From Prinia subflava (Eukaryota; Chordata; Aves; Passeriformes; Cisticolidae), in contig NW_026960613.1 in NCBI RefSeq assembly GCF_021018805.1, positions 1,612,001-1,676,000 on the forward strand: a stretch of 64,000 bases of DNA, given 5' to 3'. This document shows, in pieces, positions 1 through 64,000 of this stretch (position 1 is its first letter; each line of letters starts with the position of its first letter). The translations under genes were made by a program, and so were the position numbers. A model generated the notes under the pieces. It searched no databases. It had not been told where the DNA came from and was given only the letters and a program-made list of their open reading frames with translations.

Positions 1-1435
1 CGGATCGATCTTCAGGCCAATGAGGTTACAGACACACGATACTGCAGGGGAGGTTACAGACTTGGGATAAACCATACACTTTCCAGGGGTGAGCCAGAGC
101 ATACCATTTCAATAAAATGCAATTCCATACAGTAGGACTCCTGAGGGTTGAAGAACAGCAGGTAGCAATCGCCACTACAACAGTGCATTGTTGGCAATAC
201 TGCACAAACCGAGACTCCATGATTCCCATCCATAAGATGATCCATGAACTGGAGAGCTAGGGGGTGGTCAGCGAGACTTGCTCACCCTTCAGTAGCCCTA
301 TATGACCTGTGTTTAAGTCTAATGGAGAATGAAGAGTCACAGTGGACTATCATGGCCTGAATGTAGTCACACCATCACTGAGTGCTGCCGTGCTGGGATA
401 GGGGAGTCCTTTAACAATTGATCAATTACCTCATGAAGACAGAAACTGTCTGGGAGTCTTCTATTGATGACTAAAGTGGGCTGGGTATGTACATAGTCCC
501 AGGCTGTATACTCAGATGTATTAATTATAACTATAGTGTGAGTTCAAATTCCACAGTTTTTGCCACATTGCCAATACATCTGTTGGCAGCAATATTTGTA
601 GAAAGTAGCAAAATAAAGGTTCTTTAGATCCTTTTGCATGTTGCATATTCATAAATTTCTTTTGTTCCTTGTGAGTTATATTCCAAGTGGACTCTTGGGG
701 GATAGGAGCAATCAGTGGTAAATTCCTTTCAGAGCTACACTAATGTGCAAAGTTCCATATTGGAACTTCCTTCCTCTTTAACACTCCTCCCTTTCTGCCA
801 TTATGATGATCATCTTTTTCTTAGTAGTTGGATTAAGAGAAATTTCAGGGAAGATAATAATGTATATTCAATTTAAAAACTTTTAATTTCAGTTGACAAT
901 TCCATTTTTGCCATATCACAAAATTTTGGGAAAACTTTTTTTGAAAACACGGCAGGTTTCAATTCTGGAAGAAACACACTAAGTTTAAATTCCAGAAAAC
1001 TACATAACTTTTGTTGAATTGCATGGAACATGATTGGTTTTCATATTCATAGAACAAAGGGACTAGAATGTTTTAGTTTTCATGTTTGTTGGAAGACAGG
1101 AGGAGGGATTCCACCTTTCTTATTGGCACTGATTCTGTATCAAATTCGAACACTAAGTTTTAAGAGATGATTAAAGTAAAGCAAGTTCAAAACACAGGAA
1201 AAATGCATTTTGGAAGCATTACAGATATATGCTTTTGTCCCCAGATGTCAGTTTTATCTTTGATTTTTCTATGAGAAAATGTGAAACTGTCTTGCACTTT
1301 ATAGGAGAATCTGGTGATTCCCCCAATAAAATTATTGTTTCTCTTCAAGAATGTTCACAATTCTGCCAAGCTTGAGCTATAATATTGCTTTTTAAAAGCA
1401 GTAGGTCACAGTAGTAGGATATAATACAAATCTCA
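1..1435. other. AT-rich stretch with no recognisable gene
   Basis: Both strands carry only short open frames without recognisable domains, and I see no LTR ends, CR1 motifs or RNA gene. It looks like ordinary intergenic or old decayed repeat sequence. Confidence 0.5.
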
Positions 1436-2451
1436 GAATCACAAAATCATTTAGATTGGAAAAGACCTCTGAAATTATTACGTCCAGCCTTTGACTGATC
1501 ACCACCTTGTCAAATATACTATGGCACTAAGTGCCACGTCCAGTTGTTTCTTGAACACCTCCAGGGATGGTGACTCTACCACCTCTCGGCACAGCCCATT
1601 CCAATGTTTAAAGACCCTTTCTGTGAAGGAATTCCTCCCGATGTCCAACCTGAACCTCCCCTGGAGCAGCTTGGGGCTATGTCCTCTTGCCCTGTCACTG
1701 GTTGCCTGGGAGGAGAGGCAGACCTTCCCACCTTGCTACAACCTCCCCTCACCCTCCTTTTCTCCAGGCTAAACAACCCCAGTTCCCTCAGCCACTCCTC
1801 ATAGAACTTAACCTCTAGACCCTTCACCAGATTTGTTGCCCTTCTCTGGACTTGCTCCAGCACCCCAATGTCTTTCTTGCAGTGAGGGGCCCAGAACCAG
1901 ACACAGTACTTGAGGTGCAGCTTCTCCAGTGCCGAGTACAGGGAGACAATCCCTTCCCTAGCCCCTCTGGCCATGCTATTCTTGATACAAGCCAGGATGC
2001 CATTGGCCTTCTTGGCCACTTGGACACACTGCTGGCTCATGTTCAGCTGGCTGTCAACCAGCACCCCCAGGTCATTTTCCACTGGGCAGTTTTCCAACCA
2101 CTCTTCCCCAAGCCCCTAGCACTGCAGGGAGCTGTTGTGACCTAAGTGGAGGATCCGGCACTTCACCTTGTTGAACCTCTTACTGTTGGTCTTGGCCCAT
2201 CAACCCAGCCTGTCCAGATCCCTCTGCAGAGCCTTCCTACCCTCAAGCAGATCAACCCTTCCACCCAACTTGTCATCCGTGAATTTACTGAGGGTATACT
2301 TGATCCCTTAATCCAGACTATCACTAAAGATATCAAACAGGACTGGGCCCAATACTGAGCCCTGGAGAACACCATTAATGACTGGCCACCAACTGGATTC
2401 AACTTCACTCACCACCACTGTCTCGGCCCAGCTATCCAGACAGTTTTTTAC
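1436..2451 (-). repeat. CR1 LINE, 3' part (reverse transcriptase C-terminus and 3' end)
   Basis: Read on the minus strand, this is the end of a CR1 retrotransposon ORF2. The stretch about 1700-2097 encodes the familiar CR1 segment with short motifs [21 protein letters not shown] and [12 protein letters not shown], and the element ends near 1436 in the typical CR1 tail (TGATTCTG). Upstream, 2160-2440 encodes the segment before the RT palm in shifted frames. The copy is split by the solo LTR at 2452-3264: the five bases TTTAC occur on both sides (2447-2451 and 3265-3269). The copy is 5'-truncated, as is usual for CR1, and dead through frameshifts. Confidence 0.9.
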
Positions 2452-3264
2452 TGTCTTGGTTTGAAAGACATGTATCTGCTAGGGAGGGGCAGGACCTCCC
2501 TAGAGATGGAAAATTCAAATCCCCTCCCTCCAAATTATTCTAATTTAGAAAATTAAAGGGGCTTTCAGACAGAGGTATGGGGATAGGAATAACAGTTCTT
2601 TACTAGTATATATGACAAAACAAATAAACAACTACAGCATTAATAATAAACAGAACCAGGAACTTCAAGGGCTTTCTTTCACAAAGTCCAGGGCAGTTTG
2701 ATCTTGGTGCCTCTGCAGGACTCTGAGAGACCAAGTTGGAATGGTGGAAAGTCCCAGGCTGGTGGATGAGATCAAAAGCTCTGCGGTGATAGATGGAGTG
2801 ACAGGGATGTCCATGCAGGGCAGGGCGATGCAGGGCTACAGAGTAGCAGAAAGCTTCAAAGCACGGAGGAAGCAGCAGCGGTGGGGGCAGGGCTGGCCCA
2901 GCGGGGCAGGAGGCGAGCTCAGGATTCCTGGGTAGACAAGCAGATGATGGTAGATTTCCCAGGACGAGACAGTGATGACAGTGAACTCTTTCCACAGCAA
3001 GCAGCCGCCTGACCGTCCTCCTTGATGCCGAGAGCAAGAGAGAAAAACTGCTTCCAACTCTGTCTTTTACTTCCCCCAAAACTTGAGTTATCTCCCCTCT
3101 CTGAGGGAAAACTCCCAGAGACCCAAAAACAATAGGTGTAGCTTTGTGCTGCCATCTCCTTTGGCAACTTCTTTGTTTTAGTTAAGCACTCAGTTGTTAA
3201 GTTTCCTAGTGACTTATGGGAAAAAATTCTGTAAGGGAAAAAGAAACAAATCTAACCCCCAACA
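2452..3264. mobile_element. ERVL-type solo LTR, TGTCTTGGTTTG family (long subfamily)
   Basis: The element begins TGTCTTGGTTTGAAAGACAT and ends CCAACA, 813 bp in all, and is flanked by the perfect 5-bp duplication TTTAC. A five-base duplication and TG...CA ends fit an ERVL-class LTR. It interrupts the CR1 on either side. Relatives in this window are at 4432-4990, 35598-36339, 55076-55776 and 59065-59341. No internal retroviral sequence is attached, so it is a solo LTR. Orientation cannot be decided from the LTR alone. Confidence 0.85.
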
Positions 3265-3269
3265 TTTAC

Positions 3270-3727
3270 CCAGCAAACAGTATACCTATTCACACCATGG
3301 GAAGCCAGTTTCTCCAGGAAAATGCTGTGGGAAACAGCATCAAAGGCTTTACTAAAGTCCAGGTAGAAAACATCCACAGCCTTTTCTTCATCCACTAAGT
3401 GGGTCACTGTCATAGGAGATCAGATTGGTCAGGCAGGACCTGCCTTTCCTAAACCCATGCTGCTTGACCCTGATTCCCTGGTTGTCCTGTATGTGCCATA
3501 TGATTGCACTCACAATGATCTCTTCCATAGCCTTCCCAGGCACCGAGGTCAGGCTGACATGCCTGTAGTTCCCTGGATCCTCCTTCTAAACCTTCTTGTG
3601 GATGGGCATCACATTGGCCAACCTCCATTTGTCTGGGGCATTCACAGTTAGCCAGGACTGATGGTAAAGGATAGAGAGCGATTTGGTGAGCTCTTCTGTC
3701 AGCTCCCTCAGTACCCTGAGGTAGTCC
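3270..3727 (-). repeat. CR1 LINE, upstream part of the split copy (RT)
   Basis: On the minus strand, 3449-3727 encodes part of the CR1 reverse transcriptase start (short motifs KKGWK and DNQG in shifted frames). It continues the CR1 at 1436-2451 across the inserted LTR and gives the order expected of one element. No reading frame is intact. Confidence 0.85.
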
Positions 3728-4431
3728 TACCCCTTTCTCCCAATACTCCATGTGCCTATATAAATAAGAATTTCCACACCAATTACTGCATTTTTTTTGA
3801 CTCGGCACACAAGAATCTTGAATTCATGTTCAGTGAGATCAGCAGGAAACCGAAGACTAGGATTTCTTTGTGTGTGGCCTCATGGCATTAAAAAAAGAGC
3901 CATTGTTTGGTAATACAATGAACCTACTTAACCACATAGCTTCAAAGTGAATAATTTTGCAACTTATCCCTTAAAATCTGTAGTATTTAATATATGTACA
4001 ATACAGTATTTCATTGTATGTTCTGGAATAAAATGGTAATAAACAAGTCTTAAATAGCTGGTTTCAAGGTGTAAACTTTCAAGTATCAATGCATTAATCA
4101 GATGGACCCTTTTATACGCTTTTAATTTCTTTGATTTTGTTTTTGAAGTGCAACACGCCATGTATATTTAATACCAGTGTTTTTTAAATTAATAGATTAA
4201 TAAGGTGCAGTTGGAATTGTTATTCTTAAAGAAATCACAAAAACTGAGAAAATTCCTCCTGAAGTACTGCATTTAGGGAAAAGTATTTTATTAAAAGAAA
4301 ATGCTATTGCTTAAAATATTCTTTTGAATTAAAATTCAAGAGTAGGTCCCCATTAATGGTAAATAGAGAGACTGATTATTTTTCAATGCCTTTAAACAAT
4401 ATTCAGTTTATTTTCTTTAAGCATTTTTACT
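3728..4431. other. No gene recognised
   Basis: This AT-rich 0.7-kb stretch shows no coding similarity, LTR end or RNA gene that I can support. Confidence 0.5.
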
Positions 4432-4990
4432 TGTACTAGTTTGAAAGCAAACCAGTGAGAGATTCCAAGTCAGAACTACAATTTAATAGGAAAATTAAAA
4501 TAAAAGCAGAAAACACTGGCGTAAACTGACAGTCAGGATACAACCTGACACGCTGTTGGTAAGGGTGGTGGTAGCAGTCCAATTAAATGGTGACTGCAAC
4601 CCTGTTGAAGTGATAGATGAGGTTCTGTTGAAGCGGTGATCCTGTAGAAGGATCTGGTCATCCTCTGAAGGTCCAGTGGTGATGTAGCTCTTGTCCCCTG
4701 GGAATCCAGTAAGTAAAGCTGCTGTGGTGATCCAAACCTCAGATTATATCCAGGTAGAAATGCTTGGTTCTTCCTCCCTGGGCAGAGCATCTCACAATGG
4801 GAGGATGTAATTTTATGAGTCATGCAGTAAGGCCTTGATGGTCCATTAGCAGCAGATAGACCCCAGAGGGCACTATCAGGGATGAGTCATGGAGGAGATA
4901 AAGAACACTGCCTCACCTGTTTTAAACAGCTTATGAAGATGGTGATAGAACACATACTTTTGGTTACATCTTACATTGTAACCTAAGACA
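4432..4990. mobile_element. ERVL-type solo LTR, TGTCTTGGTTTG family (diverged)
   Basis: It starts TGTACTAGTTTGAAAGC and ends GTAACCTAAGACA. The inner parts match 35598-36339, for example the GACCTGACAC-like block and the CATCTCACAATGG block. Flanking five-mers are TTACT (4427-4431) and TTGCT (4991-4995), one mismatch from a perfect duplication. The sequence is older than its relative at 2452. Confidence 0.75.
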
Positions 4991-5029
4991 TTGCTACATT
5001 TGCTTTTTATTTCAACACTATTATAATTC

Positions 5030-6217
5030 TGTTAGGAATGAATTCCCAGTGGGTATGAGGGCTCAAAAAGCTGCCCGTGTTTGCTGCTGTGGTCCTGGGA
5101 GGGGGCAGGGCTGTGTCTCTAGAACACCAGCCGCCGGGCAGCCACAGCCACGCCATGCTGCCCCGACAGGCGCTGCCGCTGCTGATGAGAACCATGGCCG
5201 GGCTCTGAACAGAGTAAAAAAAAGGGGGGGGCACTGGAACCCCCAGCGTTTCCCAGGGAAGGGAAAACCCCTGTTGGGAGGGGTTGTGCCATCCCTGTCT
5301 TAGTGAGACAGCCGCTCCATCCCCCCAGAGGAAAATGTGGAGCACCCATTAGCATATTAAAAGAGTTTCTGAGTACTCAAAATGCAACCCCCTCCTCCCA
5401 ATTTGTGCCATCACCCAGCCTTTTAGAAAAATGGGGGTTTTTCTTTTTGGCAGAGAACCCCATAGCTGGGGTGGTGCTGCTGTTCCTAGGGAGCCGCCGA
5501 CCCCCTCCCGGCTAGGCGAGATGTAGCCCCACACCCCAGCAAGTTTTAGAATGAAGGGAAGCTGCCCTATGGCATTCTCCTACCTCATTAAAATGTGAAA
5601 AGGAGCGGCTCCTGTCTAGATAGCCCTGTCATTGTTCGCTGTAACTACATTATTCAGCAGGGATACCCTCTGCTGCGACCAGGAAAAATGCATATGCATT
5701 TGTATATGCAAATAAAACTGACCCTGTGAATCCTGGGAGAGTTTTTTAGAGGAACTGCACCCCAAGATGAGAAGCCAGATGCATCAGAGGAGAATTAGAT
5801 AGTGCCCTGGCCAAGGAAGGAGTGGACGCACCCCCTGGCCTAGTTTGAAGATTCACCATGACCTATGAGGAGTCTGAATGGAATGGGAGCTGACCAGCTC
5901 AAGTGACAGAGCCAGAGAACGGGAAACTCTCGAGGTTTTTCCCTGAGGGTAAAGAGCTGATGTCTGCTACTCTGCACTCCAGTGACAGACCCTTCACCGC
6001 TCTGCCTTCTGATGGTTGACCAGAGAGAGCTTCTAGCTGTTCTCATGGGAACAAGGACTTGGCACCTACTGTTTGCAGTGGAATGATGAACTGGGACAGC
6101 ACCTGCTCCTTCGGATTGCTACAGCAGCGTGGAAAACTCCTGCCAGACCCTACCATCCAGCTGATGACTTTAATAAAGAGCTGAATATTAATAAAGGCAT
6201 ATGCCCAGTTCTTTTCA
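5030..6217 (+). mobile_element. ERV1-like solo LTR, 1188 bp, target duplication ATTC
   Basis: It starts TGTTAGGAATGAATTCCCAG and ends TTCTTTTCA, with the 4-bp duplication ATTC at 5026-5029 and 6218-6221. Four-base duplications are typical of gammaretrovirus-like (ERV1) integrases. Two AATAAA signals near the end (about 6172 and 6190) set the plus orientation, and an AT-rich ATGCATTTGTATATGCAAAT block lies mid-element. A shorter copy at 52996-53749 lacks about 470 bp present here (roughly 5092-5567). Confidence 0.85.
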
Positions 6218-6221
6218 ATTC

Positions 6222-6774
6222 CACAAAAAGATGCTTTCGCTAGTTGAAAATAAACATGTAGTCTTCCTTCCTCTGTGACTGCCAGCTGTCTTTAGATTAG
6301 CGCAAGAACACTGATTTGGGGTTACTTTTTCTTTGTAAGACTTTGTGTTTCACTATGAAAAGTACTACATGATGCTTCTTGTTGAGATATGTTTACTTAC
6401 AGGAAATGCAATTTTCAAGCTTCTGAAATCACTGTGTCCTTATGGTCTAAAGTACTTCTACATCATGCATGGCTAGACCTTCTCCCAGTCTTAGGCAAGA
6501 CTGGGCAATCAGTTAAGTGACTGCCTGCTCATTTAATTTCTCACTATTCTTTTTTGTAAATAAACCCACAAAGATGCAAATTGCAGCTAGTTTTGGAATG
6601 TCTCCTTCAGAGACCTCATCCACCTATCTATTTCCTTAGTTCCTATGCAAATAAAACCAAATTGACTACACAATAGCAATGTCAAAAATGAAGCATCATA
6701 GGAGCAGTGCTGGCACTAAAAGCTGCCAGATAAGGAACTAAATAAGGGACAAATGATTCCTTTAAATTAAACAT
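6222..6774. other. No gene recognised; left flank of ERV-A
   Basis: Non-coding sequence between the solo LTR and the provirus. The last six bases, GTATAT at 6775-6780, are one copy of the ERV-A target duplication. Confidence 0.6.
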
Positions 6775-6780
6775 GTATAT

Positions 6781-7173
6781 TGTAACCGAATTTCTTAGAG
6801 ATTGTGGGCATAATGTGCTGTGGAATGAGATTTGAGCTATCCCAAACTGGGCCTCAGATTTGGGCCTGCTAGGCCTCAGCTTTTGGCCTGTGTAGAAGTA
6901 GATAAGCTTGTGGCGCAGCTAGAAATTAGGTTAAGGTATGGGTATCAATAGAATAAGGCAATTACTGAAAAGACACGGTAGCTGCCTTAAACTGTGATTG
7001 TTTACATATTTGTCCACGCTTCACTGCCAATAGACACGCACCTGTTACTGTAAACTATTTTTACTGTATATAACCAGCCATCTCGTGAATAAAGAGGAGA
7101 ACGTATGTTATAACCATATTGGTTTGACCTGCGTTGCTCTGTCTCCAGCCCCAAGATCGAGTCCCAGACTTCA
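6781..7173 (+). repeat. ERV-A 5' LTR
   Basis: Starts TGTAACCG, ends CAGACTTCA. A TATA-like GTATATAA lies at 7066-7073 and AATAAA at 7088-7093, placing U3, R and U5 in normal order and giving promoter and poly(A) signals. It matches 14969-15361 over the full length with 4 differences. Confidence 0.95.
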
Positions 7174-7175
7174 TC

Positions 7176-7193
7176 TGGGGCCTGAACAGGGAC
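7176..7193 (+). promoter_or_regulatory. ERV-A primer binding site, tRNA-Lys3-like
   Basis: Two bases after the LTR comes TGGGGCCTGAACAGGGAC, which I recognise as 16 of 18 bases of the tRNA-Lys3 primer site (mismatches at bases 4 and 8). It would prime minus-strand DNA synthesis. Confidence 0.8.
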
Positions 7194-7542
7194 TTGTTTT
7201 TCTTTCTTATTTTTTGCTTTGATGCAGATACTTGGAATTTTTGATACGGATTTTATTTGATTTTATTACACTTAAATGTGGAGCTTAAATGCTGGTTTTA
7301 TTTTGGTTTTTAAACTTTTCGTCTAAACACGGATTTCGCCTAAACGCAGAATAAGCCCCTGCCATTTTGGAGTTTGTTTTGTGTATCTGGATTCGGTCTG
7401 AACTGAATACACGGACATTCCTCAACTTACAGGGCTGAGGGTTGGAGAACATTTGCTGCCTCGTTTCACTTGAAGGACGATTGCGCCACGCTGTGAGGAA
7501 GGTAAGCAACAACCGCAGATTGAAACAAAAGGCTCTAAAAGG

Positions 7543-8801
7543 ATGGAAAAAGATTATCGTGCTGCTTTGCAGCTTTTAGCTACAATTGGCTCCAAGAGGG
7601 GTGAAAAAATAAAGGACACTGATATAGACCAGTTAACCCTATGGGCTCGGAAGAAAGGAAAGTTAAATCAACCATCGCTTCTTTTTAGTGAAGCAGAATG
7701 GAAAGAGGTGAATTACTATGGGACTCTGTGGTTTCGCAAGGGAAAGAAGCAAAGATTTGCTCAGAATTAGGTGTAATTTGGAAAAAAGTGATAAATACCT
7801 TGCAAGCATTCGCTGCAGAACGCAGAGCTGCCCAAGCTGCAATTTTAGCCTTAGAGAGAAAGACTCCTTGCCCTTCTGACTTAGGGGTTTCTCTCCCCTA
7901 AATAAAAGAACGAAAGAAAACATCTAAAGTAGCCAGATTCTTCGGAATAAGTTCCATGCATCCCGTCAAAGGGAACGCAGCTCCCCTCTGTTCATCCCTC
8001 CGCGACGTGGTAGATGTAGCTGACCATGCAGCTTGAGGGCAGGAAATGCTTTCGTAGCTCCCCGAGGCAAGTGAGCGCAAACAGGAAGTGCCTTGGCCAC
8101 CAGACTCAAGGGGCAGAGTGAAAGACGAGGAGGCAGGCGGGGCCAAAGGCAGAGCGGGGTGGGCACAAGTGATGCAGCAGAGAGGCGGACCTCAGGGCGG
8201 TGCTGAGAGCGGGGCAGTGTTAGATTGCTCCTCTCTGGAAAAGGAGCTGTCGTCATCAGCACATGTGACCAAAACAAACACGGCTGCGCCCATGCCAGAC
8301 CCCGAGAATGCAAATTTAGTTCAATCTGAAACCCCTGCGCCCCCTCAGCCTGCATCAGCAAGACCTGTCACCCATTCACAAGCATCCCGCTACCCCCTGC
8401 CAGAATCTGACTCTGACAGAGAGGCTTTTGAGCCTGACGACCGTTGCACACCTCGACCACCACAAAAGATGCAGAGATCAGATGAATTACAGCAAATAAT
8501 AGCTAAGCTTGCTGAACTGTCTAATCGCCAGAGTCAATTAGAGCAACGGACAATCGAAGCATCTAAGATTTCTCCACAAAAAACGCATAACTTACAAACC
8601 CTTTCATCATTACACAGTAAGCAGGCACTGCCGCCTGCTGCCCAGCAGATGGTACTGCCTGCCAACCAAACAGACCCGATCCAAAGTCACTGGTCTGAAG
8701 CAAAGAAAAGCGCCATTCTGGCCAGAGACTATGAAGCTGCAAATTTGATAGCTTGCCCAGTGTTAATTGAGCAGAACACTGCAAAATGGCAACCGCACTA
8801 A
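7543..8801 (+). pseudogene. gag: ERV-A gag, matrix and spacer part (broken)
   Basis: The likely gag start is the ATG at 7543 (MEKDYRAALQ); there is no glycine after Met, so no myristoylation signal. The matrix-like frame runs to about 7705, where a frame change is needed, then continues in frame 3. In-frame stops follow at 7899-7901 (TAA), 8034-8036 (TGA), 8055-8057 (TAG) and 8799-8801 (TAA). The later part is polar and proline-rich, with a run of Gln/Glu around 8480-8560 that may form a coiled coil, as in spacer regions of ERVK gag proteins. It continues into the capsid frame after 8801. Assignment rests on position between primer site and capsid rather than on a domain I can prove. Confidence 0.75.
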
Positions 8802-9586
8802 TGGAAAGTTTTACAATCTGCTAAACAAACTGTAACTGAACACGGAATTAGATTGGAAGCTGCCAAAAATATCATACAATCTATTTTTACAGCTGATCTC
8901 TTGTGTCCGGCATTGCGACCCTTTTGCTAAGCCCGTCACAATTTCTTATTTTTGAAAGGGAATGGAGACGCCTTGCAACTGAAGAAGCCAACAAACATCA
9001 AAAAGTAGGAGATCCATTCTATGGAATACAGCCTGACATGCTCACAGGGCATGGAGCCTATGCCACGACAAATGTACAATTGACTTTTCCAATTGAGATT
9101 CACCAGCTATCCCAGGCATTAGCCCACAAGGCCTTGCTGCTAGTGCCAGATAAGAAAAAGCGTGCATCATATGCTAATATTAAGCAGGGAGCTACAGAAC
9201 CATACAGCCAGTTCATCGATCGTCTATCTGCAGCTTTGAAAGATGCCCCAGATATGCCTGCAGATGTACAAGAGCATTTATTTTGCTCCCTTGCATTTGA
9301 AAATGCCAATGCACGCATCAAAACCATACTGGCCTCCCTTCCCCAAGGTTGTGGAGTCAATGAAATGCTAGTAAGAGCAGCCAGAGCAGAACAAAATACT
9401 CAAACAGCAGCTTTCACTGCAGCTATGCAGGATGCAATGCAGCAGCAAGGACATATTATCGCAGCTGCATTGACAGGAAAAGGCATCAACTATTCCAATG
9501 GCAACAAAAAATCACCGTCGAGCATCATTTGCTTCCGCTGTGGTGATACAGGCCATTTTAAGCAAATTTCTCAAAAGACTGTGTGG
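8802..9586 (+). pseudogene. gag: ERV-A gag, capsid and first zinc knuckle (broken)
   Basis: Capsid of the core shell. The frame continues from the previous segment to about 8910, then shifts to the frame open from 8903. The major homology region is visible around 9180-9240 (IKQGATEPYSQFIDRL), with the conserved Q, E and F spacing of retroviral capsids. After an Ala/Gln-rich linker the first nucleocapsid zinc knuckle starts at 9530 (CFRCGDTGHF), but its last Cys region meets the inserted LTR at 9587. The second knuckle lies beyond that LTR at 10056. The length is normal for a capsid; the protein cannot be made as one chain. Confidence 0.88.
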
Positions 9587-10054
9587 TGTTGTTAGTGTAG
9601 GAAAACATATAACCACACGAAGGCGATCATATGCGGTTCTTTATTCAAGCGCGCGGGACACAGGGGCATACAGTGCCCAAATCTTGTGCCCGAAAAATAC
9701 AGAGTCGATTTGTGATTTTTATAGTTTAAATTATACACATGTTAACTAACCTCTACTCCTAGATACTGATTATCTTATTCCTTAGTTACTATCTTAAATC
9801 ATACCTACGCTTCTACCCTGATCTACACTTGATTTGGTTAAAACAATGCTTCTCAATTATCCCCTGAGTTGCAGTCACACTTGATTCGGTCATTACAATA
9901 GCATGGAGCTGGTTGCAGAAGCTGACGCTCGTTCCGAAGCTGAGGTGCGTCAAGTTCCAGTTGTACGTTCTCTACCTTCCCCCCCCACACATACCTCAAC
10001 TTAACCCCGTGGTTAACTTATACAGAAATTATATTTTTTAACCCTCCACCAACA
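9587..10054 (-). mobile_element. ERVK-like solo LTR nested in ERV-A gag
   Basis: A 468-bp block splits the two zinc knuckles of ERV-A gag. On the minus strand it begins TGTTGGTGGAGGG, has a TATA-like ACTATAAAAATC, AATAAA near the end, and finishes CTAACAACA, so it is a complete LTR in reverse orientation. I do not see a clean target duplication (left GTGTGG, right TTGTCA). It must be younger than ERV-A, whose own LTRs differ by about 1%. Confidence 0.8.
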
Positions 10055-10055
10055 T

Positions 10056-10207
10056 TGTCACAAATGTAATACAGACACCCACACCACTGAAGCTTGCAAA
10101 AAACAGGGAAACTTCAAAGCCAGCGCACTAAGGCACCGCGCCAAGACACAAATCGATGCCTTGACCCACAAGATTAAAAAAACGGTTTCTTATATAAGAA
10201 CAGACCT
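10056..10207 (+). pseudogene. gag: ERV-A gag, second zinc knuckle and gag end
   Basis: After the nested LTR, gag resumes with CHKCNTDTHTTEAC, a CX2CX4HX4C zinc knuckle that binds genomic RNA. The following basic stretch is the gag C-terminus, overlapping the start of the pro frame, which lies -1 to it. Confidence 0.8.
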
Positions 10208-10942
10208 GCCACATGGGGGAGTCTCGGCATAGATATAACAACAGCAGAAGAAGTCACCTTACAAGACAAGGAAGTAACCCTCATTCCCACCGATGTTTAT
10301 GGACCAGTGTACAGTACAATTTCTCTAGCTGGAGGTTTATTATTAGGAAGATCCTTTACAGGTAAACAAGGTATAATCATAATTCCAGGAGTCATTGATG
10401 CAGACTATACTGGTCAAGTGAAAATAATGGCTTATGCGTTACAGCCACCGGTAACTATTCTGAAAATGAGCAGAATTGCTCAAATTATCCCATTTGAAAA
10501 CATTCTACCAAATCGTCAGTTCCCAAGACAGCCAACTGAGCCAGAAAGAGGAAACAAAAACTTTGGATCAACTGGTCAAAATGTTTTCCTTACAGTGAGC
10601 CTGAATGAGCGCCCACGAATCACAGTGAAATTACAACGAGGTGATGAGATCATTGACCGATCGCCACTTCTCGACACAGGCGTGGATGTTTCGATAATGA
10701 ATCAACTACATTGGCCAACTAACTGGCCTCTGCAATCTCCCTACACCCATGTGGTGGGAGTAGGCGGCATGAGCGTCCCTTCAATGAGTTCAGACCCTAC
10801 TCGCATTATCTTTACTGATAATCAAGTCATTGTAGCTCATCCTTATGTTATGCCAATGCCAGAAAAAATTCCAGGACTTTTGGGCAGAGATGTGCTTTCC
10901 CAGATAGGGATGGTCCTAACCACTGATCAGCATTTTCCTTAA
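10208..10942 (+). CDS. pro: ERV-A dUTPase-protease (pro frame)
   Basis: One open frame encodes a dUTPase followed by a retroviral aspartic protease. dUTPase (hydrolyses dUTP and so keeps uracil out of viral DNA) is shown by motif 1 (LGIDIT), motif 3 PGVIDADYTGQVKIM with its uracil-contacting Tyr, and the C-terminal RG..NFGSTG motif near 10555. The protease follows: LLDTGVDVSIM around 10669 holds the catalytic Asp-Thr-Gly, and LLGRDVLSQIG around 10877 is the conserved flap-end/C-terminal motif. The frame stops at TAA 10940-10942, overlapping pol by 16 bases. It would be expressed by -1 frameshifts. This layout is typical of betaretroviruses and related ERVK. It is open, but the gag upstream is broken. 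Confidence 0.9.
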   Translation, partial: ATWGSLGIDITTAEEVTLQDKEVTLIPTDVYGPVYSTISLAGGLLLGRSFTGKQGIIIIPGVIDADYTGQVKIMAYALQPPVTILKMSRIAQIIPFENILPNRQFPRQPTEPERGNKNFGSTGQNVFLTVSLNERPRITVKLQRGDEIIDRSPLLDTGVDVSIMNQLHWPTNWPLQSPYTHVVGVGGMSVPSMSSDPTRIIFTDNQVIVAHPYVMPMPEKIPGLLGRDVLSQIGMVLTTDQHFP

Positions 10943-11808
10943 TGGCCACTGCAGAGCAGCCACCCATTTTAAGAATCACCTGGTTGACTGAAACTCCTGT
11001 ATGGGTCGAGCAGTGGCCAATGACAGAAAAGAAGCTGCAAATTACCAAGCAATTAGTACAAGAACAACTAGAAGCAGGTCATATTCGGCCCTCAGTGAGT
11101 CCATGGAACACACCAATTTTTGTGATCCCCAAAAAATCAGGAAAATGGAGATTACTACATGATCTTCGTAAAGTCAGTGAGCAGATGCAAGCAATGGGTG
11201 CCTTACAGCCAGGCTTGCCAGCACCAACTATGATCCCTCAAAGGTGGAACATTGTAATCATCGATTTGAAGGACTGCTTCTTCACCATTCCACTCCATCC
11301 ACAAGACACTCAGCGCTTTGCCTTCACTGTGCCATCCATCAACAGAGTAGCCCCAGCACAACGATATGAATGGATTACACTACCTCAGGGGAGTCGGAAC
11401 TCGCCAACGATGTGTCAATTGTTTGTTAGTTGGGCTTTACAACCCATTCGTCAGCATTTTTTTAGTGCAATGATCTATCATTATGTTGATGACATTCTTA
11501 TTGCCACCAAAGCGCCATTGGCAGAGACAGAGTTAAACTGGTTGATAGTACAATTGAAACATCGTGGACTGACCGTAGCCCCAGAAAAAATACAGCGATC
11601 AGTTCCTTGGAAATACTTAGGTTGGCTGATCACAAGTGCACAAATTCGCCCACAGAAAATTACTTTACATGCTAACATTTCTACCTTACATGATGCTCAG
11701 AAACTCTTTGGGGACTTGCAATGGGTTCGTACCATTGTAGGAATCACCAATGATGATTTGCAACCGTTCCTACCGTGGCTTCATGGTAGTGATGCCAGCA
11801 GTCCTTGA
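10942..11808 (+). pseudogene. pol: ERV-A pol, reverse transcriptase part
   Basis: Reverse transcriptase. Recognisable blocks in order: SPWNTPIFVIPKKSG (fingers), DLKDCFFTIPLHP with the first catalytic Asp near 11268, LPQGSRNSPT, and the YVDD box at 11482-11493 with the other two Asp residues, then WKYLGW. It lies -1 to the pro frame. The chain ends at a TGA (11806-11808) in the connection region, after which the same frame stays open to 13590. A single substitution is therefore the only break seen in pol. No canonical slippery heptamer remains at the pro-pol overlap. Confidence 0.92.
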
Positions 11809-13590
11809 ACGTGCACCCCTGAACAACAAAAAGCTTTAGATCAAGTGTCAAAAAAGTTACAGTGTGGTTGGAGTGCTCGTCAGATAGAGCACCTTCCACT
11901 GTCACTTTTTCTTTCCAGAGCTGATGCCTGTCCATTTGCCATTGTTTTTCAATGGCAAAAGAAAAAGGGGGAACTCCTGTCTAAGTTTAAGCCAACAGCA
12001 AGTGTAATAGAATGGGTGTTTTTACCCATACAACCAAAGAGTCATGTCATGACCAGAACAGACGCTCTTGCTGCGCTCATAAAAAAGGATAGGGATAGAA
12101 TTATAGAGATAGATGGGAAAGAACCAGCAGATATCAGTGTTCCTGTTAGAAGTGAGGATTTAGAGTGGAAGCTGAGACATTCTGTCGCATTACAAGAAGC
12201 ATTGCTAGGTTTTACAGGTGTGGTTCACAACCAGCAGCCAAAAGGCCCGGTGTGGACTCTAACTACAAGTTATCAATGGCTAGAGAGACCTTTGTGTTCC
12301 TTGACACCAGTAAAAGGCAGAACGGTTTTTACGATGCTGGAGAGTGGATGCAACATTTACTTCAGAGCGAAGCAGGAGAGCCTGCAAACCCTTGAACTGA
12401 GAGCAGTGTGTTGGGCTTTACAAACTTGGAACAAAGAACCTCTCAACGTCGTTTCAGACTCTTTATATGTAGTTGGAGTTGTGCAAAGAATAGAGGACGC
12501 ACTCATCAAGACTACTCAAAATCAGCGACTTGGAGAACTGTTTCTGCAGCTGAGAAGTATACTGAGACAGCGTCAGCATGCCTTTTGTGTTGTGCACATT
12601 CATAGTCACCAGGGCAACAGTGGTTTAGGAGAAGGCAACACACGAGCAGATGCTGCAGTCAGTTGTGTTGCTCATATCCCTCCTGAAAACAAATTTGTAC
12701 GAGCTAGCGATAGTCATGAGAATTTTCATCAGAATGCTAGGGCCTTGCATCATCAATTTCAAATATCTATGAATGATGCACAAGGGATCGTGCATGCCTG
12801 CCCTCAGTGTAGTCATCGTGGGCCTGGCCTTGGTTTAGGCATGAACCCAAGAGGAATGAAAGCTCTAGAATTGTGGCAGATGGATGTAACTCATGTTCCA
12901 GAATACGGAAGATTGAAATATGTCCATGTCACTGTTGATACTTATTCTAAATTCATCTGGGCCACAGTGCAATCAGGAGAAAGAGCTTTGCATGTTGAAA
13001 GACACTTAACTGTTTGTTTTGCAGTGATGGGAGTGCCTGAAGAAATTAAGACTGACAATGGTCCAGCCTATGTCGGTCAGCGAGTTGCTAAATTTCTGCA
13101 GAAGTGGGGAGTCAAGCATACCACTGGAATTCCTCACTCTCCTACTGGTCAAGCCATCATAGAAAGGGCTAATCGGACGCTGAAAGAATATTTAGCAAAG
13201 CAGAAAAAGAATGATGAGACTGACATAACTAGCCGATTGTCCAAAGTAGTGTTCACTTTAAACTATTTGTGCCTAGCAGAAGGAAGAGAAGAGCCTGCGG
13301 TTGTTATCCACCATCAGGCAGTGAAAGAAGGAAGACCACAAGCAATTCCAGGGCTTTATGTATATCATAAAAATATGCAAATGGGTGAATGGCAGGGACC
13401 AAGTCCTGTGCTGTTTAATGGTCGCGGTTATATGTGTGTTTCCACAGGAGAAGCAGGACCTGTTTGGGTGCCGAGTCGATTTACCCGTGCGTGTCCGCAG
13501 TCAGAGATACCAACTAGCAGTAATAACTATGGTGACAACAGTGAATTACCTGAAGTACCTCAAGAAGACCCAGGGACTGTTGACAATTAA
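11809..13590 (+). pseudogene. pol: ERV-A pol, RNase H and integrase part
   Basis: Continuation of pol in the same frame after the TGA at 11806. RNase H is partly visible (LELRAV near 12395, VVSDSLYVVGVVQ near 12450), but the expected first Asp motif is not in frame around 12330, so this domain may be damaged. Integrase has the HHCC zinc-binding N-terminus (HENFH, then CPQC near 12800) and the core triad: Asp in MDVTH (about 12880), Asp in TDNGPAY (about 13050), and Glu in IIERANRTLK (about 13160), 35 residues after the second Asp. The C-terminal SH3-like part follows to TAA at 13588-13590. Confidence 0.9.
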
Positions 13591-13781
13591 TCATTATAGC
13601 AGAAATAAATAGTTATACTGTTACAGTTATATGATTAGAGTTGTGATAAGCTATTGTTAAGATTTAAGTTTAAGTAATAGACAAGTGTTATTTGTTTAGT
13701 TTTTATAAGAGACAACTAAAATGATGAGCAGGTGTTGAGATATTTATTTTAATTGGTGTTTTAATAGAAACAGGATCAGGA
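13591..13781 (+). other. ERV-A pol-env spacer
   Basis: AT-rich spacer with stops in all frames. The signal peptide and start of the surface glycoprotein would be expected here or just upstream but are not visible, which suggests a deletion in the 5' part of env. Confidence 0.5.
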
Positions 13782-15023
13782 ATGCTTGACGTTGACCCAA
13801 GGCAAAATATGTGGGTCACTTGGGCCAACCAGAACAAACAAGATTCCTTTTGTTTGTCTTTAGCTACACCATCTAATCCTTTTCAGACTTGCTTGATTGG
13901 GGTCCCAGTGAGCTCCATGACAGAGTTCAGAACCTGGTCTCGAATTCAAATTAATCCAAAAAGTGTTTTAGGAACACAAGCTGCTGTCATTGCACAAAAT
14001 CTTAAAGTTACTAGTACAGAGCCTCAGGAACTTAATCTTCTAGGCTCTGTTCCAGGAAATTACTGTTTAATTTTTGGACATTTTATGATAAATTCAAGCT
14101 TGCTAATCATAAACAAACAACAGCTAAAAGATGACAGCACTTGGTTATCTCCCCATTCCCCATTGTACTACAATTACACTGAATATTGAAACAAGTGGAC
14201 TAAGTCTGTGACACCATTAACAGGTGTTGCTAAGAAACTGCCACCAGGGATCTTTCTCATTTGTGGAGATAGAGCCTGGTCTGCAATGCCCCAAAAAGGT
14301 ATAGGAGGACCGTGTTATTTCGGTAAATTGACATTATTTGCTCCTAGCATTCATCAAGTTTGAGGATTGTCTCAAAAGACCCAACGAGTCAAATGCAGTA
14401 TGTCTCAACTAGGCCCCGACTGTAAAGATCAAGTTAACTTATGGCAACCTGCAGCTGTAATCTCAGCATCTGTTTTTGCCCCAGGAGTTGCTTCAGCGCA
14501 AGCTCTCACCCAATTAAAACATTTAGTCTGCTGGACAGGAAAACGGATTAATATAACATCCAATTTGCTAAGTGAGCTTGCCAAAGATGTTAATGATATT
14601 CGTCATGCGGTGCTCCAAAACAGAGCCGCTGTGGACTTCCTCCTTTTAGCACAAGGGCATGGATGTGAAGAATTTGAAGGCATGTGCTGCATGAATTTAT
14701 GAGATCATTCACGATCAATTTACAAGCAGTTATCACAGTTGAAAGAGAACATGAAAAATCTTATAGTTGTAGACACTCCGTTTGACAAATGGTTTAGATC
14801 ATGGGGTTTTACTGGGTGGATCAAAGATTTAATTTGTTTTAGCATAATAGTACTTATTGTTATCGTAGTTATCTTAATTATCGTGCCTTGTTTAATAGGA
14901 TGCATGCAAAAATTAGCAAGCTGTGCCTTGACGTCAGTTTGGATAGCTCAAAAAGAAAAAGAGGGAACTGTAACCGAATTTCTTAGAGATCGTGTGCATA
15001 ATGTGCTGTGGAATGAGATTTGA
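13782..15023 (+). pseudogene. env: ERV-A env, alpharetrovirus-like (three stops)
   Basis: Envelope glycoprotein remnant in one frame, interrupted by TGA at 14187-14189, 14361-14363 and 14700-14702. Surface-unit remains include MWVTWANQN and a Cys-rich stretch. The transmembrane unit shows an internal hydrophobic fusion-type segment ([10 protein letters not shown], about 14480), a heptad region with [14 protein letters not shown], and the CX6CC motif (Cys at 14664 and Cys-Cys at 14685-14690). The membrane anchor is the Ile/Val-rich run at about 14838-14905. The frame runs into the 3' LTR and stops at 15023. The pattern is that of avian alpharetroviruses and their relatives, unlike the betaretroviral gag-pol upstream. 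The surface unit is shorter than usual. Confidence 0.85.
14950..14967 (+). promoter_or_regulatory. ERV-A polypurine tract
   Basis: AAAAAGAAAAAGAGGGAA ends one base before the 3' LTR, the position of the plus-strand primer. It lies inside the env reading frame. Confidence 0.85.
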
Positions 15024-15361
15024 GCTATCCCAAACTGGGCCTCAGATTTGGGCCTGCTAGGCCTCAGCTTTTGGCCTGTGTAGAAGTAGATAAGCTTGTG
15101 GCGCAGCTAGAAATTAGGTTAAGGTATGGGTATCAATAGAATAGGGCAATTACTGAAAAGACACGGTAGCTGCCTTAAACTGTGATTGTTTACATATTTG
15201 TCCACGCTTCACTGCCAATAGACATGCACCTGTTACTGTAAACTATTTTTACTGTATATAACCAGCCATCTCGTGAATAAAGAGGAGAACGTATGTTATA
15301 ACCATATTGGTTTGACCTGCGTTGCTCTGTCTCCAGCCCCAAGATCGAGTCCCAGACTTCA
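14969..15361 (+). repeat. ERV-A 3' LTR
   Basis: 393 bp, matching 6781-7173 with four substitutions by eye: two near bases 23-27, one A/G and one C/T later. Followed by GTATAT, the second copy of the target duplication. Confidence 0.95.
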
Positions 15362-15367
15362 GTATAT

Positions 15368-16799
15368 GATACAGATTAGTGAAATAAAATACTTAGCATG
15401 AAATATGCAGAACGCATAAAATTCCCAGGTTTGCCTCTTCCTCACCTTAAGGTTCTAGATGCAAAGTTATCTTGTTTTAGCTGCAATGGTTCAACATTGG
15501 ATATGCTTTCACTAACACATCTTAATATTTTCTAATGGTTTGTTTGATGATGATGTTATAAGTCCTTCATGCTTCATCAGTTTCCTTGGAAATTTTCCTT
15601 GTAACTTTGTACATCTTACTGTTTGAAAGGATTATCTCTTAGAGACCACAGCTACTGCAGAAGGAGCAAGGTGAACAATAAGAGCCAGTGAGGTGTTGCA
15701 GAGATGAAAGACCATGATTATTATCCTGTACAAGGAGTGGTAGGCAAGAAGGAGGGCAAAAAAGGGCTGCTGGTGCTGATAAGTCTAGGGCCTTGGTTCA
15801 CAGGTTAGTAAAACTGAAAACACTGTTACAAGGAAAACTACTAATTAGGAAAACTAAATGAATTTTGCACCACTTCAAGCATCTTGTTGGCAAGGGTTTT
15901 ACAGGGACCTCAAGGGTCATAAAATGTTAACTGCTTTCCTGAACCTGGTGGACCACTGATGTGTCTTACTAGGGCAGAAGATGACCCCCTATAAGTGACT
16001 TCCTGGTTACCACAGCTCCCTGCAAATCAAGAGGCTATGCTCCCAAAAGTTCACAATGAGGATGACTCTCTAGAGAGACCACCAGCAACACTCCCAAGCC
16101 CCTCAGGGGGCATTTGAAAGCCCAACTCTCAGATGTAGCAGGGGAGGTGAAGGTACTCCAGCTTGTGGCTTCCATAGCAACAGTGGAAATGATTGGTTTC
16201 CAGGTTTGGGGTAGGTGAAGTGTAGAAGAGTACAGTATTGTTAATTTGTATCAGGTATCACATCAAACTTATGAAACATTTGTTGGGGGCATGGAGCAAA
16301 TTTTTGTTCATCTACTCCAGATGTTTGAAAGTGGCAATTATGCCAGTTTGTTGAACCTATCAGCATGAACAAATTTATATTCTCCCACTATTAATGTAAA
16401 CATTATGAATGCAGTTTTGGGTGGTTTTTTTTTTGTTTGTTTGGGGGCTTTTTTTGTTTTTTGGTTTGTTTTTTTTTAAGATTGGCTTAGCACTTTCTTA
16501 CAAAGTCAAAGAGCTGTGTTTTGATCAGACTGCCTGCCTGGCTATCTTTATTGTATATGCACAGAACCCTACAGTCTCTCTCTCATTCTAAAATAGATAA
16601 AAACTGCTTCTATTTAATTGGTCTAAATAAAAATGAAAACAATATCTGTTTTGCTGGGAGTCTTGCAGTGCTTACAGCACAGAGGGAGTTAATAGATGCA
16701 GAACTTAATAGGTGCAATAGAGCTTCAAAACAAACTCAGTGTAAGGATTTGTGGAAAGAGTTCATCTGCTTCATAAAGGTTATCTGATCAAGGACCTTT
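15368..16799. other. No gene recognised
   Basis: About 1.4 kb without coding similarity. A T-rich, TTTG-rich simple stretch lies at 16426-16478. I see no LTR ends I can trust. Confidence 0.5.
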
Positions 16800-17335
16800 T
16801 CAATGCAAAATAAGATAATAAGTAAAGGGGGAAGCCACTAGGGAGAGCACCCAAACCTGGCAGACAAAGGATAACAGAGACAATGCCAAGGAACAAAAGT
16901 CTCTGGTCACTAACTGATGGGCCATCAAGAAACTAGAGGCACAGCTTTTGGAGAGGGCCACCTGAACTTTGTAACTGATAAGAGAGAAACAAGATACACA
17001 TGAGGATTTGGGCTATTCAAGGGGGAGGGGGGGGGACAACACCTGTTCCAAAACCTATTAGGGAATATTTAGAAGGGAATTAGGGAGGAACAAAGCAGAG
17101 AATAGAAATGGGTATAAAACAGGTATAAAAGAGGCCAGTCATATAAAGGGGAGCCATTTAATATTTGTTTGACCAAGCCTTATGCTTGATCACTGTAGTC
17201 TTTTCTATTTTAGTAAATCCTTTATTAACTGTCTCTCTGTGTAATCTGACTCTCTACCCTGTGTTTGTGAGTGCTGTAAGGACTAGATACCAGCTACTGG
17301 CTAGCCCAAGCCCAGCATGAGTGGATTTGGTGCCA
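16800..17335 (+). mobile_element. Possible ERV LTR end and primer site (uncertain)
   Basis: The stretch has an LTR-like order: two TATA-like boxes (GGTATAAAACAGG and GTATAAAAGAGG near 17110-17130), a T-rich block with CCTTTATTAAC near 17220, and then TTTGGTGCCAACAAGTGG near 17328, which resembles a TGG-starting primer site. I cannot fix its left end and no second copy lies in the window. Confidence 0.35.
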
Positions 17336-17910
17336 ACAAGTGGAGTCAGACTGGGAGTGTAGGTGCCCTCTCGCTTGTGGTGTCAGCAACTGAAGTGAAT
17401 AGGGTTGTGTCAATGCCAATCACTGGAACAGGGGTCTCGGCTCCACTTAAATGGGACTGGGATGTGTCCTGGACATAGATCCTTGGCAGGCCAGGGTGAG
17501 TGAGAATAGCAGCACCAGTTACTGGAGTAAGACGATGGGTCACAGGCCAATGTGCTTTGTGTCAGCTGCTGAGGCAGTGCTCACAGTGTATATATATCTT
17601 TCCCAAACCTGGTGTGCGTGGAGGACTGTGTGCGTAATTCACTACCAAACTTCAAGCTGGACCAGACAGCAAGTAGGAGATTCAGGGTCTGTGCAGGGAT
17701 ATCAGATGGGCAGAGTGCTGGTATTCAGGATGACCTATGAGGGTGGACTCCCTGTGAGATGACTGTGCAAGTCTGTAAACATGTGCATCTGCTAGCAAGC
17801 ATCAAGATGGACTAGGCAGCAAGTAGGAGACCTGTGGAGTGGGTAGGAGGGCTCAGGATCCAATTAGGGGTATCAAACAAAAGGTCTGTGCCACCATGTG
17901 AAGTGTGACA
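17336..17910 (+). other. G/T-rich leader-like sequence with a direct repeat
   Basis: A G/T-rich, stop-rich stretch similar in style to the long leader of ERV-D. An imperfect repeat of about 34 bp occurs at 17647-17680 and 17797-17830, both ending GGCAGC or GACAGC followed by AAGTAGGAGA. Possibly the untranslated leader of a lost provirus, continuing at 18331-18700. Confidence 0.35.
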
Positions 17911-18330
17911 GTGTGGATTTAAGTTTACATAAAGTTTATAGAATTCTGTTTGTAGAATGGTTCATTCTCTGTACCCCATTGTTCTTCCCAGTTGGTATGC
18001 CCCTGAAATCTCCGTAGTTATGTAACCGTCAGTTATCTGTCAATTCTATGTGAATCCCCTCCCCAAGTTTACCGATTGGTTTCTGTAACGTCACCCCATG
18101 TTCATACCACCTCTTTGGTTGAAGCCCATTGGTTGTAACCTCCTTACCACGCCCCACGTCACTGCTGTATAAAACATCATGTCTCAAGAGCCTAGGGGGC
18201 ACAGTCTGAGGATTCGGCAGGTGATAAGGAGGTCCCCTGTGACCCCCAAATAAACCTTCTGTTAGTTTACTCGACTGGCTTCTCCCTTCGTTTCTCTCCA
18301 TCGTTGTCAGCGCTTCTCCACCGCCTCACA
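17911..18330 (+). mobile_element. Solo LTR with TATA box and poly(A) signal
   Basis: Begins TGTGGATTTAAGTTTAC, has CTGTATAAAACATC near 18166, AAATAAACC near 18248, and ends near CCGCCTCACA. The order of signals gives plus orientation. About 420 bp, the size of ERVK LTRs. Flanks GACAG and CACAG are near but not exact duplicates, so the ends are good only to a few bases. Confidence 0.7.
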
Positions 18331-18700
18331 CAGCCTCTCAGGACAAGAACTCACAGGGATCAGCCGGCTTGCGTGACTCGCCTGGCTGTACCTTTTAGCC
18401 TGCTGCGGAGCATGAGCTAGTCTGGGCAGGCAGAGAGACTGAGTTCTCTAAAGGCACCGTGACATGAAGGATCTGCAAAAGTGCATGTGCTTGTGAATTT
18501 AGAATGAGGGAGTGTGTGCTCTCACTTGTGAACTTCAGTCTTTACCAGTCAGAGAGGAGGAAGGGAACTTGGCTGTCTATACTTCTGTTTTATGTGAGTC
18601 CTGGTAGTCTTATATGTAGGTGCTGTTAAAGGCAGATTCTTGTCTGTAGCAGTAGTGTGTAGTCAGCTGTGTCAGTGTCCTCTGTGTATGTCTACAGGGC
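18331..18700 (+). other. Continuation of leader-like sequence
   Basis: G/T-rich non-coding sequence that resumes the style of 17336-17910 after the solo LTR. It stops at the TGTGG LTR start at 18701. Confidence 0.3.
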
Positions 18701-19371
18701 TGTGGTGGGTTTACCCTGGTGGGATGCCAGGTATCCCCCAAAGCCTCTCTGTCACTCCACTTCCCTCCACAACTGGACAGGGGACAGAAAAATAATAACG
18801 AGAGGCTCATGGATTGAGATAAAGGCAGGGAAAGATCACTCACCAAATACCGTCATGAGCAAAACAGATTTCACTTGGGAAAATAATTTAATTTACTACC
18901 AATCAAATCAGAGTAGGATGAGAAATAAAACCTAAATCTTAAAACAGTTTCTTCCCAACCCTTCCTTCTTCCTGGGCTTAACTTTATTCCCAAGTTCTGT
19001 AACTCCTCCCCCAAGCAGCCCAGGGGGACGGGGAATGGGGGTTGCAGTTGATTGATCACACTTTGTCTCTGCAGCTCCTTCTTCCTCACACTCTTCCCTT
19101 GCTTCCCTTCCATGGGCTGCAGTTCTTCATTAATTGTTCCCCCGTGGGTCCCTTCCACAAGGTGCAGTCCTTCAGAAACAGACTTCTCCAGCATGGGTCA
19201 CTCACAGGGTCCCAAGCCCTGTCAGCAAACCTGCTCCAGCGTGGGTCCTCTCTCCATGGGTCCACAAGTCCTGCCAGAAGGCCTGCTCCAGTGCGGGCTT
19301 CTCACGGGGTCACAGACTCCTTTGAGTGCATCCACCTGCTCTGACATGGGATCCTCAATGGGCTACAGGTG
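18701..19371. mobile_element. ERVL-type solo LTR, TGTGGTGGGTTT family, first part
   Basis: Starts TGTGGTGGGTTTACCCTGG and carries the repeated CTCCAGC.TGGGTC-type modules common to this avian LTR family. It is split by the insertion at 19372-20467 and resumes at 20474. Relatives are at 28519-28789, 33528-34303 and 58141-58673. Confidence 0.85.
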
Positions 19372-20467
19372 TGTTGCGTTAATAAGCAGATGGGACTCAT
19401 TTTCTTTATGCAGAAAAGCCCATTCTTTATTCACAAAGCTCATATTTATAGGAGCTATCAGAAGGCACTGTGTTAGACCTATTTGGCTAACAATACACTG
19501 ACATTCAGTTTATTGGTCAGTGAACGGCTAGGGTGTACGTCTGTCAAGTCTTTCTATATTTGGTTATTTTACATATTTTGTTCACTGATTCCCATGAGAC
19601 AGATTTCTTTTTTATTACAGGTGCAAATGGCTTTCTTACCAGAATAGCTTGTTGTGCTAACTGCTTTCATTCTTATGATTTTTCACATGGGAAGTTAGCT
19701 AGCTGCACTTAGAAGAAGTAACAGACCAGCTGGTAATTTAGCAGAGCAAGGCCTGATTTTAAGAGGCCTTTCTTTTATAATATCTCTACTTATATGTGTC
19801 CCAGTTTAGGGCAAAATTGGGAGGAAACCTACGAATGGAGTTCCTCTGGAAAAGCAAACTCAAACAGCCCCTTCCCCAAATTGGTCCAGGAAAAGTCTCC
19901 TTAGAGAAAAGTGGAAAAAAACTATTTATTCAACAAACAAAGTGCCCACAAGCATAAAAAAAAAAGAATAATATGACACAATAAAACCTCTCGTCATTCT
20001 GAAGTGAGATGGCAAACTCAGAATGTCCTTGCCGTGGGTTGCAGCCCAGCTCAGCCAGTCTCTTATCAGTCCCTCCGGCGCTGGAAAATTACATCCTGGG
20101 CCCTGGTGGGCCACAAGTGTGAGACCCAGGTGTCTCTCTGGGTTTTTCAGTCCAGGACGGGTTTAAACAGTCCCAAGAAAAAGAGAAAAAAACAGTCCAG
20201 GGAACTTCTCTGCCTCAGCTAGCTAAACTAACTAAAAGCAAAGGAGATCTCTGTCCTGTTGCAGGTCTATGCTGCAGACGAACACAGTCCTGGAGCCGGA
20301 ATGCGGAGGAGGGAGTGCTGTCTCTGAAAACAAACTCCACTTTTCTCTGTCTCCTAGCTTTGCTCTCGGAACCAGTCTTAAAGGTACAGAACACAATATC
20401 CAAGATAAACAGAACAGACAACTGGGGATACAAGCATCATAAAGACACCCTAGGACAGGATGCAACA
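19372..20467 (-). mobile_element. Nested LTR insertion with 6-bp target duplication CAGGTG
   Basis: CAGGTG occurs at 19366-19371 and 20468-20473, and the insert has inverted ends TGTTGC...GCAACA. On the minus strand its end carries GAATAAAGAATGGG, a poly(A) signal close to the terminus, so it lies in reverse. At 19795 a second LTR-like start (TGTGTCCCAGTTTAGGGC) appears, with a matching end CTAGGACA near 20457, so the insert may be composite: an LTR within an LTR. The six-base duplication suggests an ERVK-type integrase for the outer element. Confidence 0.75.
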
Positions 20468-20473
20468 CAGGTG

Positions 20474-20857
20474 GATGCCTGCTCTGCCGTTAACCTCCGT
20501 GAGCTGCAGGGGTACAGCTCCCTCACTGTGGTCTTCACCATGGGCCGCAGGGAATCTGCTCTGGTGCCTGGAGAACCTCCTCCTCCTCCCCCTCCTTCTC
20601 CACTAACCTTGGTGTCTGCAGTTGTTTGTCTCACATATTCTCACTTGTCTCTCCAGCTGCTGGTGCACAGGGGTTTTTCCCCCCTTCTTAAATATGCTAT
20701 AGCACCATGGCTGCCATTGGCTTGGCCTTGGCCAGCGGCAGGTCCATCTTGGAACCAGCTAGCACTGGCTGTATTGGACAAAGCTTCCAGCAGCTTCTTA
20801 CAGAGTCCGCCCTGTAGTCTCCTCATTATCAAAACCTTGTCATGCAAATCCAATACA
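20474..20857. mobile_element. ERVL-type solo LTR, TGTGGTGGGTTT family, second part
   Basis: Continues the LTR at 18701-19371 directly across the insertion (GGATGCCTGCTC...), and ends CCAATACA. Together the two parts make about 1.05 kb. Flanks AGGGC and GGGAT are only roughly alike. Confidence 0.8.
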
Positions 20858-21355
20858 GGGATACGCTCTCAGCCTCACTGCTTGAACCTGCAAATGTGAA
20901 AGCAGCAGCTGCATCCATCATCCTGGGACAGAGACCCTCAAGTCTCCTGTCTGGGCTCCAGCAGCCAGTGAGGAGGAATCACCAGGCCCTGTAGCTGCTG
21001 GATGCAGTGGCTACTTATCTCTTAATCCTGGGGTGATCTGTGTACAGGAAGGTCACGCTGAGTGACGTCCTCTTGTTTGAGACTCTGCTGCATGTTAATG
21101 TACGTGTCAGCCTCTTATTTCAGGGGAAAAAGGTTGGGGGATTTTTAAGCCAAACAATAGTCTTATGTATCCCAAGATCTGTTTCCTGCTTTTGCACAAT
21201 TAACATTTTCATGGTCTTAAAGATGTCAGGAAGATATTTGGGGCAAGAAACTTATTTAAGCTTTGTCATACATTATATAATCATGGCCATAGCTGTAAAT
21301 ATTATTGTCAACTCTGCCTGTTGTGCAACTGTGCACTTAACACAGGCATGAGAAT
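20858..21355. other. No gene recognised; left flank of ERV-B
   Basis: Non-coding stretch. The bases ACAAAC at 21356-21361 are one copy of the ERV-B target duplication. Confidence 0.55.
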
Positions 21356-21361
21356 ACAAAC

Positions 21362-21687
21362 TATTTGCGACTGATGAGAGACGGGAAGACTGATTTGGTG
21401 ATCAGAATTCGATTTTACTCAAGTTTCCCAAAAGCTTATATACTATTTCAAACAGGTTAATAATTTCTACTACAATAATCAGGTTAAAAATCACACAGAA
21501 AACTCATGCATTTTACAACAATTCTTTGCTTGCAGAAGTTGATTGAATCTTCTCTCTTCCCGTAAGCAGGTTTAATCCCATCTCCTGTAATTTTCACAGT
21601 TCTGTTTGTTCCTGCCATGGCATCTTGGTTATCAAACTAGCTTTGCTAATCAAGTCTGTTTGACTCTCTGTCTTGTGTATTCCCATA
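21362..21687 (-). repeat. ERV-B 3' LTR
   Basis: In window orientation it reads TATTTGCGACTG...TTCCCATA; on its own strand it starts TATGGGAATACAC. The polypurine tract abuts it at 21688, confirming that end. No TG...CA ends: both termini are TA. Confidence 0.93.
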
Positions 21688-21699
21688 TCTCCCCCTTCT
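21688..21699 (-). promoter_or_regulatory. ERV-B polypurine tract
   Basis: On the minus strand AGAAGGGGGAGA is directly followed by TATGGGAAT, the start of the 3' LTR. Confidence 0.85.
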
Positions 21700-21732
21700 G
21701 TATTAACCAAGAATACCCCCTTGATGGCTTTA

Positions 21733-21960
21733 TTAATTCATCTCTGTACACATTGAAGCAAGCAAGGTATCATAACTAATACAATTATTATTAAAATGAT
21801 TACATGCATTCCTAAAGATAAAGATAAAGGCTAAAAGAAAATCTTTTAGCCAAGGTGTCAAACCCCAGCCACTAAACAGGTTATCTAGCCAAGATCCAGA
21901 TTCTACCTTTAGTTTAAACACACTGTAAAATATAAGGAATAATTATAACAATACATAATA
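21733..21960 (-). pseudogene. env: ERV-B env remnant (end of transmembrane unit)
   Basis: The minus strand encodes a short piece with SWLDNLFSGWGLTPWLKD, then after a frame change an Ile/Val/Leu-rich membrane segment close to the polypurine tract. The Trp-Gly-Trp pre-anchor pattern resembles ERV-A env near 14800 (WFRSWGFTGWIKDL). The surface unit, fusion region and CX6CC motif are missing, so most of env was deleted. Confidence 0.7.
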
Positions 21961-22084
21961 TAATGTCTAATACATATAAGCTTGTTTTAACTAAATTTCT
22001 AATTTGTTTATGGAGTCTTTAGCTTCTTAGGAGTTTATTCAGCTATTCAAATCTATCATCTGTTTGCAGGTTTTACACCTTTTA

Positions 22085-22207
22085 GGGCTGAGACTTCAGG
22101 ATTTTGCAACATAAACTGAATCTGTTACTAGATTAAAAATAATAGAAAAATTTTGAAAAGCTCTGACAACAGTAGCAAGTTCAATAATTTGAGGGGATTT
22201 AAGTCTG
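22085..22207 (-). pseudogene. Misplaced second RNase H fragment in ERV-B
   Basis: On the minus strand this encodes about 33 residues that align with the provirus's own RNase H at 22950-23110: P-Q-I-I-E-L-A-T-V-V-R here against P-Q-I-V-E-L-A-A-V-V-R there, and LVTDSVYV against LITDSAYV. It carries the Glu and Asp of the RNase H active site and ends at a TGA. It is joined directly to the truncated C-terminus of integrase. The copy is diverged, so it came from a related pol and is not a simple local duplication. Confidence 0.75.
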
Positions 22208-22835
22208 TCATTGAACAATTCAAGAAATTAAAAACATACAGGGCTTTGCATAATCTTTCAGCAGGAGTGTCCCAGGCTCCCCCCTTTTGTTGTAACAGAA
22301 GACGTTTGAGAGAGCCATGGGCGTGTTCTATAATTGATTGTCCTGTGGGTGAGTGAGGTATGCCCTTTTTGTGAGTGATAGCCCATAAAGAGAAGTTTGC
22401 AACTCTACGGGAAATGTATGCGGGTCCATTATCTGTCTTAATCTGTTGCGGAATTCCTAAGGTGGCAAAGGCAGCAGTGAAATGATGGCAGGCATCTTTC
22501 CCTGTCTCTCCTGTGTGAGCTGAGGCAAACAGAGCACCTGAAAAGGTGTCAACAGAAGCATGCACAAATTTCAAGCGGCCAAATTCAGGAACGTGTGTCA
22601 CATCTGTTTGCCAAATTTGTAGGCTCTGTAGACCTCTGGGGTTGACCCCTGTGTTCACATTAGGAAGGGAGCAACGCTGACAGTCAGGGCATATAGAAAT
22701 GATATTAGAGGCTTGTGCTGGAGTTAATTCAAAAAGTCTTACCAAAGCCCCAGCATTTTGGTGAAAAAAGGAGTGACTCAGTTTAGCTTGCTCTATTTTG
22801 TTGGGCAAAACATGCTGCACTGATAAGGTTAACAA
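22208..22835 (-). pseudogene. pol: ERV-B pol, integrase (C-terminus replaced)
   Basis: Integrase inserts viral DNA into the host genome. On the minus strand the frame gives the zinc-binding HHCC start (HSFFH, then CPDC) and the core triad: Asp in TDVTHVPEF, Asp in KTDNGPAY, Glu in IIEHAHGSLK. The frame open from 22835 continues past 22208, but beyond SMTDLN it reads through the foreign RNase H fragment in the wrong frame. The C-terminal DNA-binding domain is missing. The integrase frame is shifted relative to the RNase H segment before it. Confidence 0.88.
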
Positions 22836-23191
22836 GTCTGCCTGGGCTTACCTTCAGTGAGAAAGCCCAGTAGATTGGAATGTGACCTGATATGCATCAC
22901 AAAGTAAGGAGCCATCCTTTCCTCTAACAGGGAGACCTGCAGTTTTAACCAGGAAAAAAGAATGTAATTTTTAACATTTTTCAAAACAGAATTTTCTGCT
23001 CTCTGTACAATACCTGAAACATACGCAGAGTCAGTAATTAGATTAAAAGGTGTGTTGAATTTCGAAAACACTCTGACCACGGCAGCTAATTCCACTATTT
23101 GTGGAGACCCTTCAACAACAGCAATATCAGATTGCCAAGTTCCAGTTTCAGGGTCCCTCCATACAATCACTGATTTATGGGTTTTCCCAGC
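22829..23191 (-). pseudogene. pol: ERV-B pol, RNase H part after the nested LTR
   Basis: RNase H residues VIVWRDPETGTW, the Glu in QIVELAA, and LITDSAYVSGIVQ are visible on the minus strand. It continues the pol cut at 23950, where the first Asp motif (FTDGAG) lies. The frame shifts near 22830 before integrase. Confidence 0.88.
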
Positions 23192-23944
23192 TGTGGAAAA
23201 TAGGGTTATTTAATTCATGTTCTATAAATAATTATAGACTGGAAACTGTCATATGTTGTATAAGGGTATGTGTGTCTGCTCAACCCGCACGTTTCACGGA
23301 CTTCTGTAAAGCACCTCTCCTGATCTCCCTGGTCCAGAAATAGAAGGTGAGAACACGAGGCACTGATGAGACAATGAGTACCGATCAACCTACCCCTGCC
23401 TACGTGCAGCGAAAATTACCAGGACTTACACCAGTCGAATGCTACATGCAGAAGAGTCATCACACACTTCTACGGCTCAAAGCAGGGACTTCCACTGATC
23501 AAATGCTACGTGCAGAGGACTCATCACACACTTCTACGACAGTTACATTACTCAAAGCAAGGACTAACTCTGGACATTAGCATTTGAATGGGCCAAGGGA
23601 TTCTTTCAGTAATTGAGTATAAACAAACTTAATGGCCGGTGCTTAGTGGAAACAATGGGAGAAGGGCTGCCGAGGGTGAAATTAAGGGTATTTAAGTTAA
23701 GCCTCTAGGTGAGCAAGGGGTGAACCCAGCTAGAGACACCGACTGCCAGGGTCCGTGTCTCTGGGTCACCCTTGACTCATTTTTCCCGGGAGAAATTCTG
23801 TCAAGCAAGTGTCGCTGTTTGTGGGGTTTTGTTTTGGTTTTTTTATTACTTAAAATTCTGTAATTTGATTCCAAATTTTGTGATTTGAATTTTAATAAAC
23901 CAAATTATTGAATTTGGTAATAAATTGTCCTGGCATTTATAACA
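23192..23944 (+). mobile_element. ERVL-type solo LTR nested in ERV-B RNase H, target duplication CCAGC
   Basis: 753 bp, TGTGGAAAATAGGG...TTTATAACA, with the perfect 5-bp duplication CCAGC at 23187-23191 and 23945-23949. AATAAACC near 23893 close to the end gives plus orientation, opposite to ERV-B. A 37-bp unit (AATGCTAC.TGCAG.. CATCACACACTTCTACG) is repeated with period 64 at 23438 and 23502. It inserted into pol after ERV-B and is therefore young. Confidence 0.9.
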
Positions 23945-23949
23945 CCAGC

Positions 23950-25380
23950 CCCATCTGTGAATATTGTCATAGCTTGCAAAGGAGTCTCACTTCTCTTTCG
24001 CTTGGGGATTAAAGTGAAAGACGAACTTAATAATTTGTGTTTAGGCAGATTGGTAGATATCTGCCCTGGGTAATTTGTTAAAGCAATTTGCAATTTTTCA
24101 GACATCTGTAGCAACCAATTCAAATAAAACATTGTGAGAGGTAGATAGATATGATCAAAATCTTTCCCAGCCAAAGAGGTCAGTCTTTGACGAGCCTTGA
24201 TAATCAACACGGCCATAAGTTCATCTTGCATGGAAATAGTCTTGGGCATATTGTTAGGCAAAAAGACCCATTCGATAAATAGCAGAGGGTCTGGTTTTTC
24301 TGAGTCCCACTGAAATATTAAGGCATAAGGCTGTTTGTTAGGATTCAGAATGATTAGCCACAACAGCAGTTCTGGAGCCCACCTGGCTGATTGCCTCTGA
24401 GAGATAGCATCAGCTACCTTTTGAAGCGCAATTTGTGCATCTTTGTTTAAGCATCTGGGTGATAAGAGGTTGGGCTCTCCTCCCAGGAGAGCAAACAATG
24501 GCTCTAAATCTGCATTTGAAATCCCAAGCAAGGGACAGACCCAATTTATTGTTCCCAGCAATTTTTGTGCATCATGTAAAGTTTTGATTTCAGCTGAAAT
24601 TTGCAAGGGTTGTGCAGAAATAGAATGCATGCCTATTCGCCAGCCCAAATATTTCCAGGGGCATGTCTTTTGAACCTTTTCAGAAGCATTGGTGAGGCCT
24701 GCTGAGGTAACAGCTTGGCAGACAGTCTGCACTGCTTCCTCCACTCGACCCACAGTTTCTGCAGAGATAAGAATATCATCCATATAATGATACAACAGAA
24801 CATCAGGCATTTGTTCCCATATCGGGCTCAGAGTTTTTGCCACGTACCACTGGCACAATATTGGGCTATTTTGCATTCCTTGGGGAAGTGATAGGCAATG
24901 ATATCGATTTAGTGGTGCCTGCATATTAATGCTCGGCACAGAAAAGCTAAATTTGGGTGCATCATCTGGATGCAGCGGAATGTCAAAAAAACAATCCTTT
25001 AAATCAATTACTGTTAGATGCCAATTTCTAGGAATCATAGAAGGGGAAGGGAGGCCTGGCTGTAGGGGCCCCATTCCCTCAATTACCTTGTTTATTTTCC
25101 TCAAGTCATGCAATAGCCTCCACCCCCCAGACCGCTTTTTAATTACAAACAAGAGTGAATTCCAGTGGCTATTACATGTGACTATGTGCCCCTTTTTCAA
25201 CTGTATCTGTACAAGTTCTTGTAATATGCACAGTTTTTCTAATGACATGGGCCATTGGTCTACCCAAACTGGATCAGAGGATTTCCAAGTCACTTTGGGG
25301 GTGTTGCGCGCCCCAATGACCCTTATACAAAATTTGACTGCATAAAAATTCCCCATTGAGATAGAAAATCTCTCCCCCAC
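23950..25380 (-). pseudogene. pol: ERV-B pol, reverse transcriptase and RNase H start
   Basis: Reverse transcriptase on the minus strand: WRLLHDLRKINK, VIDLKDCFFDIPLHP with the first catalytic Asp, LPQGMQNSP, the YMDD box, and WKYLGW. The connection domain follows, then the first RNase H Asp in FTDGAG at the edge of the nested LTR. The true start of pol is the frameshift at 25329-25335; the upstream bases to 25380 are out-of-frame overlap with protease. No internal stop occurs in this part, so before the LTR insertion RT may have been functional. Confidence 0.92.
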
Positions 25381-26144
25381 AAAATCAGCGGAGCAGACAA
25401 CACATAAGGCCTGACAGTTGCTACCCTCCCCTCAGGCCCTGTGATCTGTACCAGGTGTTGGCTTTGATAGCTTTGACTGTTTCCACCCACCCCTGAGAGG
25501 ACCTGGGGGACAGGCATTAATGGCCAATCATTAGGCCATTGATTTCGGGAGATAAGACTAATATCCACACCTGTGTCAATGAGTCCGGTTAGAATTAACT
25601 CTTTCCCGCTCAGAGACACTTTGCATCGGCACGTAGGACATTCAGGAGTTATACGCTGCGTCCAAAAACATTATGGTACCCCTGTTGAACCAAACCCGCC
25701 TCCCCTGTGTTTAGCTATTGGAGGTGTGGATAAGGGGGCTGCTGGGAAAAGTACAAGCTGGGCGATGTTGGTCCCTGCTGGGACCACGCAGGGGGGCTGT
25801 GGGGTCCAAGCCATTATTTTTATTTCCCCAACCGTGTCAGAATCAATAACTCCTGGTAAAACAAACAATCCTGTTACTGAGGTAGAAGATCTACCTAAAA
25901 GCAAAGCATGGTGACCTGGTAGCAAAGGTCCGTAAATTCCTGTGGGGAGACAAAACACTGAGGAATTGGTCAACGTTACTGTATCACGGGTTGAAATGTC
26001 CAGTCCGGCACTCCCTGGGGTTGCTGGATGTAGGTCGAAGATGGTCAGGCAGGCAGGGCCTGCGGTGGCTGGAAGCTGAAGGTTGGTTCCGGTTGCGACA
26101 GCTGCTGGGTTGGCTGTGGGACTTGTGTCTTCACGCATTGCCAT
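25323..26144 (-). pseudogene. pro: ERV-B dUTPase-protease (pro frame, one stop)
   Basis: Minus-strand frame with dUTPase then aspartic protease. dUTPase motifs: GSAGLDIS, PGVIDSDTVGEIKIM (the Tyr seen in ERV-A is not at its usual place here), and RGGGFGSTG. A TAA at 25668-25670 separates dUTPase from protease in the same frame. The protease has LIDTGVDISLIS with the catalytic Asp-Thr-Gly and LWGRDFLSQWG. It overlaps gag (stop at 26045) in the -1 frame and pol at its end. Same domain order as ERV-A. Confidence 0.9.
25329..25335 (-). promoter_or_regulatory. ERV-B pro-pol frameshift heptamer A AAT TTT
   Basis: On the minus strand the pro codons read TCA AAT TTT GTA TAA. A AAT TTT fits the X XXY YYZ rule for -1 slippage, two codons before the pro stop (25323-25325), and the shifted frame is pol (KFCIRV). 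Confidence 0.75.
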
Positions 26145-27060
26145 CCCGCTCTGTGAGATGAGTTTCCTTGCAAAGGCTGGCCATTTTGGTGAAATTTAGA
26201 GCAACAGGAATTAGCAAAGTGAGGACCTTTCTGGCAGCGAGGGCACATGTTCAGTGTTCTCGGGTTTTGTGCCTTTCCACAGTCTTTTTTAATGTGCCCG
26301 GGCTCCCCACAGCTGAAACAAACCGACTGCTTTTTGGGTATTATCTTTAAAGCGGCAAAAGCATCAGCTATGCCTTGTCCCACAGCTTGATAGGTCACTG
26401 CTGTAGTGTGCTGCAATGTCCCCAGGTCGTTGCAGGCTTCTATCATTTGAAGCAGTGTGGGCTCAGGTTCTGGGGGCAGGGCTTTCACGAGGCGTTTACA
26501 GTCATCGTTAGCATTTTCAATAGCCAGTTTGAGGAGCACAACTTCCCTGGCTTGATCATTATCAATCTGTCTCTCCAGTGCTTGTTTCAATTTGTCCAAA
26601 AACTGCATATAGGGTTCTTGGGGAGCCTCTTTAATATTTATGAAGGACTGTTGTGGGGTTTTTGCATCAGGGACTTTAAGAAATGCAAAAGTAGCTGCCT
26701 CCGTGATCCCTTCCAGGGCTTCTTTCGGCAAGGCAGCCTGGACATTAGGATCGGTATGGGCTCCCTCCCCCGCTAAGTGGTCAATAGTTAAGGCAACCAG
26801 GGCTTGGTTTGCTTGCCCTGCATATGTTACAATTGAGTTCTCCAGTCTCCTTTTCCATTGTGCCATGAACATCGCGTATTGCGTTGGGGTGAGCAAAAGG
26901 TTTGCTAAGGATTTAACATCATGAGGGGTCATGAGGTGAGTAGTGAAAGTTGCTCTTAACAAATTACTGAAGTAAGGGGACCCCAGACCATATTCTGCTG
27001 CAGTACGGCGCAGTTCCTTGATTTCTGAGTGACTCAAGGGCTCCCATGGTGGATTCCCCC
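26045..27060 (-). pseudogene. gag: ERV-B gag, capsid and nucleocapsid
   Basis: Open minus-strand frame of about 330 codons. The capsid contains the major homology region (IKEAPQEPYMQFLDKLKQAL). Nucleocapsid has two zinc knuckles, CFSCGEPGHIKKDC and CPRCQKGPHFANSC, both with complete CX2CX4HX4C spacing, followed by a Gln/Pro-rich tail. It joins the upstream gag only through a frame change in the C-run at 27055-27064. Confidence 0.9.
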
Positions 27061-27719
27061 CCCCTCGGGCCGAGTTGCACAGGGGCTACAAATATTTCTG
27101 CTGCAGTATCAAAGTCTCTGTCCTTAAGGGCTTTCTTTTTTATCTGTAACCAATTGTTATGCATATTTGAAGGGAGTAATTCCAGATCTTTTTTGGGGCC
27201 GGGATCAAAAGACTCTCCGTCACTGCTAAAGTCAGAGTCCTCATAAGCGGTTAGTGTTTGGCGGCTCTGGGGTCGCTGGTGGGATACCGGCAGGGGTGCA
27301 GCTGGAGGCTGGGCTTTATCTTTGGCATTCATCGGGGAGGGGGTGCGGACGGGGGACGGGGAGCAGGACCTGGGCAGGTTTCAGTCTAGCATGGCCTCCG
27401 GCACCGTCTCCGCAGTGGTATCGCAGGCTGCCTCGCTCCCCCCCTCTTTTTTAATCGCTTCCATGACCGCCCTCCATGCAGGAAGCAGGCGTAGCTCTGG
27501 CTCGTGGCCAGGCAGCATAGCCAGGTCGTAGAGCTTTACGCCGACCTTGTCCCAGTAGCGGAGAGTAAAAACAGAGGAAGGGGTGGTATCGGGGAACATG
27601 CGTGACACCCATCATAGGAGCGACTTAAGGTCCTGCTTAAGGATGTGGGATCCATGCTTGCTCAGCAAGCGTTGCATGGTTTTGTTAACGTCTCTCTCGT
27701 TGGACACGTCCTGTCCCAT
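27061..27719 (-). pseudogene. gag: ERV-B gag, matrix and spacer part (two stops)
   Basis: The ATG at 27719 gives MGQDVSNERD, with Gly at position 2 as needed for myristoylation and membrane targeting. In-frame TGA codons lie at codon 36 (about 27612) and at 27381-27383. The frame then continues through a Pro/Ser-rich, acidic spacer (DSDFSSDGESFDPG) to about 27060, where a run of G on the coding strand shifts it against the capsid frame. Confidence 0.85.
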
Positions 27720-27839
27720 ACCTTGAGTTCCCCTGGCTCACCTGGCATACAGATGATTGCAGGCCCAAACACGGTTCTTTCACCGTCACGATCAGTTCCA
27801 GGGTAGTCGCTAATTGCCAGCAGATTGCCGGTTCTTCTC

Positions 27840-27857
27840 CGGTCACACGGAGCACCA
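27840..27857 (-). promoter_or_regulatory. ERV-B candidate primer binding site
   Basis: On the minus strand, two bases after the 5' LTR comes TGGTGCTCCGTGTGACCG. It begins TGG as primer sites must, but I do not recognise the tRNA. Confidence 0.55.
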
Positions 27858-27859
27858 AT

Positions 27860-28185
27860 TATTGACGATTGATGAGAGATGGGAAGACTGATTCGGTGAT
27901 CAGAATTCGATTTTACTCAAGTTTCCCAAAAGCTTATATACTATTTCAAACAGGTTAATAATTTCTACTACAATAATCAGGTTAAAAATCACACAGAAAA
28001 CTCATGCATTTTACAACAATTCTTTGCTTGCAGAAGTTGATTGAATCTTCTCTCTTCCCGTAAGCAGGTTTAATCCCATCTCCTGTAATTTTCACAGTTC
28101 TGTTTGTTCCTGCCATGGCATCTTGGTTATCAAACTAGCTTTGCTAATCAAGTCTGTTTGACTCTCTGTCTTGTGTATTCCCATA
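27860..28185 (-). repeat. ERV-B 5' LTR
   Basis: 326 bp, window orientation TATTGACGATTG...TTCCCATA. Followed by ACAAAC. Differs from the 3' LTR at bases 5, 6, 10, about 22 and about 36 only. Confidence 0.93.
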
Positions 28186-28191
28186 ACAAAC

Positions 28192-28518
28192 TCCTGTGCA
28201 GGTCTGGGGAATGTTTGCAGAGGCACAAGACCCTGACTTTTAAAAACACAAATTGATTGACTGATTTTCTGTCAGAAGTGGAAGGCCCATGTGGAAAAGA
28301 CCTCACAAATGGAAAGGCTGGAAGTGGAGAATGTGTTATGAAAATATCTGTCATGTAAACCAGAACTGATACTTTATGCCCATGATCAAAAACACAGAAG
28401 TAGAGCAGGGCTATATTTTCTAGGTAATCACATATGTGCAGGTAACAAGGGTGTCTCAGACTACATTTTTGCCATGAAGTCAGTACTGGAAATCCCTCGG
28501 GATGAAGGACAAGGTGTA
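28192..28518. other. No gene recognised
   Basis: Short non-coding stretch between ERV-B and an LTR fragment; nothing recognisable. Confidence 0.5.
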
Positions 28519-28789
28519 TGTATTAGATTTATGTGTCAAGGTTTTGGCAACAGCAGGGCTGCAAAGCGGCTTCTGTGAGAAGAGATCAGGCATTGCCGTG
28601 TTGGACAGAGCCAGTTCTGACCAGCTCCAAGTCAGACCAAAGCTGAGCCAATGAGTGACACTGGTGACACCTCTGTGATAACATATTTAAGAAGGGGTAA
28701 AAAAAATGCTTTGCAACAGCTGTGATAGAGACGAGTGAGAAAAATGTGAGAGAAACAACCCTGCAGATACCAAGGACAGTGAGGACTTA
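28519..28789. mobile_element. LTR fragment, TGTGGTGGGTTT family, reverse orientation
   Basis: Starts TGTATTAGATTTATGTG and is the reverse complement of the end of the LTR at 20474-20857 (for instance TAACATATTTAAGAAGGGG against its CCCCTTCTTAAATATG-type block). Truncated at about 28789 where CR1 begins. Confidence 0.75.
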
Positions 28790-28796
28790 CCTTTCT

Positions 28797-29939
28797 CAGA
28801 GAGGGAGAAGAGTCTTTTGGGAACTAGCGGGGCTCATTGGCAGAGCTTTAAACTAGATGTGATAGAGAAGAGGGACAATATCAGGCTTGTCCCTGGCAAG
28901 CTGTGGAATGAGATGCAAAGGTTAGAAGGACAGGGTGCAAGCGAGGGCCCTCTGCCTGTGACTCTGAAATGTGTTGGCCACACTGGAACACACTTGCAGT
29001 TTTAGAGATGAGACAGGGACTCATCAGGTAACGGAGGCCAACAGGGAAACACCAGGGAAATATCTCAAAGGAATGAAAGGATGTTCCTCTAGGAAGGTGA
29101 CACACCCGACAGCCCAGCGGAGGTGCCTTTACACCAATGCATGTGGCATGGACAACAAACAGGAGGAGTTGGAAGCCACTGTGCTGCTAGAAAGCTATGG
29201 CCATGAGCAGGTGAAAAGCCTGTGGGTAAGAATCAGAGACTGAGGCAACAAAGGGAGCCTTGTGGTTGGTGTCTACTAAAGGGTGCCTGACCAAGAGGAA
29301 CCTACTGATGAAGCCATCTTGCTCCAGCTGCAGGAGGCATCATGGTCACAGGCTCTTGTCCTGCCAGGGGACTTCAACCACCCTGACATCTGCTGGGTAA
29401 GCAGCTCGGTGAGTTGTAGGAGATCCAGGAGACTCCTGGAATGCATGCAGGATAACTTCTTGAGCCAGATAATAGACAGCCCTACTAGAGGGGATGAGAT
29501 ACTGGATCTGATGGTCACCAACATAAGCAAACTACTAGGGGACGTGAAGACTGGAGGCAGCCCAGGCTGCAGTGATCGTGCACCACTGGAGTTTGCAGTC
29601 CTGAGGGACAAGGGTCAGGTAAGGAGGAAAGTTAGGCCCCTGAACTTTAGGAAAGCAAACTTTCAGCTCTTCAAGGAGATAGTCAATAGGATGGCTGGGA
29701 CAGTGCCCTCCAGGACAAGGGAATGAGGTGGCAGATCTTTCACGAAGATTTCCATAGAGCGCCACAGCTTGCGATCCCCAGGAGCAAGAAATTGGGCAAT
29801 GAAGGCAAGAGACCAGCATGGCTGAGTAGGGAACTGCTGGTCAAACTAAAGAGAAAGAAACAAATGCACAGGCAGTGGAAACAAGGAGAAGTGACCTGGG
29901 AAGAGTATAGAGATGAAGTTGGATTATGCAGGGATGGGG
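28797..29939 (+). repeat. CR1 LINE, ORF2 endonuclease to linker
   Basis: Plus-strand CR1 ORF2. Endonuclease start motifs (LYTNACGMDNKQEELEA, near 29130) and end motifs (GDFNHPDICW near 29369; DEILDLMVTN near 29497; GCSDRAPLEF near 29568) are seen, with the middle of the endonuclease deleted between about 29205 and 29210. The linker (RPAWLSRELLVKLKRKKQMH near 29811) continues to 29939. Stops and frame changes make it dead. Confidence 0.9.
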
Positions 29940-31321
29940 TGTCATGGGTTTCCACTGGCTAGATGTTGATGCACCCATGAGTGTATGTTTTTCCTAATGA
30001 GCTACTGGGAGATGTGGTCAAGAACAGAGCAGAGCAGGCCTAAAACTTGAAAACAGAGAACAAAACTTTATTACATTACATAGGAACAGAAATAGAAAGG
30101 AAAACTCTAAACACACACACAAACAGAAATGAAACTTTCCCAGAACATTTCTTCTCTTCCCCCAGTTTCTACCCCCTACACATTATCCTCCATAGACCAA
30201 AACCTTGGGTTTTAAATCAAACAATCACCACTCAAAAAAACTAATCTTCAATTCAGCAAGGGAGAGAGGAGTCTCTCTCGCACCACAGACTGCTCTTCAG
30301 AAAACACGGGTCCACCCCTTATGTGTTTCCATGTCACCTGTAGCACCACCCGGAGAAAGTTGCTGTGGTGACACTCTCTTTTCCATGTCTAGTGCTCTCA
30401 CCACTGTCCATGGGCTAAAGCTGCATATAGGGCTCTTTTAAAGATGCTTGCATGCCAAGCTCTCCCCATCTTTCCCCTGGGGCCGAGGGTTCCAAGAGCA
30501 GGTCTCCCCTGAGGGCAGAGGGCGCCACCACACCCTCCCCCTCTCTTCTCTGCTCGCTCTACTCTTAAAGTGCCAATCACTGTAGCAAAAGCAGAGGCAG
30601 CTGCATCCACCCAAATGCAGTTTATGTTCAAAAGAGACTTGAGTTTAGTCTATGGCTAACATTATGCAAGAAAAGTCCAGCTCAGAAAGCCACTCCTCTT
30701 ATTCTTTGCCCATCCAGGGTTCTTTTCATCTTCTAATTTTATCATCTCGGTCCTAGGCTGTTTCTCTTTCTCTTCTGAAACTACTAGCCATGAGAAGCAA
30801 TGTCTGGGAAAAAGTTTCCTTCTGCCAAGAAAAGGTTAACAGTTCTTGCCTCCCTGCAAGGGTGCAGGCTCAGGCACTCCCAGACTTGGCAACTCTCACA
30901 TGCGGCTGGGCATCTTCTCCCGGAGGGGACGGGGCGGGGGGGGACACACAGAAGGCACCTCCACAGTTTTCCACCCCTCCATCCTGGATGGGGTCAGCTC
31001 AACTCCAGTCCTGTCTATTCTCTTCCCCCCCCCGGGGCCCCAGCTTACTTCAGCTCGGCCACGTGGTTCTTCTCAGCCCGGCCACGTGGCTCCCCTCCCC
31101 CACTCAGCTTAAAGCTGAGCAGGAGAGAGGAGATGTTTCTCTGCTGAAACCGGAACCCAAAAGAGGCAGAGCTTCTGAGAGTCCTTGCTTTTAACCCCTT
31201 GTGTCCTCAGAGGCGTGTCCAACACCTCAGTGGCCACTGAAAATGCCAACATTGAAACCTGACTATTGATTGGTTTGCCCACAACTCCCTGAAAAATTCA
31301 CTTCCCCCTCAAACAGAGACA
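29940..31321. mobile_element. ERVL-type solo LTR, 1.38 kb, nested in CR1
   Basis: Starts TGTCATGGGTTTCCACTGG and ends CAAACAGAGACA. CR1 reads up to GGGATGGGG before it and resumes with GTAAGGAAAGAC after it. I see no exact target duplication. Contains GC-rich blocks and a run of C at 31027-31035. No internal sequence is attached. Confidence 0.8.
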
Positions 31322-32274
31322 GTAAGGAAAGACAGCGTGAATTTGGAAATTAATCAGGCAAGGGACACAAAGAATAACAGGCTTCTACAGGTATGTCAGC
31401 CAGAAAAGGAAGGTCAAAGAAGGCATATCCCACCCCCCCCCTCCCCCCCCTATAAACAACACCGGTAAACTGGAAACAACAGATGAGGAAATGGCTGAGG
31501 TACTCAATAGCTTTTTTTGCCTCAGTCTTTAGTGGTAACCTCTCTTCCCACACCTCTCAAGTGGACGGACAGCAGGATGGGGACTGGGGAATCAAAGTCC
31601 CTCCCACTGTAAGTGAAGATCTAGTTTATGACCACCTGAAGAACCTGAATGTACATAAGTCTATGGGACACGATGAGATGCATTCCAGAGTCCTGAAGGA
31701 ATTGGCTGATGTAGTTGCCAAGCCACTCTCCATGACAGTTGAAAAGTCATAGCAGTCAGGAGAAGTCCCAGGTGACTGGAAAAGAGGAAACATTGTACTC
31801 ATCTTTTAAAAAGTTAGAAAGGAGGACCCTGGGAACTACTGACCTGTAAGCGTCACCTCTGTGCCTGGGAAGATCATGGAACAGATCCTCCTAGAAGCTC
31901 TGCTGAGGCTCATGGAGGACAGGGAGGTGATTCGGGACAACCAGCACAGCTTCACTAAGGGCAAAACCTGCCTCACCAACCTTTAGCCTTCTATGATGGG
32001 GTGACTATATCAGCGGACAAGGGAAGGGCTACAGATGTCATTTATCTGGACCTCTGTATAGCCTTTGACAGGGTCCCCCACAACATCCTTCTCTCCAATT
32101 TGAGAGGGATGGATTCAATGGGTAGACTGTCAGATAGATAAGGAATTGGTGTGACGGTTGCATCCAGAGGGTAGTGCTCAACAGCTCAGAGTCCCGATGG
32201 ACATCATTGACAAGTGGTGTCCCTCAGGGATCTGTATTGGGACCAGTGCTATTTAATATCATCATTTGTAGCAA
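31322..32274 (+). repeat. CR1 LINE, linker and first half of reverse transcriptase
   Basis: Resumes the CR1 of 28797-29939. Visible blocks: YVSQKRK near 31390, [13 protein letters not shown] near 31490, [17 protein letters not shown] near 31660, and the CR1 palm blocks up to [11 protein letters not shown] near 32240. Frame changes occur at the C-runs 31430-31448 and elsewhere. Confidence 0.9.
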
Positions 32275-32569
32275 TGTACAGCTGGTCTTCAGCTGGACAA
32301 AATGAATCTGATCATAACAGATCAAATTCGGCTGACCTGGCTTGTTCTAGAAGTCCCTAGGGGAACAAAGACCTCAGTCAATCCCATCCAAGCCCTGGAT
32401 GCGGACACATCACTGGCCAGAAATCTGGGGAGTGCAGAGATTCCCAACCAATCAGCTTCAACCCTGGGAAATTCAAAGTTGCTATAAAAGGAAGCTTGGG
32501 ACAATAAATCATGCTGTTTGTCTCATGATCAAGAGGACTCAAGTCACGATTTCTGTCTCCCTACCTACA
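32275..32569 (+). mobile_element. Short solo LTR nested in CR1 reverse transcriptase
   Basis: 295 bp, TGTACAGCTGGTC...CTACCTACA, with GCTATAAAAGGAAGC near 32482 and ACAATAAATC near 32500, so a promoter and poly(A) signal in plus order. CR1 is interrupted inside the FNI...FADD region and resumes at about 32570. No clear target duplication. Confidence 0.75.
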
Positions 32570-33512
32570 ACCATAATAATCATAAAAGGCATAGACAAAG
32601 GGATCAAGTGCACCCTCAGCAAGTTTGCAGATGACACCAAGCTGAGTGGTGCGGTTGACACATCTGAAGGACAGGATGCCATCCAGAGGGACCTGGACAA
32701 GCTCAGGAGGTTGGCCCATGGGAATCTCATGCGGTTTAAGAGGACCACGTGCAAGGTGCTGCACCTGGGTTGAGGCAACCCCTGATATCAATACAGGGTG
32801 AGGGATGAATGGATTGCAAGCAGCCCTGCTGGGAAGGACTTGGGGGTGCTATTGGATGAGAGGCTGGACATGAGCTGGCATTGTGCACTGGTGGCCCAGA
32901 AAGCCAGTCGTATCCTGAGCTGCGTCAAAAGAAGCGTGGCCATCAGGTCGAGGGAGGGGATTCTCCCTCTTTACTCTTCTGAAACACCACCTGGAGTACT
33001 GCATCCAACTCTATGGTCCCCAGCACAGGAAGGACATCAACCTGCTGGAGCAAGTTCAGAGGAGGCCACCAAGATGATTAGAGGGTTGGAGCACCTTTCC
33101 TACAAGGAAAAGTTAAGAGAATTGGAATTGTTTGGTCTGGAGAAGAAAAGGCTTTGGGGTGACCTAATTGCCACCTTCCAGTACCTGAAAGGAGTCTACA
33201 AGAAAGACAGAGAGGGACTATTTACAAGAGCATGTAGTGATAGGACAAGGGCGAATGGCTTTAAGCTGATAGGTTGATTAGGTATTAGGAAGAAATTCTT
33301 CACTGTGGGGATGGTGAGGCGCTGGCACAGGTTTCCCAAAGAAGCAGTGAATGCCCCATCCCTAGCAGTGTTCAAGGACAGGCTAGGTGGGGCTCTGAGT
33401 AACCTGGTCTGGTGAAATGTGTCCCTGTCCATGGCGGGGGCTTTTGAACTAGATGATCTTTAAGGTCCTTTATAATCCAAGCCATTCTATGATTTTTGAT
33501 TCTAGGATTCTA
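32570..33512 (+). repeat. CR1 LINE, second half of reverse transcriptase and 3' end
   Basis: Begins with [24 protein letters not shown] (near 32627) is the catalytic box of CR1 reverse transcriptase. Continues through LGVLLDERLDMSW and LRELELFGLEKKRLWGD to the CR1 tail CCATTCTATGATTTTTGATTC at about 33512. The 3' end is intact. Confidence 0.92.
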
Positions 33513-33527
33513 AGAAGGAATCTCTGC

Positions 33528-34303
33528 TTTTTGCTCCAGGTGCCAGAGCAGAGATTCTCCTGCAGCTTGTGCTGAAGACCGTGGTGGCATGCAAGTTGTC
33601 CCCTTGCAGCCCAATGAGGTCCAAGGTGGAGCCGATATCCCTCCTGCAGCCCATGGAGGACCCCACACCACAGCAGGTGAACATGACATGAAGGAAGCTG
33701 AAGCCTGTGGGGAGTAGCCCACTCAGGAGGAGGTCTTCTGGCAGAACTCATTACCCTATGGAGGACCCATGCAGGAGCAGCCTGCTTCTGAAGGACTGTA
33801 CCCCATGGAAATGGAACATGCTGGAGCAGTTCTCAAAGAACTGCAACATGTGCAAAGGACCTGCATTTGAGAAATTTGTGGAGGATGGTATCCTGTGAAA
33901 AGTATCCCATGCTTGCACAGTGTGAGGAGGAAGGAGCAGCCAAGTTGAAGTGTTATGAACAGACTGCAACTCCCATTCCCATCCCTCTGCACTGCTCAGG
34001 GGAAAAGGAGGTAGAAGATTTGTCAGTGAAGTTGAGCCTTGGAAGAAGGGAAACGTGGTGGGGAGGTAATTTTATTTTTGTTTTATTTCTCACTATCCTG
34101 CTCTGTTATTAGTTGGCAATAAATAAAATCAGTCTTCTCCAAGGTGAGTGTTTTGCCCATGACAATAATTAATGAGTGACCTCCCTGTCTTTATCTCAAC
34201 CCCTGAGCTTTTCCATTGTTTTCTCCCCCTATGCTGTTGAGGAGATGGAGTAAGAGAGTGGCTTGGTGGGAACTTAATGGTCAACCAAGATCAATCCACT
34301 ACA
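33528..34303. mobile_element. LTR, TGTGGTGGGTTT family, reverse orientation
   Basis: Reverse complement relative of 18701-20857: it ends AATCCACTACA (reverse of TGTAGTGGATT), and carries the repeated CTGCAGCCCATGGAGGAC-type modules. The inner end is truncated at the CR1 tail. Confidence 0.8.
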
Positions 34304-34761
34304 GAGCAGAATGGAAACGTGAAGGAGAATGGGAGTTTAAAGGGGGCGTATGTCTTGTCAACTTTGGCTGTTTTTGGCCTACACTTTCCTAGTGTATAAT
34401 GCCAAAGGCTATGAAGCCCAGTTTGTTGTTAGTCAGCTTCTGAAGGAAAGAATGCATGTGCAGTGGAGGTGGTAAACTCCTGTGCATGGACATTCCCTTA
34501 ATGAGTATCTGTCTCATAGACTCTTCACATTTTTTACCCATGTAACTAAACAACCTTCCCCATGTGCTGGGTATAGAGGACTGCAAAGGTTATTTCCCCT
34601 GTTTTTGCAGTACTGGTGAAAATCAAAGTTGTGTGGGCCCTCTTCCACAACTGGAGTATTATGGGGTGAACAGCATGATGCTTGAGGAGAAAACACAATT
34701 CTTGGCATGATATACAGCTGATCAGAAAAATATTTCTGACTTTCAAAAAGAACTGTTACTA
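34304..34761 (-). other. Unassigned stretch, possibly old Polinton sequence
   Basis: Only short broken frames occur (for example one with FLQKLTNNKLGFIAFGIIH on the minus strand near 34390-34450). It may continue the Polinton-like piece at 34762-35025, but I recognise no motif. Confidence 0.3.
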
Positions 34762-35025
34762 TTACCAGTAAGATGTGAAAATTTTGAGGGACGCCTGCAG
34801 ATCATACAGGAATGAAATTATGGTGATAACTTGGGCTATCAGAGCCAAGCATTCCTCAAACCCCTGATTACCAGCACTGTCCAATGTGATTGCTTCCTGA
34901 TGCCTGGCTATGTCTTTGTAGAAAAGTCTAATGGAGAAATATGCGGACAACGTGTCATGTCTGCAATAAAGAAGCAAATCAAGGAATGCTTCTGAGAAGC
35001 TATGAACAAAAAGTATCCCTGTCAA
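34762..35025 (-). pseudogene. Fragment resembling a conserved Maverick/Polinton structural protein
   Basis: The minus strand encodes about 87 residues in one frame. The stretch AFLDLLLYCRHDTLSAYFS followed by LFYKD and then GNQGFEECLALIAQ fits my recollection of the segment Y.A.LETLL(S/N)YG...LFYKD.AG.....GN.G in the Polinton family catalogued as F54H12.2-like, which I believe is a capsid component. The match is short and one-sided: residues after it do not align in any frame. It lies 3 kb downstream, on the same strand, from the better-supported Polinton integrase and penton-like pieces. Could be chance; a profile search is needed to decide. Confidence 0.35.
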
Positions 35026-35592
35026 AATATAGCTCTTTTTCTAGCAATGGAATGGGCCTCCATTCTTTGGGTTTTCCATGTATTTTGCACCTTTCAGCCT
35101 GTCTTGATTTTTTTCTTTATCCTGTCCTAGTTAGACTGCTGCCTGGCACAACCCATCCTTTTTCCTTTAAGTCACTGGAGCCAGTTTTCCCTCTGGGGTC
35201 ATGAAGCAGCTCTCTTTCTTTGAAAGCTCTTTCTTTGAATATAATCAAGCCTCAAGACCTCCTGTTCTCCTGTTTGGTTGGTGTTTCTAGCTTGTATAGG
35301 AGGTTCTTGAAAATGCATTCAAACACATTTGTATGATGCTTTTAACACCTGGCTTAATAATTTCCAAGGTCCTTTTCCAAAGCAGAATGTTTAGAAAGAC
35401 AGGCTATGGAATATACTTCCAGAGTCTCTATCCCATACATCGCAGGAATGCCTTGAAAACCAGGGAGACCACTGCCAGCCTGGGCTCTGTGTTAATTCAT
35501 GTACAGGATCAGCTCCTCATAGTTCTTTGCCACTACCTATTTGGCATGGTTTCTAAAATTTCAGAGACCACTGGGTCCACAGATGCAGCTTC
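35026..35592. other. No gene recognised
   Basis: Non-coding 0.57 kb. If the Polinton reading is right, old Polinton DNA would be expected here on the minus strand, but I see no motif. Confidence 0.4.
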
Positions 35593-35597
35593 ACAAT

Positions 35598-36339
35598 TGT
35601 CTTGGTTTGGAAAGACAGGTATCTGTCAGGGAAAACTGGAGTTCTTCTTGGAATGGAGAATGTAAAAACCCCCTCCCTCCAAATTATTACAATTTTGCAA
35701 TTAGGAGCTTTCAGGCAAAAATATGGGAATAGGAATAACAGTTCTTTACTAGGAATATTTAAAAAAATACAAATGCAGTAGTACAAAAAAAAACCAAACA
35801 AGCAAACAAACAAAAGTCCTAGAAAACCCTGACAGAGTCAGAGATACGACCTGACACCCTGTTGTCAGGGTGTTGGAAGCAGTCTGAAATAAGTCTTCCT
35901 AGTGTAACAGGTGTTGTTCTGTGAAGTAGAGATGATCCTGTAGAAAAAAAGGGTCCAGTGCTGGCAAGATGGGTCCGGTCTTCCTCCAAGAATTCAGTGG
36001 AAAAAACGGCTCAATTGGTGTTTGGGATGGCTGGTTTTATCCCGGTGGAAAGGCTTTGGCTCCTCCCATTTGGTGGAGCATCTCACAATGGAATGAAGTA
36101 ACGTCATGCAAGAGGCCTTAAATGGCCCATTCACAGGTGATGTCCCTTGGAGGAGGATGGGTGGAGGAAGAGATAAGAAGGCACTGCCATATCTGGTGTT
36201 ATCAGTTGTCCCATTAACAGAAGGCATCCGCTCTCTTCCCCCCCTAGATTACAAGAGATAAAGAACAATATCTCCCAACCCGTTTCAACAGATGAAAATA
36301 GAATACACATTTTTGGTTACATTTTTTCAACCCAAGACC
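35598..36339. mobile_element. ERVL-type solo LTR, TGTCTTGGTTTG family, target duplication ACAAT
   Basis: 742 bp, TGTCTTGGTTTGGAAAGAC...CAACCCAAGACC, with ACAAT at 35593-35597 and 36340-36344. Ends carry long inverted repeats (TGTCTTGG / CCAAGAC). Matches 4432-4990 and, in reverse, 59065-59341. Confidence 0.88.
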
Positions 36340-36344
36340 ACAAT

Positions 36345-36665
36345 CACCTTCACAAAGTAAAACAAGACATGCTTGTGATTACAGGCACAGTACAGCTTAT
36401 CATATGTCACCATAACAGCCACATTGTCATTACTTCTGTTTGGAACACAGCATGATAATGGAAAGAAAAAGTTCTCAGCAAGCTAGTGCTCTACAGTGTC
36501 CATGTAGAGGCAGAGCAAATTAAACCCTCCAGTGATATCTGCTACAAAGGGAAATTTCTTAGCAACAATCCTTGAAGAAGCCCCCAAAATATGTTCTATT
36601 TCCCTAGTTGTAGGAAAATTGTAAAAGATTTTCATTTGTTTTAAGCTTTGTTTTCCTTATGACAG
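36345..36665. other. No gene recognised
   Basis: Short non-coding stretch between two solo LTRs. Confidence 0.4.
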
Positions 36666-36674
36666 GATGGCAGA

Positions 36675-37271
36675 CCAGGGTCCTGGGTCTGGCTGGGATA
36701 GAGTTAATTTTTTTCATAGTACCTTGTACGGTGCTACTTTTTGGATTTGTGATGAGAGCAGTGTTGATAATACCCATGTTTAAGCTATTACTGCTCAGTG
36801 CTTACACACCATGAAGGCATTTTCTGCTTCACACACTGCCCTGCCAGCGAGGAGGGGGGGCTGTGCAGAAAGCTTGGTAGGGACACAGGCAGGACAGCTG
36901 ACCCAAACTCACCAACAGGATACTCTGTACCATATGACATCATGCTCAGCCATAAAAACTGGGAGCGGATAAGTTTGCCATTAAGATTAGGGACTGACTG
37001 GGCATCAATTGACTGGTGGTGAGCAATTGTAGGGGTTTCTGCATCACTTATTTTTCCTGGATTTGTTTTTCTTTGTTGTATTTATTTTTGGGGGCTTTTT
37101 GGGATTTTTTTTTGTGTGTGTGTGTTTTTTTTAAAACTTATTAAATGGTCTTTATCACAATTCATGTGTTTTTGCACTTTTACCCTTGCAATTCTTACCC
37201 CATCTCACCGTGAGGGGAGTGAGTAAGTGGCTGTGTGGTGCTTAGATGCCTACTGGGGTTAAACCACAACA
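36675..37271. mobile_element. ERVL-type solo LTR, GGTTAAACCACAACA-ending family
   Basis: Contains CTGGGATAGAGTTAATTTTT, the CAGCTGACCCAAACT block, CATATGACATCATGCTCAGC and ends CTGGGGTTAAACCACAACA. I recognise this as a common avian ERVL LTR type. A (TG)n/T-rich simple repeat lies at 37099-37135. The left end is uncertain by some 10 bases. Confidence 0.75.
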
Positions 37272-37978
37272 ACTAGGCCTATGGCTGGAGAGGCAATGGC
37301 TGAAGCTTTGTTGTGGAGGGTAATAAGATTATTCATAATATGACTGATCTCCATCAACACGGAGATGGCTGGATAATAGTCTTTCTGCAAAGTATACTGC
37401 CATATCTTGCCCTACAGCGCTATTTTAAAGATGGTGTCTGATTTGCGGAAAAAGACTCCACAACTATTAAGAGTTAGTTGAAGAGTATTTCTGTCGGCAT
37501 GGACACCAGGCGTGATGCGGGATCTTTCCCAAAGGCATGTGCAACTCCAAAGAGTTATCTTTCTCTGCTTATTCTCTAAAATGTTACATATGCATTAAGT
37601 TCTCTATGGATATTTATTACCTAACCCCGCCTATTCTTGCTTTGTATTAAAATGAGCTTATCCGTCTTTTGCACCTGTGCAATGACCTCTGGTAGTCATT
37701 GGTGGTCTTCATGATGAAGTAATGCAAGTCTTCCTCTCGTTTGATCTTTTTACTCCGTCCTCTTGCCCATGCTCACTGGCTTCTTGGTCACAGTTTGAGC
37801 CGCAAGGCTAACCTTGGTCATAACAGTCCTTATCACTGCCTCAAGCAGACAGTTTCTTTCTTATCCGCTAGCCTCGCATTCTTTTCATCTTGCTGTTGAA
37901 AGCAATGGCCTTGCTTCCTCTTGAAAGTCCAGCAAATGTTGAGCGAGATACATTGTTCAGACTATTACCCCTAATTGA
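37272..37978 (-). pseudogene. Possible further Polinton sequence, heavily decayed
   Basis: Continues downstream of the penton-like fragment on the same strand. Short broken frames include a Lys/Arg-rich piece near 37690-37800 (for instance KKIKREEDL), as expected of a small basic Polinton protein, but I cannot assign it. Stops are frequent in all frames. Confidence 0.3.
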
Positions 37979-38222
37979 TCACCCTTTGACTTTTAGCCCC
38001 CTTGTTTCAATGTCTTTGTCAATGTTATTCCATATATGTGAGTACTGCATTTCCGCAAGCCCTACCTCCCATTTGCCTGAGAACTCCAGGGGTTTCACCA
38101 CCTGTGAGGTGAATTTTGAGTTGGTGTTTTGGGGGAAATTTCTGGCAGACAGAGCTGGGCAGTGTGATGTAAATACCCTTGTCTGCAGTCTTTCCCCCAA
38201 TGCTGCCCCAGTCACTAGACAT
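37979..38222 (-). pseudogene. N-terminus of a Polinton penton-like capsid gene (frameshifted)
   Basis: The ATG at 38222 on the minus strand opens MSSDWGSIGG and then KGIYITLPSS; after one frame change in the C-run near 38115 the second frame gives NTNSKFTSQV, KPLEFSGKWEVGLAEMQY and SHIWNNI, ending at a TAG/TAA near 37979. The pattern (Y.TLPS...FP.NT.S.F...L..P.E..G.WEVGL.EM.Y...W.NI) is one I associate with the N-terminus of the conserved Polinton/Maverick gene thought to be the penton (minor capsid) protein. Its start overlaps the stop of the integrase fragment upstream (ATGTCTAG), as in compact viral genomes. About 80 residues remain; the rest of the jelly roll is lost or unrecognisable. 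Confidence 0.6.
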
Positions 38223-38530
38223 CCTGTACTTGTAAAGCTTCTATCCAGCTGTTAAATTTCTGGGGCCAGTCATGCCTCTTTATGAGCAGCTGTTTCACTT
38301 TTGCAGCAATAACCTCAATTTTGTAGATTCTGTCCTCATCAGGATTCACTTTTTGAAGGGTTCAGGGTAAAATATCCCCTTGATTGCTTCATGACCATAG
38401 TGTATTAAGCGGTACATGAATATCTGTCCCATCCTCAAAACTTCAGGTACTATGAAAATTTCATCCATGAACATCTGCTTATAACCTTTCTGAAATTCTT
38501 CTTTTGTTGTATACACCCTGAGAATTTGAG
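38215..38530 (-). pseudogene. Polinton/Maverick integrase C-terminus with chromodomain-like tail
   Basis: The minus strand from about 38530 reads [29 protein letters not shown], then EAIKGIFYPEPFKK; after one frame change near 38355 it reads VNPDEDRIYKIE, LLIKRHDWPQKFNSWIEAL and stops at TAG (38215-38217). The order F.KGY....EEIF.V..V....-YRL....E.IKG.FY...L.KV followed by a chromodomain-like ...YKIE......W.GWP.KFNSWI is what I know from Polinton integrases (the F54H12.3-like transposon proteins). The catalytic core would lie upstream, where a CR1 has inserted (38535 onward). Gypsy-type integrases also carry chromodomains, but the KGY..EIF and KFNSWI context favours Polinton. Confidence 0.62.
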
Positions 38531-38534
38531 CAGA

Positions 38535-39530
38535 TGCACAGATTCTTTAACTTAAAACCAATCTCCATAAATGGTTTTGCAAAATGCTGCTTGAACTCTG
38601 TCAGTCTTGGTGTTGTGACCACTTCCCTGGGGAGCATGTTCCAGCACCCAACAACCCTCTGGGTGAAGAACCTTTTCCTAATATCCAACCTAAACTTCCC
38701 CTGACACAGCTTCATGCCGTTCCCTCAGGTTCTATCACTGGTCACCAGAGAGAAGAGATTCGTGCCTGCCCTTCCGTTTCCCCTCATGAGGAAGCTGTAT
38801 GTAGACTGTGATGAGGTCTCCCCTTAGCCTCCTCTAAGCTGAACAAAACAAGTGACCTCAGCCACTCCTCATAAGGCTTACCCTCCAGACCCTTCACCAT
38901 CTTCATGGCCCTCCTTTGGATGCTCTCCAGTAGCTTTATTTCCTTCCTTTATTGTGGCTCCCACACAGTACTCAAAGTGAGGCCTTGCCAGCACAGAGTA
39001 GAGTGAGACAATCACCTCCCTCAACTGGCTAGCCTGATGCACCCCAGGACATGGTTGGCCCTCCTGGCTGCCAGGGCACTGCTGACTCACATTCAACTTT
39101 CCATCAACCAGGACCCCTAGGTCCCTTTCTGCAGTGCTGGTCTCTAGCCTCTCGTTCCCCAGTTTGTCTGTCCATGCAGGGTTTCCCTGTGCCAGGTGCA
39201 GAATCTGGCACTTGTCTTTAAGCTCCATATGGTTGGTGATTGCACAGCCCTCTGATTTGTCTAGGTCTCTCAGCTTCTGAGGGAGACAAGAGCTCCTCCC
39301 AATTTAGTGTCTCTGGCAAATTTACTCAGTATACTTTTGAGTCCTGCGTCCAAACAGTAATGAAGATGTTGAAGAGCATTGTCGCTAAAATGGTTCCCTG
39401 CAGAACTCCACTAGTGACCAGACTGATGCAACCTCAATTACCCTTTGTGCCTGACCGGCAAGCCATGGCATTATGTATTTACCTAGCTGTATGCTGGAAA
39501 TTTTGTCCAGAAGGATATGACACCTTAAAG
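38535..39530 (-). repeat. CR1 LINE, reverse transcriptase end and 3' part
   Basis: On the minus strand, motifs [16 protein letters not shown] and [11 protein letters not shown] (38560-38710) mark the CR1 ORF2 C-terminus, and [13 protein letters not shown] (39090-39130) lies upstream, with the RT palm blocks in shifted frames near 39200-39400. It abuts the Polinton integrase fragment, so it probably inserted into the Polinton. The right end is approximate. Confidence 0.85.
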
Positions 39531-39540
39531 AACCTAGAAA

Positions 39541-40003
39541 TGAAACAACACACTTTCAAGATAATATTAGTATAGGAGGTAATTAAAAAGTTGGTGTTTA
39601 TTGGAGGCCTCCAGGGGCAGATATGGAAAATGTCCACAAAATGCCCAACCCCCACAGGGTGAATACGGTTTTACATGTTTAGCAAATTAGAATAATTGAC
39701 AAAAATCAACAATTAGGAGCAAGTGGTGATGCAATTTTCCCTGGTTTATCCCTCTCTAAATCCTCCCCCCTCAGATAGAAACTAAACTTTGTTTATGAAA
39801 ATGTATCTTGAAGAGCTTTTTCTTGGCCTTGGTTCCCAGAAAGAACCAAGATAGGATAGGGGGTCTTGTAATGTGTTTTGTCTTTCTGCCTATCAGGGAA
39901 GCAAAAAGGTAAGGAAAGCTAGCTACAAAGAATAGGCTACAGAGCTACAAATATATGTGTAAAGAATATAGAGAATATATAAAAGCAAAAAAGGCAAAAA
40001 TCA
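39541..40003 (-). repeat. ERV-C 3' LTR (approximate)
   Basis: On the minus strand the tract AAAAAGGGAGGAAAT is followed by TGATTTTTGCC at 40003, a proper polypurine tract to LTR junction. CAATAAACACCAAC lies near 39592, close to the other end, which I place near 39541. Confidence 0.6.
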
Positions 40004-40059
40004 ATTTCCTCCCTTTTTAGAGACTAACAAGACACTACTTTGTCTGGTCTCTATTCCAT

Positions 40060-40681
40060 ATTTAACCACACCATCGTATCATACAGCCAACTATTATGCA
40101 AAGACTAACTACAGATATAAGTGATATGAACAGTTCCTTTTATCCAGTCCCAGTTCGATAACCATGAAGTGAGTGTACTGAAGGTATATTAAAGGTTCAG
40201 TAAGCTCTTTTGAGAGCTACCTGATGTAGAATCTGAATTTGCTTCCAAATTTCAACCAAATCCTTATTAATTCTTTCTCTCTGGTCTACATAAGAACAAT
40301 AACCAGTGTTAATTATTTTGTGGCTAGTAGGAAATTGAAAGCCGTTCTGTTTTGTAAAACTATACCAGACAAATCATGGACTTCTTGTAAGGCTGAAATT
40401 GCATCTGAAATTTGCTTTTCACTATGTTCAATAACCCTTAATATGACCAAATATTATGTTTGGAATTACAGCCCCATGGGCAGAGGCCTGATCTTTAGCT
40501 AAGGGCAGAACTTACCAGGCCTCATTTTCACATATCTGATACCACCTTGACAAGTTTTTCTTATGAAGAGCTTTGGGATACAAATTTGGACTAAAGCCAC
40601 ATGCAGATTTTGGGATCAAATCTGAATCATGGTTACCAATTGTGCAGATAAAAGGCACAAAAGAACAAATTTAAACCACAT
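40060..40681 (-). pseudogene. env: ERV-C env remnant with internal deletion
   Basis: The ATG at 40681 (minus) begins MWFKFVLLCLLSAQLV, a good signal peptide. Within a few dozen codons the sequence reaches transmembrane-unit material: VHDLSGIVLQNRTAFNFLLA near 40340 is the heptad/LQNR region of gamma-type envs. Most of the surface unit is absent and several stops interrupt the rest. No CX6CC motif can be read cleanly. Confidence 0.6.
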
Positions 40682-40739
40682 TGTCCTGATTTGTATCAGT
40701 TTCTGTTTTCCAGTTGTTTCAGGAGCAAAGGTCTTCTTA

Positions 40740-41521
40740 ACTCTGGAGTAGTGAATTCAGGATTCTCTGACAGTGCCCCTGGTTTCAGTGAGGGTAGTCA
40801 GGACTTGGAATGTCCCTTTCCACTTAGCTTGTAAGGGTCACTGTCTCATCATTTAACATAGTCTCCAGGCTGGAATAGATGAGCAGGTGTGTCCAGTCCT
40901 ATTGGTCTGGAGAACACGACAAATCTCTGGAACTTCTGCAAAGTGAAACTTAAAGCTATTAAATACCTCTGTAAGTCAATTTCCCCCCTCATATATGAAT
41001 TTCTCTCATAATATACACAATATGATATGGCCTGTTATGCGATATTTCATAAGGACTTATGTTATCTCTCCACCTTGGTTGTATGCGGATTCTCAGTAAG
41101 TCTATATGCAAGGCCTGAACCCATGTCATGGATGTTTCTGGCAAATTTTACTAATCTGTGTTTTGAGGGTTCCATTCACATGTTCAGCCTTACCACTTGT
41201 CTGGGGTGTATCTAGAATTTACAGATCCCAAACAATTCCCAATATTGGACTAATTTCCCCAATTACTTGGGGACCAACCCCAAAGGAAGCCCAAACCTTG
41301 GAATTATATGACTGAGCAAAGCTCACACCACTTCCCTAGCTGTGTTAGTGTGACAGGAGTAAGCTTCAGACCATCCACTAAAGGTGTCAACCAACACCAA
41401 CACCTGCTGCTTTCCTTACTTGGTAACTCAGCAAAATTGATTTGCCAGTAATGTCCAGGAAAATCCTCTGTCTCAAGGGGTTTTTTCCCCAAGAAATATG
41501 GGCTTAGAGTCTTTTTTCCTT
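40740..41521 (-). pseudogene. pol: ERV-C pol, integrase core and C-terminus
   Basis: On the minus strand, 41492-41390 gives DFPGHYWQINFAELPS, the start of the gamma integrase core; after a frame change, VDTFSGWSEAY holds the first core region, followed by a broken VPK.LG segment. Near 40870 HLFQPGDYVK and GKGHSK match the C-terminal domain of gamma integrases. Several stops are present. Confidence 0.7.
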
Positions 41522-42131
41522 TGAGTGCCCATGCCAGAAGCAGAAGAAAGAGTCGGAGTTCGCCAGCTCAGGTTTCTCAAGGTTGTTTATTGTCTCAGGT
41601 TTCTCAAGGTTGTTTATTGTCTCTTATCTCTAAGTTCTTTCTGTGCCCAGCAAAGGTCCTTGCTGCGGCAGGAGCACAGGGCAACTCTCTCCCCCAGGTT
41701 GGAAGTGCTAGACCCTTTATACCCTTTCTCTGACCCAACCACTGTCCACAACATATTCCTTATTTACAGTCTATTACCAATACCTACTACCTATACTAGA
41801 CATGTCACTTCTGTCCTACACCAATCCCTTGTGACCCATCACAGCAAAAGATGGAGGACAAAGACAAGAAAGAAGAAGAACAGAGCCACACCCTGATTCC
41901 TCCATCTTGCCTTCCCCATTGGCACCCGGTGATTAGCTATTATTTACATTAAACTCTTGGGGTCTGTAGATCTTCGTGCAATGCTGGTAATTTTCCCCAT
42001 GGGCTCAGATCAAAGGCAGTGTCACTTTGGGCCCTGTGCCAGGGTCTCAGACCCCCCTGCAAGGGTCCCAACCCCCCTGTCAGGGTCCCGGACCATCCAG
42101 GGCAGCCAGAGGGATGCCCTGGACTCTGACA
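41522..42131 (-). mobile_element. Solo LTR nested in ERV-C integrase, with duplicated poly(A) region
   Basis: 610 bp; on the minus strand TGTCAGAGTCCAGGGC...GGGCACTCA. A perfect 27-bp tandem duplication at 41567-41620 contains the reverse of CAATAAAC, so the poly(A) signal is present twice. Three imperfect AGGGTC.CA.CCCCCCT units lie at about 42042-42095. It splits the zinc-binding part of ERV-C integrase from its core. No exact target duplication was seen. Confidence 0.7.
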
Positions 42132-42960
42132 CCTCTGTTATTTCTAGCACAACTCTTTTGCTCATGTTTGGGTTGTTTCTATAGCAGATTTCATATTTGC
42201 TTGTTATAGATTGTACAATGTCAGTCATTTCCCTGTCTGTTACTACCTTCTTCAGATGTTTCAAAAGGTTCTCTGTTCCCCTATGGGTGCTTTCATGTTC
42301 TCGCTGAGGTGGGACTACCATCTGTCCCTCTGATCTAATAGCCCATCCACTTTCTCTGATTTTAGCTTTTGTGCCGGAAAACTGATGGTCTTTCTGATCA
42401 CACTTTGGAGCACTGACAAATCATTTCCTCTCTGTGGCACTGCCTTTTTCTGCAGCCCCTCTTACTACTTCATCAGCAAAATGATTCTTTAATTTGGGGG
42501 TTGTTTCCTCATTTTGATGAGCTTTGCAATGCATAAAAGCTGTTTCTCTTGACTTCCAAATACTCTGTAGCAGTGCATGGATCTGTTCAGTATGTTTGAT
42601 TCCACTACTTTGAACAGTCAGCAGTCCTCTTTCCCTCCAGATGATTTCACTGACATACATAGACAACGTTAAATGGATATTCAGAATTAGTCCATATTTT
42701 TACCTTCTTTCCTTCGCTCAGTTCTAAATCTTTTGTTGATGCAATGTGTTCATCTTTCTGTGATGATACATCTGATGGCAAGGCCTTTGTCCTGATTACT
42801 TGGTTCGTGGTTGTCACTGCATAGCTTGTCATCTGTTTGTTATTTTGCACAAAGCTGCTCTTGTCTGCATGCAGCTCCCAATCTGGATCTTCTGAAGGCA
42901 TGTCCTTCAGATCTGGTCTGCTGGAATAGGTCTTTTCCACGGTCTGTAAGCAGTCATATT
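42132..42960 (-). pseudogene. pol: ERV-C pol, RNase H and integrase N-terminus
   Basis: Minus-strand frames give YSSRPDLKDMPSEDPDWELH and LELSEGKKVKIWTNSEY (RNase H; the usual TDG and TDS active-site Asp residues appear as H-A-D and T-N-S, so catalysis is lost), then HQNEETTPKLKNHFADEVV (end of RNase H), then a piece of integrase (THRGTENLLKHLKK). Compare ERV-D at 48110-48952, where the same blocks are better kept. Confidence 0.75.
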
Positions 42961-43069
42961 CTGATATCTAATCAAGTAGTATCATGAACAGAGACAAACC
43001 AGGATTGTTAGCAAACTATTTCAGAATAACATTACCCTGTTACAGTAACATAGCATGGGATACCTGCCG

Positions 43070-43486
43070 TCAATGTTCACAGAATAAACTTACTGTGAGT
43101 TGGATGCAACTCTTAGATGCAGCAATTCTTGGCTGCTGGTTGAATGCAGCAATTCTTAGCTGCTGGCTTCTCCAGTTCTCCAGTTCCTTTGCCAGTTGAT
43201 TTCTGAATATAGTTGGGCTATTCTTTAAACCGTCAGGCAGGACTGTCTCAGTGAGCTGGGTCCTTTTCCCTGTTTCAGGATTCCTCCACTTAACAGCAAA
43301 GAGTCCCTGGCCTTTCTTATTTGCAGGAATGAAGAAGGTATTTTTAAAATTTAATACAATAAACCATCCTAAATAGTCTATTATTCTCCTCTCTTTGCAA
43401 AATTTCAATAGATCCTTCTTAGGAGAATTTGGCAAACAGAGAAACTGATGAATCATCCAATGTTTTCCTAATTCATATTTTAACAT
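43070..43486 (-). pseudogene. pol: ERV-C pol, reverse transcriptase fragment
   Basis: Minus-strand frame with VLNFKNTFFIPANKK (palm motif, catalytic Asp replaced by Asn in LNFKN), FAVKWRNPETGKRTQLTETV and LPDGLKNSPTIF. The pattern E..TGK..Q.T..VLP.G.KNSPT..  is gamma-type RT. The region with the (Y/F)xDD box is replaced by a short Ala/Ile-rich tandem (QQ.RIAA). Upstream it ends at ERV-D's LTR. Confidence 0.75.
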
Positions 43487-43535
43487 TTGGAAGACAGGTC
43501 TTATCTCACCCTTGTGGTACTAATAATTCTTACAG

Positions 43536-44196
43536 TGATTTATTAAAATACGAATATCGATCTAATATCAATATTCAACTGTGACGGACAAAAGACTCTC
43601 TAACAGTTCAAGTTAGAAAGTGTATGTTTATTGCGACGCCGGGCAGCGCGTGGGATAGCTCCCTAATGCGCACTGCAAAGATCACAGGTAATTACAAAGC
43701 CTTTTATTTACAAAAATGTTGAATACACAAAATACAAATGCATATTTATACCCTTATCACTTCCTCTTCTCCGCTTCGTATGCTAATTGACAGAAAGGCT
43801 ATTAAGCATGAGTAGTTTGTTCCCTGAAATGGGTCGGTGGTCCTTTTGTGAGGAGTGGTCACCAAAAGGAGGAAGTAAAACGAGTCTTCCTCGTTCTAAA
43901 CTTTCAGCCTTTTCAATGCAGATGTGATTGATGGATGGTAGAACTCCCTGTTTCCTGTTTTCCAGGACTATTTCAGTGGGTTTCTGGAAACAGGAGGTCT
44001 CGTGTTGTATTGATTAGTTTCTCTGTTTGACAAGCAATGAGTTCTTAAATCCGGGGTAGCTTATCTTAAATCCGGTTTCTTTTAACCATCCTCTAACTTT
44101 TAACTGATTTCAGCAAAGCTTATCTATTCGTTTCAGCTAAATCAGCAACATCTATTGTTAACTGTAACCTTAGCTTTTCTCAAATCTTCAAAATTA
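43536..44196 (-). repeat. ERV-D 3' LTR
   Basis: In window order TGATTTATTAAAATACG...CTTCAAAATTA. On the coding strand AATAAACATACAC (near 43630) is the poly(A) signal and AATAAATCA the end. The coding-strand start TAATTTTG departs from TG; the end RC (TGATTTAT) pairs imperfectly with it. Confidence 0.88.
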
Positions 44197-44222
44197 GTCT
44201 CATTTCCCCACTTCTTCTTTGA
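44197..44222 (-). promoter_or_regulatory. ERV-D polypurine tract
   Basis: Minus strand AAAGAAGAAGTGGGGAAATG, then AGAC, then the LTR start. Purine-rich with one T, at the expected place. Confidence 0.7.
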
Positions 44223-44459
44223 AATGAGTAAATTCTTTTACTCCGTATACAGCGTCTTTTTCATCTAAGCCGTATGGCTAGTGTCTCTCAAGACCAAGCC
44301 ATATGCTTTTGATAGTGATGTTAAAGCTGCTACTTGTCGTAGCATCTTCTAATTTCAAAGAATTATTACAGCAGATAATACTAAACTTATGTGGACTAAA
44401 ATAAGCAACACAATTATAGGGTGGACTAAGGCATTCAGTATACTAGTTGCTGTTGGTGA

Positions 44460-46130
44460 CTATCTAAAAAGCACATCTCACTAATGATGAGACAAATGTT
44501 CTTTAAGCCTTTTAAAAACCTCTTTGATGGTCTCTGTCATGATGTATTGTAATTAATGTCTTTTTTTTTCTCCATTTCTAATTTCTTTTAAGATTTCTCT
44601 CAATTCTTGATGTTTCATCAATTGAGCAACTAAAGTCAAATTCATTCCTATGGGCACAGGCAGTATCTTCTGCACAGTGGCTAGGTTGGCCTTTATATAT
44701 TGATGTGATATTACAGGTGCCCGATAGGAAAAATCACATCCTTTAATTCTAATAAAATTGCAAACACACAAATTGAATTGAGTTTCATCTATAATTTGGT
44801 TGTCTATCTTTATGATGGGGCATGCAGTTCTAAGACAGACACAACCTTGTCCTGTATACACAAGTGAAGTTGTTTGTTTGCCTGGATGCGTTTCAAAGTG
44901 ACAAATACTTTGGTCCATATCTAAACAAGTGTCTTTGTCAATTTTTAATGTCCTCTCACATATGTATCTTAGTTGTCTCTTCACAGTACAGGGCTCTAGA
45001 TTAACAGTTTGTCATTTTCTTTCAATTTCTCATGCCCACATCCTGTGCTCAGAAGGGTACAATACTGTTCCCTCATGGTTTAATCCTAAGGGGACTATGG
45101 GATGTATTAGGTCCACTGAGGCATCATGTATAGTTCAAACAAAGGCTGTCACCATACTAGTCACAGGGTTATAGGTGAAATGGACCAACATCCACCAAGA
45201 CTGAAGTTCCCTCTCCATATCAGAGGCATTGTCCCAAACAATTTTGCAAATTTCAGCAGGGAATGTTCCCTCTCCACCTTCCCTGATAACTGCAGCAGCC
45301 ACTGATTGCATCCACAGTTGTGCTTGAGTACACCCTAGAGCCAGTGAGATGTTTTCACTAGCTGTGCCTAGCGCATTATTTATTACCTCATGATCTCGCT
45401 ACTCTGTATTTTCCCATTCTGGTAATATTTGGGTCAATTTCCAATGATTGTTACCCAGTGCTAGTAGAGAGGATTGCAAAGGTTGTTGTAGTTTGACTAA
45501 ATCGCTTCCTACTGAGGTTAATTTATTCATCAGCACTTCTGAATCTATTGTGTTCAGCACTCCTAGTCCTGTCCCTAGCAACTCAGTGAGATCTTTTTTA
45601 CTCTTAAAATTAGGAGGCATACTTTTTGGAGCTATGTGGTCTAGTCTGTAAAGGAGTTCCTGAGAAATGGGGCACATTCTAGCCTAACGTGAGAAGCATT
45701 TACCTGTACTCTCATTTCTACTCGTTTCAAAGACCACTTGGGGTTAACTATCAGCTTCTGAACTCTTGTCTTCTGAATAGCATATGGCCCAATTCTGGTA
45801 ACTACAGAAGTTATTTGTTCCTCTACTTCTGGAATAGCTGGCATCTAGGTGATCACAGCCTTTCTTGGCACTGGTGGAGTAATCTTAGTCTGGTCTTTAT
45901 GGAGCTCAGTACATAGCTGAGTGATGTTAAAGTCAGTATCATACCCTCTTACTGCACACCCCTCTATTTTGAGTCTAAACTGAGGACATTTACTCAAGCA
46001 TTTGGCACAGCATTCAAGACTAATCTGGATGGGTCTCATGGGTGGGTGGTAAGCCTCATGGAATCCATCCTGTACAAATGCATATTTACATCTCTAAACA
46101 TTTCTTCTTTCTTACAAGCTTGCATTTGTG
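44460..46130 (-). pseudogene. env: ERV-D env, main part (broken)
   Basis: Several minus-strand frames in order. 46039-45845 is Cys-rich (CCAKCLSKCPQF); 45844-45641 continues the surface unit (VNASHVRLECAPF). 45600-45399 contains LTELLGTGLGVLNTIDSEVL followed by LVKLQQPLQSSLLALG, the fusion-type and heptad region. 44984-44553 has a Cys pattern (CVCLRTACPII, then CVCNFIRIKGCDFSY) and MNLTLVAQLMKHQELREIL. This is a large env type seen in avian ERV1 copies, different from ERV-A env. Stops and shifts separate every piece. The start lies beyond the nested LTR at 46590-46725. Confidence 0.7.
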
Positions 46131-46157
46131 ACTTTTAGCATCTTGTTTAAAGCTTTA

Positions 46158-46585
46158 TGAGACTAAGGGTTGTGGAATTGCCTTTTATGGAAATGGTTTG
46201 CTCTGGGTCACCCCTGGAAAATGTATGGTTTATCCCAAGTCTGTACCCTCCCTGCAGTATCATGTATCTGTAACCTCATTGGCTGTAGAATCTTACCGCG
46301 CCCACTTTGAACCTCTGTGTTAAGAATGCAAAGGCAGAAGGCTCGGCCTCTTTGCCCTTCTCCCCCCTGGAGGTCTCCGGACGCTCCCCTTCCCTCTCCC
46401 CCCTTCCCCCTCTCCCCTTCCCCCTCTCCCGCAGGACCATGCTCCCTGCCTGGAGTGAGACTTAGAATAAACCCTCATCTCAGCAGCCATCTGAAGTCTC
46501 TTTGCCTGCCAGCACGGGACCACCCATGACCCTAGGACCCGGGGGTCTCCCGGGGGGCACTCCCCAGGGACTCCCCAAAAATTTA
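46158..46585 (+). mobile_element. ERV1-like solo LTR nested in ERV-D env (ends approximate)
   Basis: Plus-orientated by AGAATAAACCC near 46465. It lies between the two env pieces. A C/T-rich tract (CTCCCCTTCCCTCTCCCCCC and on) covers about 46382-46430. Both ends are uncertain: TTTA occurs near each candidate end (about 46154 and 46582), which would fit a four-base duplication. Confidence 0.6.
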
Positions 46586-46725
46586 AACTACAACAAAGGG
46601 TCATAAGCTCTTCCTTGGTACCGATATATCCTAGTCACATTATACCTACATGGTATTGCATTGACTCTTGTTATGGCTAAAGTAATTACTACAATAGTTA
46701 TAACTTTCTACATAATGTCTATAAT
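46586..46725 (-). pseudogene. env: ERV-D env start (signal peptide region)
   Basis: The minus strand from about 46718 has an ATG followed at once by TAG, then a hydrophobic run (KVITIVVITLAI) that reads like a signal peptide and continues as VNAIPCRYNV. The nested LTR then cuts it. Confidence 0.5.
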
Positions 46726-46859
46726 AAGTATTAGTCTATTTATTCATGGTCCCAAGTGAGCTTCAGCTTCAGTTCGTTATTGCCTGGTGTGACTTGCTAA
46801 ATTCCCTCTGAGGCTTTCCTCACTCGGGAGTGATGGATCCAGGCCTTCTGTTCTTTCAT

Positions 46860-48110
46860 CTTGATTGCAGTGAAGGTAGTGAGGAATACCTGGAATGGTC
46901 TTTCTCACTGCGGTTCTAAGGTCTTTTCTGCAAAAGACTTAATGTACACATAATCTCTAGGTTGTTCATCATGTCCTGGCCCACCTAGTTCTTTATTTTG
47001 AGCTCTAGCTATATATTTCTCAATTTCTCTAAGTTGTTTATTTAGGGCCACCATATATCTATGTAGGGTTTCTTCTTTTACTTGAATGGGTGTTGTTCTT
47101 TCTTGAACTGCATGTGGCCTCCCATACAATATTTTAAAAGGGCTTAGTTTCTCTTTTGCCCTTGGTTTTTTCCGAATTCGCAATAATGCCAATGGGAGAG
47201 CCTGGGGCCAGGGCAAATTTGCTTCTTGCTTTAATCTCACAATTTGTTGTTTCTACTTGCCTACTAGATTGAGGGTGGTATGGGGCATGCAATTCCTAGT
47301 CTATTCCTAGGTGGTGACTTATTTGCTGTACAATTTTTGAAATAAAGTGTGGCTCCCTATCTGAGGATATGGTGGCTGGAACTCCAAATCGTGGTATTAT
47401 TTCTTGCAACAGTGTTTTGGTCACTTTTCGAGCTTTAGCTGTCCTGGCTACCCTGAAAAGGTATCAGTTAGCACTAATAGGTAAAGATACTTTCCTTTCC
47501 TGGGCAGTTCTGTAAAATCAGTTTGCCATTGTTGTCCAGGTCTACAACTTTTCCCAATTTGTCCTACTTTAGGCTTTGGGGTGTTTTTAGGGTTAGTTCA
47601 GAGGCAAAGGCTACACTGACGAGTTACTTGTATCACTGTGCTCTGCAATTTCCTGGCCATAATTCTTTCTTTCAAATAGTTATACAGGGCATCTATTTCC
47701 CAGTGTGTTTTCTCATGTTCCTTCTTTACTTATGACTACAACAAATAAGAGGGTACTACAAGTTTCTCTTCTTGTGTTACAGCCCATCTTTCCTGGTTAT
47801 AACTTGCCTTTTCTACTTTAATAACTTTCTTATATTTTTTATTGTATATTGGCTTACTCTCAATAGAAATTTTCCATCTGGAATCAGTGCTGCCTCGATT
47901 GTCTCATCAGGTATCTCACCTTTTGCTGCTTCTTTTTCTTCTCTTTCTGCCAGCATATTCTTTTCTTCTAATTCAGAGCTCACTTTTTGGTGTGCTTCAA
48001 TGTGCATGATGGCTACCTTTTCAGGTAATTGTACTGTATCTGATAATCTCAGTATTTCTTGGGCATGTTTAATATTCTTTCTTTGTGAGTTTAAAAGTCT
48101 TCTTTCCTTC
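46860..48110 (-). pseudogene. pol: ERV-D pol, integrase (broken)
   Basis: Minus strand. 48110-47813 holds the RNase H-integrase junction (HIEAHQKVSSELEEKNMLAE). The integrase core lies in 47700-47300 in shifted frames. 47240-46905 is the C-terminal part: PWPQALPLALLRIRKKPRAK and SPFKILYGRPH, a typical gamma-integrase block before the C-terminal domain. No complete catalytic triad can be read. Confidence 0.75.
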
Positions 48111-48952
48111 TAAATGGCTCTATGTGCATGAACTACTCTAAATCTATACTTTGAGTCTGTATAGATGCTAATTCTTTTTCCTTTTGCTAGCTCTAGGGCT
48201 CGAATTAAGGCAATTATCTCAGCCTTCTGCGCAGAGGTATTTGTTAGTAATGGTCCAGACTCTATTACCTTTCTGCTTGTGGTAACTGCATACCTAGCAT
48301 GCTTCTTTCTACAAATGACATAGCTGCTCCCATCAGTAAACCAGGTCTTGGCATTCTCAAGCGGGGTATCTTTCAGATCAGGGCGACTGGAGAGGGTGGC
48401 TTCGATGGTCTCCAGGCAATCATGGATCACTGGTTCTCCCATATTCCTGCTGAGGAAGGAAGCTGGGTTCACAATGTTAGTCACCACAATCTCAACATCA
48501 TCTTGTTCTACCAGTATAGCTTGGTACTTCAGGAATCTCTGTGGGGAGACCCAATGACCCCCTTTCGCTTCCAGGACTGTAGACACTGTGTGGGACACTA
48601 GCACAGTCATCTTCTGGCCCAGGGTGAACTTGCGTGCCTCTTGGATGTTCACTGCTACTGCTGCAACGGCTCTGAGACACCCCGGCCACCCCTTAGCTGC
48701 TGTATCCAGCTGTTTGGAGAGGTAGGCAACTGCCCTTCGGTACGGGCCCAGATTTTGTGCTAGTATTCCTAAAGCAGTTCTTTGCTTCTTGTGAGAAAAC
48801 AAAAAGAACTGCTTACCCACGTCTGGAAGTCCCAAGGCTGGTGCTGACATGAGGGCCTTCTTTAGCTGGTCGAAGGCTCGAGTTGCTCCTTTTGTCCATT
48901 GAAGTTCTCTGCTCTTTTCTGTGATTAAGGTATGCAGAGGTTTAACAAGCAA
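48110..48952 (-). pseudogene. pol: ERV-D pol, RT connection and RNase H
   Basis: Open minus-strand frame of 280 codons. Connection: WTKGATRAFDQLKKALMSAP and AVAYLSKQLDTAAKGWPGCL. RNase H active-site residues: Asp in WFTDGSSYV, Glu in KAEIIALIRALELAKG, Asp in IYTDSKYRF. It ends at a TAG at 48110, in the last part of RNase H. Best-kept part of ERV-D pol. Confidence 0.88.
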
Positions 48953-48967
48953 TCTATAATTATAAAT

Positions 48968-49987
48968 CTACAGTCTGCACCACCTTGTCATGCCTAGAAA
49001 GGTTCTCAGTTCTTTCACGGTCTGAGGCTTTGGGGTCTGGCATATTGCCTCCTTGCGATCTTGTCCCAAGGTTCTTTGTCCAGCACTTACTTCATAGCCC
49101 AGGTAAATAACTGTCTGCTTTACCATCTGAGCCTTCTTTTGGGATACTCGATAGCCTTGCATGCCCAGAAAGTTTAGGAGGCTTACCGTCCAGTCCACGC
49201 ATGTTTCCTGAGTCTGGGTGGCTATTAAGAGGTCATCCACATACTGGAGGAGCTGTCCTTCTCCTGGAGGAGGTTCCCAGGACTCTAAATCCTTTGCAAG
49301 CTGCTCCCTAAATAGGGTAGGAGAGTTCTTATATTCTTGTGCTAATACACACCATGTAAGCTGAGTTTTACGTCCAGATCATTTTCTGGCTGGCTTCATG
49401 GAGAGGTAGGCAAAGAAAGCATCCTTTAAATCTAAAATGGTAAACCAGGTTAATTCAGGTGTTAAACGGGTTAACAGGGTGTAAGGATTGGCAACTACTG
49501 GGTACAAGTCTTCAGTTACTTTGTTAACAGCTCTTAAATCTTGTACTAACTTATATGACCTATCAGGCTTCTTCACTGGTAAAATAGGAGTGTTGAAATC
49601 AGACTGACATTCCCTCAGTAGTCCTATCTTCAGAAAAATTTTAATAATTGGACTAATCTCCTCTCTATCTTCTTTTTTTAGGGGGTATTTTTTAACCCTT
49701 ACTGGCTGTCTTCTTTCTTTAAGTTTAATCTGCACTGGTAGTGCATTCTTTGCTCTTCTTGGTATATCAGAAGCCCACACTCCAGGAAATACCTGATCTA
49801 TTATTTTCCTGAAATTTTCCTCTTCATTTGCAACTTCAATTTCTTTGGTTATTGTCATTAAACTTAAAAGTTCTACATATTGTTGATCTTTTACTTCTAA
49901 AATAATGTCCCCATTCTTAAATATTATTTTTGCCTCCAGCTGCTCTAGCAGGTCTCTGCCTGAAAGTGCAGACGGAGCTTTAGGCAT
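48968..49987 (-). pseudogene. pol: ERV-D pol, reverse transcriptase (shifted, stop)
   Basis: Minus strand. 49987-49379 runs from the end of protease (LSGRDLLEQLEAKI) into RT: LPVKKPDRSYKLVQDLRAVN and FTILDLKDAFFAYLS with the first catalytic Asp. A stop at 49379 and a changed frame follow. The YVDD box lies near 49235 (YVDDLLIATQTQE), then LGYEVSAGQRTLG. Gamma-type throughout. Confidence 0.88.
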
Positions 49988-50233
49988 GTATAAAAATCAG
50001 TGAATTCCTCACTGTTTACTTAATTTATACTTCAATGGTTTGCAAAAATAAGCTCTTTCAGATTGGCCAGTCGCCCCTTTTACTATAACATAGTCACTGG
50101 TTACAGGTAATAGGGCCTTATTCAGCACTGAAAATGTTGCCTCTGTGTCTATCAAAAATTTCATCTTTTTCTTTTTGTTCCCCAGTTTGACTATAACCAG
50201 AGGGTCCTCTAGGGTAGGGCCCTCCGATCCCCT
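49988..50233 (-). pseudogene. pro: ERV-D protease with altered active site (DTE)
   Basis: Minus strand, downstream of the gag stop in the same frame: PLVIVKLGN, then FLIDTEATFSVLN near 50150. The catalytic triad Asp-Thr-Gly is Asp-Thr-Glu here, which should kill the enzyme. A stop lies near 50014 before MPKAPSALSGRDLL. Confidence 0.75.
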
Positions 50234-50236
50234 TCA
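50234..50236 (-). promoter_or_regulatory. In-frame UGA between gag and pol (readthrough-type junction)
   Basis: The gag frame ends HVKED-stop (TGA) and stays open on the far side into protease. One stop between gag and pol in the same frame is the gammaretroviral readthrough layout, though those usually use UAG. Confidence 0.6.
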
Positions 50237-51907
50237 GTCCTCTTTTACATGAGCAACTACTTTTTCTCCTTTCTGACTACCTTTTCTATGTTCATCACCC
50301 TTTTTTAGTTCTCGACACTGGTTTTTCTAGTGACCAAATTTTTGCAAAATGCACATTGATCTTTTCTCAGTCAGGGTGGTCCCTGTTTCGGTGGACCTTG
50401 CCCACATTTTCTTTTTTCTCCCTCTTTTACTACTGCTACTAATTTCTTTATCCTTTGTTTATATCCTTCTTCCCGGTTACTAAAAACTCTCCAGGCCTCA
50501 TCCAGGAAAGCTTCTAAATTCTGGCTGTTTGGACCCCAGATCTTCTGGAGTTTCCACCTGATGTCTCTTGTAGACTGTCCTAAAAATAAATTTATTAATT
50601 GCTGCGTCTCTGCATCAGATCCAGGATCTAGGGTGGTGTGTCGGTACATTGCGTCTCGCAGGTGATCTAGAAATTCAGAAGGTGTTTGAGAAGGGTCCTG
50701 TTTGATAGCATATAAGGCTGACCAGTTTATGGCTTTGGGTATTGCTCTTTCCAGCCCTTTTACTATCAATTCCTGGTATCTCTTTAACCGTCCCAATCCC
50801 TCATCGCCATTAGGATCCCATTTTGGGTTTTGGAGGGAAAATATATTTTAACATCTTCCTGTGTTGTTCTACAATCATCCTCGGTTATATCCTTAGCTAC
50901 TTTCAAAACTAATTGCTTCTCAGTTTCTGTTAGGGCATCAAGCAGCAGTTGGAGGTCTGCCCAATCAGGTAAATGCTGCTTAATCATAAACTTCATTTTC
51001 TTAGCAACCCTTATTGGACCACTTCGATAGCCCTTAGCACTCTTTTCCCAAATTTCTAAATCAATCCAGGAAAAGGGAACCTTAATCAGTTTTGTTTCTC
51101 CATCAGAGGTCATTGTTTGCTTTAGAGGTGCTTGTATGACCTCTCTGGTTTGTTTTCGGGTCCTTAATATTATGGGTCTTTGTGGGACAAGTTTGGGAGC
51201 TGGTGGGGGAGGTTCAGGTTCATCCCACTCACTGTCACTGCTAGGCAGTGGTGGATAAAATTTGGATGGTTCCCTGGGTTCAGGAGTGGATGGAGAAACC
51301 CCTACCTCAGCTGCTGTCCTTCTAAAGGAAGATGAAGCTAGAGATGAAGCGGGGGAGGTTGGAGTTAATGATGGTTCTGAATCTGCATCTCCTACTACCT
51401 TCTTCTTTTTCTGCCTTTTAGGGGGTGGTTTAAGTATGTTTTCTGTCTCTCGTTCTAAAGCCTCTGCTGGGTATACCTTGTCAGGATGTGTGCACCTCTG
51501 ATTTATTGAGCAGCTGCTACAACACCGTTTGGGCTTTCCTTTAGTAACTTTATGGTCCTTTTCAAAGGCCAATACTAAAGGATCAGATGGTGGCCTCATT
51601 CTACAATCTCTTTGCCACTCAGGGTGATCTTTAAGAGTAAAAAAACATATCAGCATAAGCCACTTCCTGCCACTTTTGTTCGCGGCGTAGGAAGAGCATT
51701 AGCTGCAATAGTCTCATAGTGCAATGTACCATTTGCTTGCCACTTCACCCCCTCTTCCAGCCTATACAGTGGCCACCACTGTGTACAAAACTTGACAAGC
51801 TCCTTTTGGGTTTCTGTACCCCCATAGCTTACTAATTCTTTCTAATGTGTTAAAATACATCCCAGATGACTGCCTTTAGGAATCTCTTGATTCTCACTTG
51901 CTCCCAT
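50237..51907 (-). pseudogene. gag: ERV-D gag (matrix, capsid, damaged zinc knuckle)
   Basis: The ATG at 51907 (minus) gives MGASENQ, with the Gly needed for myristoylation. A TAG follows soon after (about codon 22), then a TGA and frame change near 51660. From 51656 to 50784 one frame runs through a basic, Pro-rich spacer (FYPPLPSSDSEWDEPEPPPP) into capsid (VPFSWIDLEIWEKS). 50796-50371 continues capsid: SALYAIKQDPSQTPSEFLDH is the major homology region. The single zinc knuckle near 50330 (CAFC ... GH, stop, KNQC) is broken by a shift and a TGG to TAG change. Layout is gammaretroviral. Confidence 0.85.
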
Positions 51908-52995
51908 CCTTATGATTCCTCTGGTAAAAAGATATACTAGGCACTCTCTGCCTTAAAGATTTCTACTGGCTTCCCTATATCTCCTGCTCCTGGGCATACA
52001 CTTTTACTGAAGAAAGAAGCAGGGTATACATGCACACACACCACGGCAAGGGAAAAGCTCTTTTTTATTTTAATCTAAAAGGAAACAACACAACACAGTC
52101 AAACAAATTGACAACACACAGACTTGTCTTCTCTTCTTCACTTAAATTGCTGATTACAAATCGCTATCGAACGAAGTCCTCTGTTATACCTTTCACTGGC
52201 TATATTGCAGCTAAAATGCACTCAAAAATTGCAAGCAGTTTTACACATACTGAAGCAAGCGTACAGTTAAAACCTAGCGCAATTCCGGTCAAGCCGTAAT
52301 TAGAGTATAGATGGGGCTCTTGCAGAATACCAACCAATATCTGGCTTCAGCCAGATGTTAACAATCCCAAACATACACACTCAACCAAAAAATTTTAACG
52401 AAGTCTCGCCATAAGCCAAAGGGCTCAAGTGAAGACACGGCACAAATCCCTCTGCAAGAGGGAAGCGGGGAAGCAACCCTGGCCCCACACCGTCCCGCAC
52501 TTCCCTGCTGCCAGGAATCACCAGTTCCTAGTTAAAATACTATGCTACACACACCGGCAATCTCAAAGCTTCACAATCAAGTATGTTCCTTCGCAGTCAA
52601 GACAACTTTCCACAAACAAAACTTTTTGGGGTCAAGCGGGGCTGGTAGAACACAGTGCAAGACTACAAAACCTGGATCCTTCCACCAGTTACCAAGGTGA
52701 TACCGGGCATAATTTCAAACTTTTCACACCACTTGTTCCTTCACACAAAATACACAGCTTATTCACTCACAACTGTCTTCTCTACTTAACAACACACTGG
52801 TTAAAATATCATTGCCAGCCACACAAACAAAACTCACACACAGTACTTCCTCGTGGCACACATTCTAGGAACTGTATAAGCATTACTTTCGCAAACACCA
52901 AAGCAGATATCCCTCCGCTGATCAGGCGGGGGTTTTAAAATTCTTTTAGCTCTTTAAACATACATCACTCCTCCAAAACACGTATAGCACGCTAC
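51908..52995 (-). other. ERV-D 5' leader, part next to gag
   Basis: On the coding strand this is G/T-rich, with many TGTGTTTG-like words and few long frames. Close to gag lies TTGTTTCCTTTTAG (near 52074), which looks like a splice acceptor. No domain is encoded. Confidence 0.6.
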
Positions 52996-53749
52996 TGTTA
53001 TGAACGAATTCCCAGTGGGTATGAGAGCTAAAAAAAAAAAAAAACAAAAAAAAAAAAACCAAAAAAACCTGCCCGTGTTTGCTGCTGTGGCATTCTCCTA
53101 CCTCATTAAAATGTGAAAAGGAGCCGCTCCTGCCTAGATTTCCTGGTCATTGTTCGCTGTAACTACCTTTTCAGCAGGGATACCCTCTGCTGCTACCGGG
53201 ACAAATGCATATGCATTTGTATATGCAAATAAAATGGACCCTGTGAATCCTGGGAGGGTTTTTTAGAGAAACTGCACCCCAAGATGAGAAGCCAGATGCA
53301 AAAGAGGAGAATTAGAGGGTGCCCTGGCCAGGGAAAGAGTGGACGCACCCCCTGGCTTGGTTTGAAGACTCACCATGACCTATGAGGAGTCTGAATGGAA
53401 TGGGAGCTGGCCAGCTGAAGTGACTGGGACGGACAAGGGGAAACTAGTGAGGTTTTTCCCTGAGGGTAAAAGAGCTGACTCAGTACTCCAGTGACAGACC
53501 CCTCACTGCTCTGCCCTCTGATGGTTGACCAGAGAGAGCTTCTAGCTGTTCCTGTGGAGACAAGGACTCGGCACCTTCTGCGGGCAGCTGAGTGAAGAAC
53601 TGCAACAGCACCTGCTCCTTCGGATTACCACAGCAGTGTGAAGAACTCCGGTTAGACTCTGCAATCCTGCTGATGACTTCAATAAAGAGCTGATCACTTT
53701 AATAAAGAGCTGAGTATTTATAATAAAGGCATATGCCCTGTTCTTTTCA
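52996..53749 (+). mobile_element. ERV1-like solo LTR, 754 bp, target duplication CTAC
   Basis: TGTTATGAACGAATTCCCAG...TGTTCTTTTCA with CTAC at 52992-52995 and 53750-53753. Same family as 5030-6217 but lacking about 470 bp after GCTGCTGTGG. An A-rich run (53031-53066) sits near the start, and three AATAAA signals near the end. Inserted in the ERV-D leader in opposite orientation. Confidence 0.88.
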
Positions 53750-53753
53750 CTAC

Positions 53754-54394
53754 CAGCACACCCCAAAAACACACAAATCAAAATACAAATCCTCACAAAC
53801 CACAACACGTATGGCACACCAGTAATTTCCACAGTGTAAGCATGCAAACTTACAAAACAAAGATCGTTTACACCACACCACATCCAGCGCTCAAGGGCTG
53901 CAATTGTAATCTCCTGCAACCCACAGCGGGACTCCTCTGGTCCCAAAAATTGCGGCTGACACCTACACTGCAGCTCACCAAGACGCTTCTCAGCCACAAA
54001 CCAAGCCAAATGGAGCCACTACTGCTCCCAAAACACAGCAAAACTGGCTGTCTTGTTGCCTCTGCCCCACCTCGGGACAAAGGCTACTAACTCCTGGTGC
54101 TGCTGCAAGGACCACCTGAAACACAAACCACAAATTCCAGACTCCGCAGAGCTTACAAAACCTAATCAGGCCTCTACTTTGCATAAGATGTCTCTTATGA
54201 CTTATAAGCTGCCTCTATTCAAAGGTACCTGTTTCTAATATTCATTAAACATACCTTTTTGTCAGTAGTTTTGACAGGTCCTGGTCTTTCCCCGGGGTGT
54301 CAGCGGGGCCGCCAGAACCCTCTTCTCAGAAAATCCTGGGTGGGTGTCCAGAGGGGTCCCAGACCCCAATGGCCCCTTGGCCAGAGAAAGCAGA
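53754..54394 (-). other. ERV-D 5' leader, part next to the LTR
   Basis: Continues the G/T-rich leader toward the 5' LTR. Near 54290-54400 it becomes G/C-rich on the coding strand (CTGGCGGCCCCGCTGACACC). Open frames of up to 155 codons occur on the minus strand but show no recognisable domain, as expected from low stop density. Confidence 0.55.
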
Positions 54395-54412
54395 CTCCTG
54401 CCTGCCTCTCCA
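54395..54412 (-). promoter_or_regulatory. ERV-D candidate primer binding site
   Basis: On the minus strand, two bases after the LTR comes TGGAGAGGCAGGCAGGAG. It starts TGG at the right distance, but I do not recognise the tRNA. Confidence 0.5.
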
Positions 54413-54414
54413 GA

Positions 54415-55075
54415 TGATTTATTAAAATATGAATATCGATCTAATATCAATATTCAACTGTGACGGACAAAAGACTCTCTAACAGTTCAAGTTAGAAAGT
54501 GTATGTTTATTGAGACACGGGGCAGCACGTGGGATAGCTCCCTAATGCGCACTGCAAAGATCACAGGTAATTACAAAGCCTTTTATTTACAAAAATGTTG
54601 AATACACAAAATACAAATGCATATTTATACCCTTATCACTTCCTCTTCTCCGCTTCGTATGCTAATTGACAGAAAGGCTATTAAGCATGAGTAGTTTGTT
54701 CCCTGAAATGGGTTGGTGGTCCTTTTGTGAGGAGTGGTCACCAAAAGGAGGAAGTAAAACGAGTCTTCCTCGTTCTAAACTTTCAGCCTTTTCAATGCAG
54801 ATGTGATTGATGGATGGTAGAACTCCCTGTTTCCTGTTTTCCAGGACTATTTCAGTGGGTTTCTGGAAACAGGAGGTCTCGTGTTGTATTGATTAGTTTC
54901 TCTGTTTGACAAGCAATGAGTTCTTAAATCCGGGGTAGCTTATCTTAAATCCGGTTTCTTTTAACCATCCTCTAATTTTTAACTGATTTCAGCAAAGCTT
55001 ATCTATTCGTTTCAGCTAAATCAGCAACATCTATTGTTAACTAAAACCTTAGCTTTTCTCAAATCTTCAAAACTA
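54415..55075 (-). repeat. ERV-D 5' LTR
   Basis: 661 bp; window order TGATTTATTAAAATATG...CTTCAAAACTA. About 10 differences from 43536-44196, four of them in the block at about 54512-54528. Confidence 0.88.
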
Positions 55076-55776
55076 GTGTCTCGCTCTGATGCCCTAGATC
55101 TTGAGCTCACCCCTCTCTGTCCTGCTGGGATCCAGTCTGCCTCTGTCCCGCCCCCGCTGCTTCTTCGGCACTGCTCCGAGTTTTCGCTGCACTGTAGCCC
55201 AGCACCCCCTGCCTCCCGAGACGTCCCACGGTTCCAGCCACAGCTCTGGAGCTTCTGATACATCTTGTCTACCACCTCGGAAATTTTGCTTATTCCTGCC
55301 GGCCCAGCTTGCTGCTTCCTAGAATACTGCTGGGGCACGAGGATCGACTGCCCCAGGGCTTTGTGAAGCAAAGCCTCTCTTCCATCCCTTCCCATCTTGG
55401 TCAAGCTGCCAGTACCACTTGCTCACGCCACAACGCCCCCTGCAGCCACAGGGGAATCATTGCACCTGCCCTGCCCATGGGGTCACCAGTGCCCCTGCCA
55501 GCTGTGACCATCACTACAGCAAAGGGGAAAGTGCCTGCGGCTGAGAAGACTGTTACTGGGCTCCTGGTTCTGTTTGTTGTTAATGCCATTGTTGTTGTTG
55601 TTTGTTTGCTTTATTATACATACTAGTAAAGAACTGTTATTCCTATTCTCATATCTTTGCCTGACAGCCCCCTTAATTTCAAAATTATAATAATTCGGAG
55701 GGAGAGGATTTACATTTTCCAATCCAAGGGAGGCTCCTGCCTTCCTTAGCAGACACATGTCTTTCAAACCAAGACA
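55076..55776. mobile_element. LTR, TGTCTTGGTTTG family, reverse orientation, cut by ERV-D
   Basis: Ends in window order TTTCAAACCAAGACA at 55776 (reverse of TGTCTTGGTTTGAAA). Its body matches 2452-3264 in reverse, e.g. AGTAAAGAACTGTTATTCCT. The other end is missing where the ERV-D LTR begins. It lies inside the CR1 that resumes at 55777. Confidence 0.8.
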
Positions 55777-56085
55777 GTCCAGCCTCCCTGGATTCATTTG
55801 CCCTTCAGGACTGCTGCCCAAGGGACTCTGTCAACCACTCTCCTAAAAGGCCAAAGTCTACCCTCCGGAAGTCTATGGTAGCACTTGTACTGTCTTCCCT
55901 CCTTACATCTCCAAGAATCAAAAACTCTGTCATTTCATGTTTGTTATGCTCAATATGGTCTACAACTATCACATCACTCAGCAGTCTTTCTCAGTTTGAA
56001 AACAGTAGGTCCAGTGGGGGGCTTTTCCTAGTTAGCTCACTCCATTCCACAGAGCATCCTCACAGCTGGTTAACAAGACACATAT
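55777..56085 (-). repeat. CR1 LINE fragment, endonuclease-RT linker
   Basis: Reverse complement of the CR1 linker region; compare the plus-strand copy at 58725-59000 (GAATTCTTAGACAAGTAAGG there, CTTACATCTCCAAGAATC here). Short and stop-ridden. Confidence 0.75.
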
Positions 56086-57354
56086 GACATGTTGCATTTA
56101 ATTCACATTAAACAGGCATATGAATCTGTGCAGCTATTTTGTTCTGAAAATTCTTTTATCATATCACTACATTTCACTACAAGTAATACTCAAGCAAAGC
56201 AAGTAATCACATAAGCATCAGAACTAATGAATCCTGTTTACCATGGATTTCTCTTCTATATTGTTGTGTTCCTTTCCCACAAAAACCCAGTTGTCTGTCC
56301 ATCTGTCCTTCCCACTCCTCAAATTCCTACAGTCCCCATTCTTTGAAATTTCATTGTTTTCCCCAGCCCTCGATACCTTCTATTATTTCCCGTGCCCAGA
56401 AAGAGGGAGCATACCCTGCAACTATTTCCAAGTAGCATGTGTGCTGACTGGCCAGTAGATACATACATGCCACCAAGCCAAACAAAACAGCATCAACTCA
56501 CATCATAGTGTTTCCTTCAGGCAGGACACTGATTTATCTGCTATCCCTCCTAAAGAGCTCAGAAGTTACTGATAGAGGAATAGGATCAAAAGAGCGAGGA
56601 TGCCAGCTTTAAATTTATTTCAAAAGCCAAACTGAAGAGGTCACATGCAGCAGTTCTTTGCTTCTCTATGACATGCAAGGCAGGCCTATTTCTATATTGC
56701 TTATATTTAACATTTGCAATCCAGGTCTCGTTTGCACCAATTTTCCTTGAAAAAAACCTATAATGGCTCATGATGTGATAAACCTACTAGAAGGTAAGTA
56801 TTGATTAGGTAAAATCTGACACAGAGGAAACTTTTATTAAACTACTGCTAATTTTCGTTTGTACATTAATCACACACCTGAAAAACAGAAGAACTGTTTC
56901 TGGTCAGCAGAACTCTATTGATTTCTCTGGATACCTCTCAAAATAGCCCTTCATGTACATAAGACAGCACAGATTGGACTCAACACTCGCTATACCTCCA
57001 AGGTTAAAAAGAATCCACATTTCTTTCTGCAAGAAGAAAACATTGCCTGCACCTCATAAATCAGAAAACAGAGAAGCTGGGAAGCAGAGGGCAGAGCAGA
57101 GGCAGGAATGCAAGTCTGCTTTCAGCACTCCTTTAAATACAAACAGCTATTTATGCTTTATTAAAAAGTATGTGTAAACTAAGTTCTTTGCATCTCAGAG
57201 TTCTGGGTTGTTTCCTGGGTTTTTTTTTAATGAGTAGGGCCAAAAATTCAAAGTAAAAAAGCAAACAAAAATGCCTGTCTAAGCAAATGAGTTCCCATCA
57301 TTGCTTCAGATGATGTACAAATAAAGCAATCCCAAATTTTGGTTAGTTCTTCTC
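56086..57354. other. No gene recognised
   Basis: About 1.3 kb of AT-rich sequence without coding similarity on either strand. CATTAC at 57355-57360 is one copy of the target duplication of the next element. Confidence 0.5.
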
Positions 57355-57360
57355 CATTAC

Positions 57361-57686
57361 TATTGGCGATTGATGAGAGACGGGAAGACTGATTCAGTGA
57401 TCAGAATTCGATTTTACTCAAGTTTCCCAAAAGCTTATATACTATTTCAAACAGGTTAATAATTTCTACTACAATAATCAGGTTAAAAATCACACAGAAA
57501 ACTCATGCATTTTACAACAATTCTTTGCTTGCAGAAGTTGATTGAATCTTCTCTCTTCCTGTAAGCAGGTTGAATCCCATCTTCTGTAATCTTCACAGTT
57601 CTGTTTGTTCCTGCCATGGCATCTTGGTTATCAAACCAGCTATGCTAATCAAGTCTGTTTGACTCTCTGTCTTGTGTATTCCCATA
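57361..57686 (-). mobile_element. Solo LTR of the ERV-B family, target duplication CATTAC
   Basis: 326 bp, the same length as ERV-B's LTRs and about 97% alike by eye. Ends TATTGGCG...TTCCCATA, flanked by the perfect six-base CATTAC (57355-57360, 57687-57692). This independent insertion confirms that the family's LTR ends are TA...TA. Confidence 0.93.
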
Positions 57687-57692
57687 CATTAC

Positions 57693-58140
57693 AATGGCCA
57701 AAGCAGGAATCCCCAAGGTCAAGAGTAATATACCCATTTTTCCGCTGTTGTAACATTCATCCATACATCGCCCCTAATCCTTTGTATTCACTATTCCTTT
57801 TTCAGTAAAAGTGGGCAAAATGCATGAAATCCTTTAAACAATTTTTCCTTATTGTTCAGGCAATTATTACTGCTTTAATCAAGCTGCATACAGGCAGAAC
57901 CATTTGGATGTGTGCCAAAAAAAACGAAGGGTATCAGTTTTGGCAGACTAATAGAATGAACTAGCATATTACAAAAGTATGGACTGGCTAAATAGAACTG
58001 CATGAGAACTCCAGTGAAGCTTGCAGACTTTGACTGGAGCACCAAATTCAGGAAGACTGTTTTCCCTTCCTTATAAAAATCTAAATTTCGAGAAAGATTC
58101 TTTTTCATCTTTCACTGCTCTTCTTTCAACTGTATATGTC
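57693..58140. other. No gene recognised
   Basis: Non-coding stretch between two LTRs. Confidence 0.5.
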
Positions 58141-58673
58141 TGTCTTGGTTTGACACTGGCCAAATGCCAGGCACCCATGAAAGTTGCTCACTCACCCTCC
58201 CCTGCCACAGCTGGGAAGAGGAGAGAAAAAAATTAATCAAGGGTTCATGAGTTGAGATAAGGACCAGGAGAAAACACTCCAAGGGCCAAACAGGCTCAAC
58301 TTAGAGGTAAAAAGCGAATTTATTACTAAAAATGTAAGAGGACAATAACAAGAAGTAAAAATAAGCTCTTAAAAATACCTTTTCTTCCCCAACTCCTCCC
58401 TCCTTCCCACCAACAACACAGGGAGACAGGGGCATGGGGGTTTTGTCAGTTGGTCATGAGAGTTCTTCCACTGCTCAGGGACAATAATCCTTCCCCTGCT
58501 ATGCCGTGGGGTCCCTCCCACAGGAGACAGTTCTCCGTGAACTTCTCCAGTGTGGCTCCAAATCTCATGAGCAGCAGTCCTCCCCAAACTGCTGCAATGT
58601 GGGTCTCTCTTTCCACAAGGTGCAGTCCTCCACCTCCACTCACAGCTGGTGAGTGAATCAACCAGAGGTGCCC
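58141..58673. mobile_element. LTR related to the TGTGGTGGGTTT family (TGTCTTGGTTTGACAC variant)
   Basis: Starts TGTCTTGGTTTGACACTGGCC and carries the modules of that family: GAGTTGAGATAAGGACCAGG, the GGGAGACAGGGGCATGGGGG block and repeated CTCCAGTGTGG.TCC units. The right end is truncated at CR1. Confidence 0.75.
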
Positions 58674-59064
58674 TGCTGGAACTGTTGTTTATGAACAGAG
58701 AAGGACTGGTGGATGATGTGCTGGTTGGAGGCCATCTTGGGCACAGCAGTCACAAAATTAATGAGAATTCTTAGACAAGTAAGGAAGGGTGCCAGCAGAA
58801 CTGCTCCTTTGGACTCCTGGAGAGCAGACTTTGGCCTGTTTAGGATACTGGTTGAGAGAGTCCCTTGAGAGGCAGTCCTGAAGGGAAAAGGGGTCCAGGA
58901 AGGCTGGACATTCTTCAAGAAAGAAATTTTCAAGGTGCAGGGGCAGGCTGTCCTCATGTACCAAAAGATGAGCCAGCACGGAAGATGACCAGCCTGGCTG
59001 AACAGAGACATTTTGATGCAACTCAGGAAAAAATAGAGTTTACTAACTTTGGAAGAATGGGCAG
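58674..59064 (+). repeat. CR1 LINE fragment, end of endonuclease and linker
   Basis: Plus strand: AACAGAGAAGGACTGGTGGA (endonuclease end) through the linker block GGCAGACTTTGGCCTG-like region to GGAAGAATGGGCAG at 59064. Cut by the LTR that begins at 59065. Confidence 0.8.
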
Positions 59065-59341
59065 TATCTTGGGTTATGTAACCAAAAAATGTGTATTCTG
59101 TTTCATCTGTTGAAACCAGTTGGGGAGATGTTTGGTTTTTTTTCCTATATCTCTTGTAACTCCAGGGGGGAGGGGGGTAGATGCCTTCTGCTAATGGGCC
59201 AGCTGTTAAAACCAGGGGAGCAATGTTCCTTATCTCTTCCACGACCCATCCTCCCTCCAGGGGGATATCTGCTGTTAATGAGCCATTAAGGCTCACCACA
59301 TGACTGATACAATTAAATCATTCCATTGTGAGATGCTCCAC
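59065..59341. mobile_element. LTR, TGTCTTGGTTTG family, reverse orientation, cut by ERV-E
   Basis: Begins TATCTTGGGTTATGTAACC and is the reverse complement of the last part of 35598-36339 up to its CATCTCACAATGGAATGA block. It breaks off at 59341 where ERV-E's LTR starts; the rest should lie beyond the right edge of the window, on the far side of ERV-E. Confidence 0.82.
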
Positions 59342-59684
59342 TGTTGCCTTTCGATGGAAAGGCAGGCGACCTGGTTTCAGAAAGCCAGCACGGCAGCTTG
59401 ACTCCTCAAGCCACTCGGGCCACAAACAACGCATACACCAATATGGTGGACGGCAAATGGCGATTTATTAGGTTCTTACATGGGGTTATATAGTCTAAGG
59501 GGTCTTCACTACGTCAGAGGGGAGGGGAGGTTAGAAGTTAGTGGAAAACTACTGGGTTTAGAGGGGCTACATTATTCTCAAGGTTAGTTACACATCTCAG
59601 AGGGTGAGGGGGAGGTTTCTGTCTTTCCGTTACAATCCCGAGATCTTCCGCGGCGCCAGGCCTTATCTTATCTGCTCACACACA
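59342..59684 (-). repeat. ERV-E 3' LTR
   Basis: 343 bp; on the minus strand TGTGTGTGAGCAG...GAAAGGCAACA. It has GACTATATAACCCC (near 59490) and CCTAATAAATCG (near 59467), i.e. TATA and poly(A) in order. The flank CTCCAC (59336-59341) should recur beyond the far end. Confidence 0.88.
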
Positions 59685-59701
59685 TCTCCCCCCCTCCTCT
59701 C
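59685..59701 (-). promoter_or_regulatory. ERV-E polypurine tract
   Basis: Minus strand GAGAGGAGGGGGGGAGA directly before TGTGTGTG. Confidence 0.88.
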
Positions 59702-59757
59702 ACAAATAAATGAGGTAGTTAAAATATAGGTATTATAATGAGGTACAAAGTAGTAAC

Positions 59758-60129
59758 TTAATAAAAGAAAAAGGGGTTTGAAAAACTTGAGTAAATATTT
59801 GCGAGGTAGATCAGACAAATCTCGCGACTGGCAATGTTCACAGTTTCATTCACAGCAATAGTTGCTGTTCTACGAATAGAATGTTGGCCCGTTCTAGGCG
59901 TGTTTGGTGGTTCGTCACTTCCCTCTGGAACAGGGGTGTACGCGTTACGGGGGCGTCCCACGAGCATGTCCTGCAAATAGAAACTCACAATTTTCATTAG
60001 TTTCATTCTGAAGATCAGGCTTGATTGACTTAAGTGGACACCACTTGATTCTGCCCTCTCTTTTGACAGCTGCGTACCCTCTTCCCGTGAGTACCAACCT
60101 CCAGCCCTGCTCCCATTCACCCAGCTCAT
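59758..60129 (-). CDS. Short reading frame overlapping the end of ERV-E pol (env remnant?)
   Basis: A 123-codon frame overlaps the last 60 codons of pol in another frame and runs on toward the polypurine tract. Its second half (YTPVPEGSDEPPNTPRTGQ, then SIRRTATIAVNETVNI) has a Pro/Glu-rich start and one N-glycosylation site (NET). It sits where env begins in related viruses, so it may be an env leader left after deletion. No signal peptide, Cys pattern or anchor is seen, and I would not assign a function. Confidence 0.4.
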   Translation of the reverse strand: MSWVNGSRAGGWYSREEGTQLSKERAESSGVHLSQSSLIFRMKLMKIVSFYLQDMLVGRPRNAYTPVPEGSDEPPNTPRTGQHSIRRTATIAVNETVNIASREICLIYLANIYSSFSNPFFFY

Positions 60130-62554
60130 TTTTAATTACAACCTGTGGGCCCTCCTCTAGTGCTCGAGTGGCCCAGTGCTTTTGTGCAGGACTGTTTGTT
60201 TCATCTCCCCTGGGGAACTGATTCAGTGCTAGCAAGGCAGTTGCCAGCAGCCATGCCTGGTCCCCTGGGGGAATGACATTGGCGAAACCCTCTGACTTCG
60301 CCAGCACCTCTATTCTGGCTTTGAGGGTTTGGTTGGCTCTCTCCACTATGGCCTGACCTGTAGAATTGTATGGAATGCCCTGCACTAAAGTGATGCCCCA
60401 CTTTGAGGCGAAATCTTGCACCGGTTTGGAGGTGAAATTTGAGCCATTGTCAGTTTTTATTTGCTTGTGGATACCAAGCCATGCCATAGCTGTTAGCCAG
60501 TGCTGAATTGTGGCCTTAGAGTTGGTTTTGGGGTGCTGTGTGGCTACAATCACTCCGCTGTAAGTGTCCACTGTCACTGCCAGCCATGCTCGAGGCTTCA
60601 GCAGTTGACATAAGGTAAAGTCTGATTGCCAAATTTCTGAGGCCTTGAGACCTCTTGGGTTGACCCCACTGGTCCACAGGGGTGACTTCTGGCAATGAGG
60701 GCAGGTGGCCACTACATGTTTCGCGTCTGCTGTCGAGATCCTACATCTTTTTGCCAGTGCTTTGGCTCCGATGTGGAGCGACTCATGCAATTGACGAGCT
60801 TCCTGCAATGTCCACACTCCCTTTGCTGCAGCGTCTGCTTTGTCGTTGCCGGTCTGGAAGAAGCCCTTGACTGGGTTGTGGCTGTTGACGTGAATGACAG
60901 ACACGGTGCCCTGTCGTGAGGAGAGCGCTTCTTCAAGCATTGTGGCTGCTGCAGATGTTGACACACCTGGTCCTGACATGGCCAGACAGAGCCTTGCCAC
61001 GAATATGGAGTCTGTTACGATGTTGAGGTGCTCATCTTGGAAGAGTCCGCACGCCAAGACCACAGCTGTTGCTTCCAGTTGTTGCACTGACAGTGTGGGG
61101 TCACATGCTTTGACACAATGCCATTGTTCTCCTGCCTGCCACACTGCCGCTGCGGTGGAAGTCACAGAGGAGGCGTCTGTGAAAACCGTCGGTCCTGGCA
61201 GCGGACGGTCCATGACCTTTGGTGGCAGGTCTATGTCGACAATGGTCAGTAGCTGAGTCCAAGGTGGTCTGGAGGCGTAGCAGATTTCTCCTCCGAAGCC
61301 AGTGAGGGCAAGGGCCAGGTGCTCCGATGCTGCGGTCGACTCTGTGGTCAGCTGCTTGCGGAAGGGAAGGTGGATTTTTGTTGGCTCGATTCCCAGATGT
61401 TTCAGGGCAAGTTTCCTGCCTTTCATGATGATGTTGGCGACGCATTCGACTCCTGGGGAAAATGCACGAGCTGGTCTTCCGAGGACCACCCACTGGATCG
61501 GCTGGGCTTTCTCAGAAGGTCCTTGGGCCAGTGCTCCCACTCCTCCCTTTTGTGTAAAGTGAACGTACAGATCAAGGGACACACCTGGGTTCCACCTGGC
61601 CAGTGTGCCAGTAGACATCTGACGTTCGATGAAGTCGAGGGAGCTCGCTGCTTGTGGTGTCAGTTCCTTGGGTTCCCAGGGGTGTTTTCCTTTCAGGAGG
61701 TCATATAAGGGGTCCATGACCTCGGGAGGGATTAGGATGATGTTGCGAAGCCACTGCAGAGATCCTACAAGTCGCTGCATGTCATGGAGCGTCTTGATGT
61801 CTCGGCAGACCTTTACCTTGGGAGGGGTCACGTAGGAATTTGTGATTCCCACTCCCAGGAAGGTCACGCAGGGTCCTCTTTTGATCTTTGCGCTCGCGAT
61901 CTCAAAGCCATTAGCCTGTAGAGTTTCCGTGATTGTGGACACTAAATGATCCACTTGGCTGGCTGATGGTGCAGCGATGAGGACGTCGTCCATGTACTGA
62001 ATGATGGTTGCAGCAGGGTAGGAGTGTCGGACTGGCATCAGTGCTTTGTCCACGGTGATCTGGCATACCGTAGGGCTGTCCACAAAACCTTGGGGTAACA
62101 CGCACCATTGGAAATGGAGGCTGGGTCGCTCGCCATTTGGGAACACAACAGAAAAAGCAAACCGTTCCTTGTCCTCGGGGTGCAGAGGTATCGAAAAGAA
62201 ACAGTCTTTGATGTCCAGCACTGCACATGGCTGCCCTTGAGGGATGGCTGAGTTCATGGGCAGCAGTGTCTGGACGGGACCCATAGATTTGGTCGTCTTG
62301 TTTACTTCCCTCAGGTCGTGGACGAGACGATAGCCTTCTCCAGACCTTTTGGGGATCACAAACACAGGTGTATTCCAGGGGCTAGTGGAGGGTTCTATGT
62401 GACCCTTTTGCAGCTCACGGTCGACCAGTTCCAGTAAAGCTGCCATTCGAGGCTTTGACAAGGGCCACTGCTCAACCCATACAGGGTCTGACGATTTCCA
62501 TGTCAGTTTGATTGGCAGCGGTGGGTGCACGGCAGTGGCCCTCAGGATAAATTT
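59945..62554 (-). CDS. pol: ERV-E pol: reverse transcriptase, RNase H, integrase (uninterrupted)
   Basis: Continuous open frame from the frameshift at 62548-62554 to the stop at 59945, about 869 codons. RT: SPWNTPVFVIPKRSG, LDIKDCFFSIPLHP (catalytic Asp), LPQGFVDSPT, YMDD. RNase H: Asp in VFTDASSV, Glu in LEATAVVLA, Asp in NIVTDSIFV, Asp in GNDKADAAAK. Integrase: HHCC (HESLH ... CPHC), triad Asp in SDFTL, Asp in TDNGSNF, Glu in IVERANQ, and a C-terminal domain ending RIKWCPLKSIKP. All catalytic residues I can check are present. The shape and the frameshift heptamer are alpharetrovirus-like. The frame is open for another 48 codons upstream, but that part overlaps protease. Confidence 0.93.
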   Translation of the reverse strand, partial: KFILRATAVHPPLPIKLTWKSSDPVWVEQWPLSKPRMAALLELVDRELQKGHIEPSTSPWNTPVFVIPKRSGEGYRLVHDLREVNKTTKSMGPVQTLLPMNSAIPQGQPCAVLDIKDCFFSIPLHPEDKERFAFSVVFPNGERPSLHFQWCVLPQGFVDSPTVCQITVDKALMPVRHSYPAATIIQYMDDVLIAAPSASQVDHLVSTITETLQANGFEIASAKIKRGPCVTFLGVGITNSYVTPPKVKVCRDIKTLHDMQRLVGSLQWLRNIILIPPEVMDPLYDLLKGKHPWEPKELTPQAASSLDFIERQMSTGTLARWNPGVSLDLYVHFTQKGGVGALAQGPSEKAQPIQWVVLGRPARAFSPGVECVANIIMKGRKLALKHLGIEPTKIHLPFRKQLTTESTAASEHLALALTGFGGEICYASRPPWTQLLTIVDIDLPPKVMDRPLPGPTVFTDASSVTSTAAAVWQAGEQWHCVKACDPTLSVQQLEATAVVLACGLFQDEHLNIVTDSIFVARLCLAMSGPGVSTSAAATMLEEALSSRQGTVSVIHVNSHNPVKGFFQTGNDKADAAAKGVWTLQEARQLHESLHIGAKALAKRCRISTADAKHVVATCPHCQKSPLWTSGVNPRGLKASEIWQSDFTLCQLLKPRAWLAVTVDTYSGVIVATQHPKTNSKATIQHWLTAMAWLGIHKQIKTDNGSNFTSKPVQDFASKWGITLVQGIPYNSTGQAIVERANQTLKARIEVLAKSEGFANVIPPGDQAWLLATALLALNQFPRGDETNSPAQKHWATRALEEGPQVVIKNELGEWEQGWRLVLTGRGYAAVKREGRIKWCPLKSIKPDLQNETNENCEFLFAGHARGTPP

Positions 62555-63333
62555 GTAATTCTCACTCCTAACATGGCAAAGACATCCCTTCCTATCAAGG
62601 GTGGTGAATTTTGCAAAATGTAGGGGTAGATTGCCACAGTTTGTTCTGGTCCTTTTTCTGTGTGGAGTGTTATAGCTACCAACTGGGTGCTTCTCCACGC
62701 CCGGGTCTGCCCTCCCACTCCTCTCAATGGGGGTACTTCTTTAAATTGCCAATGCCGAGGCCAGTGTGCTTGCGGGATTATCGAACAGTCAGACCCCGTG
62801 TCCCCCCAAAACGGAAGCCCTATGATGTGGGGATCCCGGCTGCCATAAAGGCGGCATGTTCCCCAAATCACCAGGGGCTCCTTCCCGATTTTCATGGCCA
62901 AGGCCACCCAGGGCTCCCGCTCTGGGGTGACCCCTGCTGGCCCTGTGCCCCAGGTGCGGCTTGCAGCGGTGGTGGACACGAGAGTGTTGCTGGCGGTGTT
63001 GTGAAACCTTGCCATTGTGTCGCTGTGGGGGGTGCAAAACCGGCTGTCCCCTGTGGGGGCATGGGGTATGATGGTTCCCCGCCCCACTGGGGGTTGGCAT
63101 AGATGGGCCGCCTCGCATTCGCAGCGGGAGGAGGCTGGGTGCGGCCCGCACGCCCCCTCCCTTTCCCGTTTCCCTGGGGCCGGGACCTGCAGTCTTTGAC
63201 GAGGTGCCCCTTCTTCCCACAGCTCCAGCAGGGCCCTCTCGCACGGGCTTGGAGCGGGGGCACTGCCGGGGATGGCTGTGCTGGCTGGGGACAGCTCACT
63301 GCGATGTGGCCTGCCTGGCCACATTTGAAACAT
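62542..63333 (-). CDS. pro: ERV-E protease (pro frame)
   Basis: Open minus-strand frame overlapping gag's nucleocapsid by about 440 bp in the -1 frame. The useful part is the end: GLPFWGDTGSDCSIIP holds the catalytic Asp-Thr-Gly near 62800, and PLIGRDVFAMLGVRI near 62570 is the C-terminal protease motif. Upstream residues are a shadow of the gag overlap (Ser/Pro/Arg-rich) and include no dUTPase motifs, unlike ERV-A and ERV-B. Expected to be made by -1 frameshift from gag; I found no canonical heptamer near the gag stop. Confidence 0.85.
   Translation of the reverse strand: MFQMWPGRPHRSELSPASTAIPGSAPAPSPCERALLELWEEGAPRQRLQVPAPGKREREGACGPHPASSRCECEAAHLCQPPVGRGTIIPHAPTGDSRFCTPHSDTMARFHNTASNTLVSTTAASRTWGTGPAGVTPEREPWVALAMKIGKEPLVIWGTCRLYGSRDPHIIGLPFWGDTGSDCSIIPQAHWPRHWQFKEVPPLRGVGGQTRAWRSTQLVAITLHTEKGPEQTVAIYPYILQNSPPLIGRDVFAMLGVRITNLS
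62548..62554 (-). promoter_or_regulatory. ERV-E pro-pol frameshift heptamer A AAT TTA
   Basis: On the minus strand the pro codons read ACA AAT TTA TCC TGA. A AAT TTA is a canonical -1 slippery site, one codon before the pro stop, and the same heptamer as used by avian alpharetroviruses. The shifted frame reads KFILRATA, the start of pol. Confidence 0.88.
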
Positions 63334-64000
63334 GCCATGGCACTGGTTAGGGTGCGGACAGCTGCCTGGATGGGTGTCAGCTGCTCCTCTTTTGCTACAT
63401 GTTTGACCATGTCGGCCAGGCTGGCTCCGGCCGGCAAGGAGCGTAGAATGTCTTTGGTAATTGAGTTACATTGTTGCCGCAGGCAATCAGCTACTACGGG
63501 GCCTCTTGCCTCTGGGGGCAGGGTGGACGAATCCACCGCTGCCTGAAGGCGATCCACAAACTGAGTGAAGCTTTCGCTTTCGCCCTGTTTTATGGTGGAC
63601 CATGGAGAGGGCCTGGCCACCACTCGGGATGTAGCTCGAAAAGCCTCCCGAGCAGCCTGGGTGGTGGCTCTGACCTCCTCAGCCCGCATGTTCGTGGCTT
63701 GTTGCTGTGGGGTTATCATGTTGTCATGTTTTCCCATCAGCCTGGATAGACTGGAATCATGTAGTGGCTGCCCTGCTCCAGAAGACTGAGCCAGTAAATT
63801 TGTACAGTTGTCTTTCCACTCTTGTTTGAAGACAATCATCCCCGCACCATCAAATATCATGCGGCTTATTTGTTTAATATCAAAAGGGAGCAAGTCATAG
63901 TTGCCAAAAAGTCCATCCACCAGAGTGGAGACCATGGGTGAATTCAACCCTTTTTCTGAGATTGCTTTTACGATTGTTTGTATGTCTTTGGGGTTTACCG
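62892..64000 (-). CDS. gag: ERV-E gag: capsid and nucleocapsid (start outside the window)
   Basis: The frame is open from the right edge of the window (63998 is the first full codon, VNPKDIQTIV) to the stop at 62892. Capsid includes the major homology region IKQGESESFTQFVDRLQAAV near 63550-63610. Two zinc knuckles follow: CFKCGQAGHIAVSC and CWSCGKKGHLVKDC, both complete. After them comes a Gly/Arg-rich then Pro/Gln-rich tail. Matrix lies beyond the window. No damage is visible. Confidence 0.9.
   Translation of the reverse strand, partial: VNPKDIQTIVKAISEKGLNSPMVSTLVDGLFGNYDLLPFDIKQISRMIFDGAGMIVFKQEWKDNCTNLLAQSSGAGQPLHDSSLSRLMGKHDNMITPQQQATNMRAEEVRATTQAAREAFRATSRVVARPSPWSTIKQGESESFTQFVDRLQAAVDSSTLPPEARGPVVADCLRQQCNSITKDILRSLPAGASLADMVKHVAKEEQLTPIQAAVRTLTSAMACFKCGQAGHIAVSCPQPAQPSPAVPPLQARARGPCWSCGKKGHLVKDCRSRPQGNGKGRGRAGRTQPPPAANARRPIYANPQWGGEPSYPMPPQGTAGFAPPTATQWQGFTTPPATLSCPPPLQAAPGAQGQQGSPQSGSPGWPWP

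Follow-up and report, generated by a model that had tools for sequence, protein, structure and literature searches.

A probable remnant of a Maverick/Polinton integration, interrupted by a solo LTR, in the genome of Prinia subflava

Mavericks and their traces in birds

Mavericks, or Polintons, are held to be integrating DNA viruses, and their decay in birds and mammals has been described as unexplained (PMC9683012). In vertebrates, the Maverick gene module comprises integrase, minor capsid, PW, major capsid and protease (PMC8097293). The integrases of adintoviruses have a distinctive C-terminal chromodomain (PMC11071296, preprint), and the Polinton penton was recognised through comparison with virophage pentons (PMC4028283). 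Polinton remnants have been reported on chicken chromosomes 2 and Z, where they are conserved in turkey (Guizard et al. 2016, PMC4992247). All bird Maverick copies found so far seem to be degraded, according to one published account (PMC9683012).

Here, we analysed 64,000 nucleotides of the Prinia subflava genome (contig NW_026960613.1, positions 1,612,001 to 1,676,000), a stretch referred to below as the window. Two adjacent fragments near 38 kb of the window are very probably what is left of an ancient, now dead Maverick/Polinton (adintovirus-like) integration, in which the C-terminal end of an integrase gene and the first part of a minor-capsid gene would be preserved. The original prediction had suggested that this may be an undescribed copy, Polintons being scarce in birds. 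Mavericks as such are not undescribed in birds: defective copies are on record from several avian groups, and also from chicken and turkey. Degraded bird Mavericks are already known, and the present relic is most likely one more example. The features of the locus, from the highest to the lowest coordinate, are:

38585..39410 (approximate), minus strand: CR1-type LINE fragment with its 3' end missing, bounding the relic above; from alignment with two CR1-like copies and a self-match of the window
38349..38546, minus strand: putative first integrase-tail piece; open frame with a 12-residue peptide...EAIKGIFYPEPFKK
38215..38361, minus strand: putative second integrase-tail piece; other frame, DRIYKIE...WPQKFNSWIEALQVQDV, chromodomain-like end, stop at 38217-38215
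38141..38222, minus strand: putative start of a penton-type (minor capsid) gene; from the ATG at 38222-38220 to KGIYITLPSS and a frame change
38010..38145, minus strand: putative second penton-type piece; other frame, ...FSGKWEVGLAEMQYSHIWNNIDKD; the LTR interrupts it at 38010
37439..38009, minus strand: 571-bp solo LTR with TG...CA ends, a member of a repeated family, interrupting the capsid piece
37272..37438, minus strand: probable further part of the capsid gene, below the LTR and in frame with the piece above it; one stop at 37414-37412
36677..37272, minus strand (orientation not set by type): another interspersed repeat, bounding the relic below; at least 31 matches in the search of its own genome

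Signatures and order of the two fragments

In the upper fragment, a 17-residue peptide of the first integrase-tail piece lies at 38504-38454, and EAIKGIFY at 38390-38367 is followed by a frame change. The second piece carries DRIYKIE (38334-38314) and WPQKFNSWIEAL (38268-38233). The upper start of the Maverick-like part may lie anywhere from about 38.58 to 38.51 kb. The lower fragment contains KGIYITLPSS at 38180-38151 and a frame change near 38140-38145, and its second piece contains FSGKWEVGLAEMQY (38083-38042) and SHIWNN (38041-38024). All of these are on the minus strand. Every peptide named in the original prediction was thereby located where it had been placed, in two adjacent fragments with one frame change each. 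The capsid ATG at 38222-38220 overlaps the integrase stop at 38217-38215, the two genes sharing 8 bases. Taking gene identity from the signatures, an integrase precedes a minor capsid on one strand, and the locus fits a Maverick because this order, integrase tail and then capsid start, is the one published for vertebrate Mavericks.

Five signatures follow one another in order across about 450 bp of the minus strand. Written after the finding had been seen, which is a source of bias, and built on general expectations for Polinton proteins, the five patterns occur 1, 1, 1, 5 and 1 times in the window, compared with means of 0.003, 0.49, 0.047, 4.35 and 0 per simulated window (300 windows with the same dinucleotide frequencies) and with 0, 1, 0, 7 and 0 occurrences in 22 real flanking stretches of 10 kb each (220 kb in total). 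As a signature, TLPS alone is worthless and KG.FY is weak. Motif-like peptides lined up by chance in non-coding DNA would account for broken frames, for patterns picked afterwards and for the lack of a significant alignment to anything. We nevertheless consider such a coincidence very unlikely, given that the three rare patterns, expected 0.003, 0.047 and 0 times per window, appeared in none of the 22 flanking stretches, and that the order, the spacing and the stop-start overlap suit a gene pair.

Pfam searches of the four pieces returned nothing relevant, with one irrelevant match at E 0.12, and Rfam returned no match. In PDB sequence searches, the first integrase piece gave a single unrelated match (E 0.88) and the second capsid piece gave none. 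The second integrase piece matched two LHP1 chromodomain sequences at non-significant values (E 0.35 and 0.56), the same range as two unrelated PDB sequences (E 0.26 and 0.35). AlphaFold2 models of both integrase pieces, made without an alignment, were all-helical where beta folds are expected, although single-sequence structure models such as these are poor evidence. Neither protein-database searches nor scans of viral contigs yielded a relative or a Maverick protein. Among 58 viral-contig loci the motif was present in translation in 53, and their contexts, viewed by eye, contained no integrase or penton. The original prediction, a Polinton relic with an integrase beside a capsid-type gene, is therefore borne out by signatures and by agreement with the published order, and not by any significant Pfam or PDB match. 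It had named the lack of a significant hit in either fragment as grounds for rejection and, taken formally, this is what Pfam and PDB (three of the four pieces) gave.

Gypsy-type integrases can carry chromodomains. ERVs occupy much of the window, pol remains of an old ERV are present at 42.0-43.5 kb, and no profile match separates a Maverick integrase tail from a Gypsy or retroviral one. On these grounds the first fragment might have come from the end of a retroviral or Gypsy/Ty3-type integrase, with the second fragment unrelated or fortuitous. This explanation appears unlikely. When the integrase pieces were compared with four ERV ORFs of the window, a tiny set, the best E was 0.18 and fell outside the integrase end; no Pfam integrase match was obtained for them, and the second fragment shows a rare signature of its own 150 bp further on, in the expected order. 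The absence of GPY/F from the integrase pieces is not telling, as the tested ERV ORFs also have neither GPY nor GPF. Maverick homology, which we infer from the signatures, their order and the anatomy of the locus, is the best reading but is not proven. Also in its favour are the chromodomain-like end of the integrase piece, with its weak LHP1 matches, the likely resumption of the capsid frame beyond the LTR, the unrepeated character of a stretch that lies between repeats, and the degraded Mavericks already reported from birds.

The inserted LTR, the edges of the relic and the surrounding repeats

We read 37439-38009 as the solo LTR of an ERV. It has TG...CA ends, belongs to a repeated family and is flanked by GACAT and GACAC, a target duplication matching at 4 of 5 positions. 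Its own genome (an assembly of 1,119,828,203 bases, 1.12 Gb, in 537 contigs) was searched with DNA from 37700-38560, and all 19 candidates were scored and matched, one of them being the query locus. The other 18 matches fall within 37700-38017, and 38018-38560 is single-copy at the sensitivity of the search. Consistently, the first integrase piece (3 candidates scored) and the 90-aa frame containing the second capsid piece (7 candidates scored) were each found at one place in the genome. A search with 36300-38030 gave at least 51 matches: besides the self-match, 19 lie in the LTR and 31 in the repeat at about 36677-37272; as 40 of 3072 candidates were scored, these counts are lower bounds and absence carries less weight than for 37700-38560.

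When seven LTR copies were compared with the window, the boundary at 38009 was shared by five and that at 37435-37439 by three. Exact 5-bp target duplications flank two of the seven (L084 and L087), both among the three that reach both ends. The third of these, L088, has no target duplication. A purine-rich stretch precedes it, and likewise L085 and L089, which is expected of 3' LTRs. The original prediction had extended the capsid fragment down to 37979. This was incorrect for 37979-38009, which is LTR; the last ten residues, those that follow WNNIDKD, and the stop near 37979 are likewise part of it. We also considered whether the sequence immediately below 37979 was the next Maverick gene, PW, and ruled this out when the repeated LTR was found there.

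Below the LTR, the capsid gene likely continues through 37272-37438. Counting the target duplication once, this segment shares its frame with the capsid fragment that lies above, an agreement that has by itself a 1 in 3 chance of arising at random. In the DNA search of its own genome, 37273-37434 matched itself only among the 40 of 3072 candidates that were scored. The segment may resemble penton sequence.

The Maverick remnant is older than the LTR, because the LTR lies inside it. The five best copies of this LTR are 87-92% identical to 37439-38009. Three complete ERVs of the window are probably younger than this insertion, because their LTR pairs are 97.9-99.0% identical. The ERV at 6781-15361 has a pair of 393-bp LTRs that are 99.0% identical and a plus-strand pol with integrase domains. 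That at 21356-28185 has LTRs that are 97.9% identical, and an LTR of the same family, 97% identical, lies at 57359-57686. The third, at 43536-55080, has a pair of 666-bp LTRs that are 98.3% identical, with minus-strand matches to Gag_p30 and RNase H.

Other features were observed in the window. On the minus strand, an open frame of 931 aa at 59948-62740 encodes reverse transcriptase, RNase H and an integrase core. Older ERV pol fragments lie at 42025-43519, with weak matches to reverse transcriptase, RNase H and the integrase zinc-binding domain. A possible retroviral envelope fragment at 40313-40453 matched Pfam TLV_coat at a non-significant E of 0.091. Related repeats at 18734-19369 and 33643-34271 form an inverted pair and are 68% identical, and a perfect tandem repeat with 2.1 copies of a 27-bp unit lies at 41567-41623.

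At its upper edge the relic meets the CR1 fragment, which is oriented as the integrase tail. By eye, similarity to two CR1-like copies fades at about 38.58-38.59 kb, short of their 3' ends, and a deletion therefore probably joined the CR1 to the integrase tail. The ends of the Maverick itself, where terminal inverted repeats would be expected, are probably lost, because the relic stops at the CR1 on one side and at another repeat on the other. No second copy of the relic was seen in 284 kb (the window and 220 kb of flanks), where short matches had E values of 0.088 or worse.

The remaining Maverick genes were sought in the interval 33.4-43.0 kb, among all 102 ORFs that it fully contains and that encode 45 aa or more. 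No Pfam or NCBIfam match to a major capsid, packaging ATPase, protease, integrase core or polymerase was found in this set, a result that applies to proteins with a model in these collections, which is not assured for each. The matches obtained were weak, and those to RNase_H and H2C2 belong to the old ERV. No rve core was present among these ORFs, and the tail alone remains of the integrase. A search for the protein-primed polymerase (PF03175) gave no candidate in the Prinia genome; the control genomes gave 1 of 14, below the cut-off, so that this result says little on decayed copies.

History of the relic and comparison with described elements

A plausible history can be proposed. A Maverick carrying capsid genes would have been inserted by its own integrase, and after integration it would have decayed, accumulating two frame changes and one stop. 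A deletion probably accounts for the loss of both the integrase core and the 3' end of the CR1. The putative capsid gene was also hit by the insertion of a retrovirus-type LTR, and the relic is bounded below by another repeat. The remnant cannot encode an intact protein and is unlikely to have a function. Human Polinton relics with strong conservation have been reported (PMC9004415), which raises the idea that the host has kept this one as a regulatory element. We regard this as extremely unlikely, as nothing at the locus points to such a role and later elements cut through the stretch.

Taken alone, the relic changes little, because degraded Mavericks have already been published for several bird groups. 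It is possible, although we hold it to be rather doubtful, that this is a Maverick insertion new to print, in a bird group without a published copy, and old enough to be shared at the same site among birds. Were such an undescribed shared insertion real, it would provide a dated point for the loss of Mavericks in birds. Because a later LTR interrupts the capsid gene, the locus can be dated relative to that insertion, and it offers a marker to look for at the corresponding site in other bird species.

Compared with the chicken and turkey Polinton remnants (Guizard et al. 2016, PMC4992247), which are described as keeping integrase, major capsid and polymerase B frames, the latter two were not found here. 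The likeness is that, in both cases, Polinton genes of a bird, among them the integrase, have been interrupted. The Maverick orthologues of placental mammals (PMC9683012) are, like the present relic, old and heavily degraded single loci with no likely function; they were dated by orthology across species, whereas our data come from one genome. Adintoviruses (PMC11071296) are defined by polymerase B and hexon, neither of which was found here, and the present relic is inert. They have a penton gene and a retrovirus-like integrase whose C-terminus is a chromodomain, features to which the putative penton-type start and the chromodomain-like integrase end of the relic may correspond. Vertebrate Mavericks, including the defective bird copies (Barreat and Katzourakis 2021, PMC8097293), are defined by up to eight or nine core genes, whereas two partial genes, and no polymerase, were found at this locus. 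In the order of integrase and minor capsid, in their position on one strand and in their degradation in birds, those Mavericks and the Prinia relic are alike.
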